A stretch of DNA of 45,280 nucleotides from a bacterium (GCA_030693325.1 JAUYAV010000022.1:1-45280); one strand, 5' to 3'. Positions 1-45,280 are shown, counted from the stretch's first letter. Made by a program: numbers and translations. Notes: generated by a model from the sequence alone, not told the origin.

Positions 1-2
1 TT

Positions 3-41
3 CGTGAAGATGATATATGGAGAGCATTAGGCATGCTTTAA
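3..41 (+). CDS. Possible C-terminal tail of a gene cut by the window edge
   Basis: Frame 3 reads twelve residues ending in ...WRALGML and a TAA stop. It is too short to identify. A real gene end is plausible because a -10 box for the next gene follows about 65 nt later, but chance cannot be excluded. Confidence 0.25.
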   Translation, partial: REDDIWRALGML

Positions 42-105
42 TTTTGGTAATCTAACAAGCAGACGCTATTTCGCCTTGTAATGCCTGCCAAGCCCTTAAT
101 TCCTG

Positions 106-111
106 TATAAT
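106..111 (+). promoter_or_regulatory. -10 box (TATAAT) upstream of the MazG-like gene
   Basis: A perfect TATAAT lies 36 nt before the ATG at 148. No convincing -35 is seen at 17 nt. It would start a transcript near position 118, giving a leader of about 30 nt without a clear Shine-Dalgarno. Confidence 0.45.
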
Positions 112-147
112 TTGGTTCCAACTGGTTCGCACGAAGTCCACACTTTA

Positions 148-465
148 ATGAAAAAATATCAAAAAGAATTAGATAAATGGTTTAAGGAAAACGATTGGAA
201 ATATTGGTCGCCGTTGTCAATTTTGGCGCGGCTTTACGAAGAATGCGGCGAGTTCGCTCGTTTAGTGAATCATCTTTACGGCGAAAAACTCAAAAAAAGC
301 AATGAGAAGGGACAGGAACTTGAAGAAGAAATCGGAGATATAATTTACACGCTGATTTGCTTCGCTAATTCAAACAAAATAGATTTAGATAAAGCCATAA
401 GAAAAAGTTTAGATAAAGTTATAAAAAGAGACAAAAATAGATTTAATAATATTAAGAAAAAATAA
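148..465 (+). CDS. MazG-like nucleotide pyrophosphohydrolase
   Basis: This 105-residue all-helical protein belongs to the MazG/NTP-PPase-like fold, which hydrolyses NTPs to NMP plus pyrophosphate and often cleans the nucleotide pool. The metal-binding signature is visible: EExxE at about residues 31-35 (YEECGEF) and a second acidic ExxD at about 61-64 (EEIGDIIY). A longer frame begins at a TTG at 112, but the translated extension looks non-coding and begins right at the end of the -10 box, so ATG 148 is preferred. The yqeY gene follows 5 nt after the stop, suggesting one transcript. The exact substrate cannot be told from sequence. Confidence 0.75.
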   Translation: MKKYQKELDKWFKENDWKYWSPLSILARLYEECGEFARLVNHLYGEKLKKSNEKGQELEEEIGDIIYTLICFANSNKIDLDKAIRKSLDKVIKRDKNRFNNIKKK

Positions 466-470
466 ATGAT

Positions 471-986
471 ATGTCCCTGAAAACAAAAATTGAAGAAAAT
501 TTTATAAATGCTCTTAGAAATCAGGAAGAGCTGGCGCTTTCCACTTTGCGGCTTATTAAAGCCGCTATTTCAAACAAGGAGAAAGAAAAAAGATACAAAA
601 TTACCAAAACCGAAAAGGATATTAAAGAAAAAGATTTAGTTGAAAAAAGCAATTTAACCGATGAAGAAATAGTTGATTTGATTTTTTCCGAAATTAAAAA
701 AAGGAAAGAAGCCATTATTTTATACCGGCAAGGCAAAAGAGAGGAATTAGCCAAAAAAGAAGAAAACGAAATTGAAATTTTAAAAAAATATCTGCCGGAG
801 CAGATTTCCGAACAAGAAATTGAAAATCTTGCCAAAGAAGCGATAAAAAATACCGGCGCGAAAGCCATATCCGACATTGGCAAAGTGATGAAAGAATTGA
901 TGCCGAAATTAAAAGGCAAAGCTGAACCACAAATTATAACCGCCATTATCAAAAAACTTATTGAATCTTCGGATAGGAACGGCTAG
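471..986 (+). CDS. yqeY: GatB/YqeY domain-containing protein
   Basis: This 171-residue protein matches the YqeY family, a stand-alone relative of the C-terminal tRNA-binding tail of the amidotransferase subunit GatB. Diagnostic segments are the N-terminal ALRNQEELALSTLRLIKAA, the central EIKKRKEAI..YRQGKREELA, the LKKYLPEQISE turn and the C-terminal IGKVMKELMPKLKGKA. It is slightly longer than the usual ~150 aa because of a charged insert around residues 40-62. It probably interacts with tRNA, but its precise role is unknown even in model bacteria. It follows the MazG-like gene by 5 nt. gatC and gatA lie about 30 kb away. Confidence 0.88.
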   Translation: MSLKTKIEENFINALRNQEELALSTLRLIKAAISNKEKEKRYKITKTEKDIKEKDLVEKSNLTDEEIVDLIFSEIKKRKEAIILYRQGKREELAKKEENEIEILKKYLPEQISEQEIENLAKEAIKNTGAKAISDIGKVMKELMPKLKGKAEPQIITAIIKKLIESSDRNG

Positions 987-1014
987 TATTTATCTAAACT
1001 CAATAATATAAAAA

Positions 1015-1060
1015 GGAGGCGTGCCAGAGCGGTTGAAGGCGCGGCTCTCTGCGCCCTAGG
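1015..1060 (+). pseudogene. Degenerate 5' half of a class II (Ser-type) tRNA
   Basis: The stretch starts GGAGGCGTGCCAGAGCGG and continues TTGAAGG, which is the acceptor and D-arm layout of a serine-type tRNA and parallels the intact tRNA-Ser at 1375. After the D-arm the anticodon stem does not close, and no T-arm (GGTTCRANTCC) or matching 3' acceptor strand (CGCCTCC) appears before the next tRNA. Instead GC-rich hairpin sequence and a GIY-YIG frame follow. Most likely a tRNA remnant truncated by element insertion or deletion. A very unusual split or intron-containing tRNA is less likely. Confidence 0.5.
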
Positions 1061-1064
1061 CGCA

Positions 1065-1079
1065 CCCGCCTTGGGCGGG
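1065..1079. repeat. CCCGCC-TTG-GGCGGG hairpin repeat
   Basis: A perfect 6-bp-arm hairpin directly after the tRNA fragment. The same CCCGCC/GGCGGG arms occur inside ligA (30179-30204), and similar GC-rich hairpins occur in gatC, pilD and at 2738-2776, so this looks like a dispersed palindromic repeat family. Confidence 0.6.
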
Positions 1080-1097
1080 GAAATGCGGAATAAAGTT

Positions 1098-1787
1098 ATG
1101 TATTACGTATATCTGATATATAGTAAAAAATTAAATAAGTTTTATACTGGTTCAACCGATGATTTGAAAAAGCGAATCAAAGACCATAACGCAGGAACAA
1201 CACCCTTTACGTCAAGAGGTATTCCGTGGAAACTTGTTTATTGCGAAGCTTTTATTGAGAAATTAGATGCATTGCGAGAAGAAAGGTTTCTAAAATCAGG
1301 CAAAGGAAGAGAAAGGAGAAATTTTCTGCTCGCGACTTTTTTAGGCAAAATCAAAATTGATATATTTAAATTGAGGAGGGTTGGCAGAGTGGTCGAATGC
1401 GCCGCACTCGAAATGCGGTTGGGGAGAAATCCCCTCACAGGTTCAAATCCTGTACCCTCCGCCTTCGCTCGCCGAAGCGAGCTACGGCGGACAAAGTCCG
1501 CCAGTAGATCGCGAAGGAGAGCTTTGCCCACTATAAAGGGATTTATTATGAGTTATACAGTTTACATATTGAATTGTTCCGACGGTCATCCATATGTTGG
1601 CTGTACCGATAATTTAGAAGAACGATTAGAAAGACATAATAAAGGTTATGTTCCTGCGACTAAAAACAGATTACCAGTTGAGTTAATGACTTCTGTTAAT
1701 TTTCAGGATAAATACAAAGCTTTTAAATTTGAAAAATACTTAAAATCCGGCTCGGGCAGAGCATTTACAAACAAACATTTGATATAA
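1098..1787 (+). CDS. GIY-YIG endonuclease domain whose frame runs through tRNA-Ser into a second GIY-YIG domain
   Basis: From ATG 1098 the first ~85 codons form a complete small GIY-YIG (UvrC N-terminal/URI-type) nuclease domain: YYVYLIYSK, then FYTGSTDDLKKRIKDHN, an E in CEAF, and KSGKGRERR. Such proteins are site-specific or homing nucleases. This copy has no stop codon of its own. The frame stays open through the whole tRNA-Ser at 1375-1461 and the following hairpin, and enters the second GIY-YIG gene in frame, giving 229 codons. The middle (RVVECAALEMR...) is translated tRNA and is unlikely to be functional protein. Probably two tandem endonuclease units, the first of which lost its 3' end when joined to the tRNA unit. 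An in-frame ATG at 1083 is an alternative start. Confidence 0.6.
   Translation: MYYVYLIYSKKLNKFYTGSTDDLKKRIKDHNAGTTPFTSRGIPWKLVYCEAFIEKLDALREERFLKSGKGRERRNFLLATFLGKIKIDIFKLRRVGRVVECAALEMRLGRNPLTGSNPVPSAFARRSELRRTKSASRSRRRALPTIKGFIMSYTVYILNCSDGHPYVGCTDNLEERLERHNKGYVPATKNRLPVELMTSVNFQDKYKAFKFEKYLKSGSGRAFTNKHLI
1375..1461 (+). tRNA. tRNA-Ser(CGA)
   Basis: Complete class II cloverleaf: acceptor GGAGGGT/ACCCTCC, anticodon stem CCGCA/TGCGG around loop CTCGAAA with anticodon CGA (1409-1411), long variable arm with GGGG/CCCC, and T-arm ACAGG-TTCAAAT-CCTGT. The discriminator is G73. CCA is not encoded (CCT follows). It reads serine codon UCG. Confidence 0.95.
1462..1517. repeat. Compound palindromic repeat directly 3' of tRNA-Ser
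   Basis: CCTTCGC (1462-1468) pairs with GCGAAGG (1511-1517), and inside it GGCGGAC-AAA-GTCCGCC (1486-1502) forms a perfect hairpin. No T-run follows, so it is not a clear terminator. It sits between tRNA-Ser and the second GIY-YIG gene and may be part of the mobile unit. Confidence 0.6.
1548..1787 (+). CDS. Small GIY-YIG nuclease domain protein
   Basis: This 79-residue protein is a minimal GIY-YIG domain: YTVYILNCSDGHPYVGCTDN supplies the GIY...YIG tyrosines, followed by LEERLERHNKG, the acidic position in the PVEL/FKFEKYLK segment and the closing KSGSGRAF. It matches the stand-alone UvrC-N-like family of 75-100 aa. It has no DNA-binding domain of its own. It lies 86 nt downstream of tRNA-Ser and in the same frame as the upstream GIY-YIG reading frame. 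It is probably a selfish or tRNA-associated nuclease. The target is unknown. Confidence 0.75.
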   Translation: MSYTVYILNCSDGHPYVGCTDNLEERLERHNKGYVPATKNRLPVELMTSVNFQDKYKAFKFEKYLKSGSGRAFTNKHLI

Positions 1788-1816
1788 TTATTTAGTCAGA
1801 CGCCCATCTAATTAAT

Positions 1817-1882
1817 ATGAAAGTTATTATAGCAAAAATTGCCAAAACCTTGGGCGTTTCAATCGAGGAGTTAATAAAATAA
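1817..1882 (+). pseudogene. Remnant of an XRE-type helix-turn-helix gene
   Basis: A 21-codon frame reads KVIIAKIAKTLGVSIEELIK, which is the usual C-terminal helix of an XRE/Cro HTH domain (IAKxLGVSxEEL). The recognition helices expected upstream are absent because an in-frame stop precedes the ATG. Probably a leftover of a small regulator gene in this accessory patch. It could be chance, given its length. Confidence 0.35.
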
Positions 1883-1891
1883 TCATAAGAT

Positions 1892-2674
1892 ATGGAAATA
1901 AAAGAAGCTAAAAAAATTTATGATGAGTATTCTTCCGCGTGGGAAAATTCAATTAAGGCTGGCTATACTATTGTTGCGCCGCAGTCTTATTTAAAAACTT
2001 CTAAAGAAGATATTAAAAAAGCATTAAAAATTATATGGGTGCACACTAAGAAGACTAAAAACCTTAGTGATGATAAATTGAATATATTAAAGATTGGTTA
2101 TAGTAATCTTGCTACATTCATTAACGATACTGATGCCGAAAAAGTGTCGGAATTTCAAAAATGGTTAGACGAATTTAGAATAGATCCGAACAATGAACAT
2201 ATTCGTGAAATGCTTGCGGATAAAAATCAATCCATTGAGAAATTAGAAAATTTTATTGAGATTCAAAAGAAAGTAAATCAGGAGATGCTTAAATTAAACG
2301 AGGAATTTACAAATTATATCAATAACTATGGTGAATTTACGGCCAAGCTTATTGCATATGCCGATGTAGAAGGAAAGGCATGTTGGGCACGATTCAGAAT
2401 GCCCAACAACGATCCTTGCTGGCTCAGTGTTGCACAAGGCGGCATCGTTGTTAAAAAATCCATTATTGGCCTATTTGGAGCTGAACTATATAAAGAAACT
2501 AATGTATATTATGTAGGGAACACAGCAAAAGCTCTTTCAGAAAGATACTCCGATAATTTAACTCCTACCAATATGAGAAATCCGGTCCTAAAGGCGTTTA
2601 GCAATACAATTTTACACTGTTCAGACTTACCAGAAGTCGTACATATACTTAATAGTGCTTTTCCAAAAACTTGA
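1892..2674 (+). CDS. Protein of unknown function (260 aa)
   Basis: I do not recognise a family. The protein has no signal peptide or membrane helix. Residues ~1-130 are charged and helical with coiled-coil character (EKLENFIEIQKKVNQEMLKLNEE). The C-terminal half is more mixed (GKACWARFRMPNNDPCWLSVAQGG, then KETNVYYVGNTAKALSERYSDN) and looks like a separate globular domain. It begins 9 nt after the HTH remnant and lies in the same patch as the GIY-YIG genes, so it may be cargo of a mobile or defence-type element. No homing, nuclease or methylase motif is visible. Confidence 0.6.
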   Translation: MEIKEAKKIYDEYSSAWENSIKAGYTIVAPQSYLKTSKEDIKKALKIIWVHTKKTKNLSDDKLNILKIGYSNLATFINDTDAEKVSEFQKWLDEFRIDPNNEHIREMLADKNQSIEKLENFIEIQKKVNQEMLKLNEEFTNYINNYGEFTAKLIAYADVEGKACWARFRMPNNDPCWLSVAQGGIVVKKSIIGLFGAELYKETNVYYVGNTAKALSERYSDNLTPTNMRNPVLKAFSNTILHCSDLPEVVHILNSAFPKT

Positions 2675-2737
2675 AATCGTCCTTTCCGCTCCGGTTCCCG
2701 CCTTCACTCAAGAGTTTCGGTCGGGCAGGCAAGGCGA

Positions 2738-2776
2738 GGCGGGCGGAAGGGGGGTGTGGGAGGAATTCCGCCCGCC
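2738..2776. repeat. GC-rich inverted repeat downstream of the unknown gene
   Basis: GGCGGGCGGAA (2738-2748) and TTCCGCCCGCC (2766-2776) form a perfect 11-bp stem with a 17-nt loop. The surrounding 2680-2790 stretch is much more GC-rich than its neighbours. No T-run follows, so a dispersed palindromic repeat is more likely than a terminator. Confidence 0.6.
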
Positions 2777-2826
2777 GAGCCCAGTCAGTTCAGTTCGGAT
2801 ATTTTCAAACAGACACCGCGTAAATT

Positions 2827-2835
2827 TGTTATAAT
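2827..2835 (+). promoter_or_regulatory. Extended -10 box (TGTTATAAT) for the ferredoxin gene
   Basis: TG-n-TATAAT ends 14 nt before the ATG at 2850, and a second TATAAA at 2836-2841 ends 8 nt before it. Either implies a leaderless or almost leaderless mRNA. No Shine-Dalgarno is seen. Confidence 0.5.
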
Positions 2836-2849
2836 TATAAAATCAATTT

Positions 2850-3068
2850 ATGAAAATTATTCAAGAAAGAAAAAAATGCATCGGGTGTGGCGCTTGCGCG
2901 GTCGTTTGCTCGAATTACTGGGAAATGGCCGAAGACGGACTCGCTAAACTAAAAGGCGGAAAAACCGATTCCAAAACCGGTAATGACGAACTGGAAATAA
3001 AAACCGCCGACTGCAATCAAGAGGCGGCTGATGCCTGTCCGGTTCAGATTATTAAGATTAAAAAATAG
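2850..3068 (+). CDS. Single-cluster [4Fe-4S] ferredoxin
   Basis: This 72-residue protein has the cluster motif CIGCGAC (Cys10, Cys13, Cys16) and the distant CP (ACPVQII) that together ligate one [4Fe-4S] cluster, as in Thermotoga-type small ferredoxins. An extra Cys20 is present. It is a cytosolic one-electron carrier. No redox partner enzyme is encoded nearby. The next gene is a membrane protein with a CPVC motif 22 nt downstream on the same strand, so the two may work together, but this is only positional evidence. An overlapping longer frame at 2756 lacks any such motif and is not a gene. Confidence 0.88.
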   Translation: MKIIQERKKCIGCGACAVVCSNYWEMAEDGLAKLKGGKTDSKTGNDELEIKTADCNQEAADACPVQIIKIKK

Positions 3069-3090
3069 GGAATAGAAATTAAACAGAATT

Positions 3091-3609
3091 ATGAGAAAGA
3101 TTTTAACAATTGTAGGCACGATGGCCGGATTACTGACGGCTCGGCTGACTTTAGCGGTTTGCCCGGTTTGCACTATTGCGATTGCCGGCGGAATCGGCTT
3201 GTCCAGATGGCTGGGCGTTGACGATGCCGTTTCCGGAGTTTGGGTCGGGGGATTGATTATCTCCGGCATTATCTTGTTTTTAAATTGGCTGGATAAAAAA
3301 GAAATTCATTTTAAATTTCGTCGGCTTGTTGTTGCTGTTTTATTTTATTTTGTAGTTGTTCTTCCTCTTTATTGGGCAGGGATTATGGGACATCCTTACA
3401 ATAAATTTTGCGGCATGGATAAATTGCTTTTAGGCATTATCGGCGGCAGTGCGGCTTTTTTAATCGGAAATTGGTTTTCTAATTTCTTAAAAAAGAAAAA
3501 TCAAGGGAAAGCGCTTTTTCCTTTTCAGAAAGCAGTTCTGCCGATTTCATTTTTAATCATTTTGAGTGCTATTTTTTTCTATCTCATTAAATGCAGAGTT
3601 ATTCGTTAA
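3091..3609 (+). CDS. Four-to-five-helix membrane protein with an N-terminal CPVC motif
   Basis: This 172-residue integral membrane protein has an N-terminal hydrophobic segment followed by CPVC (residues ~24-27), then a conserved-looking GGIGLSRWLGVDDAVSGVWVGGLI and three further hydrophobic helices. A lone Cys occurs in KFCGMDK. The CxxC right after the first helix would face the outside and could be redox-active or metal-binding. I know of no assigned function. It follows the ferredoxin gene by 22 nt, so a role in membrane electron transfer or disulfide chemistry is conceivable but unproven. Confidence 0.65.
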   Translation: MRKILTIVGTMAGLLTARLTLAVCPVCTIAIAGGIGLSRWLGVDDAVSGVWVGGLIISGIILFLNWLDKKEIHFKFRRLVVAVLFYFVVVLPLYWAGIMGHPYNKFCGMDKLLLGIIGGSAAFLIGNWFSNFLKKKNQGKALFPFQKAVLPISFLIILSAIFFYLIKCRVIR

Positions 3610-3660
3610 ATTAATATGCCAGCATTTCGATCCCAAGGCATCGCCAGACAATAAATTAAG

Positions 3661-3702
3661 TTTACTATTGTAATTCCACGATCGTGGAATTACAATAGTA
3701 AA
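3661..3702. repeat. 42-bp perfect palindrome, copy 1
   Basis: A perfect, gapless palindrome centred on CGATCG (3681/3682), with arms reading TTTACTATTGTAATTCCACGA. An almost identical 40-bp copy lies at 39590-39629. No T-run directly follows. It ends 14 nt before the ATG at 3717, so it could act as an operator, a translation-blocking hairpin or a mobile hairpin repeat. Confidence 0.9.
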
Positions 3703-3716
3703 TAGAAAAAATTAAC

Positions 3717-4241
3717 ATGGACAAACAACAGGAGATAGAAAACCTTTTAAAAAAAGTTGAAGAAAGCAAGCAGGGCAAATTAGATCTTTCTTTAGATGAA
3801 GATTTGAGCATCGCCATTATGAATTTGCTTTCCATTGAAGAGCATTTCTTTTTTACCGGCGCCAAAACCGGTAAGCCCGAATATTTTGATTTGCTTAACA
3901 AAACCAGGGAAATGCGCAAGGAATTATTAAAGAAAATCGTGAAAGATTACGAAGGCGAGGCCTATTGCATTCAAAAGCATTTATTAGCGGCTTCAATGCG
4001 GCTGATAGAAGTGGGAACGAAACATTTAAGCCAGGGCAATAAAAAGGAAGCCGAAGATTTATTCCATAAGGCCTATGATTTATATTCTTTGTTCTGGGGG
4101 ATTAATTTGAAACTGGTTGATGTTTCCGAAATTAAAAAAATTGACGACAATCAGCTGAATGTTCACGACCAGAAAAAAACCGGCTTAATGGGAAAACTCG
4201 GGGAACTGGTCAAAAAAGTGATTGATTGCTGCATTGAGTAA
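3717..4241 (+). CDS. Helical protein of unknown function (174 aa)
   Basis: Soluble, predicted all-helical protein with no signal peptide. The pattern around residues 85-140 (helix pairs ending in GNKKEAEDLFHKAYDLYSLFW) resembles a TPR-like helical hairpin, and the N-terminal half contains IAIMNLLSIEEHFFFTGAKTGKPEYFDLLNKTREMRKELL. A C-terminal CC pair is present (DCCIE). I cannot assign a function. It starts right after the 42-bp palindrome and converges on comFC. Confidence 0.65.
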   Translation: MDKQQEIENLLKKVEESKQGKLDLSLDEDLSIAIMNLLSIEEHFFFTGAKTGKPEYFDLLNKTREMRKELLKKIVKDYEGEAYCIQKHLLAASMRLIEVGTKHLSQGNKKEAEDLFHKAYDLYSLFWGINLKLVDVSEIKKIDDNQLNVHDQKKTGLMGKLGELVKKVIDCCIE

Positions 4242-4265
4242 TCAATCCACCTTAGGAGAGAAGGG

Positions 4266-4991
4266 TTAGGTTTTAGCCACAACCAAGCCGATAATTTTTC
4301 TGGCGCCGGATTTTTTGATTACCGAAGCCGCTTCTCTCATTGTGGCGCCGGTAGTAAAAACATCATCAAGAAGAATAATATTTTTACCGGATACTAATTC
4401 CGGTTTTGCCACTTCAAAACAGCCGAGAACATTGATTTCTCTTTTATCTTTGTCTTTCAATTCCACCTGCGAAGCGGTGTTTTTTATTCTTTTTAGAATA
4501 TTTTTAGCTACCGGCAAGCCGGTATTTTTTGATAAACAATCGGCAATTAAATTGGCTTGGTTGAATCCCCGTTGTCTTTCTTTTCGCCAATGAAGGGGAA
4601 CGGGGATTATTAAAAAATCTTTTATCTCTAATCCGCCAGCTGTCAGATTATTTAAATACTTACTTAAAATTTCTCCCAAAGGGATTGCCGCTTGTTTTAT
4701 TTTTTGGTATTTCAATAAAGTGATAAGCGGGTCTAAAATTTCATCGCCGTAAAATCCGGCCGCGGCTAGAATAAATTGGGATTCTTGGTGGCAGGTTTTT
4801 TTATTTTCCGGCAACCGCCTGGAACAAACCGGGCAAAAAGCCGCGCTATTGATTTTAATTTTTTGGAAACAAGAGAAGCATATAAAAGATTTACTTTCTT
4901 TAATATCCATTCTTTTCCGACAAACAAAACAAATCGGCGGAAAAATCAAATCCAAAACAAAATTTCCCAACTTCGTTATCTTGTTTTTCAT
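4266..4991 (-). CDS. comFC: ComF family phosphoribosyltransferase-like protein
   Basis: This 241-residue protein has the standard ComFC layout. An N-terminal zinc ribbon contains CFVCRKR, then CFSC, then CPVCSRR. The GFNQA motif (WRKERQRGFNQANLIAD) follows, and a C-terminal type I PRTase fold carries the PRPP-binding loop IILLDDVFTTGAT. ComFC supports natural transformation and is cytosolic. It is transcribed divergently from the pilus operon, whose pilM start lies 39 nt away, consistent with a shared DNA-uptake function. The length is normal for the family. Confidence 0.9.
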   Translation of the reverse strand: MKNKITKLGNFVLDLIFPPICFVCRKRMDIKESKSFICFSCFQKIKINSAAFCPVCSRRLPENKKTCHQESQFILAAAGFYGDEILDPLITLLKYQKIKQAAIPLGEILSKYLNNLTAGGLEIKDFLIIPVPLHWRKERQRGFNQANLIADCLSKNTGLPVAKNILKRIKNTASQVELKDKDKREINVLGCFEVAKPELVSGKNIILLDDVFTTGATMREAASVIKKSGARKIIGLVVAKT

Positions 4992-5008
4992 TTGTATGTC
5001 AATATTTA

Positions 5009-5017
5009 TGATATAAT
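5009..5017 (+). promoter_or_regulatory. Extended -10 (TGATATAAT) for the pilus operon
   Basis: TG-A-TATAAT lies in the divergent comFC/pilM gap and ends 12 nt before the pilM ATG at 5030. The leader would be only a few nucleotides, with no Shine-Dalgarno. Confidence 0.55.
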
Positions 5018-5029
5018 CAATATTATAGT

Positions 5030-6094
5030 ATGTTATTTTTCAAACCAAAAAGTTTTTTAGGCGTTGATATCGGAACGACTTCCATCAAAATGGTGGAGAT
5101 AGCCAATTCGGATAAAAAGCCGACACTCCGAAATTACGGCTGGCTGGAAACTTACGGATATTTGGAAAGATTAAATGACGCCATTCAGACAAGTTCCCTG
5201 AAAATTTTGGAAAAAGACGCGTCCAAACTTGTCCAATTTTTAATTTCGCAAATAAAACCCAAAACCAACAATGTAGTCGCTTCATTGCCGTCTTTCGCCG
5301 CTTTTATCACGCTTTTGGAATTGCCGATAATGCCGGCTGAAGATACCGCCAAGGCGGTTGTTTTCCAGGCCCGGCAATATATTCCATTGCCGGTTTCAGA
5401 AATAACTCTTGACTGGCTGAAAGTCGGCGAAAGAGAGGACAATGAAGGAGTCAAGAAACAGCAGATTCTTTTAACCTCGGTACCCAACGAACGCATCAGA
5501 TCTTATCAATCAATTTTTAAAGCAGTTGGTTTGAAACTTGTCGCTTTGGAAATAGAAAGTTTCAGTTTGGCCCGGGCCTTGGTCAATAATGATCCCACGC
5601 CGACAATTTTAGTTGATATCGGCGGCCGGTCCACTAATATCGCGGTAATTGATAAAGGATTTTGGAAATACAACGGCCGCACCGATTTCGCCGGCAGCTC
5701 TTTAACCCAGGCCATTGCCTCAAGCGTCAACATCGATGTCCGAAGGGCCGAGGAATTAAAGAAAAGAGTCGGTCTTTTGGGCGCCGGAGGCGAGTATGAG
5801 TTATCAACTTTAATGTTTCCTTATTTAGATGTTATAATAGATGAGGTAAGGCGGGTTAGGGAATCTTACGAAAAAGAATGCCAGACAAAAATTGAAAGAA
5901 TAATTTTGGCTGGCGGAGGAGCGAATCTACAAGGCATTGAAAATCGTTTTACCGAAAGGTTGGGGTTACCAACTATGAAAGGAGCGCCTTTCAATAAAAT
6001 AAGTTATCCGCCGCAATTGGAAGCGACCGCCAACGACCTGGGTCCGTCTTTGTCCGTGGCTATCGGATTGGGAATCAGAGAATTTATTAAATAA
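5030..6094 (+). CDS. pilM: Type IV pilus assembly protein PilM
   Basis: This 354-residue actin-like ATPase forms the cytoplasmic ring that couples the pilus motor to PilN/PilO. The ATP-binding elements are visible: GVDIGTTSIKMVEI near the N-terminus (phosphate 1), ILVDIGGRSTNIAVI at about residues 189-203 (phosphate 2), and ILAGGGANLQGI near residue 290 (adenosine motif). The length is typical. It heads an operon of at least ten pilus genes with short spacing. Confidence 0.93.
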   Translation: MLFFKPKSFLGVDIGTTSIKMVEIANSDKKPTLRNYGWLETYGYLERLNDAIQTSSLKILEKDASKLVQFLISQIKPKTNNVVASLPSFAAFITLLELPIMPAEDTAKAVVFQARQYIPLPVSEITLDWLKVGEREDNEGVKKQQILLTSVPNERIRSYQSIFKAVGLKLVALEIESFSLARALVNNDPTPTILVDIGGRSTNIAVIDKGFWKYNGRTDFAGSSLTQAIASSVNIDVRRAEELKKRVGLLGAGGEYELSTLMFPYLDVIIDEVRRVRESYEKECQTKIERIILAGGGANLQGIENRFTERLGLPTMKGAPFNKISYPPQLEATANDLGPSLSVAIGLGIREFIK

Positions 6095-6100
6095 AATAAT

Positions 6101-6646
6101 ATGCCCCAATACAACACAAGTGTCGCCGAAAAATTTCTTGAGCCCGAAAAAATAGCCGTTGGCTGGCCGTGGCGGTTGCTTCTTTTTTCAATTGTTCTTT
6201 TGGTTTTGTTTTTATTTATTTATTTCGGGATACTCTGGGGATATCAGCCGTATTTGAATTCCCAAAAACAGTCGCTTGATAAAAAAATAAATCAGATAGG
6301 AGGGACTATCAGTGAAACCGACCGGACAAATTTTGTTAATTTTTATTCGCAGTTAGTCAATCTTCAAAGTCTTTTGGGTAGCCATGTTAAAGGGTCAAAT
6401 ATTTATAATTTTTTGGAAGCGAATACTAACGATGGAGTTTATTACGATGGCGCTGAATTGTCGGTGGCGGACCATTTAATACGCTTAGACGGAGTGGCTA
6501 AAACATATGATAATTTATTCCAGCAATTGTCCGTTTTTGAACAGGCCCCGAATGTAAGCAGGGTGATTTTAGGACAAGCTCAGGCCGCGGATAAAGGAAT
6601 CCGTTTTTCGTTTCAAATAATTTTCAAACCGGAATTATTAAAATAA
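6101..6646 (+). CDS. pilN: PilN-like pilus alignment protein
   Basis: This 181-residue bitopic membrane protein has a cytoplasmic N-terminus (~1-25) followed by one transmembrane helix (~25-48, LLLFSIVLLVLFLFIYFGI), a coiled-coil-like stretch and a periplasmic-type alpha/beta domain. Sequence similarity to classical PilN is weak. The call rests on position (6 nt after pilM), size and topology. PilN binds PilM through its N-terminus and dimerises with PilO. Confidence 0.75.
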   Translation: MPQYNTSVAEKFLEPEKIAVGWPWRLLLFSIVLLVLFLFIYFGILWGYQPYLNSQKQSLDKKINQIGGTISETDRTNFVNFYSQLVNLQSLLGSHVKGSNIYNFLEANTNDGVYYDGAELSVADHLIRLDGVAKTYDNLFQQLSVFEQAPNVSRVILGQAQAADKGIRFSFQIIFKPELLK

Positions 6647-6655
6647 TAAGTAATT

Positions 6656-7231
6656 ATGAAAGCTTCCACTAAAAGAATTTTAAGCATTATGGCATCGGTT
6701 ATATTACTGATCGCCGTTGCGGTTGTTTATGTTGAATTTATAAATCCGGCTTATTCCAATATTCAAGAGTTGCGCGGTGAAATCCAAGCCCGGGAAAATT
6801 TATTAAGCCAACAGACGCAAGCCGTAAACCAAATTCAAAATCTTATCGGTCAGCTTCAGAACCAAAACATATCCCAATTTCAGGAACAAATTTCTTTAGT
6901 TTTGCCGATTAGCGAAAGCGTCCCGCAGGCCTTAAATCAATATCAGGCCATTGCTCAAGCCAGTGGTTTAAGCAATCAGTCCATCGGCGTTGACTATTTG
7001 GCTATTAAACCGTCGGCCTCCAATAGCGGTTTAGCGAAGGGCATCGGAACTGACAGGTTTAAATTGAAGCTTTTGGGTTCCTATGAGGCAATGAAAATAT
7101 TTTTCCAGGCGATTGAAACTAATGTCCGACTGACGGATTTAGTAAGTTTTAAGATAAGCCGCACCGCCCAGTTGGGACAAAATCTGTTTCTTAACGAGAT
7201 TGTGGTCGACAGCTATTATCAAACAAAATAA
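6656..7231 (+). CDS. pilO: PilO-like pilus alignment protein
   Basis: This 191-residue protein has an N-terminal transmembrane helix (~8-28), a Q-rich coiled coil (~35-75: EIQARENLLSQQTQAVNQIQ) and a ferredoxin-like C-terminal domain (LKLLGSYEAMKIFFQAIETN, typical of the PilO family: LxLxGxYxxLxxFLxxLE). It lies 9 nt after pilN. It forms the inner-membrane alignment complex with PilN. Confidence 0.82.
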   Translation: MKASTKRILSIMASVILLIAVAVVYVEFINPAYSNIQELRGEIQARENLLSQQTQAVNQIQNLIGQLQNQNISQFQEQISLVLPISESVPQALNQYQAIAQASGLSNQSIGVDYLAIKPSASNSGLAKGIGTDRFKLKLLGSYEAMKIFFQAIETNVRLTDLVSFKISRTAQLGQNLFLNEIVVDSYYQTK

Positions 7232-7233
7232 TT

Positions 7234-7261
7234 AATTACAGTAATTACAGTAATTACGGTA
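7234..7261. repeat. GTAATTAC repeat array before the PilP-like gene
   Basis: Three tandem units of the form (A)CAGTAATTAC fill almost the whole gap up to 8 nt before the ATG. Related arrays precede pilT, pilC and pilD. Confidence 0.7.
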
Positions 7262-7268
7262 AAAAAAT

Positions 7269-7559
7269 ATGGCAATAATTGTTGAAGAACCAAAACCGCC
7301 CAAAAATTGGGGAGCTATTATAAGCTTTATTATTATTCTCGCCGTTATTTTTGGCGGCGTCTATTTCATTTTTTTTCAAAAACCGATTCTTATAGAATTG
7401 GTCACTTCAAGCTCCGCTCAGCAAACCGAAATGCTTTCCAAGTTGACTTTCAATCCGTCCGATATTCAAAACAACGAAATTTTCAGAAGTCTTCGCCAGT
7501 ACGCCGCTCCAGCGACAGCCGGTCAATTAGGCCGACCTAATCCTTTTTTACCTTTTTAA
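7269..7559 (+). CDS. Small membrane protein of the pilus operon, PilP-like position
   Basis: This 96-residue protein has a single transmembrane helix (~17-37) and a short tail ending GRPNPFLPF. PilP lipoproteins carry a comparable R(x)PF segment, and the gene sits exactly where pilP is expected (after pilO, before the motor ATPase). However there is no lipobox and no beta domain, so homology to PilP is not established. It may be a reduced alignment-complex component adapted to the lineage's envelope. Confidence 0.6.
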   Translation: MAIIVEEPKPPKNWGAIISFIIILAVIFGGVYFIFFQKPILIELVTSSSAQQTEMLSKLTFNPSDIQNNEIFRSLRQYAAPATAGQLGRPNPFLPF

Positions 7560-7562
7560 AAA

Positions 7563-9296
7563 ATGGATGATCAAATTCTTTTTCAGGAATTAATCAAGGA
7601 AAATTTATTACCTAAAGAAGAAAGCGAAAAAATTCTTCGCGACGCTCAACTGTCTAAAAAATCGGCGGAGGATTTGCTTTATGAACATCACTCGGTTGAC
7701 GAAACGGAAATCGCCAAAGTAAAAAGCCGGCTTATCGGCGTTCCTTATAAAAAATTCAATCTTACGGAAATCAGCGATGAGTTATTAAATATTATTCCAG
7801 AAAATATTTCGCGGACCTATAAAGTTTTCCCTCTTGAGAAAACCAAAGACATGCTGGTGGTGGGCATGTTGCGGCCAGACGATACCAAAGCCCAAGAGGC
7901 ATTAAAATTCATCGCCAAACAGCAGAGAATCAGTTTAGGCGTTTATTTGATTACGCCTTCGGATTTGGAATATATCTGGCGGCGTTATGCTCCTTACGGA
8001 AGTGAAGTCCAGACCGCAGTCAGATCTCTAAATCTTCGGGCCGAAGAAACTTCCGGTCAGAAAATTATCGGGCTGGAAGAAAATGTTTCGGTTTCCGAAG
8101 AGGCGCCGATTATCAAAATTGTCGCTTCAACATTAAAAGAAGCAATAAATATGAAAGCGTCTGATGTTCATATTGAACCACAGCGGTCGCGCTTGAGAAT
8201 TCGTTTTCGGATTGACGGAATCCTGAAAGAAGTAAGTTCTCTGCCTCTTCAGCTTCATCAGCCGATTGTTTCCCGCGTAAAGGTTTTATCCAATCTTAAA
8301 ATTGACGAGAATCGGATTCCTCAGGACGGCCGTTTTCGTTCAGTTGTTTACGGTAAAGAGATTGATTATCGGGTCGCGACTTTTCCGACTCCCACTGGAG
8401 AAAAAGTGGCGATTCGTATTCTTGATTCTTCAGTCGGTCTGAAAGGACTGGGAGAATTGGGCTTAATAGGCAATGATCTGGAAATCGTCCGGGAGGGGAT
8501 TAAAAAACCTTACGGCATGATTTTAATCACCGGCCCGACGGGCTCCGGCAAAACCACCACTCTATACGCCGTTCTTCAGGAATTAAACAAAGAAGACGTC
8601 AACATCGTCAGCTTGGAAGATCCGGTTGAATATTTTGTTGATGGTTTAAACCAGTCGCAGGTTCGCCCGGAAATCGGTTATGATTTCGCTTCCGGTCTCC
8701 GCCAAATTGTCCGGCAAGATCCAGATGTCATTATGGTTGGAGAAATTCGGGACCGGGAAACATCAAGTTTAGCGGTCCAGGCGGCTCTTACCGGGCACAT
8801 TGTTCTTTCTACTTTGCACACTAATGACGCCATCGGTGTTATTCCTAGATTGATTGATCTTAAAGTAGAGCCATTTCTTCTACCTTCTTCTCTTAATTTA
8901 ATGCTGGCCCAGAGATTGATTTCCCGGGTTTGTCCTGATTGTCGGAAAGCCGAGAAAGCGTCCGCTGATGTACAGGTTATCATTAAAAAAGAATTGGGAT
9001 CTTTGCCGGAAAAAGTTAAATCAAATTTAAAATTCAAGGAGCCGTATGAAATTTATCACGGGCAAGGTTGCAAGAATTGCCAAAACAGAGGCCTTAATGG
9101 CCGGGTGGCTATTTTTGAAGTTTTCCGGATGACTCCGGAATTAGCCGACATCATCGGCGCCGGTTTCACCGAAAGAAATCTTCTGGAGGAATCCCGGAGG
9201 CAAAACATGATTACGATTCGTCAGGATGGAATTATTAAGGCATTGGAAGGGCTGGTAACTATTGAAGAAGTTTTGAGAGAAACGATAGAAGTATGA
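7563..9296 (+). CDS. pilB: Type IV pilus assembly ATPase PilB
   Basis: This 577-residue GspE/PilB-family extension motor has an N-terminal MshEN-type domain (~1-150), an N2 domain and a C-terminal RecA-like ATPase. Walker A is GPTGSGKTT (~324-332), the Asp box is EDPVEYF, Walker B is DPDVIMVGEIRD, and the His box includes GHIVLSTLHTN. The tetra-cysteine zinc site of extension ATPases is present (CPDCRK ... CKNCQNRG) and separates it from PilT. It starts 3 nt after the PilP-like gene. Confidence 0.96.
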   Translation: MDDQILFQELIKENLLPKEESEKILRDAQLSKKSAEDLLYEHHSVDETEIAKVKSRLIGVPYKKFNLTEISDELLNIIPENISRTYKVFPLEKTKDMLVVGMLRPDDTKAQEALKFIAKQQRISLGVYLITPSDLEYIWRRYAPYGSEVQTAVRSLNLRAEETSGQKIIGLEENVSVSEEAPIIKIVASTLKEAINMKASDVHIEPQRSRLRIRFRIDGILKEVSSLPLQLHQPIVSRVKVLSNLKIDENRIPQDGRFRSVVYGKEIDYRVATFPTPTGEKVAIRILDSSVGLKGLGELGLIGNDLEIVREGIKKPYGMILITGPTGSGKTTTLYAVLQELNKEDVNIVSLEDPVEYFVDGLNQSQVRPEIGYDFASGLRQIVRQDPDVIMVGEIRDRETSSLAVQAALTGHIVLSTLHTNDAIGVIPRLIDLKVEPFLLPSSLNLMLAQRLISRVCPDCRKAEKASADVQVIIKKELGSLPEKVKSNLKFKEPYEIYHGQGCKNCQNRGLNGRVAIFEVFRMTPELADIIGAGFTERNLLEESRRQNMITIRQDGIIKALEGLVTIEEVLRETIEV

Positions 9297-9302
9297 TATA
9301 AT
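9294..9302 (+). promoter_or_regulatory. Internal extended -10 (TGATATAAT) at the end of pilB
   Basis: TG-A-TATAAT overlaps the pilB stop codon, 53 nt before the pilT ATG. It could give pilT and later genes a second promoter. No matching -35 was found. Confidence 0.4.
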
Positions 9303-9319
9303 AAATTCAAAAATCAACA

Positions 9320-9350
9320 ATTACTGTAATTACGTAATTACTGTAATTTT
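9320..9350. repeat. GTAATTAC repeat array before pilT
   Basis: AATTACTGTAATTAC is followed by GTAATTACTGTAATT, together a near-perfect palindrome of about 30 bp that ends 6 nt before the pilT start codon. Confidence 0.7.
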
Positions 9351-9355
9351 TACTT

Positions 9356-10429
9356 ATGGATAATTTTAAAGAAAAACTTAATGAATTACTTTTAACCGCC
9401 GCCCGGCAGAGCGCTTCGGATTTGCACATTGGCGCGGGCCGGCGGCCGATGCTGAGAATTGACGGCGTTTTGATTCCATTACAGAAAGAGCCGATTCTTA
9501 CCCCCGAAATGACTGAAGGCCTTGTTCTCTCTCTTCTTACCGAAGAGCAAAAGCAGGTTTTTTTAAGAGAGCGGCAAGTGGACTTTTCTTACAGTTTTGA
9601 AGATAAGGCGCGGTTCCGGGTTAATGTTTATTTTCAGAGAGGTTTTATGGCGGCGGCTTTGCGGTTGATTCCGGCTCAAATCAAAACAATTGAGGAATTA
9701 AAATTACCGCCGATTCTTCACGATTTTGCCAAATTAAGGCAGGGTTTTATTTTAATAGTTGGTCCGGCCGGCCATGGTAAATCAACTACTTTGGCGTCTG
9801 TTCTTAATGAAATCAATAATCAACGGACAGACCATATTATTACCATTGAAGATCCTATTGAATATCTTTTCGTTCAGGACAGAGCAATTATTTCTCAGCG
9901 GGAAGTTGGTTCTGATATCGCCACTTTCCATAAAGGACTTCGCTCAATTTTGCGTCAGGACCCCGATGTCGTCATGATCGGGGAAATGAGAGACCCGGAA
10001 ACAATAGCCACGGCGATGACCGCTTCGGAAACCGGGCACTTGGTTTTTTCGACACTACACACCAACTCCGCTTCTCAAACCATAGACCGTATCATTGACA
10101 GTTTTCCGGCTGACCAACAAGGTCAGATAACTTCACAATTAGCGGCTACCTTGGTCGGCATTGTTTCTGAACGGCTAATCCCAAGAATTGACGGCGGCCG
10201 GGTTCCGGTTTGCGAAATAATGTTGGTCAACGCGGCAATCCGTAATTTAATAAGAGAAAAAAAGGTTTTTCAGATTGATTTGGTGATTGAAACTTCGCTT
10301 CAGGAAGGAATGCTTTCGCTTAATCGCGCCTTGGTCAATTTAGTGAAGAAAAAGGAAATTTCTCTGGAAAACGCCGAAACTTATTCTTTGAATCCGGCTG
10401 AGTTAAGAATTCTTCTTGAAAGAACTTAA
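9356..10429 (+). CDS. pilT: Type IV pilus retraction ATPase PilT
   Basis: This 357-residue hexameric motor ATPase has the N-terminal SASDLHIGAG segment, Walker A GPAGHGKST at ~136-144 (His replaces the usual Ser at the fifth position), Walker B DPDVVMIGEMRD, His box GHLVFSTLHTN and the PilT-specific C-terminal AIRNLIREKK motif needed for retraction. The zinc cysteines of PilB are absent, as expected. It powers pilus retraction and, in other bacteria, DNA uptake and twitching. Confidence 0.95.
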   Translation: MDNFKEKLNELLLTAARQSASDLHIGAGRRPMLRIDGVLIPLQKEPILTPEMTEGLVLSLLTEEQKQVFLRERQVDFSYSFEDKARFRVNVYFQRGFMAAALRLIPAQIKTIEELKLPPILHDFAKLRQGFILIVGPAGHGKSTTLASVLNEINNQRTDHIITIEDPIEYLFVQDRAIISQREVGSDIATFHKGLRSILRQDPDVVMIGEMRDPETIATAMTASETGHLVFSTLHTNSASQTIDRIIDSFPADQQGQITSQLAATLVGIVSERLIPRIDGGRVPVCEIMLVNAAIRNLIREKKVFQIDLVIETSLQEGMLSLNRALVNLVKKKEISLENAETYSLNPAELRILLERT

Positions 10430-10430
10430 G

Positions 10431-10471
10431 AATTTCCGTAATTACTGCAATTCCGTAATTACTGTAATTAC
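10431..10471. repeat. GTAATTAC repeat array before pilC
   Basis: Alternating CCGTAATTACTGCAATT and CCGTAATTACTGTAATTAC units fill the pilT-pilC gap and end about 10 nt before the pilC ATG. Confidence 0.7.
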
Positions 10472-10480
10472 AAAAATTTT

Positions 10481-11686
10481 ATGAAATACTCTTATCAAGC
10501 TAGAGATAAAGGCGGGGAATTGCAGGTAGGAACCGTGGACGCCGCGAGCCGGGAAGCGGCTCTTAACGTTCTTTCCGGCCATGACCTTTATATTTTAAGT
10601 TTGGAAACTTTTAAAGAATCAAAATGGGTTGACCGCATTTTGCAATTTTTCCGGCGGGTGAAAAGAAAAGACCTGATGGTTTTCAGTCGTCAGTTTGCCA
10701 CTCTGCTTTCGGCGAAAATTTCTCTTTCAAGCGGCTTAAAAACTTTATATAATCAGACTCGAAATCTTGCTTTAAAGGAAACTATTGGTGAATTGAGTTC
10801 CGACATTGATGCCGGCCTTTCTCTTTCCCAGGCATTGGAGCGGCATCCACAAGTTTTCTCGGAGTTTTATATAAACATGGTCCGTTCGGCGGAAGTTACC
10901 GGCCGCATTGAATCGGTAATGGATTTTTTGGCTGATTATCTGGAAAAAGAGGTAGCGTTGGTTTCCCGGGTGCGCAATGCCCTTATTTATCCGGTTATAG
11001 TTGTTATTCTTTTTGTAGTGGTGGCCGGCTTAATGATCACGCTGGTTTTGCCCCAACTTGCTCCCATATTTAAAGAATCCGGAGTAAGTTTGCCATTTTT
11101 CACTATGGCTTTAGTGAACATCGGCAATTTTATGGTTCAATGGTGGTGGGCCGTAGTTATAATTTTATTGGTTTTTGTCTTTTTGTTGTTTGATTATTTC
11201 AGGACGCCGGAAGGAAGAATCGTTTATGACGAATTGTCAGTTAAGCTGCCGGTTTTAGGGAGTCTTTCCAAAAAGGTTATCGTCGCCCGCTTCGCGGAAG
11301 CGACCAGTGTTTTGATAAAAGGCGGCATTCCCATAACCCAGGCAATTGAAATCGCCAGCCATACGATTGATAACGTGGTTTATAAAGACATTCTTCATAT
11401 TGCCGCGGAAAAAATCAGAGCCGGCGAGCTGATGTCCGAGGCTTTGGAAAAATCAGGGGCTTTCCCGGCTTTGGTTTGCCAGTTGCTATCCGTGGGCGAA
11501 GCAACCGGCCGGCTTGAGGAATTGTTGTCAAGGATCTCAAATTACTATACGCGGGAGGTTGATGATTTGGTGGCAAATCTGGTAGAATTAATTCAGCCGG
11601 CTTTGATTATTGTTATCGGTATTTTTGTCGGTATTCTATTTGCTTCCATTCTATTGCCAATTTATAATATGGCGCAGATGTTTTAA
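10481..11686 (+). CDS. pilC: Type IV pilus inner-membrane platform protein PilC
   Basis: This 401-residue polytopic protein of the GspF/PilC family has two T2SSF repeats. The first is at ~70-195 (FSRQFATLLSAKISLSSGL ... FSEFYINMVRSAE) and the second at ~270-395 (FAEATSVLIKGGIPITQAIE ... FPALVCQLLSVGEATGRL). Hydrophobic helices lie near 170-192, 215-238 and 370-393. It forms the rotor on which PilB and PilT act. Typical length and order. Confidence 0.95.
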   Translation: MKYSYQARDKGGELQVGTVDAASREAALNVLSGHDLYILSLETFKESKWVDRILQFFRRVKRKDLMVFSRQFATLLSAKISLSSGLKTLYNQTRNLALKETIGELSSDIDAGLSLSQALERHPQVFSEFYINMVRSAEVTGRIESVMDFLADYLEKEVALVSRVRNALIYPVIVVILFVVVAGLMITLVLPQLAPIFKESGVSLPFFTMALVNIGNFMVQWWWAVVIILLVFVFLLFDYFRTPEGRIVYDELSVKLPVLGSLSKKVIVARFAEATSVLIKGGIPITQAIEIASHTIDNVVYKDILHIAAEKIRAGELMSEALEKSGAFPALVCQLLSVGEATGRLEELLSRISNYYTREVDDLVANLVELIQPALIIVIGIFVGILFASILLPIYNMAQMF

Positions 11687-11702
11687 AATAATAAGGTCGA
11701 AA

Positions 11703-11757
11703 AAATAAATAAATAAATAAATGACACTCAAAACTCAAAACTCAAAACTCAAAACTA
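11703..11757. repeat. AAAT microsatellite and ACTCAAA tandem repeat at the pilin start
   Basis: About four AAAT units run into the ATG, then ACTCAAA units encode the leader peptide (TQNSKLKT). The same ACTCAAA tandem recurs inside gatA (32593-32625), where it encodes KTQNSKLKT. Confidence 0.75.
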
Positions 11758-12200
11758 ATAAAGGGTTTACCTTGATTGAGCTTTTAATCGTGGTCGCTAT
11801 CATTGGGTTGTTGGCTTCAGTGGTTCTGGTCGGTTTGGGGGGATTCCGGGCTCGGGGACGGGATGCTCGTCGGATTGCCGATATCAGACAATCCCAGAAC
11901 GCTTTAGAACTTTTTTACACCAAAAACAACAAATATCCCACGGTTTCCGGAGTAAATAGCTGGGACAGCTTAAAAACTTCTTTGATTGGCGGCGGCATTG
12001 GGGTTTCTACTATTCCGAATGACCCCTTGCATGCTTCTGACAGCAATAAAACATACGAATATGGCGTTTCAAGCGACCTCCAAAATTATGTTTTAAAATC
12101 GTCTTTGGAAGATTCCAATAATCCCGCTCTTACTGATGACGTTGACGGCACAATTTACGGACTAAGCTGTGACGACCCGGCCTATTGCGTTCAGTTTTAA
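11721..12200 (+). CDS. Type IV pilin (major-type prepilin)
   Basis: This 159-residue prepilin has a basic leader ending NKG, followed by the class III signal FTLIELLIVVAIIGLLASVVLVGLG, with Glu at +5 and a single hydrophobic helix. The globular part contains RDARRIADIRQSQNALELFYTKNNKYP, the usual pseudopilin/pilin alpha-1 continuation, and two Cys near the C-terminus. The leader is encoded by a tandem repeat (ACTCAAA units, 11724-11756) and the start lies in an AAAT microsatellite. Processing by the downstream PilD is expected. Confidence 0.9.
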   Translation: MTLKTQNSKLKTNKGFTLIELLIVVAIIGLLASVVLVGLGGFRARGRDARRIADIRQSQNALELFYTKNNKYPTVSGVNSWDSLKTSLIGGGIGVSTIPNDPLHASDSNKTYEYGVSSDLQNYVLKSSLEDSNNPALTDDVDGTIYGLSCDDPAYCVQF

Positions 12201-12210
12201 AGATAAAAGT

Positions 12211-12260
12211 TGTAATTGGGTAATTTAGTAATTACTGCAATTACCTAATTACTTAATTAC
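12211..12260. repeat. GTAATTAC repeat array before pilD
   Basis: Degenerate units (GTAATTGG, GTAATTTA, GTAATTACTGCAATTACC, TAATTACTTAATTAC) fill the gap and abut the pilD ATG at 12262. Confidence 0.65.
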
Positions 12261-12261
12261 A

Positions 12262-13191
12262 ATGAATCTTTTTTTCTATATCATTTTATTTATTTTCGGC
12301 TTAGCCATAGGCAGTTTTTTGAATGTGGTCGCTTTGCGATATTTGCCGGGCCAAAAATTATTAAGCTTGAAAACAATCGGCGGCCTCGCTGAGCGAGGCC
12401 AAAGCCCCGCTAAGCGGGGCGGCCGTTCCGCCTGCCCTCATTGCCGTAAAACTCTTCATTGGTATGAGTTGATTCCGATTGTCAGTTTTTTTATTCAAGC
12501 CGGAAAATGCCGCTCTTGCGGCCATAAACTTTCCTGGCAATATCCCATAGTGGAATTATTGAGCGGTTTGTTTTTTGTCGCTCTTCCGTTTTTCTTTCTG
12601 GGCGGAGTTCAGTTTTCGGTTTTTAACTACTATCTTATCGGATTTTGGGCGGTCTGGATTTTGGCCTTGCTGGTTTTGCTTTTAATATCCCTGATTGATT
12701 TCCGAAATTTTTTTGTGCCCGACGAATTGATTTTGGTTTTAATATTTTTAGGATTTATTTCGATTTTTTTGGTTTCCCGGAGTCCCGGCTTAGGCATTAA
12801 ATTAATCAATCACTCATTTCTTCTTCAATACGCGCTGGTTTTCAGCTTCAGCTGGCTGGGTAATATTTGGGTTAATCATTTATTCGCGGCTTTGGCGGCC
12901 GGTATATTTTTCGGAATATTGTTTTATTTTTGGAAAGGAAAAATTCTGGGCGGAGGTGACGTCAAACTTGGATTTGCCTTGGGCTTGCTTCTGGGCTGGC
13001 CGGATATATTGATGGCGCTTATAATCGCTTTTATTTTAGGGGGGCTTGCCGGTCTTATTTTGATGATTACCCGCAAAAAAACAATGAAGGATTTTCTGCC
13101 TTTGGCGCCGTTTTTGGCCATTGGCGTTGCCCTAACGGTATTTTTCGGATACCAAATCATTAATGGTTATTTTTCGTTAATCGGGCTTTAA
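12262..13191 (+). CDS. pilD: Prepilin peptidase PilD (A24 family)
   Basis: This 309-residue polytopic aspartic protease/N-methyltransferase has the N-terminal GSFLNVVALRY, two zinc CxxC pairs (CPHC and CRSC), and the catalytic aspartates in LIDFRNFFVPDEL and GGGDVKLGFALG (GxGD). It cleaves prepilin leaders after Gly and methylates the new N-terminus. Between the first helix and the first CxxC there is an extra segment (GLAERGQSPAKRG) encoded by two perfect GC-rich hairpins (12382-12400 and 12404-12420), an in-frame repeat insertion. Confidence 0.95.
   Translation: MNLFFYIILFIFGLAIGSFLNVVALRYLPGQKLLSLKTIGGLAERGQSPAKRGGRSACPHCRKTLHWYELIPIVSFFIQAGKCRSCGHKLSWQYPIVELLSGLFFVALPFFFLGGVQFSVFNYYLIGFWAVWILALLVLLLISLIDFRNFFVPDELILVLIFLGFISIFLVSRSPGLGIKLINHSFLLQYALVFSFSWLGNIWVNHLFAALAAGIFFGILFYFWKGKILGGGDVKLGFALGLLLGWPDILMALIIAFILGGLAGLILMITRKKTMKDFLPLAPFLAIGVALTVFFGYQIINGYFSLIGL
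12382..12420. repeat. Two tandem hairpin repeats inside pilD
   Basis: GGCCTCGCT-G-AGCGAGGCC and GCCCCGCT-A-AGCGGGGC are perfect palindromes separated by 3 nt. They keep the reading frame and encode an insert before the zinc-binding CPHC. Confidence 0.85.
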
Positions 13192-13197
13192 TAAATT

Positions 13198-13707
13198 ATG
13201 GACAATAAAGGATTCACTATTATAGAAATGCTGGTGGTTATTTCTATTATGGTTCTTTTGACTTCGCTTTTGATTCTTTACAGCCGGACAGGCGAGAATC
13301 AGATAATTTTATTTCGCGACCAGGCAAGGTTAATTGCGGCTTTAAATCGGGCGAAATCTTTAAGCGCCCAGCTGTTCAGCGCTCCCGAACCGCCCTGTAG
13401 TTTCGGGGTGCATTTTTCCCAGGCGGAAAATAATTTTTTAATCTTCCGCGATTTAGCGGCTGATTGCCAAAATTCCGACAATATTTATACCGGCGCCGGA
13501 GAGCTTTTTGAAAAATACCAGTTATCGCCCCAGGTTAAATTTGGCGATTTAACATTAACTAATATCGTTTTTATCCCACCTGATCCCAAAACTTTAATAG
13601 ATAACGACCCCGATAAAATTGAGGCGACCATAACTTTACAAAATTTAAATGGAAATGCTTCCTTAAAGGTCAAGGTTAATAATGCCGGTCAAATTACCAC
13701 TCAATGA
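13198..13707 (+). CDS. Minor pilin / pseudopilin (GspH-like)
   Basis: This 169-residue protein has a short leader MDNKG and class III signal FTIIEMLVVISIMVLLTSLLILYS (Glu +5), then a helix continuing into QARLIAALNRAKSLSAQLF, the GspH/FimT-type pattern. The remainder is a small beta-rich domain. It overlaps the next gene by 4 nt (ATGA), so the minor pilins are translationally coupled. Confidence 0.85.
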   Translation: MDNKGFTIIEMLVVISIMVLLTSLLILYSRTGENQIILFRDQARLIAALNRAKSLSAQLFSAPEPPCSFGVHFSQAENNFLIFRDLAADCQNSDNIYTGAGELFEKYQLSPQVKFGDLTLTNIVFIPPDPKTLIDNDPDKIEATITLQNLNGNASLKVKVNNAGQITTQ

Positions 13708-14174
13708 AAAAAGGGCAGCTTTTAATTGAATCGGGAGTCGCAATTAGTATTTTAGTCGTTGGTTTGTTGGGGATTTTTGGATTGCTTTCACGTTCGCTTA
13801 GTTTAAATAATGTCGTTTCCAGCCAATACATAGCTTCTAATTTAGGGATTGAAGGAATTGAAGTGGTGAAAAATTTAATTGACGGCAATGTCGTTCAATT
13901 AAAGCCCTGGAACCAAGGAATTAACACCGGCTCTTATGAAGTGGCTTTTGACAGTTTAGCCCTGAATTCTAATCAGGACAGGTTTTTATTGCTTGATTCA
14001 ATCGGCAATACTTATAATTACCAAATCGGCCAGCCAACGCCTTATAAACGGACCATCCAAATCACCAATATCGGCTCAGACGAAATAAAAGTCAATTCCG
14101 TAGTTAATTGGCAAATCCGAGGCGGTTCTTATTCGGTTAATCTTGAGGATCACTTCTTTAATTGGAGACAATAA
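13704..14174 (+). CDS. Minor pilin (PilV/GspI-like)
   Basis: This 156-residue prepilin-like protein has leader MKKG followed by QLLIESGVAISILVVGLLGIFGLLS, keeping Glu at +5 although the first residue is Gln rather than Phe. The segment SQYIASNLGIEGIEVVKNL matches the GspI/PilV helix. It probably forms the pilus tip or initiation complex with the neighbouring minor pilins. It overlaps the upstream gene by 4 nt. Confidence 0.8.
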   Translation: MKKGQLLIESGVAISILVVGLLGIFGLLSRSLSLNNVVSSQYIASNLGIEGIEVVKNLIDGNVVQLKPWNQGINTGSYEVAFDSLALNSNQDRFLLLDSIGNTYNYQIGQPTPYKRTIQITNIGSDEIKVNSVVNWQIRGGSYSVNLEDHFFNWRQ

Positions 14175-14176
14175 AA

Positions 14177-14282
14177 ATCATGTAACATGGAACATAAAAC
14201 ATGAAACACAAACTAAATATAAAACATAAAATACGCAAAACACGGGAGACGCTCCATGCTCCATGCTCCATGCTCCATGGGA
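14177..14282. repeat. Tandem ACAT and CTCCATG repeats around the PulJ-like start
   Basis: ACATGTAACATGGAACATAAAACATG-type units precede and span the ATG at 14201, and four CTCCATG units (about 14251-14279) encode part of the leader. They are low-complexity repeats that extend the prepilin leader. Confidence 0.75.
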
Positions 14283-14767
14283 AGGGATTCACTATAGTTG
14301 AGCTTTTAGTAGCCATGAGTTTGTTCACTATTTTCATAGTGATTGCCAGCGGCAGTTTTGTCCGCGCTTTAAGAACTCAAAGAGCCATTGTTTCTTTGAT
14401 TGCCGCCAACGACAACGCCAGTTTGTCTATTGAACAGATAGCAAGAGAAATTCGCACCGGCACCGGCTTTTCTTTATCCGCTAACGATTTAAATTTTATT
14501 AACGCTTATAATATAAACGTAACCTATCGGTTGAATACTCAGACAAATGCCATTGAAAGAGGCGAAGAGGGAACTAATTTCAAACCCATAACCGCCACCA
14601 ATGTTAAAATAAACAGCTTAAATTTTCATCTGCTTGGCCAGTTGGCCGGCGACGGCTATCCGCCGAGGATTACTGTCAGTTTAAGCGTCAGTCCCAATAT
14701 CCCCACTATTCAAAATATCAGCACCAGTTTCCAAACCACAGTCAGCGCCCGGAATTTGGATACTTAA
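14201..14767 (+). CDS. Minor pilin (PulJ/PilW-like)
   Basis: This 188-residue prepilin has an unusually long basic leader (~29 residues, ending HGKG) made largely of translated tandem repeats. The class III signal FTIVELLVAMSLFTIFIVIASGSFV (Glu +5) follows, then the NDNASLSIEQIAREIRTGTGF pattern typical of GspJ/PilW. It is the last gene of the pilus run. A later in-frame Met inside the repeat could be the real start. Confidence 0.82.
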   Translation: MKHKLNIKHKIRKTRETLHAPCSMLHGKGFTIVELLVAMSLFTIFIVIASGSFVRALRTQRAIVSLIAANDNASLSIEQIAREIRTGTGFSLSANDLNFINAYNINVTYRLNTQTNAIERGEEGTNFKPITATNVKINSLNFHLLGQLAGDGYPPRITVSLSVSPNIPTIQNISTSFQTTVSARNLDT

Positions 14768-14793
14768 AATTGACAAAATAATTAATTTGTTAG

Positions 14794-14809
14794 ATGCTAA
14801 TATTAGCAT
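14794..14809 (+). promoter_or_regulatory. 16-bp perfect palindrome overlapping an extended -10
   Basis: ATGCTAATATTAGCAT is perfectly palindromic and contains TG-C-TAATAT (14795-14803), a good extended -10. A TTGACA occurs at 14770 but at too wide a spacing for this -10. A repressor or self-regulating protein binding here would block the promoter of the FGE-like gene. Confidence 0.5.
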
Positions 14810-14855
14810 AAAGTATTTGATTGAACATTAAAAATTTAAAAAGGGGGAGGAGAAA

Positions 14856-15542
14856 ATGGACGAAAAACTTTTAAAGAATCTTGGTTTTGTTTTTACGGAA
14901 GATGGCCGAGTAAGATTGGGAACTGAAAAACCCCTGCCTTGCAGATTAGAGGGTTATAGGAAGAATGAAACCCCTATAAGAGAATTTGATATAGAACCTT
15001 TTTGGATATCTAAATTTTGTGCAACCAATTTAGAATATGAGAAATATGACCCTAAGCATCGCCGGCCAATAACATCACGCAACGACAAACATCCCGTAAC
15101 CGAAATAACGTATATGAACGCTATTTCTTATGCGGGTTGGCTTTCCAAACAAACTGGCGTAAATTTTGATCTTCCAACAGAACAGCAATGGGTTTTTGCT
15201 GCCGCGCCTTTTGGTTATGAATATCCTTGGGGTATGAGCTACTCAAGAAATCAAGCGCATGTTTTTACCCCGGATTTAGAGGGAACATTAGAAGCTGATG
15301 ACGCACGTTTTGGGACCAATTGGCTTGGCCTTTACCACATTGGAGGTAATATCCAGGAATTTGTTTTAGGCACTGCTTATGCCCCAGGCACCAATGGGGC
15401 TCTCGTTGATGGTATGTATTGTATTATCAAAGGAGGCGATTGGTCTCATTGTCCCCGTTCCGCCGGTATCCACAGAAGGGGCATTGTTGACGTAGCTGGA
15501 AGAGGACCGACTCTTGGTTTTAGATTGGTAGCAAATCTATAA
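14856..15542 (+). CDS. FGE/SUMF1-type formylglycine-generating-enzyme-like domain protein
   Basis: This 228-residue protein consists of one FGE-sulfatase (SUMF1) domain: FWISKFCATNLEYEKY, PVTEITYMNAISYAGWLSKQTG, FDLPTEQQWVFAAAPFGYEYPWG, GLYHIGGNIQEFV, and GGDWSHCPRSAGIHRRG followed by LGFRLV. True FGEs oxidise a sulfatase Cys using two active-site cysteines. Only one comparable Cys (WSHC) is visible here and there is no sulfatase nearby, so a binding or regulatory role is more likely. It has a strong GGGGGAGG Shine-Dalgarno and its own terminator. No signal peptide. Confidence 0.82.
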   Translation: MDEKLLKNLGFVFTEDGRVRLGTEKPLPCRLEGYRKNETPIREFDIEPFWISKFCATNLEYEKYDPKHRRPITSRNDKHPVTEITYMNAISYAGWLSKQTGVNFDLPTEQQWVFAAAPFGYEYPWGMSYSRNQAHVFTPDLEGTLEADDARFGTNWLGLYHIGGNIQEFVLGTAYAPGTNGALVDGMYCIIKGGDWSHCPRSAGIHRRGIVDVAGRGPTLGFRLVANL

Positions 15543-15550
15543 ACTTATAT

Positions 15551-15592
15551 CCTCGCCGCGCTAAATATAATATTTAGACGGCGAGGTTTTTT
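15551..15592. terminator. Rho-independent terminator after the FGE-like gene
   Basis: CCTCGCCG (15551-15558) and CGGCGAGG (15579-15586) enclose a second stem CTAAATA/TATTTAG and are followed by six T. The lpxC stop codon on the opposite strand lies inside the hairpin. Confidence 0.85.
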
Positions 15593-16419
15593 AATTCATC
15601 TATAATTTTATAAGTGAATTTGTGGCCGGGCTTATAGAGAAAAATTTCCCCTTTGATTCTTTTTCTCAAAAGACATATGTCGCCTAAAAAATCAATGATT
15701 TTATGTCTAGCCGGTTCATCCTCGGTTGCCAAATTCGTAATGAATTTATATTTATCGTAAACGATAAGAGGAGAATTAGCGGGATTATCCGGAAGAAGTG
15801 GATAAAGTTTTCTTATCCTTTCCCATTTGTCGCCGGCATCATCAAGCGGCGTTCTGATAAAACTTCTGGCCCAAGATATTTTTTCTAAAAAATCGTCCAG
15901 TTCAAAAATGAATTCAAAAGAAGAAGAGCTCAAAGGCTCGGGAAATTCCACCATAGCTTTTATCGAAAAAGCATTTTTCTTAGACGGAGTAAATATGGCG
16001 TACCTGCTATCATCGGGAACAGAAATTTTTATTTCTTTGTCTATAATTAAATATTCTCTTGATTCGCCCAAAGAAACCAAACCGGCTTTTTTTATTTCTT
16101 GCGCATATTCTTTGCAAGAAAAGTCAAAAAAAGGAATACCATCTTCGTTAATTTCTATGATTAGATTATCTATCCCCATTCCCCAGATAGCTCCCAAAAG
16201 ATGCTCAACGCTTTTTATAATTTTCCCATTTTTTATTAAATTAGTGGTATGAGACGAACCCCTGTCAACAAACTGAATGTCGGCTGGAATAAATTCGTCA
16301 GCAATTTTAAAAACTATACCTTCGTTTCCTTTCGCGGGCAACAATTTTGCCGAACATTTTTTGTTTGATATTATAGACAAACCTTCAAAATTTAACGGCT
16401 TTGCTATAGTTTTTTGCAT
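15574..16419 (-). CDS. lpxC: LpxC-like UDP-3-O-acyl-N-acetylglucosamine deacetylase
   Basis: This 281-residue protein aligns over its length with LpxC, the zinc deacetylase committing UDP-GlcNAc to lipid A. The active-site pattern is intact: SVEHLLGA gives Glu72 and zinc ligand His73, RHKIIDFLGD gives zinc ligands His239 and Asp243, and GHKFTYK gives His266, the general acid. The shared segments GIDNLIIEIN and ISWARSFI are also clear. It lies 13 nt downstream of the phosphodiester-glycosidase-like gene. No other lpx gene is in the window, so the substrate may be another acylated or acetylated sugar nucleotide. Confidence 0.88.
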   Translation of the reverse strand: MQKTIAKPLNFEGLSIISNKKCSAKLLPAKGNEGIVFKIADEFIPADIQFVDRGSSHTTNLIKNGKIIKSVEHLLGAIWGMGIDNLIIEINEDGIPFFDFSCKEYAQEIKKAGLVSLGESREYLIIDKEIKISVPDDSRYAIFTPSKKNAFSIKAMVEFPEPLSSSSFEFIFELDDFLEKISWARSFIRTPLDDAGDKWERIRKLYPLLPDNPANSPLIVYDKYKFITNLATEDEPARHKIIDFLGDICLLRKRIKGEIFLYKPGHKFTYKIIDELKNLAV

Positions 16420-16432
16420 ATTAATACTTATT

Positions 16433-17671
16433 TTAATATTTATTTTTCGGAAAAGCTATTACGCAAGAAGTTATTGGTCTTCCATTTTCTCCATTCCATT
16501 CCGGTTTTAGCTTTTTTAAATTTAAATAGTGCAGGTTGCCAAAAACACGCAACTTCCCTTTTTGCTTTAGACATATTTTTGAGGATTGTCCGCCATCACA
16601 ATTAATAGCCCATTTCACATTGTGATTTTTACGGTAAATATAATTAGCCAAATCGGGTATGCTTATTCCTTGCTGTCCTATAATTCGAGGCCTGGCATCT
16701 ATAAGTAAAAAGTGAATAAGGTTGCCGGTTTTAAAAATACAAGATCTCGCTTTTTGCTGTTCAATATTGGAATAATACGGATTGTTATCATCTGCTCTTC
16801 TGGTTATAACTATTTTTTCTGTCATTATGTTTTGATATAATTTTTTTATAGATTTTGGTATTTGTATCCCTGAAGTTACCGCGAAATCGGTATTTTTCGG
16901 CGATAATCCATCTACAATCCAATCGGTAATTCTTAATCCAACTTTTAATTTTTTTACCATTTCATTTGGCGTTTGCAGAATAAAAATTCCATCAAATAAT
17001 TTGGTTTTTTGATTTGTTATCTTTTTTATGTAAAGAATTCTATCTTTCTTTAAAAAAGCTATATCTATAATTATATTTTTATACCCTTTTGACAGTTTTA
17101 TCCATTCTTGTTTTTTGTTTGGAATAATGCCCAAATCGCTTTTTATAAGGCCTTGATTTGATATTCCATAGACAACGCTCATTTTTTTATCGCTAAACGC
17201 TTGTTTTTCATGACTACCGATCCATAAAATTTTTATGTTCCCAAAATAAAGACAACCGCTTGCTTTTATTTTTCGCGGTTCTATTTTTCCATCTTTTTCT
17301 ATAATAGCTGTTTTAGTATAAGTGGGTAGATTAAGCAAACAATTGTTTTCTATGTGAAGATTATAGGTAAAATCTATTGGCGATTTTTCTGCTTTAAAAT
17401 CAACATTATAGGTAAATCCGGCGTTAATCAAAATTCCGTTATTTATCTTTTTTAAATAATCTTTCGGATATTTTGGGCTAAGAGTGCTTAATATATGTAA
17501 TTTAATTTTATTTTCTTCAAGCTCAACTTCGTAGAAATTTATAAAAGTTTTAATTCTCGATGGATTTGATTCTATATAAAAACTGCCTTTGTTCAAAAAG
17601 GCGCCGTCAAAAATTTTTATACGACAACTTTTTTCTTTTCTAAGTTTCGCAAATAGAAGATGTTTGTTCAA
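16433..17671 (-). CDS. Phosphodiester-glycosidase (NAGPA-like) domain protein
   Basis: This ~412-residue protein has a C-terminal NAGPA/phosphodiester glycosidase domain: the ARSCIFKTGNLIHFLLID strand, the AINCDGGQSSKICL motif (family: NLDGGGSS) and the closing RPITSCVIAFP. The N-terminal ~250 residues contain a long beta-rich part (LINAGFTYN, GISNQGLIKSDLGI) that also fits the fold. Family members act on sugar-phosphate diesters in exopolysaccharides or glycans. There is no clear signal peptide. The only available start is a TTG, so the N-terminus is uncertain. It forms a two-gene unit with lpxC. Confidence 0.7.
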   Translation of the reverse strand: MNKHLLFAKLRKEKSCRIKIFDGAFLNKGSFYIESNPSRIKTFINFYEVELEENKIKLHILSTLSPKYPKDYLKKINNGILINAGFTYNVDFKAEKSPIDFTYNLHIENNCLLNLPTYTKTAIIEKDGKIEPRKIKASGCLYFGNIKILWIGSHEKQAFSDKKMSVVYGISNQGLIKSDLGIIPNKKQEWIKLSKGYKNIIIDIAFLKKDRILYIKKITNQKTKLFDGIFILQTPNEMVKKLKVGLRITDWIVDGLSPKNTDFAVTSGIQIPKSIKKLYQNIMTEKIVITRRADDNNPYYSNIEQQKARSCIFKTGNLIHFLLIDARPRIIGQQGISIPDLANYIYRKNHNVKWAINCDGGQSSKICLKQKGKLRVFGNLHYLNLKKLKPEWNGENGRPITSCVIAFPKNKY

Positions 17672-17794
17672 CGCTATTTTTTAGATAAAAATATTTTATT
17701 TATTGGATATCTTAACGTAAAAAGCGCTTCCTTTGTTTTCGCCTTTACTTTCAGCCTAGATTATTTTACCGAGTTTTGAGAAAAAACACAAAAT

Positions 17795-17823
17795 TTGACA
17801 GATTTCTAATTTTAAGATATACT
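17795..17823 (+). promoter_or_regulatory. Consensus sigma-70 promoter for the PEGA-type lipoprotein
   Basis: TTGACA (17795-17800), exactly 17 nt, then TATACT (17818-17823). Start near 17830 gives a ~48-nt leader with a GGAGG site. This is unlike the -10-only promoters of most genes here. Confidence 0.75.
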
Positions 17824-17877
17824 TTATATCAGGAAAATCAGTATAGTTGTTTAACAATTTTTAAAATGGAGGTAAGG

Positions 17878-18315
17878 ATGAAAAAGACAGGAAAGTTGTT
17901 ATGCCTGATTATGGCGTTATGTTTTGTGTTTGTAGCGTCAGGTTGCGCCACCATAACCAGAGGCCGGTATCAAAAAATTCCCGTGGTTTCTAACCCTAGC
18001 GGAGCGAAAGTCATTGTTAACGGCAAAGAACTGACGTCTCCCTGTACGTTGGTATTGAAAAGAAAGCAACGTCTGTATAAAGTCAGTATAAAAAAAGAGG
18101 GTTACGAGCCGGTAGAAATAGTATTGCAAAGAACAGTGCCTGGTTGGGGTGTGTTCTGGGGATGGGGGAATATTGAGCCCGTTGGTATTATAGTTGACTG
18201 GTGCACAGGCGCTGCTTACAAACTTATGCCCACAGAATTGAAAGTAAATTTAGTTCAGAAGAAATTAGGTTTAAACGACTTAAAAGACAAAAACATCTCG
18301 ATTGTCTCAAATTAG
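17878..18315 (+). CDS. PEGA-domain lipoprotein
   Basis: ATG 17878 is chosen because GGAGG (17868-17872) lies 5 nt before it. A longer frame from 17776 would contain the promoter. The 145-residue product has a lipoprotein signal peptide with lipobox VASG and Cys23, then a PEGA domain (IPVVSNPSGAKVIVNGKEL ... YKVSIKKEGYEPVEI) and a Gly/Trp-rich segment (VPGWGVFWGWG). PEGA domains are surface beta domains. Its style (consensus promoter, strong Shine-Dalgarno, terminator) suggests acquisition from another bacterial group. Confidence 0.85.
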   Translation: MKKTGKLLCLIMALCFVFVASGCATITRGRYQKIPVVSNPSGAKVIVNGKELTSPCTLVLKRKQRLYKVSIKKEGYEPVEIVLQRTVPGWGVFWGWGNIEPVGIIVDWCTGAAYKLMPTELKVNLVQKKLGLNDLKDKNISIVSN

Positions 18316-18366
18316 CCGGCGGATAGAGTTAATAATTAACTGAGATTAATGACTCTGTCCATTTAA

Positions 18367-18395
18367 GGCCCCGGATATCACATCGGGGCCTTTTT
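18367..18395 (+). terminator. Rho-independent terminator after the PEGA lipoprotein
   Basis: GGCCCCG (18367-18373) and CGGGGCC (18384-18390) form a perfect stem followed by TTTTT. Confidence 0.9.
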
Positions 18396-18448
18396 ATTTT
18401 CCTATGAAAGTTATCCACAGTTTAGTTATGTTTACCATTTCGCCATTA

Positions 18449-18457
18449 TGATATAAT
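18449..18457 (+). promoter_or_regulatory. Extended -10 (TGATATAAT), leaderless start
   Basis: TG-A-TATAAT ends 8 nt before the ATG at 18466, so transcription should start at or next to the start codon. Confidence 0.65.
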
Positions 18458-18465
18458 TAAATCAA

Positions 18466-19299
18466 ATGAATAATTCTAATTTAATTAAATTAATAACCAT
18501 ACTATTGGTAGTTACTGTTTTTACCTTTCATGTCAATGAAGCGAAGGCTTGGGTATTTGTTGTTATCTGGATTATTAGGGCCGTTACTGGTGAAGTTGGG
18601 ACGGGTAATGCCAACTTTTGGGGTATACTTACCGCCATCCTTACTGGGGGAATTGCGCCTCTTGTTGGCGAAATGATGTGTTTAAGCGGCCAAGATAGTA
18701 TATGGTTTACCGATTGCGCAGAAAACGCCTATGTAGGTCCTACTGCAGATTCATCATCGGGACAGCCAGTATTAAATAATCAATCTTTCACCACCACCTG
18801 TAATTCTGCGAGTTTGACTTATGACGTTTCTAACGCTTATCAGTACGGCATTTATCGGGCTACCGCCGGGGCGACAGAAAGTACTTTAGTAAATTCCGGT
18901 AGCGCTCAAGGTATTTCTAATATTACCTATACTGACTCCAATCTTACTCCACAAACTAGTTATGAATATATTCTGGATTTAACTGATAGCGCTGGCACGG
19001 AATTCCAATATCCGCCTCAAATTGCCTATACTCAATGCCTGCCCGAGTGCACTTTCAGCGCCGACAAAAGCCAAGTGGTTTTCCCGGAGACGGCTACTCT
19101 TTCATGGGCTTGCAGCTATGCCGATTCCTGTAGTATTTCACCCACTGTCGGCTCGGTCAATGCCCAATCGGGCACAGCCACGGTTTCTCCCGCTTCAATA
19201 ACCGATTATATCCTGACTTGTCAGAATGGCGATGGTTCGATTTCTTTCTCTTCTTCAATTGACGTCGTCAATCCCAGTATAAAAGAAGTAAAACCTTAA
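18466..19299 (+). CDS. Secreted Ig/fibronectin-like surface protein of unknown function
   Basis: This 277-residue protein has an N-terminal signal peptide or anchor (~1-28), a second hydrophobic stretch (~32-70) and two extracellular beta domains. One, at ~110-195, is fibronectin-III-like (YQYGIYRATAGATES ... LTPQTSYEYILDLTDSAG). The other, at ~200-275, is Ig-like with paired Cys (CTFSADKSQ ... ATLSWACSYADSCSI ... DYILTCQNG). Multiple Cys suggest disulfides outside the cell. A role in adhesion or surface coating is plausible but only inferred. It has a leaderless-type promoter. Confidence 0.65.
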   Translation: MNNSNLIKLITILLVVTVFTFHVNEAKAWVFVVIWIIRAVTGEVGTGNANFWGILTAILTGGIAPLVGEMMCLSGQDSIWFTDCAENAYVGPTADSSSGQPVLNNQSFTTTCNSASLTYDVSNAYQYGIYRATAGATESTLVNSGSAQGISNITYTDSNLTPQTSYEYILDLTDSAGTEFQYPPQIAYTQCLPECTFSADKSQVVFPETATLSWACSYADSCSISPTVGSVNAQSGTATVSPASITDYILTCQNGDGSISFSSSIDVVNPSIKEVKP

Positions 19300-19311
19300 T
19301 AATAAAAGTCG

Positions 19312-19357
19312 AATTATTAAGTCATCAGTTATTAGTTATAAGTCATTAGTTAAATTA
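19312..19357. repeat. AGTCATTAGTTA-type low-complexity repeat
   Basis: Degenerate tandem units (AAGTCATCAGTTATTAGTTATAAGTCATTAGTTA) fill the gap before the next gene, the same kind of microsatellite leader seen before two pilin genes. Confidence 0.55.
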
Positions 19358-19358
19358 T

Positions 19359-19610
19359 ATGGACAGATTCAAACTTTATAAAAAATGGTTTTGGATTGGA
19401 TTAGCCGTCGGATTTATAAACCCCATTTTGGGCTTGGTTTATGGCATCGCTCTTGTCGTTGAAAAAGACCACCGCAAAGAGGGAATAATAATTATAATTT
19501 GGACTATTGTCTGGACGATAAGCACTTACTATGGCATCATTTGGCTGGCAAATAACGGTTATCTGCCGACTTTCCAGTTAAAATCTCCCGGCACATTGCT
19601 TCTCCCCTAA
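19359..19610 (+). CDS. Small two-helix membrane protein of unknown function
   Basis: This 83-residue protein has hydrophobic helices at ~10-32 (WFWIGLAVGFINPILGLVYGIAL) and ~42-65 (IIIIIWTIVWTISTYYGIIWL) separated by a charged loop. It has no recognisable domain. It is preceded by a repeat-filled gap and followed by another small secreted protein on the same strand. Confidence 0.55.
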   Translation: MDRFKLYKKWFWIGLAVGFINPILGLVYGIALVVEKDHRKEGIIIIIWTIVWTISTYYGIIWLANNGYLPTFQLKSPGTLLLP

Positions 19611-19656
19611 AAGTAATAAATAAAATTTAACAAGGTCGAATATTATAAACCTAAAA

Positions 19657-19872
19657 ATGTTAAAATCTATGAAAAATAAAAAAATTCTGAAATCATTGTT
19701 ATTTTTAGGAATTGGATTATTAGTTTCCGTATCTTTTGTGGCTTTGCAAAAAGTGAAGGCCGTGATAGTCAAAGGATTGGAAGACGGTAAAAGTATCAGA
19801 GTTAGTAGTGATAATTCTTCTTGCGAAATCCAGAAAGATTCCCATTTTAGCGGTTGCAACACCGTGATATAA
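19657..19872 (+). CDS. Small secreted or membrane-anchored protein of unknown function
   Basis: This 71-residue protein has a basic N-terminus, a hydrophobic segment (~13-33) that could be a signal peptide or anchor, and a short polar tail with two Cys (SSCEIQ ... SGCNTV). A later Met (MKNKKILKS) is an alternative start. Its stop codon overlaps the -10 box of the next gene. Function unknown. Confidence 0.5.
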   Translation: MLKSMKNKKILKSLLFLGIGLLVSVSFVALQKVKAVIVKGLEDGKSIRVSSDNSSCEIQKDSHFSGCNTVI

Positions 19873-19873
19873 T
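19865..19873 (+). promoter_or_regulatory. Extended -10 (TGATATAAT), leaderless start for the PaaK-like gene
   Basis: TG-A-TATAAT overlaps the upstream stop codon and ends 6 nt before the ATG at 19880. Confidence 0.65.
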
Positions 19874-19879
19874 TCAGGG

Positions 19880-21136
19880 ATGGATTATAATCCTTTATCC
19901 CTAAAAGAAGTATTAAGTTTTGTCTGGGATAATCCCTATTCGGATTTTTACCGGAAAAAATACGAAGCCGCCGGTTTCAAAAAGAAGGATGTCTTGAATC
20001 CAAAAAATTTCAAACATCTTCCTTTTCTGACCCGGCAGGAATTAGAAGCCGTACCGCCGCAGGAACGGCTTTTTGTTAATGCCGATGAAGTCCAATTTGT
20101 GGCTTATACTTCCGGTACCAGCAGTCAAAACCCGCTGATTACTTATTTCGCTAAAGTGGATAATTATTATTTTGACCCCACTCTTGGCTTAGGGGTTAAA
20201 AGATTATTAATCACTTATCCGCCTTTAAACAAAAATTTCGGCCACACTTTTGTCCAGCAATGCGTTCAAGCTAAAAATAAATCAGTTCCTATTTTTGCCG
20301 ATTATCAGAATTTAGCCAATAGCGCCGTTATCGCCGCGAAACTTAAAGCCGATGCTATTTATGCCACCCCGACTATCGCCTCAATGCTGTTGGAATTTTT
20401 ACAGAAATATTATGACCCGAAAGAAATTAAATTATTGGCGTTAAGTTCGGAAACTCTGACTTCAATACGGAGGAAGCAGCTTGAATCGGCTTACCCCAAT
20501 GCTCAAATCGCCAATTTATACGCTTCATCGGAAATCGGCCAGTTTATTTTATATCCCTGTAAGAAAATTATCACTTCAAAAAAAGATTTATTTCATGTTC
20601 TTCGGCCGCCTATGCTGGAGACAGAAATTATTAACGGAGAGTTGATTATTACTTATGCCAATAATAAAGCCCTGCCGCTGATCCGTTACCAGACAGGCGA
20701 TTTTTTTGAAATTGTCAGTGATAATTGCGAGTGCGGTCTTAAAGGTCCTGTTTTGGCCTGGCTAGGCAGAGAAGATGTTGATAAAATCAGGGTAAGCGGG
20801 GTTGAAATAAAGGTCAATGACGTTGAAAAAGTATTTGCACCTTTAGTTGGTATTATCGGCAATAATTATCAGATCCATTTTTATGAGAATCAAAAAGGGG
20901 CAGTTGAAATAATTATTGAAGTCAAAAAATCTTCAATCAGCGGGTTGGTTAACCCTGATTCAATTGCTGTAAAAATAATTGACCATTTAATGAATAATTG
21001 GCAACTGTCGCCAACCGCCTACTTGAAAGAAGCTGTCAATAAAGGATTATTCTTGGTTCCTAAAATAAAATTCGTGGAAGAATTATCTTTTCTAACGTCT
21101 AAAACCCGAAGATTAATTAATCATATGAAAGAATGA
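19880..21136 (+). CDS. PaaK/CapK-like adenylate-forming enzyme
   Basis: This 418-residue member of the ANL (AMP-binding) superfamily is closest in layout to phenylacetate-CoA ligase PaaK. It has the P-loop YTSGTSSQNP (~74-83, Ser/Thr/Gly-rich), an aromatic core motif LYASSEIGQF (A4-type), IRYQTGDFFEI (A7-type Asp) and GREDVDKIRVSGVEI (A8 hinge). Such enzymes activate aryl or acyl acids as AMP esters and often form CoA thioesters. The substrate is not predictable from sequence. It overlaps the Lnt-like gene by 4 nt and faces the operon encoding an aromatic ammonia-lyase, which makes an aryl acid substrate attractive. Confidence 0.82.
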   Translation: MDYNPLSLKEVLSFVWDNPYSDFYRKKYEAAGFKKKDVLNPKNFKHLPFLTRQELEAVPPQERLFVNADEVQFVAYTSGTSSQNPLITYFAKVDNYYFDPTLGLGVKRLLITYPPLNKNFGHTFVQQCVQAKNKSVPIFADYQNLANSAVIAAKLKADAIYATPTIASMLLEFLQKYYDPKEIKLLALSSETLTSIRRKQLESAYPNAQIANLYASSEIGQFILYPCKKIITSKKDLFHVLRPPMLETEIINGELIITYANNKALPLIRYQTGDFFEIVSDNCECGLKGPVLAWLGREDVDKIRVSGVEIKVNDVEKVFAPLVGIIGNNYQIHFYENQKGAVEIIIEVKKSSISGLVNPDSIAVKIIDHLMNNWQLSPTAYLKEAVNKGLFLVPKIKFVEELSFLTSKTRRLINHMKE

Positions 21137-22725
21137 AATCCAGGCTAAATTTATTTTTTGAAAAATATTGGTTTTTTTTGCCGTTTTTTTCGGCGCTTTT
21201 GCTGATTCTTTCTTTTCATCCTTTTGATTTCTGGTTTTTAGGTTTTGTGGCTCTTGTGCCTCTTTTTTATTTCCTTAATTTTTCCGAGAAAATTTCGTTA
21301 TCCAAAATTTTTTGGGGCGGCTTTATTGTTGGAGTGATTTTCTCTTCGTTTCTTTCTTTTTTTACGCTTTTTCACTTCCATTGGCTGCCGGAAACATATC
21401 TTTTCGTCTGGTTGGTGCGTTTATCGCCCCTCCTGATTTCTCTTATTAGCGGTGTTATAGTTGGCTTGGTGCTTTTGGGATATAAAAGGCTGGCTTCAAA
21501 TAAAATAATTGATATTTTTGTCCTTGCTTCGCTCTCGGTTCTTATTGAGATAATCCATTATAAAATATTCTCGGGGTTTGATAATGGTTTATTGGCTTAC
21601 ACCGCTCATAATCTAACTTATTTAATTAGATTATCTTCTCTTGTGGGTATTTTTGGGATATCTTTTATTATCACCCTCGTTAACGTTTTTATCGTTTTTT
21701 TCATCTTGCGGCCTGATTATAGAAAGAAAATCGCTTATCTATTTTTCGCCGGCTTAACGATTTTCTTTTTGATAAGTTTTTCAAATAATCATTATTTAGA
21801 CGGAGGCAGTAATGATTATCATTCGGCGAAATTCGCCATTATCCAAAACTCCGACAAAAAAAATATTTTTGGTTTTTTCTCTTCCAAAAACAATCATTTC
21901 TATTTCCCCGGCGCGGAGCGTTTGATAGCCCAAGTGATGCCTTCGGAACCGAATTTCTTAATTTATCCGTTCAGTCCTTTTAACGGCCATTTGGCGATTG
22001 ATAAGACAGAAATTAAAGACGAAGGCCTTAAAAAAACCATTGCCGGGGAAGCCAAAGATTTTGGAGAATGGGTGGCTAAACAAATAGATTCTAAAACGAT
22101 TTTTGTTAATTGGGTTAACGTGGTAAGAGATGACAATCTTTATCCAGAAATAATTTTTTTAAAAGGCAAAGATTTTATCGCTAATTATCAAAAAAGAGAA
22201 CTTTTTCCCGCGATGGATTATACGCCGGAAGTTTTTAAAAAAATCGGTCTTTTTGTCACCTCGGTTGACGCCTCGCCGGCTTCTACCGGAAATAGCCCCG
22301 TTGTTGAGATAGGAGATGTGAAATTCGGACCCTTGGTTTGTTCTGAAATTTTCAAATCGGAACTTGGGCGCAAATCTGCTTTTCAATCGAACATTTTTCT
22401 TTCTATTGGTTCGGAGGCGATGTTTGTCGGCAAGACCCCCGGCGAATGGAGTTTGATTGTTTCCCAATTTATAGCGGCGGCGAATAACAGGCCATTAGTA
22501 AGAGCGAATATTTTTGGGGCATCGGCTTTTATCAATGAAAAAGGCAAGGTGATAGAAAAGATGGATTTTGAGAAAACCGGAGTTTTGATTAAAGATATGA
22601 AATATAAAAAATCTCCGAAAAACACTTTATACAGTTATTTCGGAGATTGGCCGTTTATTCTTTTGATTTTATTATTTTTGTCGTCAATAACGATTCCTAA
22701 ACTATTTAAGCTTAAGAAACGATAA
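21133..22725 (+). CDS. Apolipoprotein N-acyltransferase (Lnt)-like protein lacking the catalytic Glu
   Basis: This 530-residue protein has a hydrophobic N-terminal half (~1-220, six or more helices), a nitrilase-fold domain and a C-terminal helix, the Lnt architecture. The nitrilase Cys is present (LVCSEIF, Cys403), as is the Lys (NYQKREL, Lys354) and the RPLVRANIFGASAFI segment. Where Lnt has WPE (Glu267 in E. coli) this protein reads YPFS, so the catalytic Glu is Phe280. It may be inactive as an N-acyltransferase, use another acid, or have a changed reaction. It is translationally coupled to the PaaK-like gene. Confidence 0.8.
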   Translation: MKSRLNLFFEKYWFFLPFFSALLLILSFHPFDFWFLGFVALVPLFYFLNFSEKISLSKIFWGGFIVGVIFSSFLSFFTLFHFHWLPETYLFVWLVRLSPLLISLISGVIVGLVLLGYKRLASNKIIDIFVLASLSVLIEIIHYKIFSGFDNGLLAYTAHNLTYLIRLSSLVGIFGISFIITLVNVFIVFFILRPDYRKKIAYLFFAGLTIFFLISFSNNHYLDGGSNDYHSAKFAIIQNSDKKNIFGFFSSKNNHFYFPGAERLIAQVMPSEPNFLIYPFSPFNGHLAIDKTEIKDEGLKKTIAGEAKDFGEWVAKQIDSKTIFVNWVNVVRDDNLYPEIIFLKGKDFIANYQKRELFPAMDYTPEVFKKIGLFVTSVDASPASTGNSPVVEIGDVKFGPLVCSEIFKSELGRKSAFQSNIFLSIGSEAMFVGKTPGEWSLIVSQFIAAANNRPLVRANIFGASAFINEKGKVIEKMDFEKTGVLIKDMKYKKSPKNTLYSYFGDWPFILLILLFLSSITIPKLFKLKKR

Positions 22726-22734
22726 TCAACTCCC

Positions 22735-23778
22735 TTAATTATCGTTAATGAGCCCCTGGGAATACCCCAGGAGTAATTTCTTGTATTGAGGAGGTATTTT
22801 TACAGAGGCAAGGCGGTTCTGCGCTATGTTTACGCAAGTTGATATTTCTTTTTTTGCGTATGACAGGGATCCGGTTTCTGATATAAGCCGTCGCATTTTT
22901 AATAAATCCCTTTTATTCACCTTATTTTTGGAAAATATTTTTTTTATAGTCAGTTTCCCTTTTCGGTCTGCGCAGTGATAGGCGCGCCAGATAAGGATTG
23001 TTTTTTTAGCTTCTTGTAAATCCGAAAGAGTTGATTTGCCGATTTTTTCCTCTTCTCCGAATAACCCGATAATATCATCTTTTATCTGAAATGCCCTCCC
23101 CAAATATAGGCCATATTCAAAAAGTTTTTTGATGTCATTTGTTTTTGCCCCGGCCAGTGTTGCTCCTATTGCGAGGGGAGAAGCGAAGGTATAATTACCG
23201 GTTTTCAAATCGTATATTCTGTAGATATCCGGCTTGGTTATTTTGTCTATATTTTTTATTCCCGCCAACAGCTCAATAAATTCGCCGCCGGTGGTGCGCA
23301 GAGCGGTCTCAATAAATATTTTGAGAGCCTCTTCTTTGCGTTTCCTGTCCTCTTTAACGGCTAAAAATGATTGTATCGCCATGGCGTATAGAGTGTCCCC
23401 AATGACAATGGCTAAATCCTGACCGTTGAATTTGATATTTTTGTATTTTTTAAGATAATTATTCAGCATTGTATGCATGGCTGGTTTGCCTCGGCGCAGG
23501 TCGGATTTATCTATAATATCGTCGTGGACAAGCAAGAAGTCATGCAGGAGTTCTATGGATATGGCGCTGCGGTATAATCCGGGCGCGGTTTTTTTAGAAA
23601 AACTTAGATAGCCTATCAGGAAAAAAATGGGGCGGATGCGCTTGCCTTTTCTGGATATAAAGTCTTTGATATGCCTGGATAGAACCGGAGAGATTTTTTT
23701 AAGCGAGTAAAGCTTATCTACACTGCGAACATAATCGGCAAGTTCAACTTTAATTCTGCTTTTTAACTTCAGAAACAT
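22735..23778 (-). CDS. Polyprenyl (geranylgeranyl-type) diphosphate synthase
   Basis: This 347-residue trans-prenyltransferase (IspA/IdsA family) condenses IPP with allylic diphosphates. The first Asp-rich motif is DDIIDKSDLRRG, the second QIKDDIIGLFG (a DDxxG variant seen in GGPP synthases of archaea and actinobacteria), and the IPP-binding KGKRIRP is near residue 45. Product length cannot be set from sequence. It is the last gene of a five-gene operon, 4 nt after the UbiA gene. Confidence 0.92.
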   Translation of the reverse strand: MFLKLKSRIKVELADYVRSVDKLYSLKKISPVLSRHIKDFISRKGKRIRPIFFLIGYLSFSKKTAPGLYRSAISIELLHDFLLVHDDIIDKSDLRRGKPAMHTMLNNYLKKYKNIKFNGQDLAIVIGDTLYAMAIQSFLAVKEDRKRKEEALKIFIETALRTTGGEFIELLAGIKNIDKITKPDIYRIYDLKTGNYTFASPLAIGATLAGAKTNDIKKLFEYGLYLGRAFQIKDDIIGLFGEEEKIGKSTLSDLQEAKKTILIWRAYHCADRKGKLTIKKIFSKNKVNKRDLLKMRRLISETGSLSYAKKEISTCVNIAQNRLASVKIPPQYKKLLLGYSQGLINDN

Positions 23779-23782
23779 AAAC

Positions 23783-24703
23783 CTATATTAGATTATTAAA
23801 TATTTTGGCGATAAGCGGTATTATAAAATATGAAGTTACTACAAACCCCCAAATATTGTAAATCACCATCGTTTTCAAATAAAATTTCAGGAGAAAATCA
23901 TGGTCTTTAATAAAGAGACTGAAAATAAAAATACTTAATGGCACCACTACTACTAAGCCGTAAATTGGCCTTGCGCCGAAAGACAGGGTAAATCCCACAA
24001 TGATCATAGCCGCTACGCATACCAGCAACGATTTTTGTTTTCCGAGAATGGTTGCGGAAGTTTTTTCACCGGACGCTCTATCGCTTTCAATATCAACAAT
24101 TTTTGCATAAAATTCTGTAGCCCCGAAATAAAGAAAGGCAATAATTATCCACAGAAAATTAGGCCAGTTATCCGCTACAAAGATGTAGCCGCTTAATAAC
24201 GGTACGACATACACCACGGCTCCCAACAGAGTATCCAGCAGCAGTAGATTTTTTACACGAAACGCATAGGCAGAGTATAAAAAAGTGCCTATAAACAAGA
24301 AGGCGACCATAGCTGAAATTTTCAGATTAAAAGACACTATACTTATTACAATAAAGAAGATGGCAGTGGCTGTCAGACCGATAAAAACCGGCCATTTATC
24401 ATAATCCTCGGCGATCATCCAAGATTTCTTTTTTCTCGGATTCTCGGCATCGGCCTTGCGATCATAGTAACTATTTACGCTGTTCGCGGCGATATTCAAT
24501 GCTATCAGAAACCAAAAAAAATATAGAACGAACCCGGCTATAAAATGGCTAGTGTAAAATTGAGACGGATTTTCAATATTTGATAACGCGAGAGCGGTTC
24601 CCAAAATAAATACTCCGCCCGTATAAAGCCAGATACTCGGACGGCTTAGGATGATTACTCGTTTTGCCGCAGAATATATCTTTTTCAACATAATATAGAG
24701 CAT
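23783..24703 (-). CDS. UbiA-family membrane prenyltransferase
   Basis: This 306-residue protein has about nine membrane helices. The first Asp-rich motif is NSYYDRKAD (family NDxxDxxxD, with Ser for the first Asp) and the second is DIESDRASGEKT (DxxxDxxxG). The second motif resembles lycopene elongases and related archaeal/actinobacterial prenyltransferases more than UbiA of ubiquinone synthesis, but aromatic acceptors remain possible. It needs a prenyl donor, which the adjacent synthase would supply. It lies 22 nt after the GT2 gene. Confidence 0.85.
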   Translation of the reverse strand: MLYIMLKKIYSAAKRVIILSRPSIWLYTGGVFILGTALALSNIENPSQFYTSHFIAGFVLYFFWFLIALNIAANSVNSYYDRKADAENPRKKKSWMIAEDYDKWPVFIGLTATAIFFIVISIVSFNLKISAMVAFLFIGTFLYSAYAFRVKNLLLLDTLLGAVVYVVPLLSGYIFVADNWPNFLWIIIAFLYFGATEFYAKIVDIESDRASGEKTSATILGKQKSLLVCVAAMIIVGFTLSFGARPIYGLVVVVPLSIFIFSLFIKDHDFLLKFYLKTMVIYNIWGFVVTSYFIIPLIAKIFNNLI

Positions 24704-24725
24704 TGTATAGCTTGGTTTATTTTTG

Positions 24726-25877
24726 TTAAGTTAACTTAACAACCCGATCCTTCCAAGTAATTGATTTTTTGAAAAAAGAACAAAAGCCAGCGATTATAAA
24801 TACAATTATAACATAAAAACCCAAAATTGGAGAGAAAACGGCAATATAAACCGGCTGGCGGTTTAAAAGCAGGTAAAGCCCGAAAATAAAAACAAATATG
24901 GCATAGCTTGAAAAACCGCCTTCCGGAAAACCAGTGAGAATTTTTATTACTCCGTCAATGCTGAAAGCCACCAGAATGAAAGTTGTGGCAAAAGAAGAAA
25001 AATTTACAAGACGGAAATCCATACTTCTTATAATGCCTTTCAATGATTCCTTGAAATTATCGTATAAAAATACCGATATACCAGAACTATTCTCATCAAC
25101 TACTGCAACTTTTTTCTTTAAATTAATCGCTATTTTTATGAAAGCCTGGATTTCAGGAACATAATTTTTTACCTTTTCATACCCGCCGATTTCATCATAA
25201 GTGTTTTTATAAAGTAAAATATTTTCTCCCCAGGAGACAGGGGATTGTTCCACCTCCAACAGCGAGCTAAACCAAAAAGAAAAACGGAAAATAAAATTTA
25301 AAAATAAGAAAGGCCAGTCCCGCCATTTCCTAATAATTAAGCGGGAAAAACGGAATAATATTTCCGCTTCGGACGCTAAAAGGTGATTCACGGAATTTTT
25401 AAGACTTTCCGGTTTAAGTCTTACATCGGCATCAACTATTAACATCAGCTTTCCCTTGGTCAGTTTTACTGCTTCATTAACGGCCCACGGTTTGCCAAGC
25501 CATTCTTTCGGCGGAGTTGGGACATCAAAAATTTTTATGGAGATTTTAGAAGAAAATTTCTTAATGGTTTCCAGGACAAAGTTTTTGGTGTTATCCGTTG
25601 AAGAATCATTGGCAATGATGATTTCAAGATTTTCGTAATTTAAAGCCGCCAAGGAATTTATGCAAGAAACTACATTTTTTTCTTCGTTCCGCATAGGAAC
25701 AATGATTGAGACAAATGGGTATTCCTTGACCGGAGTTTTTGGTTTTTTTAATTTACGTGAGGACCTTAGAAAGAATGAAATAAACAATAAGCTTTCAAAA
25801 ATTATTAAAAAAACATTACTATAACTGATAAAAGAAAATATTATAATTAATAAAGGAGTGGCCCAAAAAATAAACAT
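24726..25877 (-). CDS. GT2 glycosyltransferase of the carotenoid/hopanoid-associated type
   Basis: This 383-residue membrane glycosyltransferase has an N-terminal helix pair, then a GT-A domain with SIIVPMRNEEKNV, ANDSSTDNT, PPKEWLGKPWA and the DxD motif IVDADVRL, and three C-terminal helices ending TWKDRVVK. The EWLGKPWA and terminal TWK.R motifs are shared by CruC/CrtQ carotenoid glycosyltransferases and HpnB-like proteins. It probably glycosylates a membrane isoprenoid. It starts 3 nt after the ammonia-lyase gene. Confidence 0.85.
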   Translation of the reverse strand: MFIFWATPLLIIIFSFISYSNVFLIIFESLLFISFFLRSSRKLKKPKTPVKEYPFVSIIVPMRNEEKNVVSCINSLAALNYENLEIIIANDSSTDNTKNFVLETIKKFSSKISIKIFDVPTPPKEWLGKPWAVNEAVKLTKGKLMLIVDADVRLKPESLKNSVNHLLASEAEILFRFSRLIIRKWRDWPFLFLNFIFRFSFWFSSLLEVEQSPVSWGENILLYKNTYDEIGGYEKVKNYVPEIQAFIKIAINLKKKVAVVDENSSGISVFLYDNFKESLKGIIRSMDFRLVNFSSFATTFILVAFSIDGVIKILTGFPEGGFSSYAIFVFIFGLYLLLNRQPVYIAVFSPILGFYVIIVFIIAGFCSFFKKSITWKDRVVKLT

Positions 25878-25880
25878 AAT

Positions 25881-27413
25881 TTAAAAAAACATTGATTTCG
25901 TTAAATTCCCGCTTTTTATCAAAGAAATAATTTTTTCTATATCGGCCGATAGCGGCTTGTCTTTATGTAGAAAAGGAACGACTTTCCGGATTTTCTGATA
26001 TATTTTTTTAGATTCCTTGCTTGCTTTTTTGATTCCCCGCAATTCAATTGCCTGCATTCCGGCTAAAAGTAAAATCGCCGTTAATTTTTCAAGGTTTTCA
26101 TAAGATTCTTTGAGATCAAAAGCCGCGTGAGTGCCCAAACTATTGACATCCTGATTATCTCCTTCGGTGGGGAGCATGACTGCCTGGTTTGATAAAGACA
26201 ATTTTCGGTTTTGGACGGCAAGCGAAGCCGCCAGAACCTGAATCGGCTTGAAGCCGCTGTACTCATCGGGATTTTCAATCAGATTCGCCGGCAATCCTTT
26301 GTTTTTTCGCGGATGAATCAAATTGGCGATAATCGCGTGGATCCAGGATGATGCCTGGGCGATGTCAATTTTTAAAATATCACAGGCCTCGGTGATATAA
26401 TAGCCCATAAAATTGGCGTTATTATAAATCTTTGCGGGGTTTGTTCTTACAATAGGGTTGTCATTGACCGAATTCATTTCTTCTTCTATCCAATTAATCG
26501 CTTGTTTGATGTTTTCGTAAAACGGTCCGAATCCCTGCGGAATGGAACGAAGAGAATAATAATCCTGAAGATCTTTTTTATTGAGCAATTTGCTTCCTTG
26601 CCAAAAATTAACGAAAAATTCATCAACTATAATTTGGCCGGAATGTTTTTTGGCTTTATGAACGAACGGATCATATGCGTCAGTAATAACCGAAAGCGAC
26701 TCTAAAGCCACGGCTAAAGCTGAAAGTAATACCGGAAATAATTTAGCAATATCAGAAACGGTCAGGGCGGCAATCGCCGTCATAAAAGAAGTGCCGTTGA
26801 TCAACCCAAGTCCTTCTTTAGCTTCCAACTGAAGCGGTTTTAAGCCGAATTTTTTCATTGAAATTTTCGCTTCTATTTTTTTCCCATCCAAAAAGCATAG
26901 CCCGCTTCCGGTTAAAGCCGAGGCTATCGCCGCTAAAGGAATAAGATCGCCGCTGGCTCCGATTGAACCGTAACGCCTGACGACAGGAACGATATTTTTA
27001 TTCAGAAAATCAACAAGTGATTTTATAACTATGGGCCGCACGCCCGACATTCCCTTACTTAACATTTGAGCTCTCAATAACATTGCCGACCGGACAATAT
27101 CTGCCGGTGTTTCTTCGCCTAGACCGCAGTTGTGCGATTGAATAAGATTATTCTGCCGTTCTTTCAAGGAGTTAAGAAAAGTTTTTGTCTCTCGGCCGAT
27201 ATTTTTTTCAACCCGGTGGAGATCGCCGCCGAATTGGGTGGTAATGCCATAAATTGGGATGCGCTTTTTTAAAAAATTTTCCAAAACAGCCCTGTTTTTA
27301 GCCACGATTTTATAAACGTCAGGCTCAACGGAAACCAGGGACGATTTTCTTGCCACTGCCTCAATGTCTTTTAATTTTAACCACTTATCGGCCCCGATAA
27401 ATATTTTTTTCAT
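25881..27413 (-). CDS. MIO-type aromatic amino acid ammonia-lyase (PAL/TAL/HAL family)
   Basis: This 510-residue enzyme carries the autocatalytic MIO triad Ala153-Ser154-Gly155 in GSIGASGDLIPLA and the catalytic Tyr55 in YGITTQFG. The substrate-selectivity pair is Ser93-His94 (LIQSHNCGLG), shared by HAL and several bacterial enzymes. The later motif is GDNQDVNSLGTHAA (Asn420-Gln421), which is the PAL/TAL form rather than the QEDHVSM form of histidine ammonia-lyase. No other hut gene is nearby. The likely product is cinnamate or coumarate (or a beta-amino acid if it is a mutase). It overlaps the upstream gene by 4 nt. Confidence 0.9.
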   Translation of the reverse strand: MKKIFIGADKWLKLKDIEAVARKSSLVSVEPDVYKIVAKNRAVLENFLKKRIPIYGITTQFGGDLHRVEKNIGRETKTFLNSLKERQNNLIQSHNCGLGEETPADIVRSAMLLRAQMLSKGMSGVRPIVIKSLVDFLNKNIVPVVRRYGSIGASGDLIPLAAIASALTGSGLCFLDGKKIEAKISMKKFGLKPLQLEAKEGLGLINGTSFMTAIAALTVSDIAKLFPVLLSALAVALESLSVITDAYDPFVHKAKKHSGQIIVDEFFVNFWQGSKLLNKKDLQDYYSLRSIPQGFGPFYENIKQAINWIEEEMNSVNDNPIVRTNPAKIYNNANFMGYYITEACDILKIDIAQASSWIHAIIANLIHPRKNKGLPANLIENPDEYSGFKPIQVLAASLAVQNRKLSLSNQAVMLPTEGDNQDVNSLGTHAAFDLKESYENLEKLTAILLLAGMQAIELRGIKKASKESKKIYQKIRKVVPFLHKDKPLSADIEKIISLIKSGNLTKSMFF

Positions 27414-28168
27414 AAATTCTTTAAAAGATTATTAAGTTCGGTGAATAATTTATTTGATTGGCTGCCGGTATCATTTATTTTTTGCATAGATACCTGAAGT
27501 TGTTGGGATAATTGGTCGATTTCATTATTATCTTGAGAATTTAAGATTTTTCCCAAAATATCAGAAAGCTCTAAAGCGGATTGAGCAAAAGTTTTTCCAG
27601 CTTCAATTGTCTCGTCGGTTTTTAATTTTATCGCGGCGTCGGTGGTTTGGCTGTTGGCCAAAGTCCAATTATCAAGTGAATTTTTGAGATTAGAGGCGTC
27701 AGTTGCAAGAACGGCGTTTTGCGAAACACCCAGGGAAATTAAAGATAATAAGGCATTTGTATCTCCATTTTGGTATTTTTCCTGAAGCGCGGCTAATGTT
27801 TTTTGGATTTCACTCATGGCCGCGGGAATTTTGTTCAGATTATTGATTGAATCCTGATAAAAATTTATGTAGTTTTGGCTGATAACCGCTGGCTTGACGG
27901 TGACGGATTGCGGGGGGATTGGAGACGTTTTTTGCGGTGTCGTTGGTTGCTTGGAAGGAGACGCTATTTCTGCCGGTTGGATTTGTGAAAAGGAGGTATC
28001 AATTCCCCCGGAAGGAATTTGGTAATTAAGCGTTTCCAAAGTCGGATTTGGCTTATTGGTTTTGCTGCCGATTTCTTTTGGTTGATTATTATGATAGAGA
28101 AAATAACCCAATCCCGCGAAAAGTCCGATTAAAACGACTATGGCTAGAGAAATTAAAATAATTTTCAT
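27410..28168 (-). CDS. Membrane-anchored helical protein of unknown function
   Basis: This 252-residue protein has one N-terminal transmembrane helix (~4-24), a Pro/Ser/Thr-rich linker (~30-90) and a helical extracellular domain (~92-252, coiled-coil rich: SQQLQVSMQKINDTGSQSNKLFTELNNLL). It has no catalytic motif. It is the first gene of the operon encoding the ammonia-lyase, GT2, UbiA and prenyl synthase, with a 4-nt overlap, so it may be a scaffold or surface partner of that pathway. I do not recognise a family. Confidence 0.6.
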   Translation of the reverse strand: MKIILISLAIVVLIGLFAGLGYFLYHNNQPKEIGSKTNKPNPTLETLNYQIPSGGIDTSFSQIQPAEIASPSKQPTTPQKTSPIPPQSVTVKPAVISQNYINFYQDSINNLNKIPAAMSEIQKTLAALQEKYQNGDTNALLSLISLGVSQNAVLATDASNLKNSLDNWTLANSQTTDAAIKLKTDETIEAGKTFAQSALELSDILGKILNSQDNNEIDQLSQQLQVSMQKINDTGSQSNKLFTELNNLLKNL

Positions 28169-28196
28169 AATTGATTCAAATTTATAGTATACTTTT

Positions 28197-28350
28197 AATT
28201 ACGAAACTCCAATTTTACCGATAACAGGCAAAAAGATTTTTCTGAAATCTAAACGGAAGCGCAGCCCAGCACATAACGCATTATGTGCTGGGCGTGAGCG
28301 GATTGAAGAAAATTTTTTCGCCTGTTACTATACAGTTTAGTTTCGTAATT
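28197..28350. mobile_element. 154-nt hairpin element with perfect 12-bp terminal inverted repeats (MITE-like)
   Basis: AATTACGAAACT (28197-28208) and AGTTTCGTAATT (28339-28350) are perfect inverted ends. TAACAGGC (28222-28229) pairs with GCCTGTTA (28320-28327), and GCCCAGCACATAA (28264-28276) pairs perfectly with TTATGTGCTGGGC (28281-28293) around loop CGCA. It has no coding capacity. No clear target-site duplication is seen. It lies between two divergent gene starts. It could alternatively be a structured RNA. Confidence 0.7.
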
Positions 28351-28377
28351 CACAGTAGTAGACTACTATAGTATAAT
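28349..28377 (+). promoter_or_regulatory. Promoter for the PilX-like gene at the element edge
   Basis: TTCACA (28349-28354), 17 nt, TATAAT (28372-28377), and the ATG follows 7 nt later (leaderless). The -35 overlaps the last bases of the hairpin element. The spacer holds TAGTAG-A-CTACTA, a short palindrome. Confidence 0.7.
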
Positions 28378-28384
28378 ATCAATT

Positions 28385-28705
28385 ATGGGAAAAAATAAGG
28401 GACAGGTGATGTTGATGACGGTTTTAGTAATTGGCGGCTTGCTTTTAGGCGCTTCTTCAATCGCCGGGCTTTTGATGGTCTATCAGATCCGTCAGTCAAG
28501 CGATGTCATCAACTCCACTAAAGCCATTTTTGCGGCCGATACCGGAATTGAATGGGAGCTTTACAGAATACTTAAGGACTCAAATTATCCAAAGCCGATA
28601 ATGACTAATCAAGCTGATTTTTCCACAACGGTTTACGGCACCAGTACTATAAAATCAGTCGGCACTTCCGGGAATTCTTCCCGGGCTTTCCAGGCCGGCC
28701 TTTAG
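28385..28705 (+). CDS. PilX-like pilus/surface-associated protein
   Basis: This 106-residue protein has an N-terminal KGQVMLMTVLVIGGLLLGASSIAGLLMVYQ helix followed by STKAIFAADTGIEWELYRIL. The helix plus the AADTGIE motif is typical of PilX/ComG-like minor pilin relatives that lack the classical Glu+5 signal. It lies away from the main pilus operon. It is short for PilX, so it may be a reduced form. It is followed by its own terminator. Confidence 0.65.
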   Translation: MGKNKGQVMLMTVLVIGGLLLGASSIAGLLMVYQIRQSSDVINSTKAIFAADTGIEWELYRILKDSNYPKPIMTNQADFSTTVYGTSTIKSVGTSGNSSRAFQAGL

Positions 28706-28728
28706 TTTAAAATAAAGAATGCGGCGAA

Positions 28729-28758
28729 GGCGGTATTAATTTAAATACCGTCTTTTTT
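28729..28758 (+). terminator. Rho-independent terminator after the PilX-like gene
   Basis: GGCGGTATT (28729-28737) pairs with AATACCGTC (28744-28752) with one G-T pair, followed by six T. Confidence 0.85.
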
Positions 28759-28781
28759 GTTATGCTATTTTTTAAATAAAA

Positions 28782-28790
28782 TGCTATAAT
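28782..28790 (+). promoter_or_regulatory. Extended -10 (TGCTATAAT) for the glycine-zipper lipoprotein
   Basis: TG-C-TATAAT lies 92 nt before the ATG at 28883, giving a leader of about 85 nt that ends in an AAAGGAGG Shine-Dalgarno, unlike the leaderless genes nearby. Confidence 0.55.
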
Positions 28791-28882
28791 TTTATGGCTC
28801 ATTGATAATCAAACTATTGGGGAATAAAAGGACAAAAAGGCAAATTTGGAACTGTATTAATCCTTGAAAGGAGGTTTTGAGT

Positions 28883-29323
28883 ATGAAAACGAAAACGTTA
28901 TTCTTGTTATTCTTAGCTATGGCGTTAGTCATTGCCGGTTGTGCCTCTATGGGTCCGAAAACAAAGACCGGAGCGGTTATCGGAGGCGTGATTGGCGCAG
29001 TGGCAGGAGGAGTCATCGGCCATCAAAGCGGACATGGCTTAGGAGGGGCCGGTATTGGCGCAGTAGTAGGCGCGCTTGGCGGTGGTTTGTTCGGTAACGC
29101 AATAGACCAGAAGGATAAAGAGGCTACGGCAGTTAATCCTAGCCATATCCCTCTTACCAAGATTGCCGAGATGGCTTCCCAAGCTACACCTGATGCCGTG
29201 ATAATCAGCGAGATTGATAGAACCCGATCCGTGTATAATCTTAACTCAGAGATAATCACTTACTTAAAACAGAATAAAGTAAGCGATAAAGTCATTGACC
29301 ACATGATGGCTACAGCCAAATAG
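28883..29323 (+). CDS. Glycine-zipper lipoprotein
   Basis: ATG 28883 is preferred over a TTG six bases upstream because AAAGGAGG (28867-28874) is well placed for it. The 146-residue product has a lipoprotein signal with VIAG and Cys20, then a glycine-zipper segment (GAVIGGVIGAVAGGVIG ... GAGIGAVVGALGGGLFGNA, ~30-75) that inserts in or packs against membranes. A C-terminal soluble domain (LTKIAEMASQATPDAVIISEI) follows. Such proteins are common in the outer membrane of diderm bacteria, so its presence here is notable. It has its own terminator. Confidence 0.85.
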   Translation: MKTKTLFLLFLAMALVIAGCASMGPKTKTGAVIGGVIGAVAGGVIGHQSGHGLGGAGIGAVVGALGGGLFGNAIDQKDKEATAVNPSHIPLTKIAEMASQATPDAVIISEIDRTRSVYNLNSEIITYLKQNKVSDKVIDHMMATAK

Positions 29324-29350
29324 TTTAATTTTACCTTTTATCCCCACCAC

Positions 29351-29392
29351 AAGGCGGTATTTAATATTAAATATTAAGTACCGCCTTTTTTT
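29351..29392 (+). terminator. Rho-independent terminator after the glycine-zipper lipoprotein
   Basis: AAGGCGGTA (29351-29359) pairs with TACCGCCTT (29379-29387), with an AT-rich inner stem, and continues into a seven-T run. Confidence 0.88.
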
Positions 29393-29399
29393 ATTTTTA

Positions 29400-29408
29400 T
29401 GTTAAAAT
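29400..29408 (+). promoter_or_regulatory. Extended -10-like box (TGTTAAAAT) before ligA
   Basis: It ends 8 nt before the ATG at 29417. It is weaker than TATAAT but fits the leaderless spacing seen elsewhere, and it supports 29417 over 29399 as the ligA start. Confidence 0.4.
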
Positions 29409-29416
29409 TAAAAAGT

Positions 29417-31537
29417 ATGGATAAAAAAGATGTCAAAGAACGCATTGAACAACTTAAAAAAACGATTAATTATCACCGCTATCTTTATCATGTTTTGGAC
29501 AAACAGGAAATTTCCGATGCGGCTTTGGATTCTTTGAAAAAAGAACTTTTTGATTTGGAACAGCAATATCCCGATTTAATCACTCCGGATTCGCCCACTC
29601 AAAGAATAGAAGGGAAACCTCTTAAAGAATTTAAAAAAGTTCGGCATGAAACGCCGATGCTTTCTTTTAATGACGCTTTCTCAGAACAGGATATGAAAGA
29701 TTGGCTAGAGCGGCTAGAAAATTATTTGGGAGCAAAAATCAGCGTAAATCAGCGTAAATCAGCGTTATTTTATTGCGAACTGAAAATTGACGGCTTAGCT
29801 ATTGAATTAATTTATGAAAACGGGATTTTTATCCAAGGCGCTACCCGCGGCGATGGTCTTGTCGGCGAAGATGTAACTCAAAATCTGAAAACCATTGAAG
29901 CTATACCGCTGAAATTATCTCCCTACTGGAGATCCGCCGCAGGTGGAGAAATTAAAAATAAAGAATTAAAAATTCCTCCATATTTAGTTGTAAGAGGGGA
30001 GGTTTTTATCACAAAAAAAGAATTTGAGAAAACAAACAAAGAGCAACTCAAAAAAGGATTAGCCGAATTCGCCAACCCCCGGAATATGGCCGCCGGCTCA
30101 ATCCGCCAACTGGATTCTAAAATTACTGCCGGCCGCCACCTTGATTCCTATATTTATGATATTGTCACCGATTTGGGTCCCGCCTTCGCCGATGCTTCGG
30201 CGGGTAAACTCCAAACCCACGAAGAGAAACATCAAATCTTAAAATCGCTGGGTTTCAAAACTAATCCCGACACTAAACCCGTGAATAGTTTGGAGGAAAT
30301 TTTTTCTTTCAGGGAACATTGGGGCGAAAAAGAAAATCGCGATCGATTATCTTTTGAAATTGACGGGATTGTCGTTATTGTTAATGACAATAAAATTTTT
30401 GAAACAGCTGGAGTTATCGGGAAAGCGCCTCGGGCCGCTATCGCTTACAAATTTTCTCCCAAAGAAGCTGAGACAATTATTGAAGGCATTAAAGTGCAGA
30501 TTGGCAGAACCGGCGTTTTAACTCCAGTGGCTATTTTAAAACCGGTTGAGGTTGGGGGGACTACTATTTCTCATTCCACTCTTCATAATTTTGACGAAAT
30601 TGAAAGATTGGGAGTGAAAATCGGCGATACGGTAATTATTAGCCGAGCCGGAGATGTTATCCCTAAAGTCATTAAAGTTTTAAAAGAATTGAGAACCGGC
30701 AAAGAAAAAGAAATCAAAATTCCGGCTTATTGCCCGGCTGATGGTTCTAAAATTATTAAAGACGGCGTGGTTTATCGTTGCAGCAATCCAAGATGCGGCG
30801 GCCGTAATCAAAGATCTTTGAAACATTTTGTTTCCAGAGCCGCTTTTAATATTCAAGGTTTGGGACCAAAAATAATCAATAGATTTTTAGACGAAGGTTT
30901 AATCAGCGATGCCGCGGACATTTTCCAGTTAAAAGAAGGCGATATCTCGGTTTTGGAACGTTTCGGCGAAAAATCCGCTGAAAACATAATCTACGAGACT
31001 AAGTCTCATAGGATTATCAGTTTGCCGAGATTTATTTATGCCCTGGGAATTTTACACGTGGGCGAAGAAACAGCTTTGCTTTTGGCAAAAAAAATATCAA
31101 GTATCAAACCTCAGACATCAAAACCGACTCAAATATCAAGCATTTTAAAAAATATTTCCCTGGAGAAACTTCAGGAAATTTCGGATGTCGGGCCGAAAGT
31201 AGCTCAAAGTATTTTTGATTGGTTTCGTAATGAAAAAAATATAAAATTTTTGGCGAAGCTGGAAGAAGTCGGCGTAAATATTGAAGCGCTAAAGTTAGAA
31301 CCAAAAAGTTACAAACTCAAAGACAAAAGTTTCGTCTTAACCGGCACTTTGGAAACGATGTCCCGCGAACAAGCCAAGGGGAAAATTCGTTTGCTTGGCG
31401 GAGAAATCTCCGAATCAGTCAGTAAAAACACCGATTATCTGGTCGCCGGCGCCGAACCCGGCTCTAAACTGGAAAAAGCCAAGAAACTGGGAGTAAAAAT
31501 TATTGAAGAAAAAGAATTACTGGAAATGTTAAAATAA
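29417..31537 (+). CDS. ligA: NAD-dependent DNA ligase LigA
   Basis: This 706-residue LigA has domain Ia (NYHRYLYHVLD), the adenylation domain with catalytic Lys in CELKIDG, an OB fold, the Cys4 zinc finger (CPADGSK ... CSNPRCGGRNQRSLKH), helix-hairpin-helix repeats and a C-terminal BRCT domain (FVLTGTLETMSREQAKGKI). It seals nicks in replication and repair. Two in-frame repeat insertions are visible: ISVNQRKSA just before the active-site strand (29738-29766) and GPAFADASAG (30179-30204). Confidence 0.96.
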   Translation: MDKKDVKERIEQLKKTINYHRYLYHVLDKQEISDAALDSLKKELFDLEQQYPDLITPDSPTQRIEGKPLKEFKKVRHETPMLSFNDAFSEQDMKDWLERLENYLGAKISVNQRKSALFYCELKIDGLAIELIYENGIFIQGATRGDGLVGEDVTQNLKTIEAIPLKLSPYWRSAAGGEIKNKELKIPPYLVVRGEVFITKKEFEKTNKEQLKKGLAEFANPRNMAAGSIRQLDSKITAGRHLDSYIYDIVTDLGPAFADASAGKLQTHEEKHQILKSLGFKTNPDTKPVNSLEEIFSFREHWGEKENRDRLSFEIDGIVVIVNDNKIFETAGVIGKAPRAAIAYKFSPKEAETIIEGIKVQIGRTGVLTPVAILKPVEVGGTTISHSTLHNFDEIERLGVKIGDTVIISRAGDVIPKVIKVLKELRTGKEKEIKIPAYCPADGSKIIKDGVVYRCSNPRCGGRNQRSLKHFVSRAAFNIQGLGPKIINRFLDEGLISDAADIFQLKEGDISVLERFGEKSAENIIYETKSHRIISLPRFIYALGILHVGEETALLLAKKISSIKPQTSKPTQISSILKNISLEKLQEISDVGPKVAQSIFDWFRNEKNIKFLAKLEEVGVNIEALKLEPKSYKLKDKSFVLTGTLETMSREQAKGKIRLLGGEISESVSKNTDYLVAGAEPGSKLEKAKKLGVKIIEEKELLEMLK
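29738..29766. repeat. ATCAGCGTAA tandem repeat inside ligA
   Basis: Three ATCAGCGT(AA) units with a 10-nt period encode ISVNQRKSA, an insert relative to other LigA proteins. The same unit occurs in gatA (twice) and, reversed, in recG. Confidence 0.8.
30179..30204. repeat. CCCGCC...GGCGGG hairpin repeat inside ligA
   Basis: CCCGCCTTCGCC and the closing TTCGGCGGG form a hairpin that encodes GPAFADASAG between LigA secondary-structure elements. Confidence 0.75.
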
Positions 31538-31543
31538 CCATAT

Positions 31544-31861
31544 ATGTCTGATTTTGATAAAAAAACTTTGGAATATCTGGCGGAACTGGGACGGATAGAA
31601 TTGGCCGAATCCGAAAAATCAAAACTCCTTAAGGATTTACAGGAAATCCTTAATTATTTTCAGGAATTGGAAAAAGTAGACACTACCGATGTTGAGCCGA
31701 TGTCCGGCGGCACGTTTCAGGAAAATATTTTTAGAACCGATGAAACAAAAGAAGGAAAAAATGAAAAACTGGCTGAATTATTCCCTGAAAAAGAAAATGA
31801 TTTCTTAAAAATTCCGCCGGTATTTTCCGCCGAAGGCGGATCCGCCTCGGGCGGAGAATAA
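31544..31861 (+). CDS. gatC: Asp/Glu-tRNA amidotransferase subunit C
   Basis: This 105-residue GatC has the family pattern LEYLAELGRIELAESEKSKLLKDLQEILNYFQELEKVDTTDVEPM and DFLKIPPVF. GatC clamps GatA and GatB in the complex that converts Glu-tRNA-Gln and Asp-tRNA-Asn. The last ~10 residues (AEGGSASGGE) are encoded by two tandem GC-rich hairpins and extend the normal C-terminus. It sits 4 nt before gatA. gatB is not in the window. Confidence 0.92.
   Translation: MSDFDKKTLEYLAELGRIELAESEKSKLLKDLQEILNYFQELEKVDTTDVEPMSGGTFQENIFRTDETKEGKNEKLAELFPEKENDFLKIPPVFSAEGGSASGGE
31826..31855. repeat. Tandem TCCGCC-GGCGGA hairpins at the end of gatC
   Basis: TCCGCC-GAA-GGCGGA and TCCGCC-TCG-GGCGGA are perfect and adjacent. 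They supply the last codons of gatC before the stop. Confidence 0.8.
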
Positions 31862-31865
31862 GAAT

Positions 31866-33365
31866 ATGGATTTTAAAAATCTCACAATTAAAAATTTTCA
31901 CGAGGGGCTGATAAAAAAAGAATTTTCCGCCGTGGAAATCACTGAATTTTTTTTTGATTACATCAAAGAAAAAGATGAAAAGATTAAAGCTTATTTAAGT
32001 TTGGGAAAAGAAAACGCCTTAAACCAGGCAAAACAAGCGGATTTATCTTTGAGCGAAGGAAAAAATCCCGGAGTTTTAGCCGGCGTTCCCTTGGCGATTA
32101 AAGATAATATTTTGATTGAAGGCCGGCCATGTACCGCGGCTTCAAAAATTTTGGAAAATTATCAAGCCGCTTACGACGCCACTGTTATCAAAAAATTAAA
32201 AACAGCCGGTTCGGTTTTTCTCGGCAAAACCAATCTTGATGAATTCGCTATGGGCTCTTCAACTGAAAACTCGGCTTTCCAAATAACTCGCAATCCCGCT
32301 GATTTGGAAAAAGTGCCCGGCGGTTCTTCCGGCGGCTCGGCCGCTGCCGTGGCTTCGGGTATGGCTATTGCCGCTTTGGGCTCTGATACAGGTGGTTCTA
32401 TCCGCCAACCGGCCAGTTTCTGCGGGGTGGTGGGTTTAAAACCAACTTATGGCGCGGTTTCGCGATATGGGCTAATTGCCATGGCTTCCAGTTTGGACCA
32501 GATCGGGCCCATCACCAAAACTGTGGAAGACGCGGAAATTTTATTTGACGCCATCAAAGGAAAAGACCCAATGGATTCAACTTCGGTTGAGTTTAAACTC
32601 AAAACTCAAAACTCAAAACTCAAAACCTTAACCATTGGTTTGCCGGAAGAATATTTTATTAAAGGGTTGGACAAAAAAACTACCAAAGCCATTGACGGAG
32701 TAATCAAAAATTTAGAAGGCCAAGGTTTTAAATTCAAAAAAATCAGTTTGCCTCACACTAAATACGCTCTTTCCTGTTATTACATTATTATGCCGGCTGA
32801 GGCCAGCACGAATTTGGCAAGATATGACGGCATCAGATATTCGCGATTAAATAATATCAGCATAAATCAGCGTGGTAATCAGCATAAATCAGCGTTGAAT
32901 AATATTTATTTCAACCAGCGGAGCGGGGGATTCGGGAAAGAAGTTAAACGAAGAATCATTTTAGGGACTTTTGTTTTGTCCAGCGGCTATTATGATTCCT
33001 ATTATCTCAAAGCCCAGAAAGTCAGAAGATTGATAAAAGAAGATTTTGACAAAGCATTTGAAGAAGTTGATGTTATTTTAACGCCGGTTTCGCCGACTCC
33101 GGCTTTTAAAATCGGCGAGAAAACCGATAATCCTTTAGAAATGTATCTTTCCGACATTTTCACCATTCCTGTCAACCTTGCCGGTTTGCCGGCAATTTCT
33201 ATCCCAGCGCGGATAAACGCGGATAAATGCGGATTAAATATCAGCATAAATCAGCGTGGTAATCAGCATAAATCAGCGCTACCTATAGGATTTCAGCTTA
33301 TCGGCAAACATTTCCGAGAAACGGATATTCTGGAAATAGGAAAATTATACGAAAAAAGTTTATAA
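31866..33365 (+). CDS. gatA: Asp/Glu-tRNA amidotransferase subunit A
   Basis: This 499-residue amidase has the Ser-cisSer-Lys triad in AIKDNI, GGSSGGSAAAVASG and GSDTGGSIRQPASF. It releases ammonia from glutamine for tRNA-dependent amidation. The catalytic domain is intact. Three repeat-derived inserts interrupt surface loops: KTQNSKLKT (ACTCAAA repeat), NISINQRGNQHKSA at ~330 and a second identical copy near the C-terminus preceded by RINADKCGL. They lie where homologues have short loops, so the enzyme is probably functional. Confidence 0.95.
   Translation: MDFKNLTIKNFHEGLIKKEFSAVEITEFFFDYIKEKDEKIKAYLSLGKENALNQAKQADLSLSEGKNPGVLAGVPLAIKDNILIEGRPCTAASKILENYQAAYDATVIKKLKTAGSVFLGKTNLDEFAMGSSTENSAFQITRNPADLEKVPGGSSGGSAAAVASGMAIAALGSDTGGSIRQPASFCGVVGLKPTYGAVSRYGLIAMASSLDQIGPITKTVEDAEILFDAIKGKDPMDSTSVEFKLKTQNSKLKTLTIGLPEEYFIKGLDKKTTKAIDGVIKNLEGQGFKFKKISLPHTKYALSCYYIIMPAEASTNLARYDGIRYSRLNNISINQRGNQHKSALNNIYFNQRSGGFGKEVKRRIILGTFVLSSGYYDSYYLKAQKVRRLIKEDFDKAFEEVDVILTPVSPTPAFKIGEKTDNPLEMYLSDIFTIPVNLAGLPAISIPARINADKCGLNISINQRGNQHKSALPIGFQLIGKHFRETDILEIGKLYEKSL
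32853..32894. repeat. 42-nt ATCAGC repeat in gatA, copy A
   Basis: Contains four ATCAGC(A/G)T units and encodes NISINQRGNQHKSA. It is identical base for base to 33237-33278 and is in the same frame. Confidence 0.9.
33207..33278. repeat. GCGGATAAA and ATCAGC repeats in gatA, copy B
   Basis: GCGGATAAAC-type units (33207-33234) run into a second exact copy of the 42-nt block (33237-33278). Together they insert ~24 codons between LAGLPAISIPA and PIGFQLIGK. Confidence 0.9.
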
Positions 33366-33377
33366 TTCTTAATAAGA

Positions 33378-33905
33378 ATGGATACCATTATCAACTATCT
33401 TCTTAATTTCAGAAATTCAACAATTGATTTTTTCATGCCTTATTTCGGATGGATTAAATTTATTTCTCTGATAATTTCCGGTCTTTTGCTTTGGGGAATT
33501 ATTTATTGCGTAAAAAAGTTGTCTTTTTTTAATTCAAAAATTGAGCAGTATATGGATATTTTGAGAATAGGGGATTTGTCAAAACACCGGTCAATAAGGG
33601 GCTGGCAGCAAATCCAAAAAAGACTGCAGGCAGGCGACGAAGAAAATTTTAAACTGGCCATTACCGAAGCCGATAGAATTCTTGATGAACTGCTGAAAAT
33701 CAGCGGCTATCAAGGTAAAAATATGGATGAGCGTTTAGGACAAATCACCCAAGCCCAGCTTTTCAACATCAGCGATGCTTGGTCAGCCCATAAAATCAAA
33801 CAAAGGATTCTTAAAGAAGAAGATTTCCACATCAACAAACAAGAAGCCGAATTGATTATCAATATCTACAAAAAATCTTTCCAGGAATTAGAGTTGATTG
33901 ACTGA
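33378..33905 (+). CDS. Membrane-anchored protein of unknown function (175 aa)
   Basis: One transmembrane helix (~24-46, FISLIISGLLLWGIIYCV) is followed by a cytosolic-type helical domain (~60-175) with RSIRGWQQIQKRLQAGDEENFKLAITEADRILDELL. The pattern W..I..RL..GDE...KLAI.EAD..LD..L looks conserved-family-like, but I cannot name a function. It follows gatA by 12 nt, so it may share its transcript. Confidence 0.6.
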   Translation: MDTIINYLLNFRNSTIDFFMPYFGWIKFISLIISGLLLWGIIYCVKKLSFFNSKIEQYMDILRIGDLSKHRSIRGWQQIQKRLQAGDEENFKLAITEADRILDELLKISGYQGKNMDERLGQITQAQLFNISDAWSAHKIKQRILKEEDFHINKQEAELIINIYKKSFQELELID

Positions 33906-33914
33906 GGGTTAATA

Positions 33915-34057
33915 GGACTTCCGCAATTGCCTTTCAGAACCAGAATAATTTTGCTCCAGCGGCAAAATTTTCTTTTCCCTCGGCGCTGAAATTCGTCTGC
34001 GGCGAAACCAAGCTTTCAGCGCCTGCGGGATATTCTTCAAGGCAACGGCGGAAGTCC
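33915..34057. repeat. 143-nt nested palindromic element
   Basis: GGACTTCCGCAATTGCCTT (33915-33933) pairs with AAGGCAACGGCGGAAGTCC (34039-34057) with two mismatches. Inside are a hairpin AATTTTGC/GCAAAATT (33947-33969) and a stem GGCGCTGAAA/TTTCAGCGCC (33982-34023). This multi-stem layout could be a MITE-like element or a structured RNA. It has no ORF. It lies between the unknown membrane protein and tRNA-Asp. Confidence 0.7.
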
Positions 34058-34103
34058 AGAGTGGTGGTTTGAAAAATTTGCGCGGTGGACGGGATTGATA
34101 AGC

Positions 34104-34181
34104 TGGCGGGCCGGACGGGATTTGAACCCGTGATTTTCTCCGTGACAGGGAGACGACCACTCCAGGCTGGTCCGCCGGCCC
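34104..34181 (-). tRNA. tRNA-Asp(GTC)
   Basis: Acceptor GGGCCGG/CCGGCCC, anticodon stem TCTCC/GGAGA around CTGTCAC (anticodon GTC), T-arm ACGGG-TTCAAAT-CCCGT, discriminator G73 and encoded CCA (34104-34106). It lies 21 nt downstream of the LAGLIDADG gene on the same strand. Confidence 0.95.
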
Positions 34182-34202
34182 ATTAATTTATTAGTTTTTA
34201 GT

Positions 34203-34871
34203 TTAAGCTAATTTGAAATATTTTTCAAATATCTTCTTTTTGCGCGAAAGATATAAGTTGTTTTCAACATCCTTATACAAAAATTTATATAAGGATAAAC
34301 TATCGTTTACAGAAAAACACAATCTATATCCTTTGTTATAGTAAAAAGTTCCGCCAGAAATATCGCTGAGTTTTTTAAGTTTGGCATGCAATGCTTTAAG
34401 AAAATTTTTGCTACCGGACGTAAAACCAGATAAAATCGTGGTTGTATTTTTATTATTTCTATCCGCCCTGATGTATTTAGCAATAGTCGCATTGCCGTCT
34501 CCGTCAAAATATCCTCTTGTAAAATGAGAAAAATATTTATCAGGAACAAAAGGTAATTTTATAGTTTTGCTTTTGTTTGGCGTTAAACCAATTTGCGATA
34601 AATCATTAAATATTGATTTGCTTCCGATTTGTAGCCGATAAATAGTATTCCATTTGACGTTTCTTTTTCTTGCGGTAATCTTATGATTTGAGCCAAGTAA
34701 TCTTTTAATCTTTCCCAATATATCTTTATCGGTAATTTGAAATTCAATAAAATGCGCGCCTCTTTTATTTTTTATCATATTTCCATCCGCGGCAAAAAAT
34801 CCTAAAACATAAGCCATTTCCGGCGTCCAATTTTTAAAGAAATCTTCGTTTTTTGTTTTTAAAATCGGCAT
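34203..34871 (-). CDS. LAGLIDADG homing endonuclease
   Basis: This 222-residue protein has two LAGLIDADG motifs: VLGFFAADGN (~22-31, Asp29) and TRGYFDGDGN (~117-126), each closing a half-domain of the monomeric homing endonuclease fold. The segment FIEFQITDKDILGKIKRLLGSNHKI is typical of the first repeat. It is free-standing: no intron or intein borders are visible. The start codon is 9 nt after tRNA-Met and the stop 21 nt before tRNA-Asp, all on one strand, so it is probably transcribed with the tRNAs. Its target may be a tRNA locus. Confidence 0.9.
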   Translation of the reverse strand: MPILKTKNEDFFKNWTPEMAYVLGFFAADGNMIKNKRGAHFIEFQITDKDILGKIKRLLGSNHKITARKRNVKWNTIYRLQIGSKSIFNDLSQIGLTPNKSKTIKLPFVPDKYFSHFTRGYFDGDGNATIAKYIRADRNNKNTTTILSGFTSGSKNFLKALHAKLKKLSDISGGTFYYNKGYRLCFSVNDSLSLYKFLYKDVENNLYLSRKKKIFEKYFKLA

Positions 34872-34880
34872 TACGAAGTG

Positions 34881-34954
34881 TAGCAGGGGTGGGGATCGAA
34901 CCCACGACCTTAGCGTTATGAATGCTATGCTCTAACCAACTGAGCTACCCTGCC
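34881..34954 (-). tRNA. tRNA-Met(CAT), elongator type (or tRNA-Ile2)
   Basis: Acceptor GGCAGGG/CCCTGCT (one G-T pair), D-arm GCTC...GAGC, anticodon loop TTCATAA, T-arm GTGGG-TTCGATC-CCCAC, discriminator A. CCA not encoded. The last pair of the anticodon stem is A-C mismatched. A CAT anticodon could also be a lysidine-modified tRNA-Ile. Confidence 0.9.
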
Positions 34955-34963
34955 GCAAAACTG

Positions 34964-35035
34964 TTGCGGGGGCGGGAGTTGAACCCGCTTCTGGAGATTA
35001 TGAGCCTCCCGAGGTAACCGTTCCTCTACCCCGCG
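34964..35035 (-). tRNA. Initiator tRNA-fMet(CAT)
   Basis: Acceptor CGCGGGG/CCCCGCA leaves the C1-A72 mismatch that marks bacterial initiators, and the D-stem has the A11-U24 pair. Anticodon loop CTCATAA. The anticodon stem is GGAGG/TCTCC, so the usual three consecutive G-C pairs are not present. CCA not encoded. Confidence 0.9.
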
Positions 35036-35049
35036 GAAATATGATAATA

Positions 35050-35055
35050 TATAAT
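35050..35055 (+). promoter_or_regulatory. -10 box (TATAAT), leaderless start for pheS
   Basis: TATAAT ends 7 nt before the ATG at 35063. It sits in the short gap to the divergent tRNA-fMet gene. Confidence 0.6.
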
Positions 35056-35062
35056 TAAAAAA

Positions 35063-36220
35063 ATGTCTACCAAAAAAAGAATTTTAACGATTAATGAAAC
35101 GGAAACGCCGGCGATTATTTCGCGGCTTCGGGATAAAACGGATTTTAAAAGTTTGCGGATAAAACAACTTTTGGCTTTGACTGATTTAACCAGAACCGAA
35201 AATTCTCCTATAAAATTCTTAATTGACGCCATTATTAAGATGCGCCGGTTTGTTGATTTTGACATCATTAATGTTCCCGAAATTGTCAGCGCCAGAAATA
35301 ATTTTGATTTATTAAATACTCCGCCGGACCACCCCAGCCGTCGGGAAACTGATACTTATTATGCGGAAAAAGATTGGGTTTTACGCACTCACACCACGGT
35401 AATGTGGCCTTATTATTTTTTCAAAGAAAACATGGAAAAATTGGAAACTGAAGGCGAAATCGGCGCTTTGTGTTACGGCAAGGTTTACCGCAAAGATGAA
35501 ATCGACCGTTCCCATTACCCGGTTTTTCATCAGATAGACGGTTTGTATATTTGCCGGAAAGATAAAAAAATAATCGGCATTCCGGAATTAACCGAAGTCC
35601 TGGTTGATATCGCCAAAAATATTTACGGGGACGACGTTGAATACCAGATTTCCGAAGATATTTTTCCTTTCACAAATCCCAGTATTCAGGTGGCGATTAA
35701 GGGCAAAGGGAACGGCCAATGGCTTGAGGTTCTGGGCGCCGGCGTTGTTCACACGCAGGTTTTGAAAAATTTGGGCATTGACCCCGAAGTTTACAACGGC
35801 TGGGCCTTCGGTTTCGGTTTGGAGAGATTAGCAATGATAAAAATGGAAATTTCCGATATCCGGATTTTCTGGTCAATTGACAAAAGAATTACCAGCCAAT
35901 TCAAAGATTTAAACAGCATCTTTCACGAAATCAGCAAATATCCGATGACTTATCGCGACATTTCTTTTGTGGTTGGTAAAAATACCAGTTTAAATAATTA
36001 TTACGAAATTATCCGGGGTTGCGCCGGCGATTTAGTTGAGGAAGTTTCTTTGCTGGATAAATATGAAAATAAAGAAAAATTCGGCGAAAACAAAATCAGC
36101 TACACTTTTCACATCGTATATCGTTCCAATGAAAGGACACTGACCAATAATGAAGTGGATAAAATTCACCGGCAAATTATAGACCGCACTAAACAGGAAT
36201 TAAATGCAGTCGTGCGCTAA
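35063..36220 (+). CDS. pheS: Single-chain phenylalanyl-tRNA synthetase (PheS catalytic domain fused to FDX-ACB)
   Basis: This 385-residue class II synthetase has motif 2 (GKVYRKDEIDRSHYPVFHQID), the Phe-pocket region and motif 3 (GWAFGFGLERLAMIKM). Residues ~293-385 (YPMTYRDISFVVG ... YRSNERTLTNNEVDKIHRQI) form an FDX-ACB anticodon-binding domain, which in ordinary bacteria ends the PheT subunit. The N-terminal coiled coil of bacterial PheS is missing. The layout resembles mitochondrial monomeric PheRS. No pheT follows. Whether a separate pheT exists elsewhere is unknown. Confidence 0.92.
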   Translation: MSTKKRILTINETETPAIISRLRDKTDFKSLRIKQLLALTDLTRTENSPIKFLIDAIIKMRRFVDFDIINVPEIVSARNNFDLLNTPPDHPSRRETDTYYAEKDWVLRTHTTVMWPYYFFKENMEKLETEGEIGALCYGKVYRKDEIDRSHYPVFHQIDGLYICRKDKKIIGIPELTEVLVDIAKNIYGDDVEYQISEDIFPFTNPSIQVAIKGKGNGQWLEVLGAGVVHTQVLKNLGIDPEVYNGWAFGFGLERLAMIKMEISDIRIFWSIDKRITSQFKDLNSIFHEISKYPMTYRDISFVVGKNTSLNNYYEIIRGCAGDLVEEVSLLDKYENKEKFGENKISYTFHIVYRSNERTLTNNEVDKIHRQIIDRTKQELNAVVR

Positions 36221-36243
36221 AATTTGAAAGAAGAAAATATCTT

Positions 36244-37296
36244 ATGGTTTCAAAAAAAATTAAATTGCCCAAACTCGGAAAAATTCCTCCCGAATTTTTT
36301 AACAAATTTATCTACCCTAAGTTAGGTCATCGTGATTTATCGGTTATCGTGAAACCTCAGCACGGAGTTGATTTCGGAGTAGTTGATTTAGGCGCTAAAG
36401 TTTTGGTTTTGTCCACCGACCCATTTTATATCGCCAAAGAATTGGGTATAGAAAAAGCCGCTTGGTTCGCCGTCCATATCATTGCCAGCGATGTTGCGGT
36501 TAGCGGAATAAAACCAAGATATCTTTCCGTTGACCTTAATCTGCCGCCGGAAATAACAGAAAATGAACTTGTCCGGTTATGGAATACCGTGGACAGCGAA
36601 TGCAAAAAACTCGGCATTAATGTTGTCACCGGCCATACTGCCAGATATGCCGGCTGTAATTATCCGATGGTCGGTGGGGCAACGATATTCGGCATTGATA
36701 AAAAAGAAAAACTGATAATACCAAAGTCAAAGCCCGGCGATGTCATTATAGTTTCTAAAGGTCCTGCTATTGAAACTACCGGTTTGATGTCTGCTTATTT
36801 CCCAAAATTTTTGGAAGAAAAATACGGCAAAAGTTTTGTTAAAAAAGCCCAGGATATTTATTATCAGATGTCTACGGTAGAAGATGCGTTAGTGACGGCT
36901 TCGGTTGGTGGAGTAACCGCCATGCACGATGCCACTGAATGCGGTGTTTTGGGCGGTCTCTACGAAATGGCGATTCACAGCAAAGTAGGAATGAATATTT
37001 ATTTAGATAAAATGATTTTACAAGATGAGGTAAAAAAAACTTGTGAATGTTTTGGTATAGATCCATATAGAGCAATAAGCGAGGGCACCTTGTTGGCGAC
37101 CGCGAACAAAAATAAAGCCCTAAAAATTATTAATGCATTAAAAAATAAAGGTATTCCCGCAAGTATCGCCGGAGAGGTAACGCCTAAAAAAGATGGAATT
37201 TACGTCTTTGAAAAAAATAAAAAATATAAGTTAGAGCACCCCAGAATAGATCCTTTTTGGGGTAAATTTGAAGAATATCTTAAGAAATCGAATTAA
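36244..37296 (+). CDS. PurM/HypE-like (AIR synthase-related) ATP-binding protein
   Basis: This 350-residue protein of the PurM superfamily has the N-terminal domain with GVDFGVVDLG and LSTDPF, ASDVAVSGIKPRYL and GHTARYAG, and the C-terminal domain with MHDATECGVLGGLYEMA and ISEGTLL. The order matches HypE-like proteins, which activate a carboxamide or phosphate group with ATP. No hydrogenase or other hyp gene is in the window and the C-terminal Cys of HypE is absent, so the substrate is unknown. It follows pheS by 23 nt. Confidence 0.8.
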   Translation: MVSKKIKLPKLGKIPPEFFNKFIYPKLGHRDLSVIVKPQHGVDFGVVDLGAKVLVLSTDPFYIAKELGIEKAAWFAVHIIASDVAVSGIKPRYLSVDLNLPPEITENELVRLWNTVDSECKKLGINVVTGHTARYAGCNYPMVGGATIFGIDKKEKLIIPKSKPGDVIIVSKGPAIETTGLMSAYFPKFLEEKYGKSFVKKAQDIYYQMSTVEDALVTASVGGVTAMHDATECGVLGGLYEMAIHSKVGMNIYLDKMILQDEVKKTCECFGIDPYRAISEGTLLATANKNKALKIINALKNKGIPASIAGEVTPKKDGIYVFEKNKKYKLEHPRIDPFWGKFEEYLKKSN

Positions 37297-37304
37297 AATT
37301 TTAT

Positions 37305-39452
37305 CTACTCCAAATGCACTTCTTTGGAAAATTTCTTTAGTTTTTCTTTAAGCAGGGGATAGGCGATTAATTTCGGGTCTTTTTGAAGAATTTCCAAAGC
37401 CGCTTTGCGGCTGTTTTTGACCAACTCGGGATTTTGAATGGCTTTCATCGCCAAGTCCGGCACGCCGGTTTGGTTTTTGCCGAGAAATTCTCCGGGTCCC
37501 CGGATTTCCAAATCTTTTTCCGCCAATTCCAAGCCGTTTTTGGCTTCAACTATAGATTGTAGTCTTTGCTGGGTGGTTTTTGCCGAAGAATCGGTGAATA
37601 GAAAACAAAATGATTGATAAACTCCCCGGCCGACCCGGCCGCGAAACTGATAAAGCTGGGCCAAGCCGAAACGCTCGGCGCCTTCAATCATCATTATGAC
37701 GGCGTTGGGAATATCCACTCCGACTTCAACCACGGAAGTGGAAACCAAAATATCAGTTTCTCCATCTTTAAATTTATTCATTATTAATTCTTTGTCCTTT
37801 GATTTTATTTTTCCGTGAAGCATCGCCACTCTCAAATCCGGGAAAATTTTATTTTTCAATTTTTCATATTCTTCCTTAACCGCTTTTGTTTCCAAAAGCA
37901 ACGCTGATTTATACTGATTTAGCTGATTTATGCGGATATTATTATTAGCATCTATCTGTGTGTCTGCATCTATACGCGGACATATAACAAAAACTTGTCT
38001 TCCTTTTTTTACCTGTCCACGGATAAAAGCATACGCCTTATCGCGATTGGTCGGCGCCACTACTTTGGTGACAATTGCCTTTCTGTTTTTCGGCAATTCC
38101 GTGATTGTTGATAAATCCAAATCGCCGAAAATACTTAAAGATAAGGTGCGCGGAATAGGGGTGGCGGACATAGAGAGAAAATGGGGAATTAATTTATTCT
38201 TTTTTAAGAGTTTCGCCCGTTGAGAAACCCCGAAGCGATGCTGTTCGTCAATAACCACGAAAACCAAATCATTAAAAACAACACCTTTCTGAATTAAAGC
38301 GTGAGTGCCGATAATGATTTTGATTTTTCCCAAAGCGATTTTTTCCAAAAGCTCGCTTTTTTTAATTTCGGTTTCCAAACCGTCTCCGTAAAAAACTTTT
38401 GTTTGCGCTGAAGTGATAAGAGCCAATCCTTTTTCAAAATCAGGAAAAAATTTAATGAAAGTTTGATAATGCTGATGAGCCAAAATTTCTGTCGGAGCCA
38501 TAAAAACACTTTGATGATTTTCTTCCGCTGAAGCTAAAGCGGCCAAAGCGGCGACAATGGTTTTACCCGAGCCGACATCACCCTGAAGCAGGCGGTTCAT
38601 CGGGTGGTTTTTCTCCAAATCCTGAACAATTTCCCAGAGAGATTGTTTTTGGGAAAGCGTTAATTCAAAAGGCAAATGATTAATAATTTCCTTCAGCCAT
38701 TCAATGTCTATTTTTAGAGGAACGGCCTTTTTCTGATTGAGTTTCAAGCGCTGTAAAATATTGGAAAGCTGGAGAAAAAAAAGATCTTCAAAGGCAAAAC
38801 GTTTTTTTGCTTCCCGCGCCTCTTTCAAATTTTCAGGAAAATGGATTTTTTGAATCGCGGAATTTATTTCCGGCAGATTATTTTTTTTGAGCACCGAAGC
38901 CGGTAAAAATTCGGGAATTTTTTCCAAATTTTCAAGAATGGGTTTTATTAAATAACGGATTCCTTTTGAAGTCAGACCCTTGGTTTCCGGATAAATAGGC
39001 ACCAGGCGGCCGGTGTGTTTTGTTTCTTCCTCCTCGTTTTCCTCGTTTAGAATTTCATAAATCGGATTGGAAAGATAAAGTTTATTTTTTGAAAGAGAAA
39101 TTTTTCCGGCAAAATTAGCCAATCTTCCTTCTCGGAGAATATCTTTCAAATAGGGCTGATTAAACCAAATCGCCCGGATACTGCCGGTCTTATCGCTGAT
39201 TAACGCCTCAACTAAAACCATTCTTCTCTGCCAAGTGCGATGCAAAGAAATTTCAGTGATTATTCCTTGAACGGTTGCCTGCTGTCCGGCTTTAAGCTCG
39301 GCAATTTTGTAAATCTGGGAAAAATCTTCATAGCGGAAGGGGAAATGCAAAAGTAAATCACCAACTGTTTCAATTTTAAAATTTTTAAAGCGTTCCAAAA
39401 ATTTTGGTCCGATGCCGTAAATTTCGGAAAGAGAAGTCTTGAGATTTAGCAT
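37305..39452 (-). CDS. recG: ATP-dependent DNA helicase RecG
   Basis: This 715-residue RecG has a wedge OB domain (GQQATVQGIITEISLH), Walker A GDVGSGKTIVA, the DEQHRFG box, SATPIPRTL, and helicase motifs V/VI (TSVVEVGVDIPNA, QFRGRVGRG). It remodels stalled replication forks. ATG 39452 is chosen because the upstream frame is translated tRNA-Lys. The start lies 5 nt after that tRNA. A repeat-derived insert (IDANNNIRINQLNQYKSALL) interrupts the second helicase lobe after VICPRI. Confidence 0.96.
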   Translation of the reverse strand: MLNLKTSLSEIYGIGPKFLERFKNFKIETVGDLLLHFPFRYEDFSQIYKIAELKAGQQATVQGIITEISLHRTWQRRMVLVEALISDKTGSIRAIWFNQPYLKDILREGRLANFAGKISLSKNKLYLSNPIYEILNEENEEEETKHTGRLVPIYPETKGLTSKGIRYLIKPILENLEKIPEFLPASVLKKNNLPEINSAIQKIHFPENLKEAREAKKRFAFEDLFFLQLSNILQRLKLNQKKAVPLKIDIEWLKEIINHLPFELTLSQKQSLWEIVQDLEKNHPMNRLLQGDVGSGKTIVAALAALASAEENHQSVFMAPTEILAHQHYQTFIKFFPDFEKGLALITSAQTKVFYGDGLETEIKKSELLEKIALGKIKIIIGTHALIQKGVVFNDLVFVVIDEQHRFGVSQRAKLLKKNKLIPHFLSMSATPIPRTLSLSIFGDLDLSTITELPKNRKAIVTKVVAPTNRDKAYAFIRGQVKKGRQVFVICPRIDADTQIDANNNIRINQLNQYKSALLLETKAVKEEYEKLKNKIFPDLRVAMLHGKIKSKDKELIMNKFKDGETDILVSTSVVEVGVDIPNAVIMMIEGAERFGLAQLYQFRGRVGRGVYQSFCFLFTDSSAKTTQQRLQSIVEAKNGLELAEKDLEIRGPGEFLGKNQTGVPDLAMKAIQNPELVKNSRKAALEILQKDPKLIAYPLLKEKLKKFSKEVHLE
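37901..37980. repeat. ATCAGC/GCGGATA-type repeat inside recG
   Basis: On the recG strand the units read ATAAATCAGCTAAATCAG and AGCGTT, plus AGATGC/GCGGATA-like units. It is the same family as in ligA and gatA and again in frame. Confidence 0.75.
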
Positions 39453-39457
39453 AAGAG

Positions 39458-39530
39458 TCCGCCCACCAGGAATCGAACCTGGAACCGTCTCCTTAAGAGG
39501 GAGCTGCTCTGCCAATTAAGCTATGGGCGG
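39458..39530 (-). tRNA. tRNA-Lys(CTT)
   Basis: Acceptor CCGCCCA/TGGGCGG, D-arm GCTT...GAGC, anticodon loop CTCTTAA (anticodon CTT), T-arm CCAGG-TTCGATT-CCTGG, discriminator A. CCA not encoded. The outermost anticodon-stem pair is a G-A mismatch. It directly precedes recG. Confidence 0.93.
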
Positions 39531-39589
39531 TATTCAAATTATACATTCACCAATCCTCAATTTCCACCTCTAAATTTTCATTATTTTTT

Positions 39590-39629
39590 TTACTATTGTA
39601 ATTCCACGATCGTGGAATTACAATAGTAA
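39590..39629. repeat. 40-bp perfect palindrome, copy 2
   Basis: Identical to the inner 40 bp of 3661-3702, centred on CGATCG. It lies 31 nt before the dehydrogenase ATG at 39661, just upstream of its -10. Confidence 0.9.
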
Positions 39630-39645
39630 CTAAAATTTTTGAATT

Positions 39646-39654
39646 TGCTATAAT
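39646..39654 (+). promoter_or_regulatory. Extended -10 (TGCTATAAT), leaderless start
   Basis: TG-C-TATAAT ends 6 nt before the ATG at 39661. The palindrome upstream ends 16 nt before this box, where an operator could act. Confidence 0.65.
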
Positions 39655-39660
39655 TAAAAT

Positions 39661-40629
39661 ATGAAAATCTATATCACTCGCAAGATTCCGGAAGCCGGGA
39701 TTAAAAAATTACAAGATAAAGGATACGAAGTGACTATTAATTCCGAAGACCGGGTTTTGGCTAAAGAAGAATTAACAGCGGCTCTCCAAGGAAAAAATTA
39801 CGATGCCGTGCTGTGTCTTTTGACTGACAAAATTGATGATGAGGTTTTAGCCGCGGCCGGTCCCCAAGTGAAAATTTTCGCTAATTATGCGGTCGGTGTT
39901 GATAATATTGACCTTCCAGCGGCCAAGAAGCGGGGGATAATAGTTTCTAATACGCCTGGCGTTTTGACCGAAAGTGTAGCTGAATTGACAATCGGTCTGA
40001 TTTTTGCCATTACCAAAAGAATCGTTGAGGCCGATGAATTCACCCGGAGAGGGAAATTCGTGGGCTGGGCGCCTATGCTTTTTTTGGGCACAGACCTTAA
40101 AGATAAAACTTTGGGAATAATAGGACTGGGCCGGATTGGCGGCGAAGTGGCGCGCCGGATGCATGACGGATTTGGCATGAATATTATTTATTTTGATGCC
40201 AAACGCAACGAAGAATTGGAAAAAATTTATCATATTGAATACGCCGATTTGGAAACTCTGCTTAAAATTTCGGATGTTGTTTCGGTTCATGTTCCTTTAC
40301 TTCCGGCTACCCGTCATTTAATTGACGCTCAAAAATTGGCGATGATGAAACCAAGCGCTTATCTTATTAACACTTCCCGCGGCCCGATTATTGATGAAAT
40401 CGCTCTTGAGGAAGCCCTCAAGAATAAAGTCATCCGGGGAGCGGCCATAGATGTTTATGAAAATGAGCCGGCTCTAACTCCGGGCTTAGCTGAGCTGGAT
40501 AATATCGTTTTAACCCCGCACATTGCCTCGGCTTCTTTGGAAACGCGAAGCAAGATGGCGGAAATGGCGGCTGACAATATTATCGCTGTTTTGGAAAATA
40601 AAACTCCGCCAAATCCAGTTAAGATATAA
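39661..40629 (+). CDS. D-2-hydroxyacid dehydrogenase (glyoxylate/hydroxypyruvate reductase type)
   Basis: This 322-residue NAD(P)-dependent enzyme has the Rossmann motif GIIGLGRIGGEVARR (~154-168), the substrate Arg in INTSRGPIIDE, the catalytic Glu in YENEPA and His in LTPHIASAS. YAVGVDNIDL matches the family's GVGxDxID. The order and length fit GyaR/GRHPR-like glyoxylate reductases. The exact 2-oxoacid is not certain. It is monocistronic with a clear terminator. Confidence 0.9.
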   Translation: MKIYITRKIPEAGIKKLQDKGYEVTINSEDRVLAKEELTAALQGKNYDAVLCLLTDKIDDEVLAAAGPQVKIFANYAVGVDNIDLPAAKKRGIIVSNTPGVLTESVAELTIGLIFAITKRIVEADEFTRRGKFVGWAPMLFLGTDLKDKTLGIIGLGRIGGEVARRMHDGFGMNIIYFDAKRNEELEKIYHIEYADLETLLKISDVVSVHVPLLPATRHLIDAQKLAMMKPSAYLINTSRGPIIDEIALEEALKNKVIRGAAIDVYENEPALTPGLAELDNIVLTPHIASASLETRSKMAEMAADNIIAVLENKTPPNPVKI

Positions 40630-40658
40630 ATTACAAATATTTATTTACTCAAAATAAA

Positions 40659-40686
40659 AAAGAGGGAGTTATTTAACTCCCTCTTT
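40659..40686. terminator. Bidirectional Rho-independent terminator
   Basis: AAAGAGGGAGTTA and TAACTCCCTCTTT form a 13-bp stem with a 2-nt loop, with A-run on one side and T-run on the other. It serves the convergent dehydrogenase and the 139-aa gene. Confidence 0.85.
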
Positions 40687-40690
40687 ATCT

Positions 40691-41110
40691 TTAAAGTTGG
40701 TGGCGCGTTTCGCCTTTTAGAAGCAAATCAAAATCGGAAATAAAAACTTCGGTTTCAGGCTGGTCTTTGATAAGTCGCGTGTCAATGCCGATATAGAAAG
40801 TTGACCATAATTTTCTGGCTAATGCCTGAAACGGTTCAAAATATTCTTTTCCGTAAACTTCGAAAATCCACTCTTTTTCTTTGTCGCTGGCACCGCGGGC
40901 ATAGTTGTTAAACCAGATAACGCCGACAAATAATCTTCTTCGCGATTCCGAATTGTCTTGATGCGGCATCAATAAGCCGATTGACTCACTTTTAGCTAAA
41001 CTGGACTCAGTGCAAGATTTGCCAATACAAGATGCCAAAACATAACCTTTCCGAACCAGCCATCGGCCAACCCAAACTGAAATTACTTCCCCGGATTTTC
41101 TTCGTTTCAT
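40691..41110 (-). CDS. Protein of unknown function (139 aa)
   Basis: Soluble protein with no signal peptide or known motif. The central part reads GVIWFNNYARGASDKEKEWIFEVYGKEYFEPFQALARKLWSTF. The start is fixed by a strong AAGGAGGT Shine-Dalgarno. It begins 40 nt downstream of tRNA-Arg on the same strand, so the tRNA promoter may also drive it. Function unknown. Confidence 0.65.
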   Translation of the reverse strand: MKRRKSGEVISVWVGRWLVRKGYVLASCIGKSCTESSLAKSESIGLLMPHQDNSESRRRLFVGVIWFNNYARGASDKEKEWIFEVYGKEYFEPFQALARKLWSTFYIGIDTRLIKDQPETEVFISDFDLLLKGETRHQL

Positions 41111-41150
41111 GCCTACCTCCTTATTTTAAAATTTTTTAAAGTGCGGCTAG

Positions 41151-41222
41151 TGCCCTCGGGAGGATTCGAACCTCCACTAACAGGTCCGAAGCCTGTCGTG
41201 ATATCCGTTTCACTACGAGGGC
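41151..41222 (-). tRNA. tRNA-Arg(TCG)
   Basis: Acceptor GCCCTCG/CGAGGGC, anticodon stem ACAGG/CCTGT around CTTCGGA (anticodon TCG), T-arm GGAGG-TTCGAAT-CCTCC, discriminator A. CCA not encoded. Confidence 0.93.
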
Positions 41223-41309
41223 GAAAATTGGCCTTTTTTAATTTTTTAATTATAAATAATTTTTAAATATTTGGCAAGATTAAGTTTTTAAATTTTATCT
41301 CTATTTTCG

Positions 41310-41318
41310 TGATATAAT
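41310..41318 (+). promoter_or_regulatory. Extended -10 (TGATATAAT), leaderless start for the CCA-adding enzyme
   Basis: TG-A-TATAAT ends 6 nt before the ATG at 41325. No -35 is visible. Confidence 0.65.
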
Positions 41319-41324
41319 TTATTC

Positions 41325-42812
41325 ATGGAATTCCCCAAAGAAGTTTTAGAATTAACGGAAAAATTAAAAAAATCCGGTTATCAGGTTTTTCTGGTGGGCG
41401 GCTGTGTCCGTAATTTTCTATTAGAGAAAAAATCCAAGGACTGGGATATTACCACTAACGCCAACCCCGAAGAAATCCAGAAAATTTTTGCGGATTTTGG
41501 CGGCGCTTCGGCTGATAAACCTGCCACCGTTTATGAAAATACTTTCGGAACGGTCGGCGTAAAAACGGAATCCGAAGACCCGACGCTCAAAATTATCGAG
41601 GTGACCACTTTTCGTCTGGAAGGAAAATATACCGACAAAAGGCATCCTGATGAAATAAAATTCGCCAAAACCATTGAAGAGGATTTATCCCGTCGTGATT
41701 TTACCGTAAATGCTCTGGCGCTTGAAATGCCGGCAGAAAAATTTCCAAAAATCATTGACCCTTACGGCGGCCAAAAAGATTTAAAAAATAAAATTATCCG
41801 CACGGTAGGGGAGCCCGAAGAACGTTTTAGCGAAGATGCTCTGCGTTTGATGCGGGCGGTTCGTTTTGCCACGGAATTGAATTTTACGATTGAAGATAAA
41901 ACAGCGGCGGCCATTAAAAAAGAATCCAAACTTTTGGCCGTTATCGCCAAAGAAAGAATCCGCGATGAACTGGAAAAAATAATAATGTCCGAGCGCGCGG
42001 CTGAAGGCATAAAAAAATTGGCGGAATTGGGTTTGCTCAGCCATATCATTCCGGAATTAACCGAAGGAATCGGCGTCGGACAGAACAAACACCATATATA
42101 TGAAGTTTTTGACCATGGCGTCCGCGCCTTGGATTACGCCGCTAAAAATAATTGTTCGTTGATTATCCGGCTAGCTACCTTGCTTCACGATGTTGGTAAG
42201 CCGCGAACCAAAAGAGGGGAAGGAGAAGATTCCACTTTTTATAATCATGAAATTGTCGGCGCCAAAATGACTTTTCAAATCCTCAGCCGGCTTCATTTCC
42301 CGAAAGAAATTATTGAAAAAACAACTCATTTAGTCCGCTATCATCTCTTCTACTATAATGTAGGCGAAGTTACCGAAGCCGGAGTGCGCCGGTTTTTGCA
42401 CCGGGTGAAACCGGAGAATATAGACGACCTGATAAAAGTCCGCGAAGCCGACCGCATCGGCTCCGGCGTTCCCAAGGCCGTTCCTTATAAACTTCGCCAT
42501 CTGCTTTTTATGGTGGAAAAAGTAAAACAAGATCCGCTTTCGCCGAAAATGCTGGCGGTTGACGGAAAAGACGTGATGGAAATCGCCAAAATTGAGCCCG
42601 GCCCGAAAGTCGGGCAGATTTTAAGCATTTTGCTTGATGAAATTCTGGAAGATCCGAAGAAAAATGAAAAGAAATATCTGGAAAACCGGATTGAAGAACT
42701 GATAAAATTAAAAGACCAGGAATTAAAAAAAATGTCCGAAGGCGCTAAAGAAAAAAAGGAAGAATTTGAGGGCGGGCTTGAATCAGAAATGAAAAAGAAA
42801 TATTATGTTTAA
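41325..42812 (+). CDS. CCA-adding tRNA nucleotidyltransferase with HD domain
   Basis: This 495-residue class II nucleotidyltransferase has GGCVRNFLL and the catalytic carboxylates in KDWDITTNA, then RRDFTVNAL, RFSEDALRLMRAVRFATEL (nucleotide recognition) and an HD phosphohydrolase domain (LATLLHDVGKPR). The C-terminal ~40 residues are a charged extension. It adds or repairs the 3' CCA of tRNAs. This matters here because six of the eight intact tRNAs in the window lack an encoded CCA. A poly(A) polymerase role is possible but less likely. Confidence 0.92.
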   Translation: MEFPKEVLELTEKLKKSGYQVFLVGGCVRNFLLEKKSKDWDITTNANPEEIQKIFADFGGASADKPATVYENTFGTVGVKTESEDPTLKIIEVTTFRLEGKYTDKRHPDEIKFAKTIEEDLSRRDFTVNALALEMPAEKFPKIIDPYGGQKDLKNKIIRTVGEPEERFSEDALRLMRAVRFATELNFTIEDKTAAAIKKESKLLAVIAKERIRDELEKIIMSERAAEGIKKLAELGLLSHIIPELTEGIGVGQNKHHIYEVFDHGVRALDYAAKNNCSLIIRLATLLHDVGKPRTKRGEGEDSTFYNHEIVGAKMTFQILSRLHFPKEIIEKTTHLVRYHLFYYNVGEVTEAGVRRFLHRVKPENIDDLIKVREADRIGSGVPKAVPYKLRHLLFMVEKVKQDPLSPKMLAVDGKDVMEIAKIEPGPKVGQILSILLDEILEDPKKNEKKYLENRIEELIKLKDQELKKMSEGAKEKKEEFEGGLESEMKKKYYV

Positions 42813-42826
42813 ACACCTTTAACGCC

Positions 42827-42976
42827 ATGGCCATAAAACCGATTTGCAATAAGTGTAAAAAAGAATTAAAGAAATTCGGCGCAATTTTGTTCAGCCCGCC
42901 GGATAAAGAAAGCAAAGTTAAAAAATTCCATATTTGCGAAAATTGCTATAGATCAATCGTGAAGAAAATGAGTTAG
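42827..42976 (+). CDS. Small zinc-ribbon protein (49 aa)
   Basis: This small frame has two CxxC pairs (ICNKCKKEL and ICENCYRS) 24 residues apart with a basic linker, a classic zinc ribbon. The ATG at 42827 follows the CCA-adding enzyme by 14 nt and the stop ends 6 nt before tRNA-Pro. The Cys spacing argues for a real gene. It could bind nucleic acid or be a structural ribbon. Partner unknown. Confidence 0.65.
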   Translation: MAIKPICNKCKKELKKFGAILFSPPDKESKVKKFHICENCYRSIVKKMS

Positions 42977-42982
42977 CGATAT

Positions 42983-43056
42983 CGGGGAGTAGTATACCGG
43001 TAGTACATACGCTTCGGGTGCGTAGAGATCGGGTTCGATTCCCGGCTCCCCGACCA
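42983..43056 (+). tRNA. tRNA-Pro(CGG)
   Basis: Acceptor CGGGGAG/CTCCCCG, anticodon stem TACGC/GCGTA around TTCGGGT (anticodon CGG), T-arm TCGGG-TTCGATT-CCCGG, discriminator A53 and encoded CCA (43054-43056). Confidence 0.94.
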
Positions 43057-43126
43057 GATTAAAATTATCCAGTAGCTGAAAATCTGAAGGTTCTTTAACA
43101 AGGTACATAAAAAAGGAGGTGTCAAA

Positions 43127-43744
43127 ATGAGCGATGCTTTTAGCGATATTGCTCAAGACCAAAGAAGGGCGGAAGCAATTAACGAGTATCTCAGAGTACT
43201 GGTGGCGTATCTGAATAAGAAATTGCCGGTTAGAGAGGTGAAAAAGAAAGCGAAAATCGTCAGCGGCGGATCTTCCGGATATTTCAGCGGCCCGGTTGAT
43301 TTTATTTCCGGGTTAAGCGAAACCTTACGCAACCTGAAGAACGGCGATAAAGAAACATGGGCTAAATTGCTGTTTAGATTTTGGGAGAGTTGTTATTTTT
43401 TTGAGCTTTACGGCCTTTCACCGTGGAATGGGAAAACCTTGATTCGCGTTGATTATGGTATGCATTTTGTCAATGTTAAAAGTCATCCTGCCGGCTGGAT
43501 CGCGGAAGAAGTGATAAATAAAATAATCAGCGAGAAGGATTGGTTGACTTATGACGGCGACGATTATCTGATTGTTCTAGGCGAACCACGCGAAGCATTT
43601 TGGGTTGGCAATTCGACTTTTTTTGGGTGTAGCGATGGGCGCTACGGAAGTTTGACAAAGCCCAGAGAAAGAAAACGATGGACCGGCAACGGAACTATGC
43701 GACAAAGAGCTGAATTCTGCGGCCAAAAAATTAGGAAGAGGTGA
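43127..43744 (+). CDS. Protein of unknown function (205 aa)
   Basis: Soluble protein of no recognised family. Visible features are a helical N-terminus (RRAEAINEYLRVLVAYLNKKLP), the segment VSGGSSGYFSGPVDFISGL, an aromatic-rich centre (FWESCYFFELYGLSPWNGKTLIRVDYG) and a basic tail. The start has a strong AAGGAGGTG Shine-Dalgarno. It lies 70 nt after tRNA-Pro on the same strand and ends with a strong terminator. Its expression style matches the other Shine-Dalgarno-led genes here. Confidence 0.65.
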   Translation: MSDAFSDIAQDQRRAEAINEYLRVLVAYLNKKLPVREVKKKAKIVSGGSSGYFSGPVDFISGLSETLRNLKNGDKETWAKLLFRFWESCYFFELYGLSPWNGKTLIRVDYGMHFVNVKSHPAGWIAEEVINKIISEKDWLTYDGDDYLIVLGEPREAFWVGNSTFFGCSDGRYGSLTKPRERKRWTGNGTMRQRAEFCGQKIRKR

Positions 43745-43764
43745 GAAGAATCGCTATTTGTTTT

Positions 43765-43796
43765 ATCCCCGTGCGAAATACGCACGGGGATTTTTT
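43765..43796 (+). terminator. Rho-independent terminator
   Basis: ATCCCCGTGCG (43765-43775) and CGCACGGGGAT (43781-43791) form a perfect 11-bp stem with loop AAATA, followed by T6. Confidence 0.93.
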
Positions 43797-43810
43797 ATTG
43801 CCTAAAATGC

Positions 43811-43816
43811 TACAAT
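43811..43816 (+). promoter_or_regulatory. -10 box (TACAAT), leaderless start for the DUF5671 gene
   Basis: TACAAT, preceded by TGC, ends 6 nt before the ATG at 43823. Confidence 0.5.
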
Positions 43817-43822
43817 AACGAT

Positions 43823-44791
43823 ATGGTAGAAAACCCAACCCAAACAAAAGTATCTCCAAAACATGTTTTTCTTCATCTGTTCGCCATTATTATGCTTTAT
43901 GTAAGCACGGCAAATTTTCTCACGCTTATTTTCCAATACATAAACATTTTACTGCCGGACAAGCTTTCCCAAATCGGATATCAAGCATCTTATCATTCCG
44001 ATTTAATAAGATTCGCGATTTCTTCCGTTATAATTGTTTTTCCGGCCTTAATTTTAATTTCCTGGCTTTTGAACAAAAATTATAAAAAAGAACCGGCGGT
44101 GCGGGAAATGAAAAGCAGAAAATGGCTTATTTATTTCACTCTTTTTCTGGCGGGCCTTGTTATCGTTGGCGATTTTATAAGCATCATCTGGAATTTTATG
44201 GGAGGCGAAATTACATTCCGATTTATTTTGAAATCTCTCTCGGTCCTTTTTGTGAGCGGTTTGATTTTCGGATATTACCTCTGGGATATCAGAAGGGAAT
44301 TCCCGGCAAAAAATGCTAAATTAAAATATTTTGTCTGGTCTCTTTCCGCGCTTGTTGCGATTGTTGTCATTGCGGGATTTTTTATAATTGGCTCACCGCA
44401 ACAAGAAAGAATAAGGCGTTTTGACCAACAGCGGGTTTATGATTTGCAAAGCGTTCAAAACGAAATCGTTAATTATTGGGTTAACAAAAGAATTCTTCCG
44501 CAAAATCTTTCTATTTTAGAAGATCCAATCACCGGCTACAAAGTGCCGACTGACCCGCAAACTGACAGCCAGTATGAATACATTCTTAAAGGGGACGAAA
44601 CAAGTTTTTCCGCTTTTGCCAATACATTTGAATTGTGCGCTATTTTTGGCTTGCCAAGCGATTCCCAAAATTTAGGAGCAGCGCCAACAAAGCCGGTAGG
44701 CGGCGGTTATAGCCAAAACTGGGACCATATCGCCGGAAGAGTTTGTTTTGAAAGAAAAATTGACCCGCAATTATATCCGCCTCAAAAATAA
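43823..44791 (+). CDS. DUF5671-type membrane protein
   Basis: This 322-residue protein has five hydrophobic helices in the first ~190 residues (~15-40, 60-83, 103-125, 135-155, 168-192) and an extracellular C-terminal domain (~193-322). The N-terminal SPKHVFLHLFAIIMLYVSTANF and LFQYINILLPD are the DUF5671 signature. The tail (RVYDLQSVQNEIVNYWVNKRILPQNL, then DPITGYKVPTDPQT) looks like a small pilin-like or binding domain. Function unknown. The family is common in CPR genomes as I recall it. Confidence 0.75.
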   Translation: MVENPTQTKVSPKHVFLHLFAIIMLYVSTANFLTLIFQYINILLPDKLSQIGYQASYHSDLIRFAISSVIIVFPALILISWLLNKNYKKEPAVREMKSRKWLIYFTLFLAGLVIVGDFISIIWNFMGGEITFRFILKSLSVLFVSGLIFGYYLWDIRREFPAKNAKLKYFVWSLSALVAIVVIAGFFIIGSPQQERIRRFDQQRVYDLQSVQNEIVNYWVNKRILPQNLSILEDPITGYKVPTDPQTDSQYEYILKGDETSFSAFANTFELCAIFGLPSDSQNLGAAPTKPVGGGYSQNWDHIAGRVCFERKIDPQLYPPQK

Positions 44792-44834
44792 TAATTCATA
44801 AATTTAATTTAAGCCCTTTTTACCGCAATAAGTT

Positions 44835-44868
44835 CTTCCCTAGGTCCAATCGATTGGACTTAGGGAAG
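44835..44868. repeat. 34-bp near-perfect palindrome
   Basis: CTTCCCTA-G-GTCCAATC pairs with GATTGGAC-T-TAGGGAAG, a single mismatch in 17 bp. It lies 43 nt after the DUF5671 stop and before a terminator. Confidence 0.8.
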
Positions 44869-44876
44869 TTGATATT

Positions 44877-44913
44877 AAACAGCCTATATTAATAAAATCA
44901 GGGCTGTTTTTTT
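44877..44913 (+). terminator. Rho-independent terminator before tRNA-Ala
   Basis: AAACAGCC (44877-44884) pairs with GGCTGTTT (44902-44909), followed by T-run to 44913. Confidence 0.8.
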
Positions 44914-44942
44914 ATTATTTATTTGTTAAACTTAGTGAAAAT

Positions 44943-45013
44943 GGGCCTATAGTAAAGTGGCATTACGCGGCATTCGCATTGCTGAGGCGCGAGTTCGATT
45001 CTCGCTAGGTCCA
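44943..45013 (+). tRNA. tRNA-Ala(CGC)
   Basis: Acceptor GGGCCTA/TAGGTCC carries the G3-U70 wobble pair that identifies alanine tRNA. Anticodon stem CGGCA/TGCTG surrounds TTCGCAT (anticodon CGC). T-arm GCGAG-TTCGATT-CTCGC, discriminator A. CCA not encoded. Confidence 0.93.
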
Positions 45014-45204
45014 CAAAATCGTCCTTTAGTTCAATTTTTTCTATCTTGATATAAATTAATCCTTTTGGACGAAAACAGGTTAGATCCGAGATTTGGGGAG
45101 CTATAACGATGTCAGCATTTATCAAGGTTTCCTAGGGTTCGGATAAGCTTATTTGACCCAAATAGAAATAGAGGTTATGCTATTAGTTCTTCACGCAAGC
45201 AAAG

Positions 45205-45213
45205 TGCTATAAT
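45205..45213 (+). promoter_or_regulatory. Extended -10 (TGCTATAAT) for the last, truncated gene
   Basis: TG-C-TATAAT ends 14 nt before an ATG at 45228. The stretch between tRNA-Ala and this box (45014-45204) shows no gene or strong structure. Confidence 0.5.
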
Positions 45214-45227
45214 TATTTGAGAATACA

Positions 45228-45280
45228 ATGTTCCGTAAAACCCAATACAATTTAGCGAAACTTTTTAATTTCCCTATTAA
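45228..45280 (+). CDS. Start of a gene cut by the window edge
   Basis: An ATG placed after a good promoter opens a frame reading MFRKTQYNLAKLFNFPI to the window end. Too short to identify. Supported by the promoter position only. Confidence 0.35.
   Translation, partial: MFRKTQYNLAKLFNFPI

Follow-up and report, generated by a model that had tools for sequence, protein, structure and literature searches.

A 13.6-kb accessory island lies within a conserved type IV pilus/ligA block of a bacterial genome whose named relatives are Patescibacteria (Wolfebacteria, Paceibacterota and others). Seven of its genes may together be dedicated to making a membrane lipid with aromatic and isoprenoid parts, i.e., a prenyl (glyco)lipid, a tentative reading to which we give a probability of roughly 45%. 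Descriptions of Patescibacteria portray them as partner-dependent, with most biosynthesis missing. If the reading is true, some Patescibacteria themselves encode specialised envelope chemistry, on an accessory island beside type IV pilus genes. The window, i.e., the whole stretch of 45,280 nucleotides that was analysed, is contig 22 of a 661-kb genome in 25 contigs that is 95.7% complete; absences reported for this host genome were tested family by family. The island and the genes central to the argument are as follows.

14768-28384, no strand: accessory island, 13.6 kb between the last pseudopilin gene (end 14767) and the pilX-like gene (28385)/ligA
18466-19299, plus strand: 277-aa protein with a hydrophobic segment at its N-terminus and, by prediction, two FN3/Ig-like beta domains in its C-terminal part (model, Foldseek)
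19880-21136, plus strand: PaaK-like adenylate-forming enzyme, 418 aa (PaaK models, PDB ligases)
21133-22725, plus strand: Lnt-like integral membrane protein with a nitrilase-fold domain (LNT_N and CN_hydrolase)
22735-23778, minus strand: polyprenyl diphosphate synthase, first Asp-rich motif DDIID (polyprenyl_synt, 181 bits)
23783-24703, minus strand: UbiA-superfamily prenyltransferase (PF01040, 94 bits; NSYYDRKAD, DIESD)
24726-25877, minus strand: HpnB/CruG-type GT2 glycosyltransferase, with TM segments (Glycos_transf_2)
25881-27413, minus strand: MIO aromatic amino acid ammonia-lyase or aminomutase (Lyase_aromatic, 457 bits; ASG, SH, NQDVNSLG)
27410-28168, minus strand: 252-aa membrane-anchored helical protein, first gene of the minus-strand operon (one N-terminal TM segment)

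The island and its genes

An ORF check and profile searches agreed with an earlier note on this DNA as to the coordinates, strands, overlaps and motifs of the seven genes from the PaaK-like gene onward. The PaaK-like and Lnt-like genes overlap by 4 nt, 9 nt lie between the convergent stops of the Lnt-like and polyprenyl synthase genes, and the minus-strand operon has spacings of 4, 22, 3 and -4 nt in order, the latter two as that note had described. Its six family assignments (lyase, GT2, UbiA, polyprenyl synthase, PaaK-like and Lnt-like) are likewise supported by Pfam or NCBIfam profiles, with the PaaK-like enzyme weak in Pfam and the synthase placed among polyprenyl synthases in general, not specifically in the GGPP type that the note had named; the 252-aa protein matched no known family in Pfam and NCBIfam profile searches. 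The note was right about these seven genes and missed the larger island in the pilus/ligA block. By Pfam searches, this island further encodes LpxC (177 bits), proteins with an FGE-sulfatase domain and with a PEGA domain, and a weakly matching NAGPA-like protein; the exported 277-aa FN3/Ig-like protein is encoded there as well.

The stretch from 14768 to 28384 is an accessory island: G002 and G147, two relatives, have the pilX-like gene and ligA immediately after the last pseudopilin gene, with no insert. The pilus genes and ligA were named by inspection of their proteins, not by profile matches. Clear direct repeats were looked for at the island ends and none were found. Misassembly was rejected on account of the syntenic flanks and the presence of part of the gene set at the equivalent site in another genome. 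An island of passenger genes without joint function, transient in one lineage, would fit the lower GC of the island (0.371, with 0.415 and 0.398 in the flanks), the different DNA at this site in the same-genus genome G001, which has no match to the island genes, and yet another cargo there in G117. However, all reading frames of the island genes are intact, the operon spacing is tight, and a partial set occupies the equivalent site in another family, so that this explanation is distinctly unlikely. The gene set is not due to chance, because the family matches are whole-length or nearly so and a partial set is found again at an equivalent locus in another family.

Candidate enzymes for an aryl acid and its activation

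The lyase matches PF00221 over 466 of 466 positions with 457 bits, and it contains both the MIO triad ASG (within GASGD) and the NQDVNSLG motif that had been claimed for it. Its best NCBIfam models are those of histidine ammonia-lyase, at 399 bits and, for TIGR01225 (HutH), 390 bits. These top scores could point to an ordinary lyase of HutH type that acts in the catabolism of histidine or aromatic amino acids and is unrelated to its neighbours, but neither reaches its curated cut-off (524 and 539, respectively). The Glu of the NQEDH motif in histidine ammonia-lyase (HAL) binds imidazole. In an alignment with 7tqr and the HutH clade, this column (HAL Glu414 position) is Gln in the window lyase (NQDVN). 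Lyases of the window type form a clade with 100/100 support in the tree, comprising Patescibacteria, Legionella, other gammaproteobacteria and myxobacteria, whereas the HutH-type lyases of the order, which read NQEDHVSMG, cluster separately with the solved HAL 7tqr. Furthermore, a family search found no second MIO lyase in the host genome, hutH-type included. Motif, cut-off and tree all argue against histidine catabolism, which we regard as extremely unlikely, and the Gln and the separate clade support the earlier suggestion of an aryl-acid-type MIO enzyme, not a HutH.

The selectivity pair is SH in the window lyase and SL in its Legionella relatives. Tyrosine is a reasonable guess as substrate, since SH together with NQDV is also found in the tyrosine aminomutase SgTAM. 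The importance of the selectivity region is illustrated by the His89Phe switch in a Rhodobacter enzyme (PMC9002059). Within the clade, lyases of Patescibacteria often adjoin a PaaK-like ligase. Those of fluorescent Legionella adjoin large PKS genes, an arrangement consistent with cinnamate supply for legioliulin, whose starter unit is cinnamic acid (PMC5126622). The lyase of G108, a genome from another family of the order, falls on a long branch that lies apart from the window clade. Lyases of different lineages beside equivalent ligases are what one would predict if an aryl acid, and not one inherited gene, is required. Sets of lyase, ligase and sensor kinase were seen in other Patescibacteria, and supply of a photoactive-yellow-protein-like chromophore was considered and rejected: the 7TM kinases have no conserved Cys, and no kinase adjoins the window lyase.

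The PaaK-like gene scores 26 bits in Pfam (cut-off 30) but matches PaaK models clearly and PaaK ligases in the PDB with an E value of 4e-18. From these matches, its product is likely an aryl-acid-CoA ligase or an aryl-acid adenylase.

The Lnt-like protein, the only one found in the host genome, scores 105 bits against TIGR00546 and does not reach the cut-off of 133. Lnt depends on Glu267, Lys335 and Cys387, with Glu343 and Glu389 also of importance (PMC5500890). The window protein keeps the Lys and the Cys (K354 and C403) and has Phe280, in a YPF motif, for the general-base Glu, leaving the triad incomplete. The same Phe within a conserved YPF occurs in 3/3 Lnt-like homologues (window, G108 and G147), all of which keep the CxE residue and have Asp for Glu343. 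Because the catalytic Glu is lost, these proteins are probably not lipoprotein N-acyltransferases. The window protein may bind or move an acyl group, but acyl transfer appears doubtful given the incomplete triad. Of the Lnt-like acyltransferase proposed earlier, the Lnt-like domains stand, with a caveat on the acyltransferase role. The predicted structure has a mean pLDDT of 48, from three sequences only, which is too low for use.

Isoprenoid genes and the case against a carotenoid product

Neither a second polyprenyl synthase nor a UbiA other than that of the window was found in the host genome, and 140 of the 150 genomes in the set of relatives have no polyprenyl synthase. Single copies in the genome and rarity among relatives support the view that the two are dedicated genes. 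A housekeeping supplier of undecaprenyl precursors was rejected as a role for the synthase, since those 140 relatives live without one.

Both superfamily motifs, NxxxDxxxD and DxxxD, are present in the UbiA protein (NSYYDRKAD and DIESD). Its nearest NCBIfam model is the lycopene-elongase-like PRK12875, at 117 bits with a cut-off of 205 that is not reached, and a sequence search of the PDB returned no match. One family of the order (f9) has apparent GGPPS-CrtB-CrtI-UbiA clusters, the UbiA of which scores 239 bits against PRK12875; the window UbiA is a distant member of their group. The GT2 resembles HpnB (96 bits) and CruG (78 bits), with both scores far under the curated cut-offs. On these likenesses, a UbiA of C50 elongase lineage and a CruG-like GT2 might tailor a carotenoid acquired from a host or neighbouring cell, the synthase supplying the prenyl diphosphate. 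This is very unlikely, however: the UbiA score is about half of the PRK12875 cut-off, lyase and ligase are left without a role, and no phytoene/squalene synthase (PF00494) was found in the 95.7%-complete genome, although the same profile matched in seven named genomes as a positive control. With no phytoene/squalene synthase, de novo carotenoid synthesis is out, and the carotenoid-like product once envisaged is unsupported.

Recurrence in relatives and the proposed pathway

At the equivalent site, G108 has a lyase, an ICMT/PEMT-type methyltransferase, an Lnt-like protein, a nucleoside deoxyribosyltransferase-like protein, two UbiA and a PaaK-like ligase. In G147, the ligase and Lnt-like genes, an ICMT-like gene and an FN3/Ig-like gene are together at a locus other than the island site, in a genome with no match for lyase or UbiA. 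The ligases of G147 and G108 are 58% and 51% identical to that of the window, respectively. Three further genomes (G078, with 29% identity, G323 and G434) have ligase homologues without any of the partners. The 277-aa protein has homologues adjoining the ligase/Lnt-like genes in 3/3 genomes (window, G108 and G147); its model reaches pLDDT 80-96 over residues ~101-270, and Foldseek matches it to FNIII/Ig tandem domains at E 1e-6 with low TM-scores. Since the ligase, the Lnt-like protein and this secreted FN3/Ig-like protein are together in all three genomes, they are the recurrent core, with lyase and UbiA as partners in 2/3.

Across the order, the ligase was found at E<=1e-30 in 4/244 genomes and an MIO lyase in 11/244. 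Two of the 244 have both the ligase and a non-HutH lyase (P = 0.003 including the window; P = 0.06-0.12 without it). The GT2 and the polyprenyl synthase are cluster members in the window only among the compared sets, and none of the 243 other genomes matches the GT2 at E<=1e-25. The co-occurrence of all seven families in relatives, for which the earlier note had proposed a search, was found in no second genome; the neighbourhood is partially conserved in G108. With this partial conservation and no hutH-type lyase found in the genome, neither of the two outcomes that the note had named as refuting it applies. In the open-access literature, we found no Patescibacteria paper on a comparable cluster.

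The main rival to a single aromatic-lipid pathway is that two unrelated modules share one insertion site. The ligase and Lnt-like protein, with or without the methyltransferase and the FN3/Ig-like protein, would modify an envelope lipid or protein with a carboxylic acid, and the convergent operon would make something else. The lone set of G147 and the partnerless ligases of the three further genomes suit this explanation, as does the placement of the two sets on opposite strands in the window. By contrast, G108 interleaves lyase, Lnt-like protein, UbiA and ligase in a rearranged, compact run mostly on one strand. One pathway of seven genes, as first put forward, thus gains from the partial set of G108 and loses by the ligase/Lnt-like pair of G147; this pair stands without lyase or UbiA, so that the seven genes may fall into two units. 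We consider two modules quite possible.

The single aromatic-lipid pathway is nevertheless plausible. Its support is now better with regard to the lyase, the dedicated isoprenoid genes and the lack of carotenoid synthesis, and weaker with regard to conservation and the Lnt-like step. The enzyme classes are evident from sequence; substrates, order of steps and product we infer as follows. The lyase would convert Tyr (or Phe) to p-coumarate (or cinnamate), and the PaaK-like enzyme would activate the aryl acid as acyl-AMP or acyl-CoA. Polyprenyl synthase and UbiA would place a polyprenyl chain onto the aromatic ring or another acceptor, the GT2 would add a sugar, and the Lnt-like protein would, at the membrane, hand the aryl (or other acyl) group over to an acceptor lipid or protein. 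In G108 and G147, where ICMT/PEMT-type methyltransferases adjoin the Lnt-like gene, the product is probably also methylated; such enzymes fit an aromatic lipid, because SrsB of a phenolic-lipid operon belongs to the ICMT family (PMC6669644). More speculative, and rather unlikely in this specific form, is a new class of cluster joining phenylpropanoid- and isoprenoid-type chemistry, in which the PaaK-like enzyme would activate a coumaroyl or cinnamoyl group and the Glu-less Lnt-like membrane enzyme would attach this group to a lipid that bears prenyl and sugar groups (or to a surface protein), as a decoration of the cell surface of an epibiont. The aromatic-lipid pathway raises two testable questions: the role of a Lnt-like protein without the Glu as partner of an adenylating enzyme, and that of a carotenoid-elongase-type UbiA in a cell without phytoene synthase.

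Several known systems resemble parts of the island. Single proteins first: the PaaK-like enzyme shares its fold and adenylation motifs with PaaK-type phenylacetate/aryl-CoA ligases (profile and PDB matches), but it is distant, has 418 aa and scores far under the curated PaaK cut-offs. The Lnt-like protein has the membrane N-domain, nitrilase-like domain, catalytic Lys and Cys and CxE helix of Lnt, and differs in the change of Glu267 to Phe in 3/3 homologues, in a score under the model cut-off and in having an adenylating enzyme as operon partner. Among gene clusters, those for C50 carotenoids (GGPPS, CrtB, CrtI, UbiA) share a UbiA of the same broad family, a polyprenyl synthase and the likeness of the GT2 to CruG, whereas the host genome has no phytoene synthase and the island has lyase and ligase. 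Flexirubin and aryl polyene clusters likewise combine an ammonia-lyase, a PaaK/FlxY-like ligase and a glycosyltransferase. The window differs in its UbiA and polyprenyl synthase, its lyase and ligase lie far under the FlxA and FlxY cut-offs, and no ketosynthase, in line with the earlier note, nor dedicated ACP was found among the window genes Pfam-profiled in and around the island. The legioliulin cluster of Legionella (trans-AT PKS, cinnamic acid starter) has a lyase of the same clade, ~51% identical, beside a large PKS; the window has no PKS, has SH in place of SL, and has UbiA, polyprenyl synthase, GT2 and the Lnt-like protein instead.

Palindromes and further genes in the window

Palindromic sequences were observed in two settings, and two further features were noted: an LpxC-like gene in the accessory block (the island, 14768-28384) and a candidate homing endonuclease gene beyond it.

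15574-16419, minus strand: LpxC-like deacetylase
28190-28357: long imperfect palindrome
34203-34871, minus strand: candidate LAGLIDADG homing endonuclease (222-aa ORF)

The long palindrome sits where the island ends on the right, between the gene for the 252-aa membrane-anchored helical protein and the pilX-like gene, and has a hairpin z-score of -9.4. No Rfam match was found for it, and it could be a MITE-like element. Separately, 20 matches to a AATTACGNAATT-type palindromic motif (at most one mismatch) were counted against 4.3 expected, at 9328-12258 and elsewhere in the window, with copies concentrated in the intergenic gaps of the pilus operon.

The LpxC-like product matches PF03331 with 177 bits and retains the EH, HxxxD and GH motifs; such a deacetylase is unusual in Patescibacteria. 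It is adjoined within the island by a weakly NAGPA-like gene, and the GC content of this stretch is 0.32. The 222-aa ORF, which reads like a LAGLIDADG homing endonuclease, is flanked by tRNA-Asp and tRNA-Met genes.

Apparent carotenoid clusters and PaaK-like homologues in relatives

Four loci of family f9, which belongs to the window's order, appear to be Patescibacteria carotenoid clusters (L042, L044, L045 and L046). They contain a polyprenyl synthase, CrtB-like and CrtI-like genes and a UbiA of the PRK12875 type, and photolyase-like and ABC transporter genes lie close by; the CrtB, CrtI and photolyase names were assigned by reading the sequences.

Distant homologues of the window's PaaK-like enzyme occur at L080 (genome G323) and L081 (G434, with up to three copies), near a related membrane-anchored protein of ~470-490 aa without a known family.

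A recurrent lyase, ligase and histidine kinase neighbourhood

A neighbourhood combining a ThiF-like E1 protein, a MIO lyase, a ~480-aa PaaK-like ligase, an Acg-type nitroreductase and a 7TM histidine kinase was found repeatedly in Patescibacteria (L006, L007, L021, L071 in G178 and L072 in G196), in part at L016, L020 and L023, and without the lyase at L099 (G032). At least two distinct lyase lineages are employed across these loci. Response regulators are often present as well, as are genes for type IV pili. The neighbourhood may represent an aromatic signal together with its sensor. In mycobacterial Rv1355c-type proteins, the two halves correspond to the ThiF and nitroreductase of this neighbourhood.
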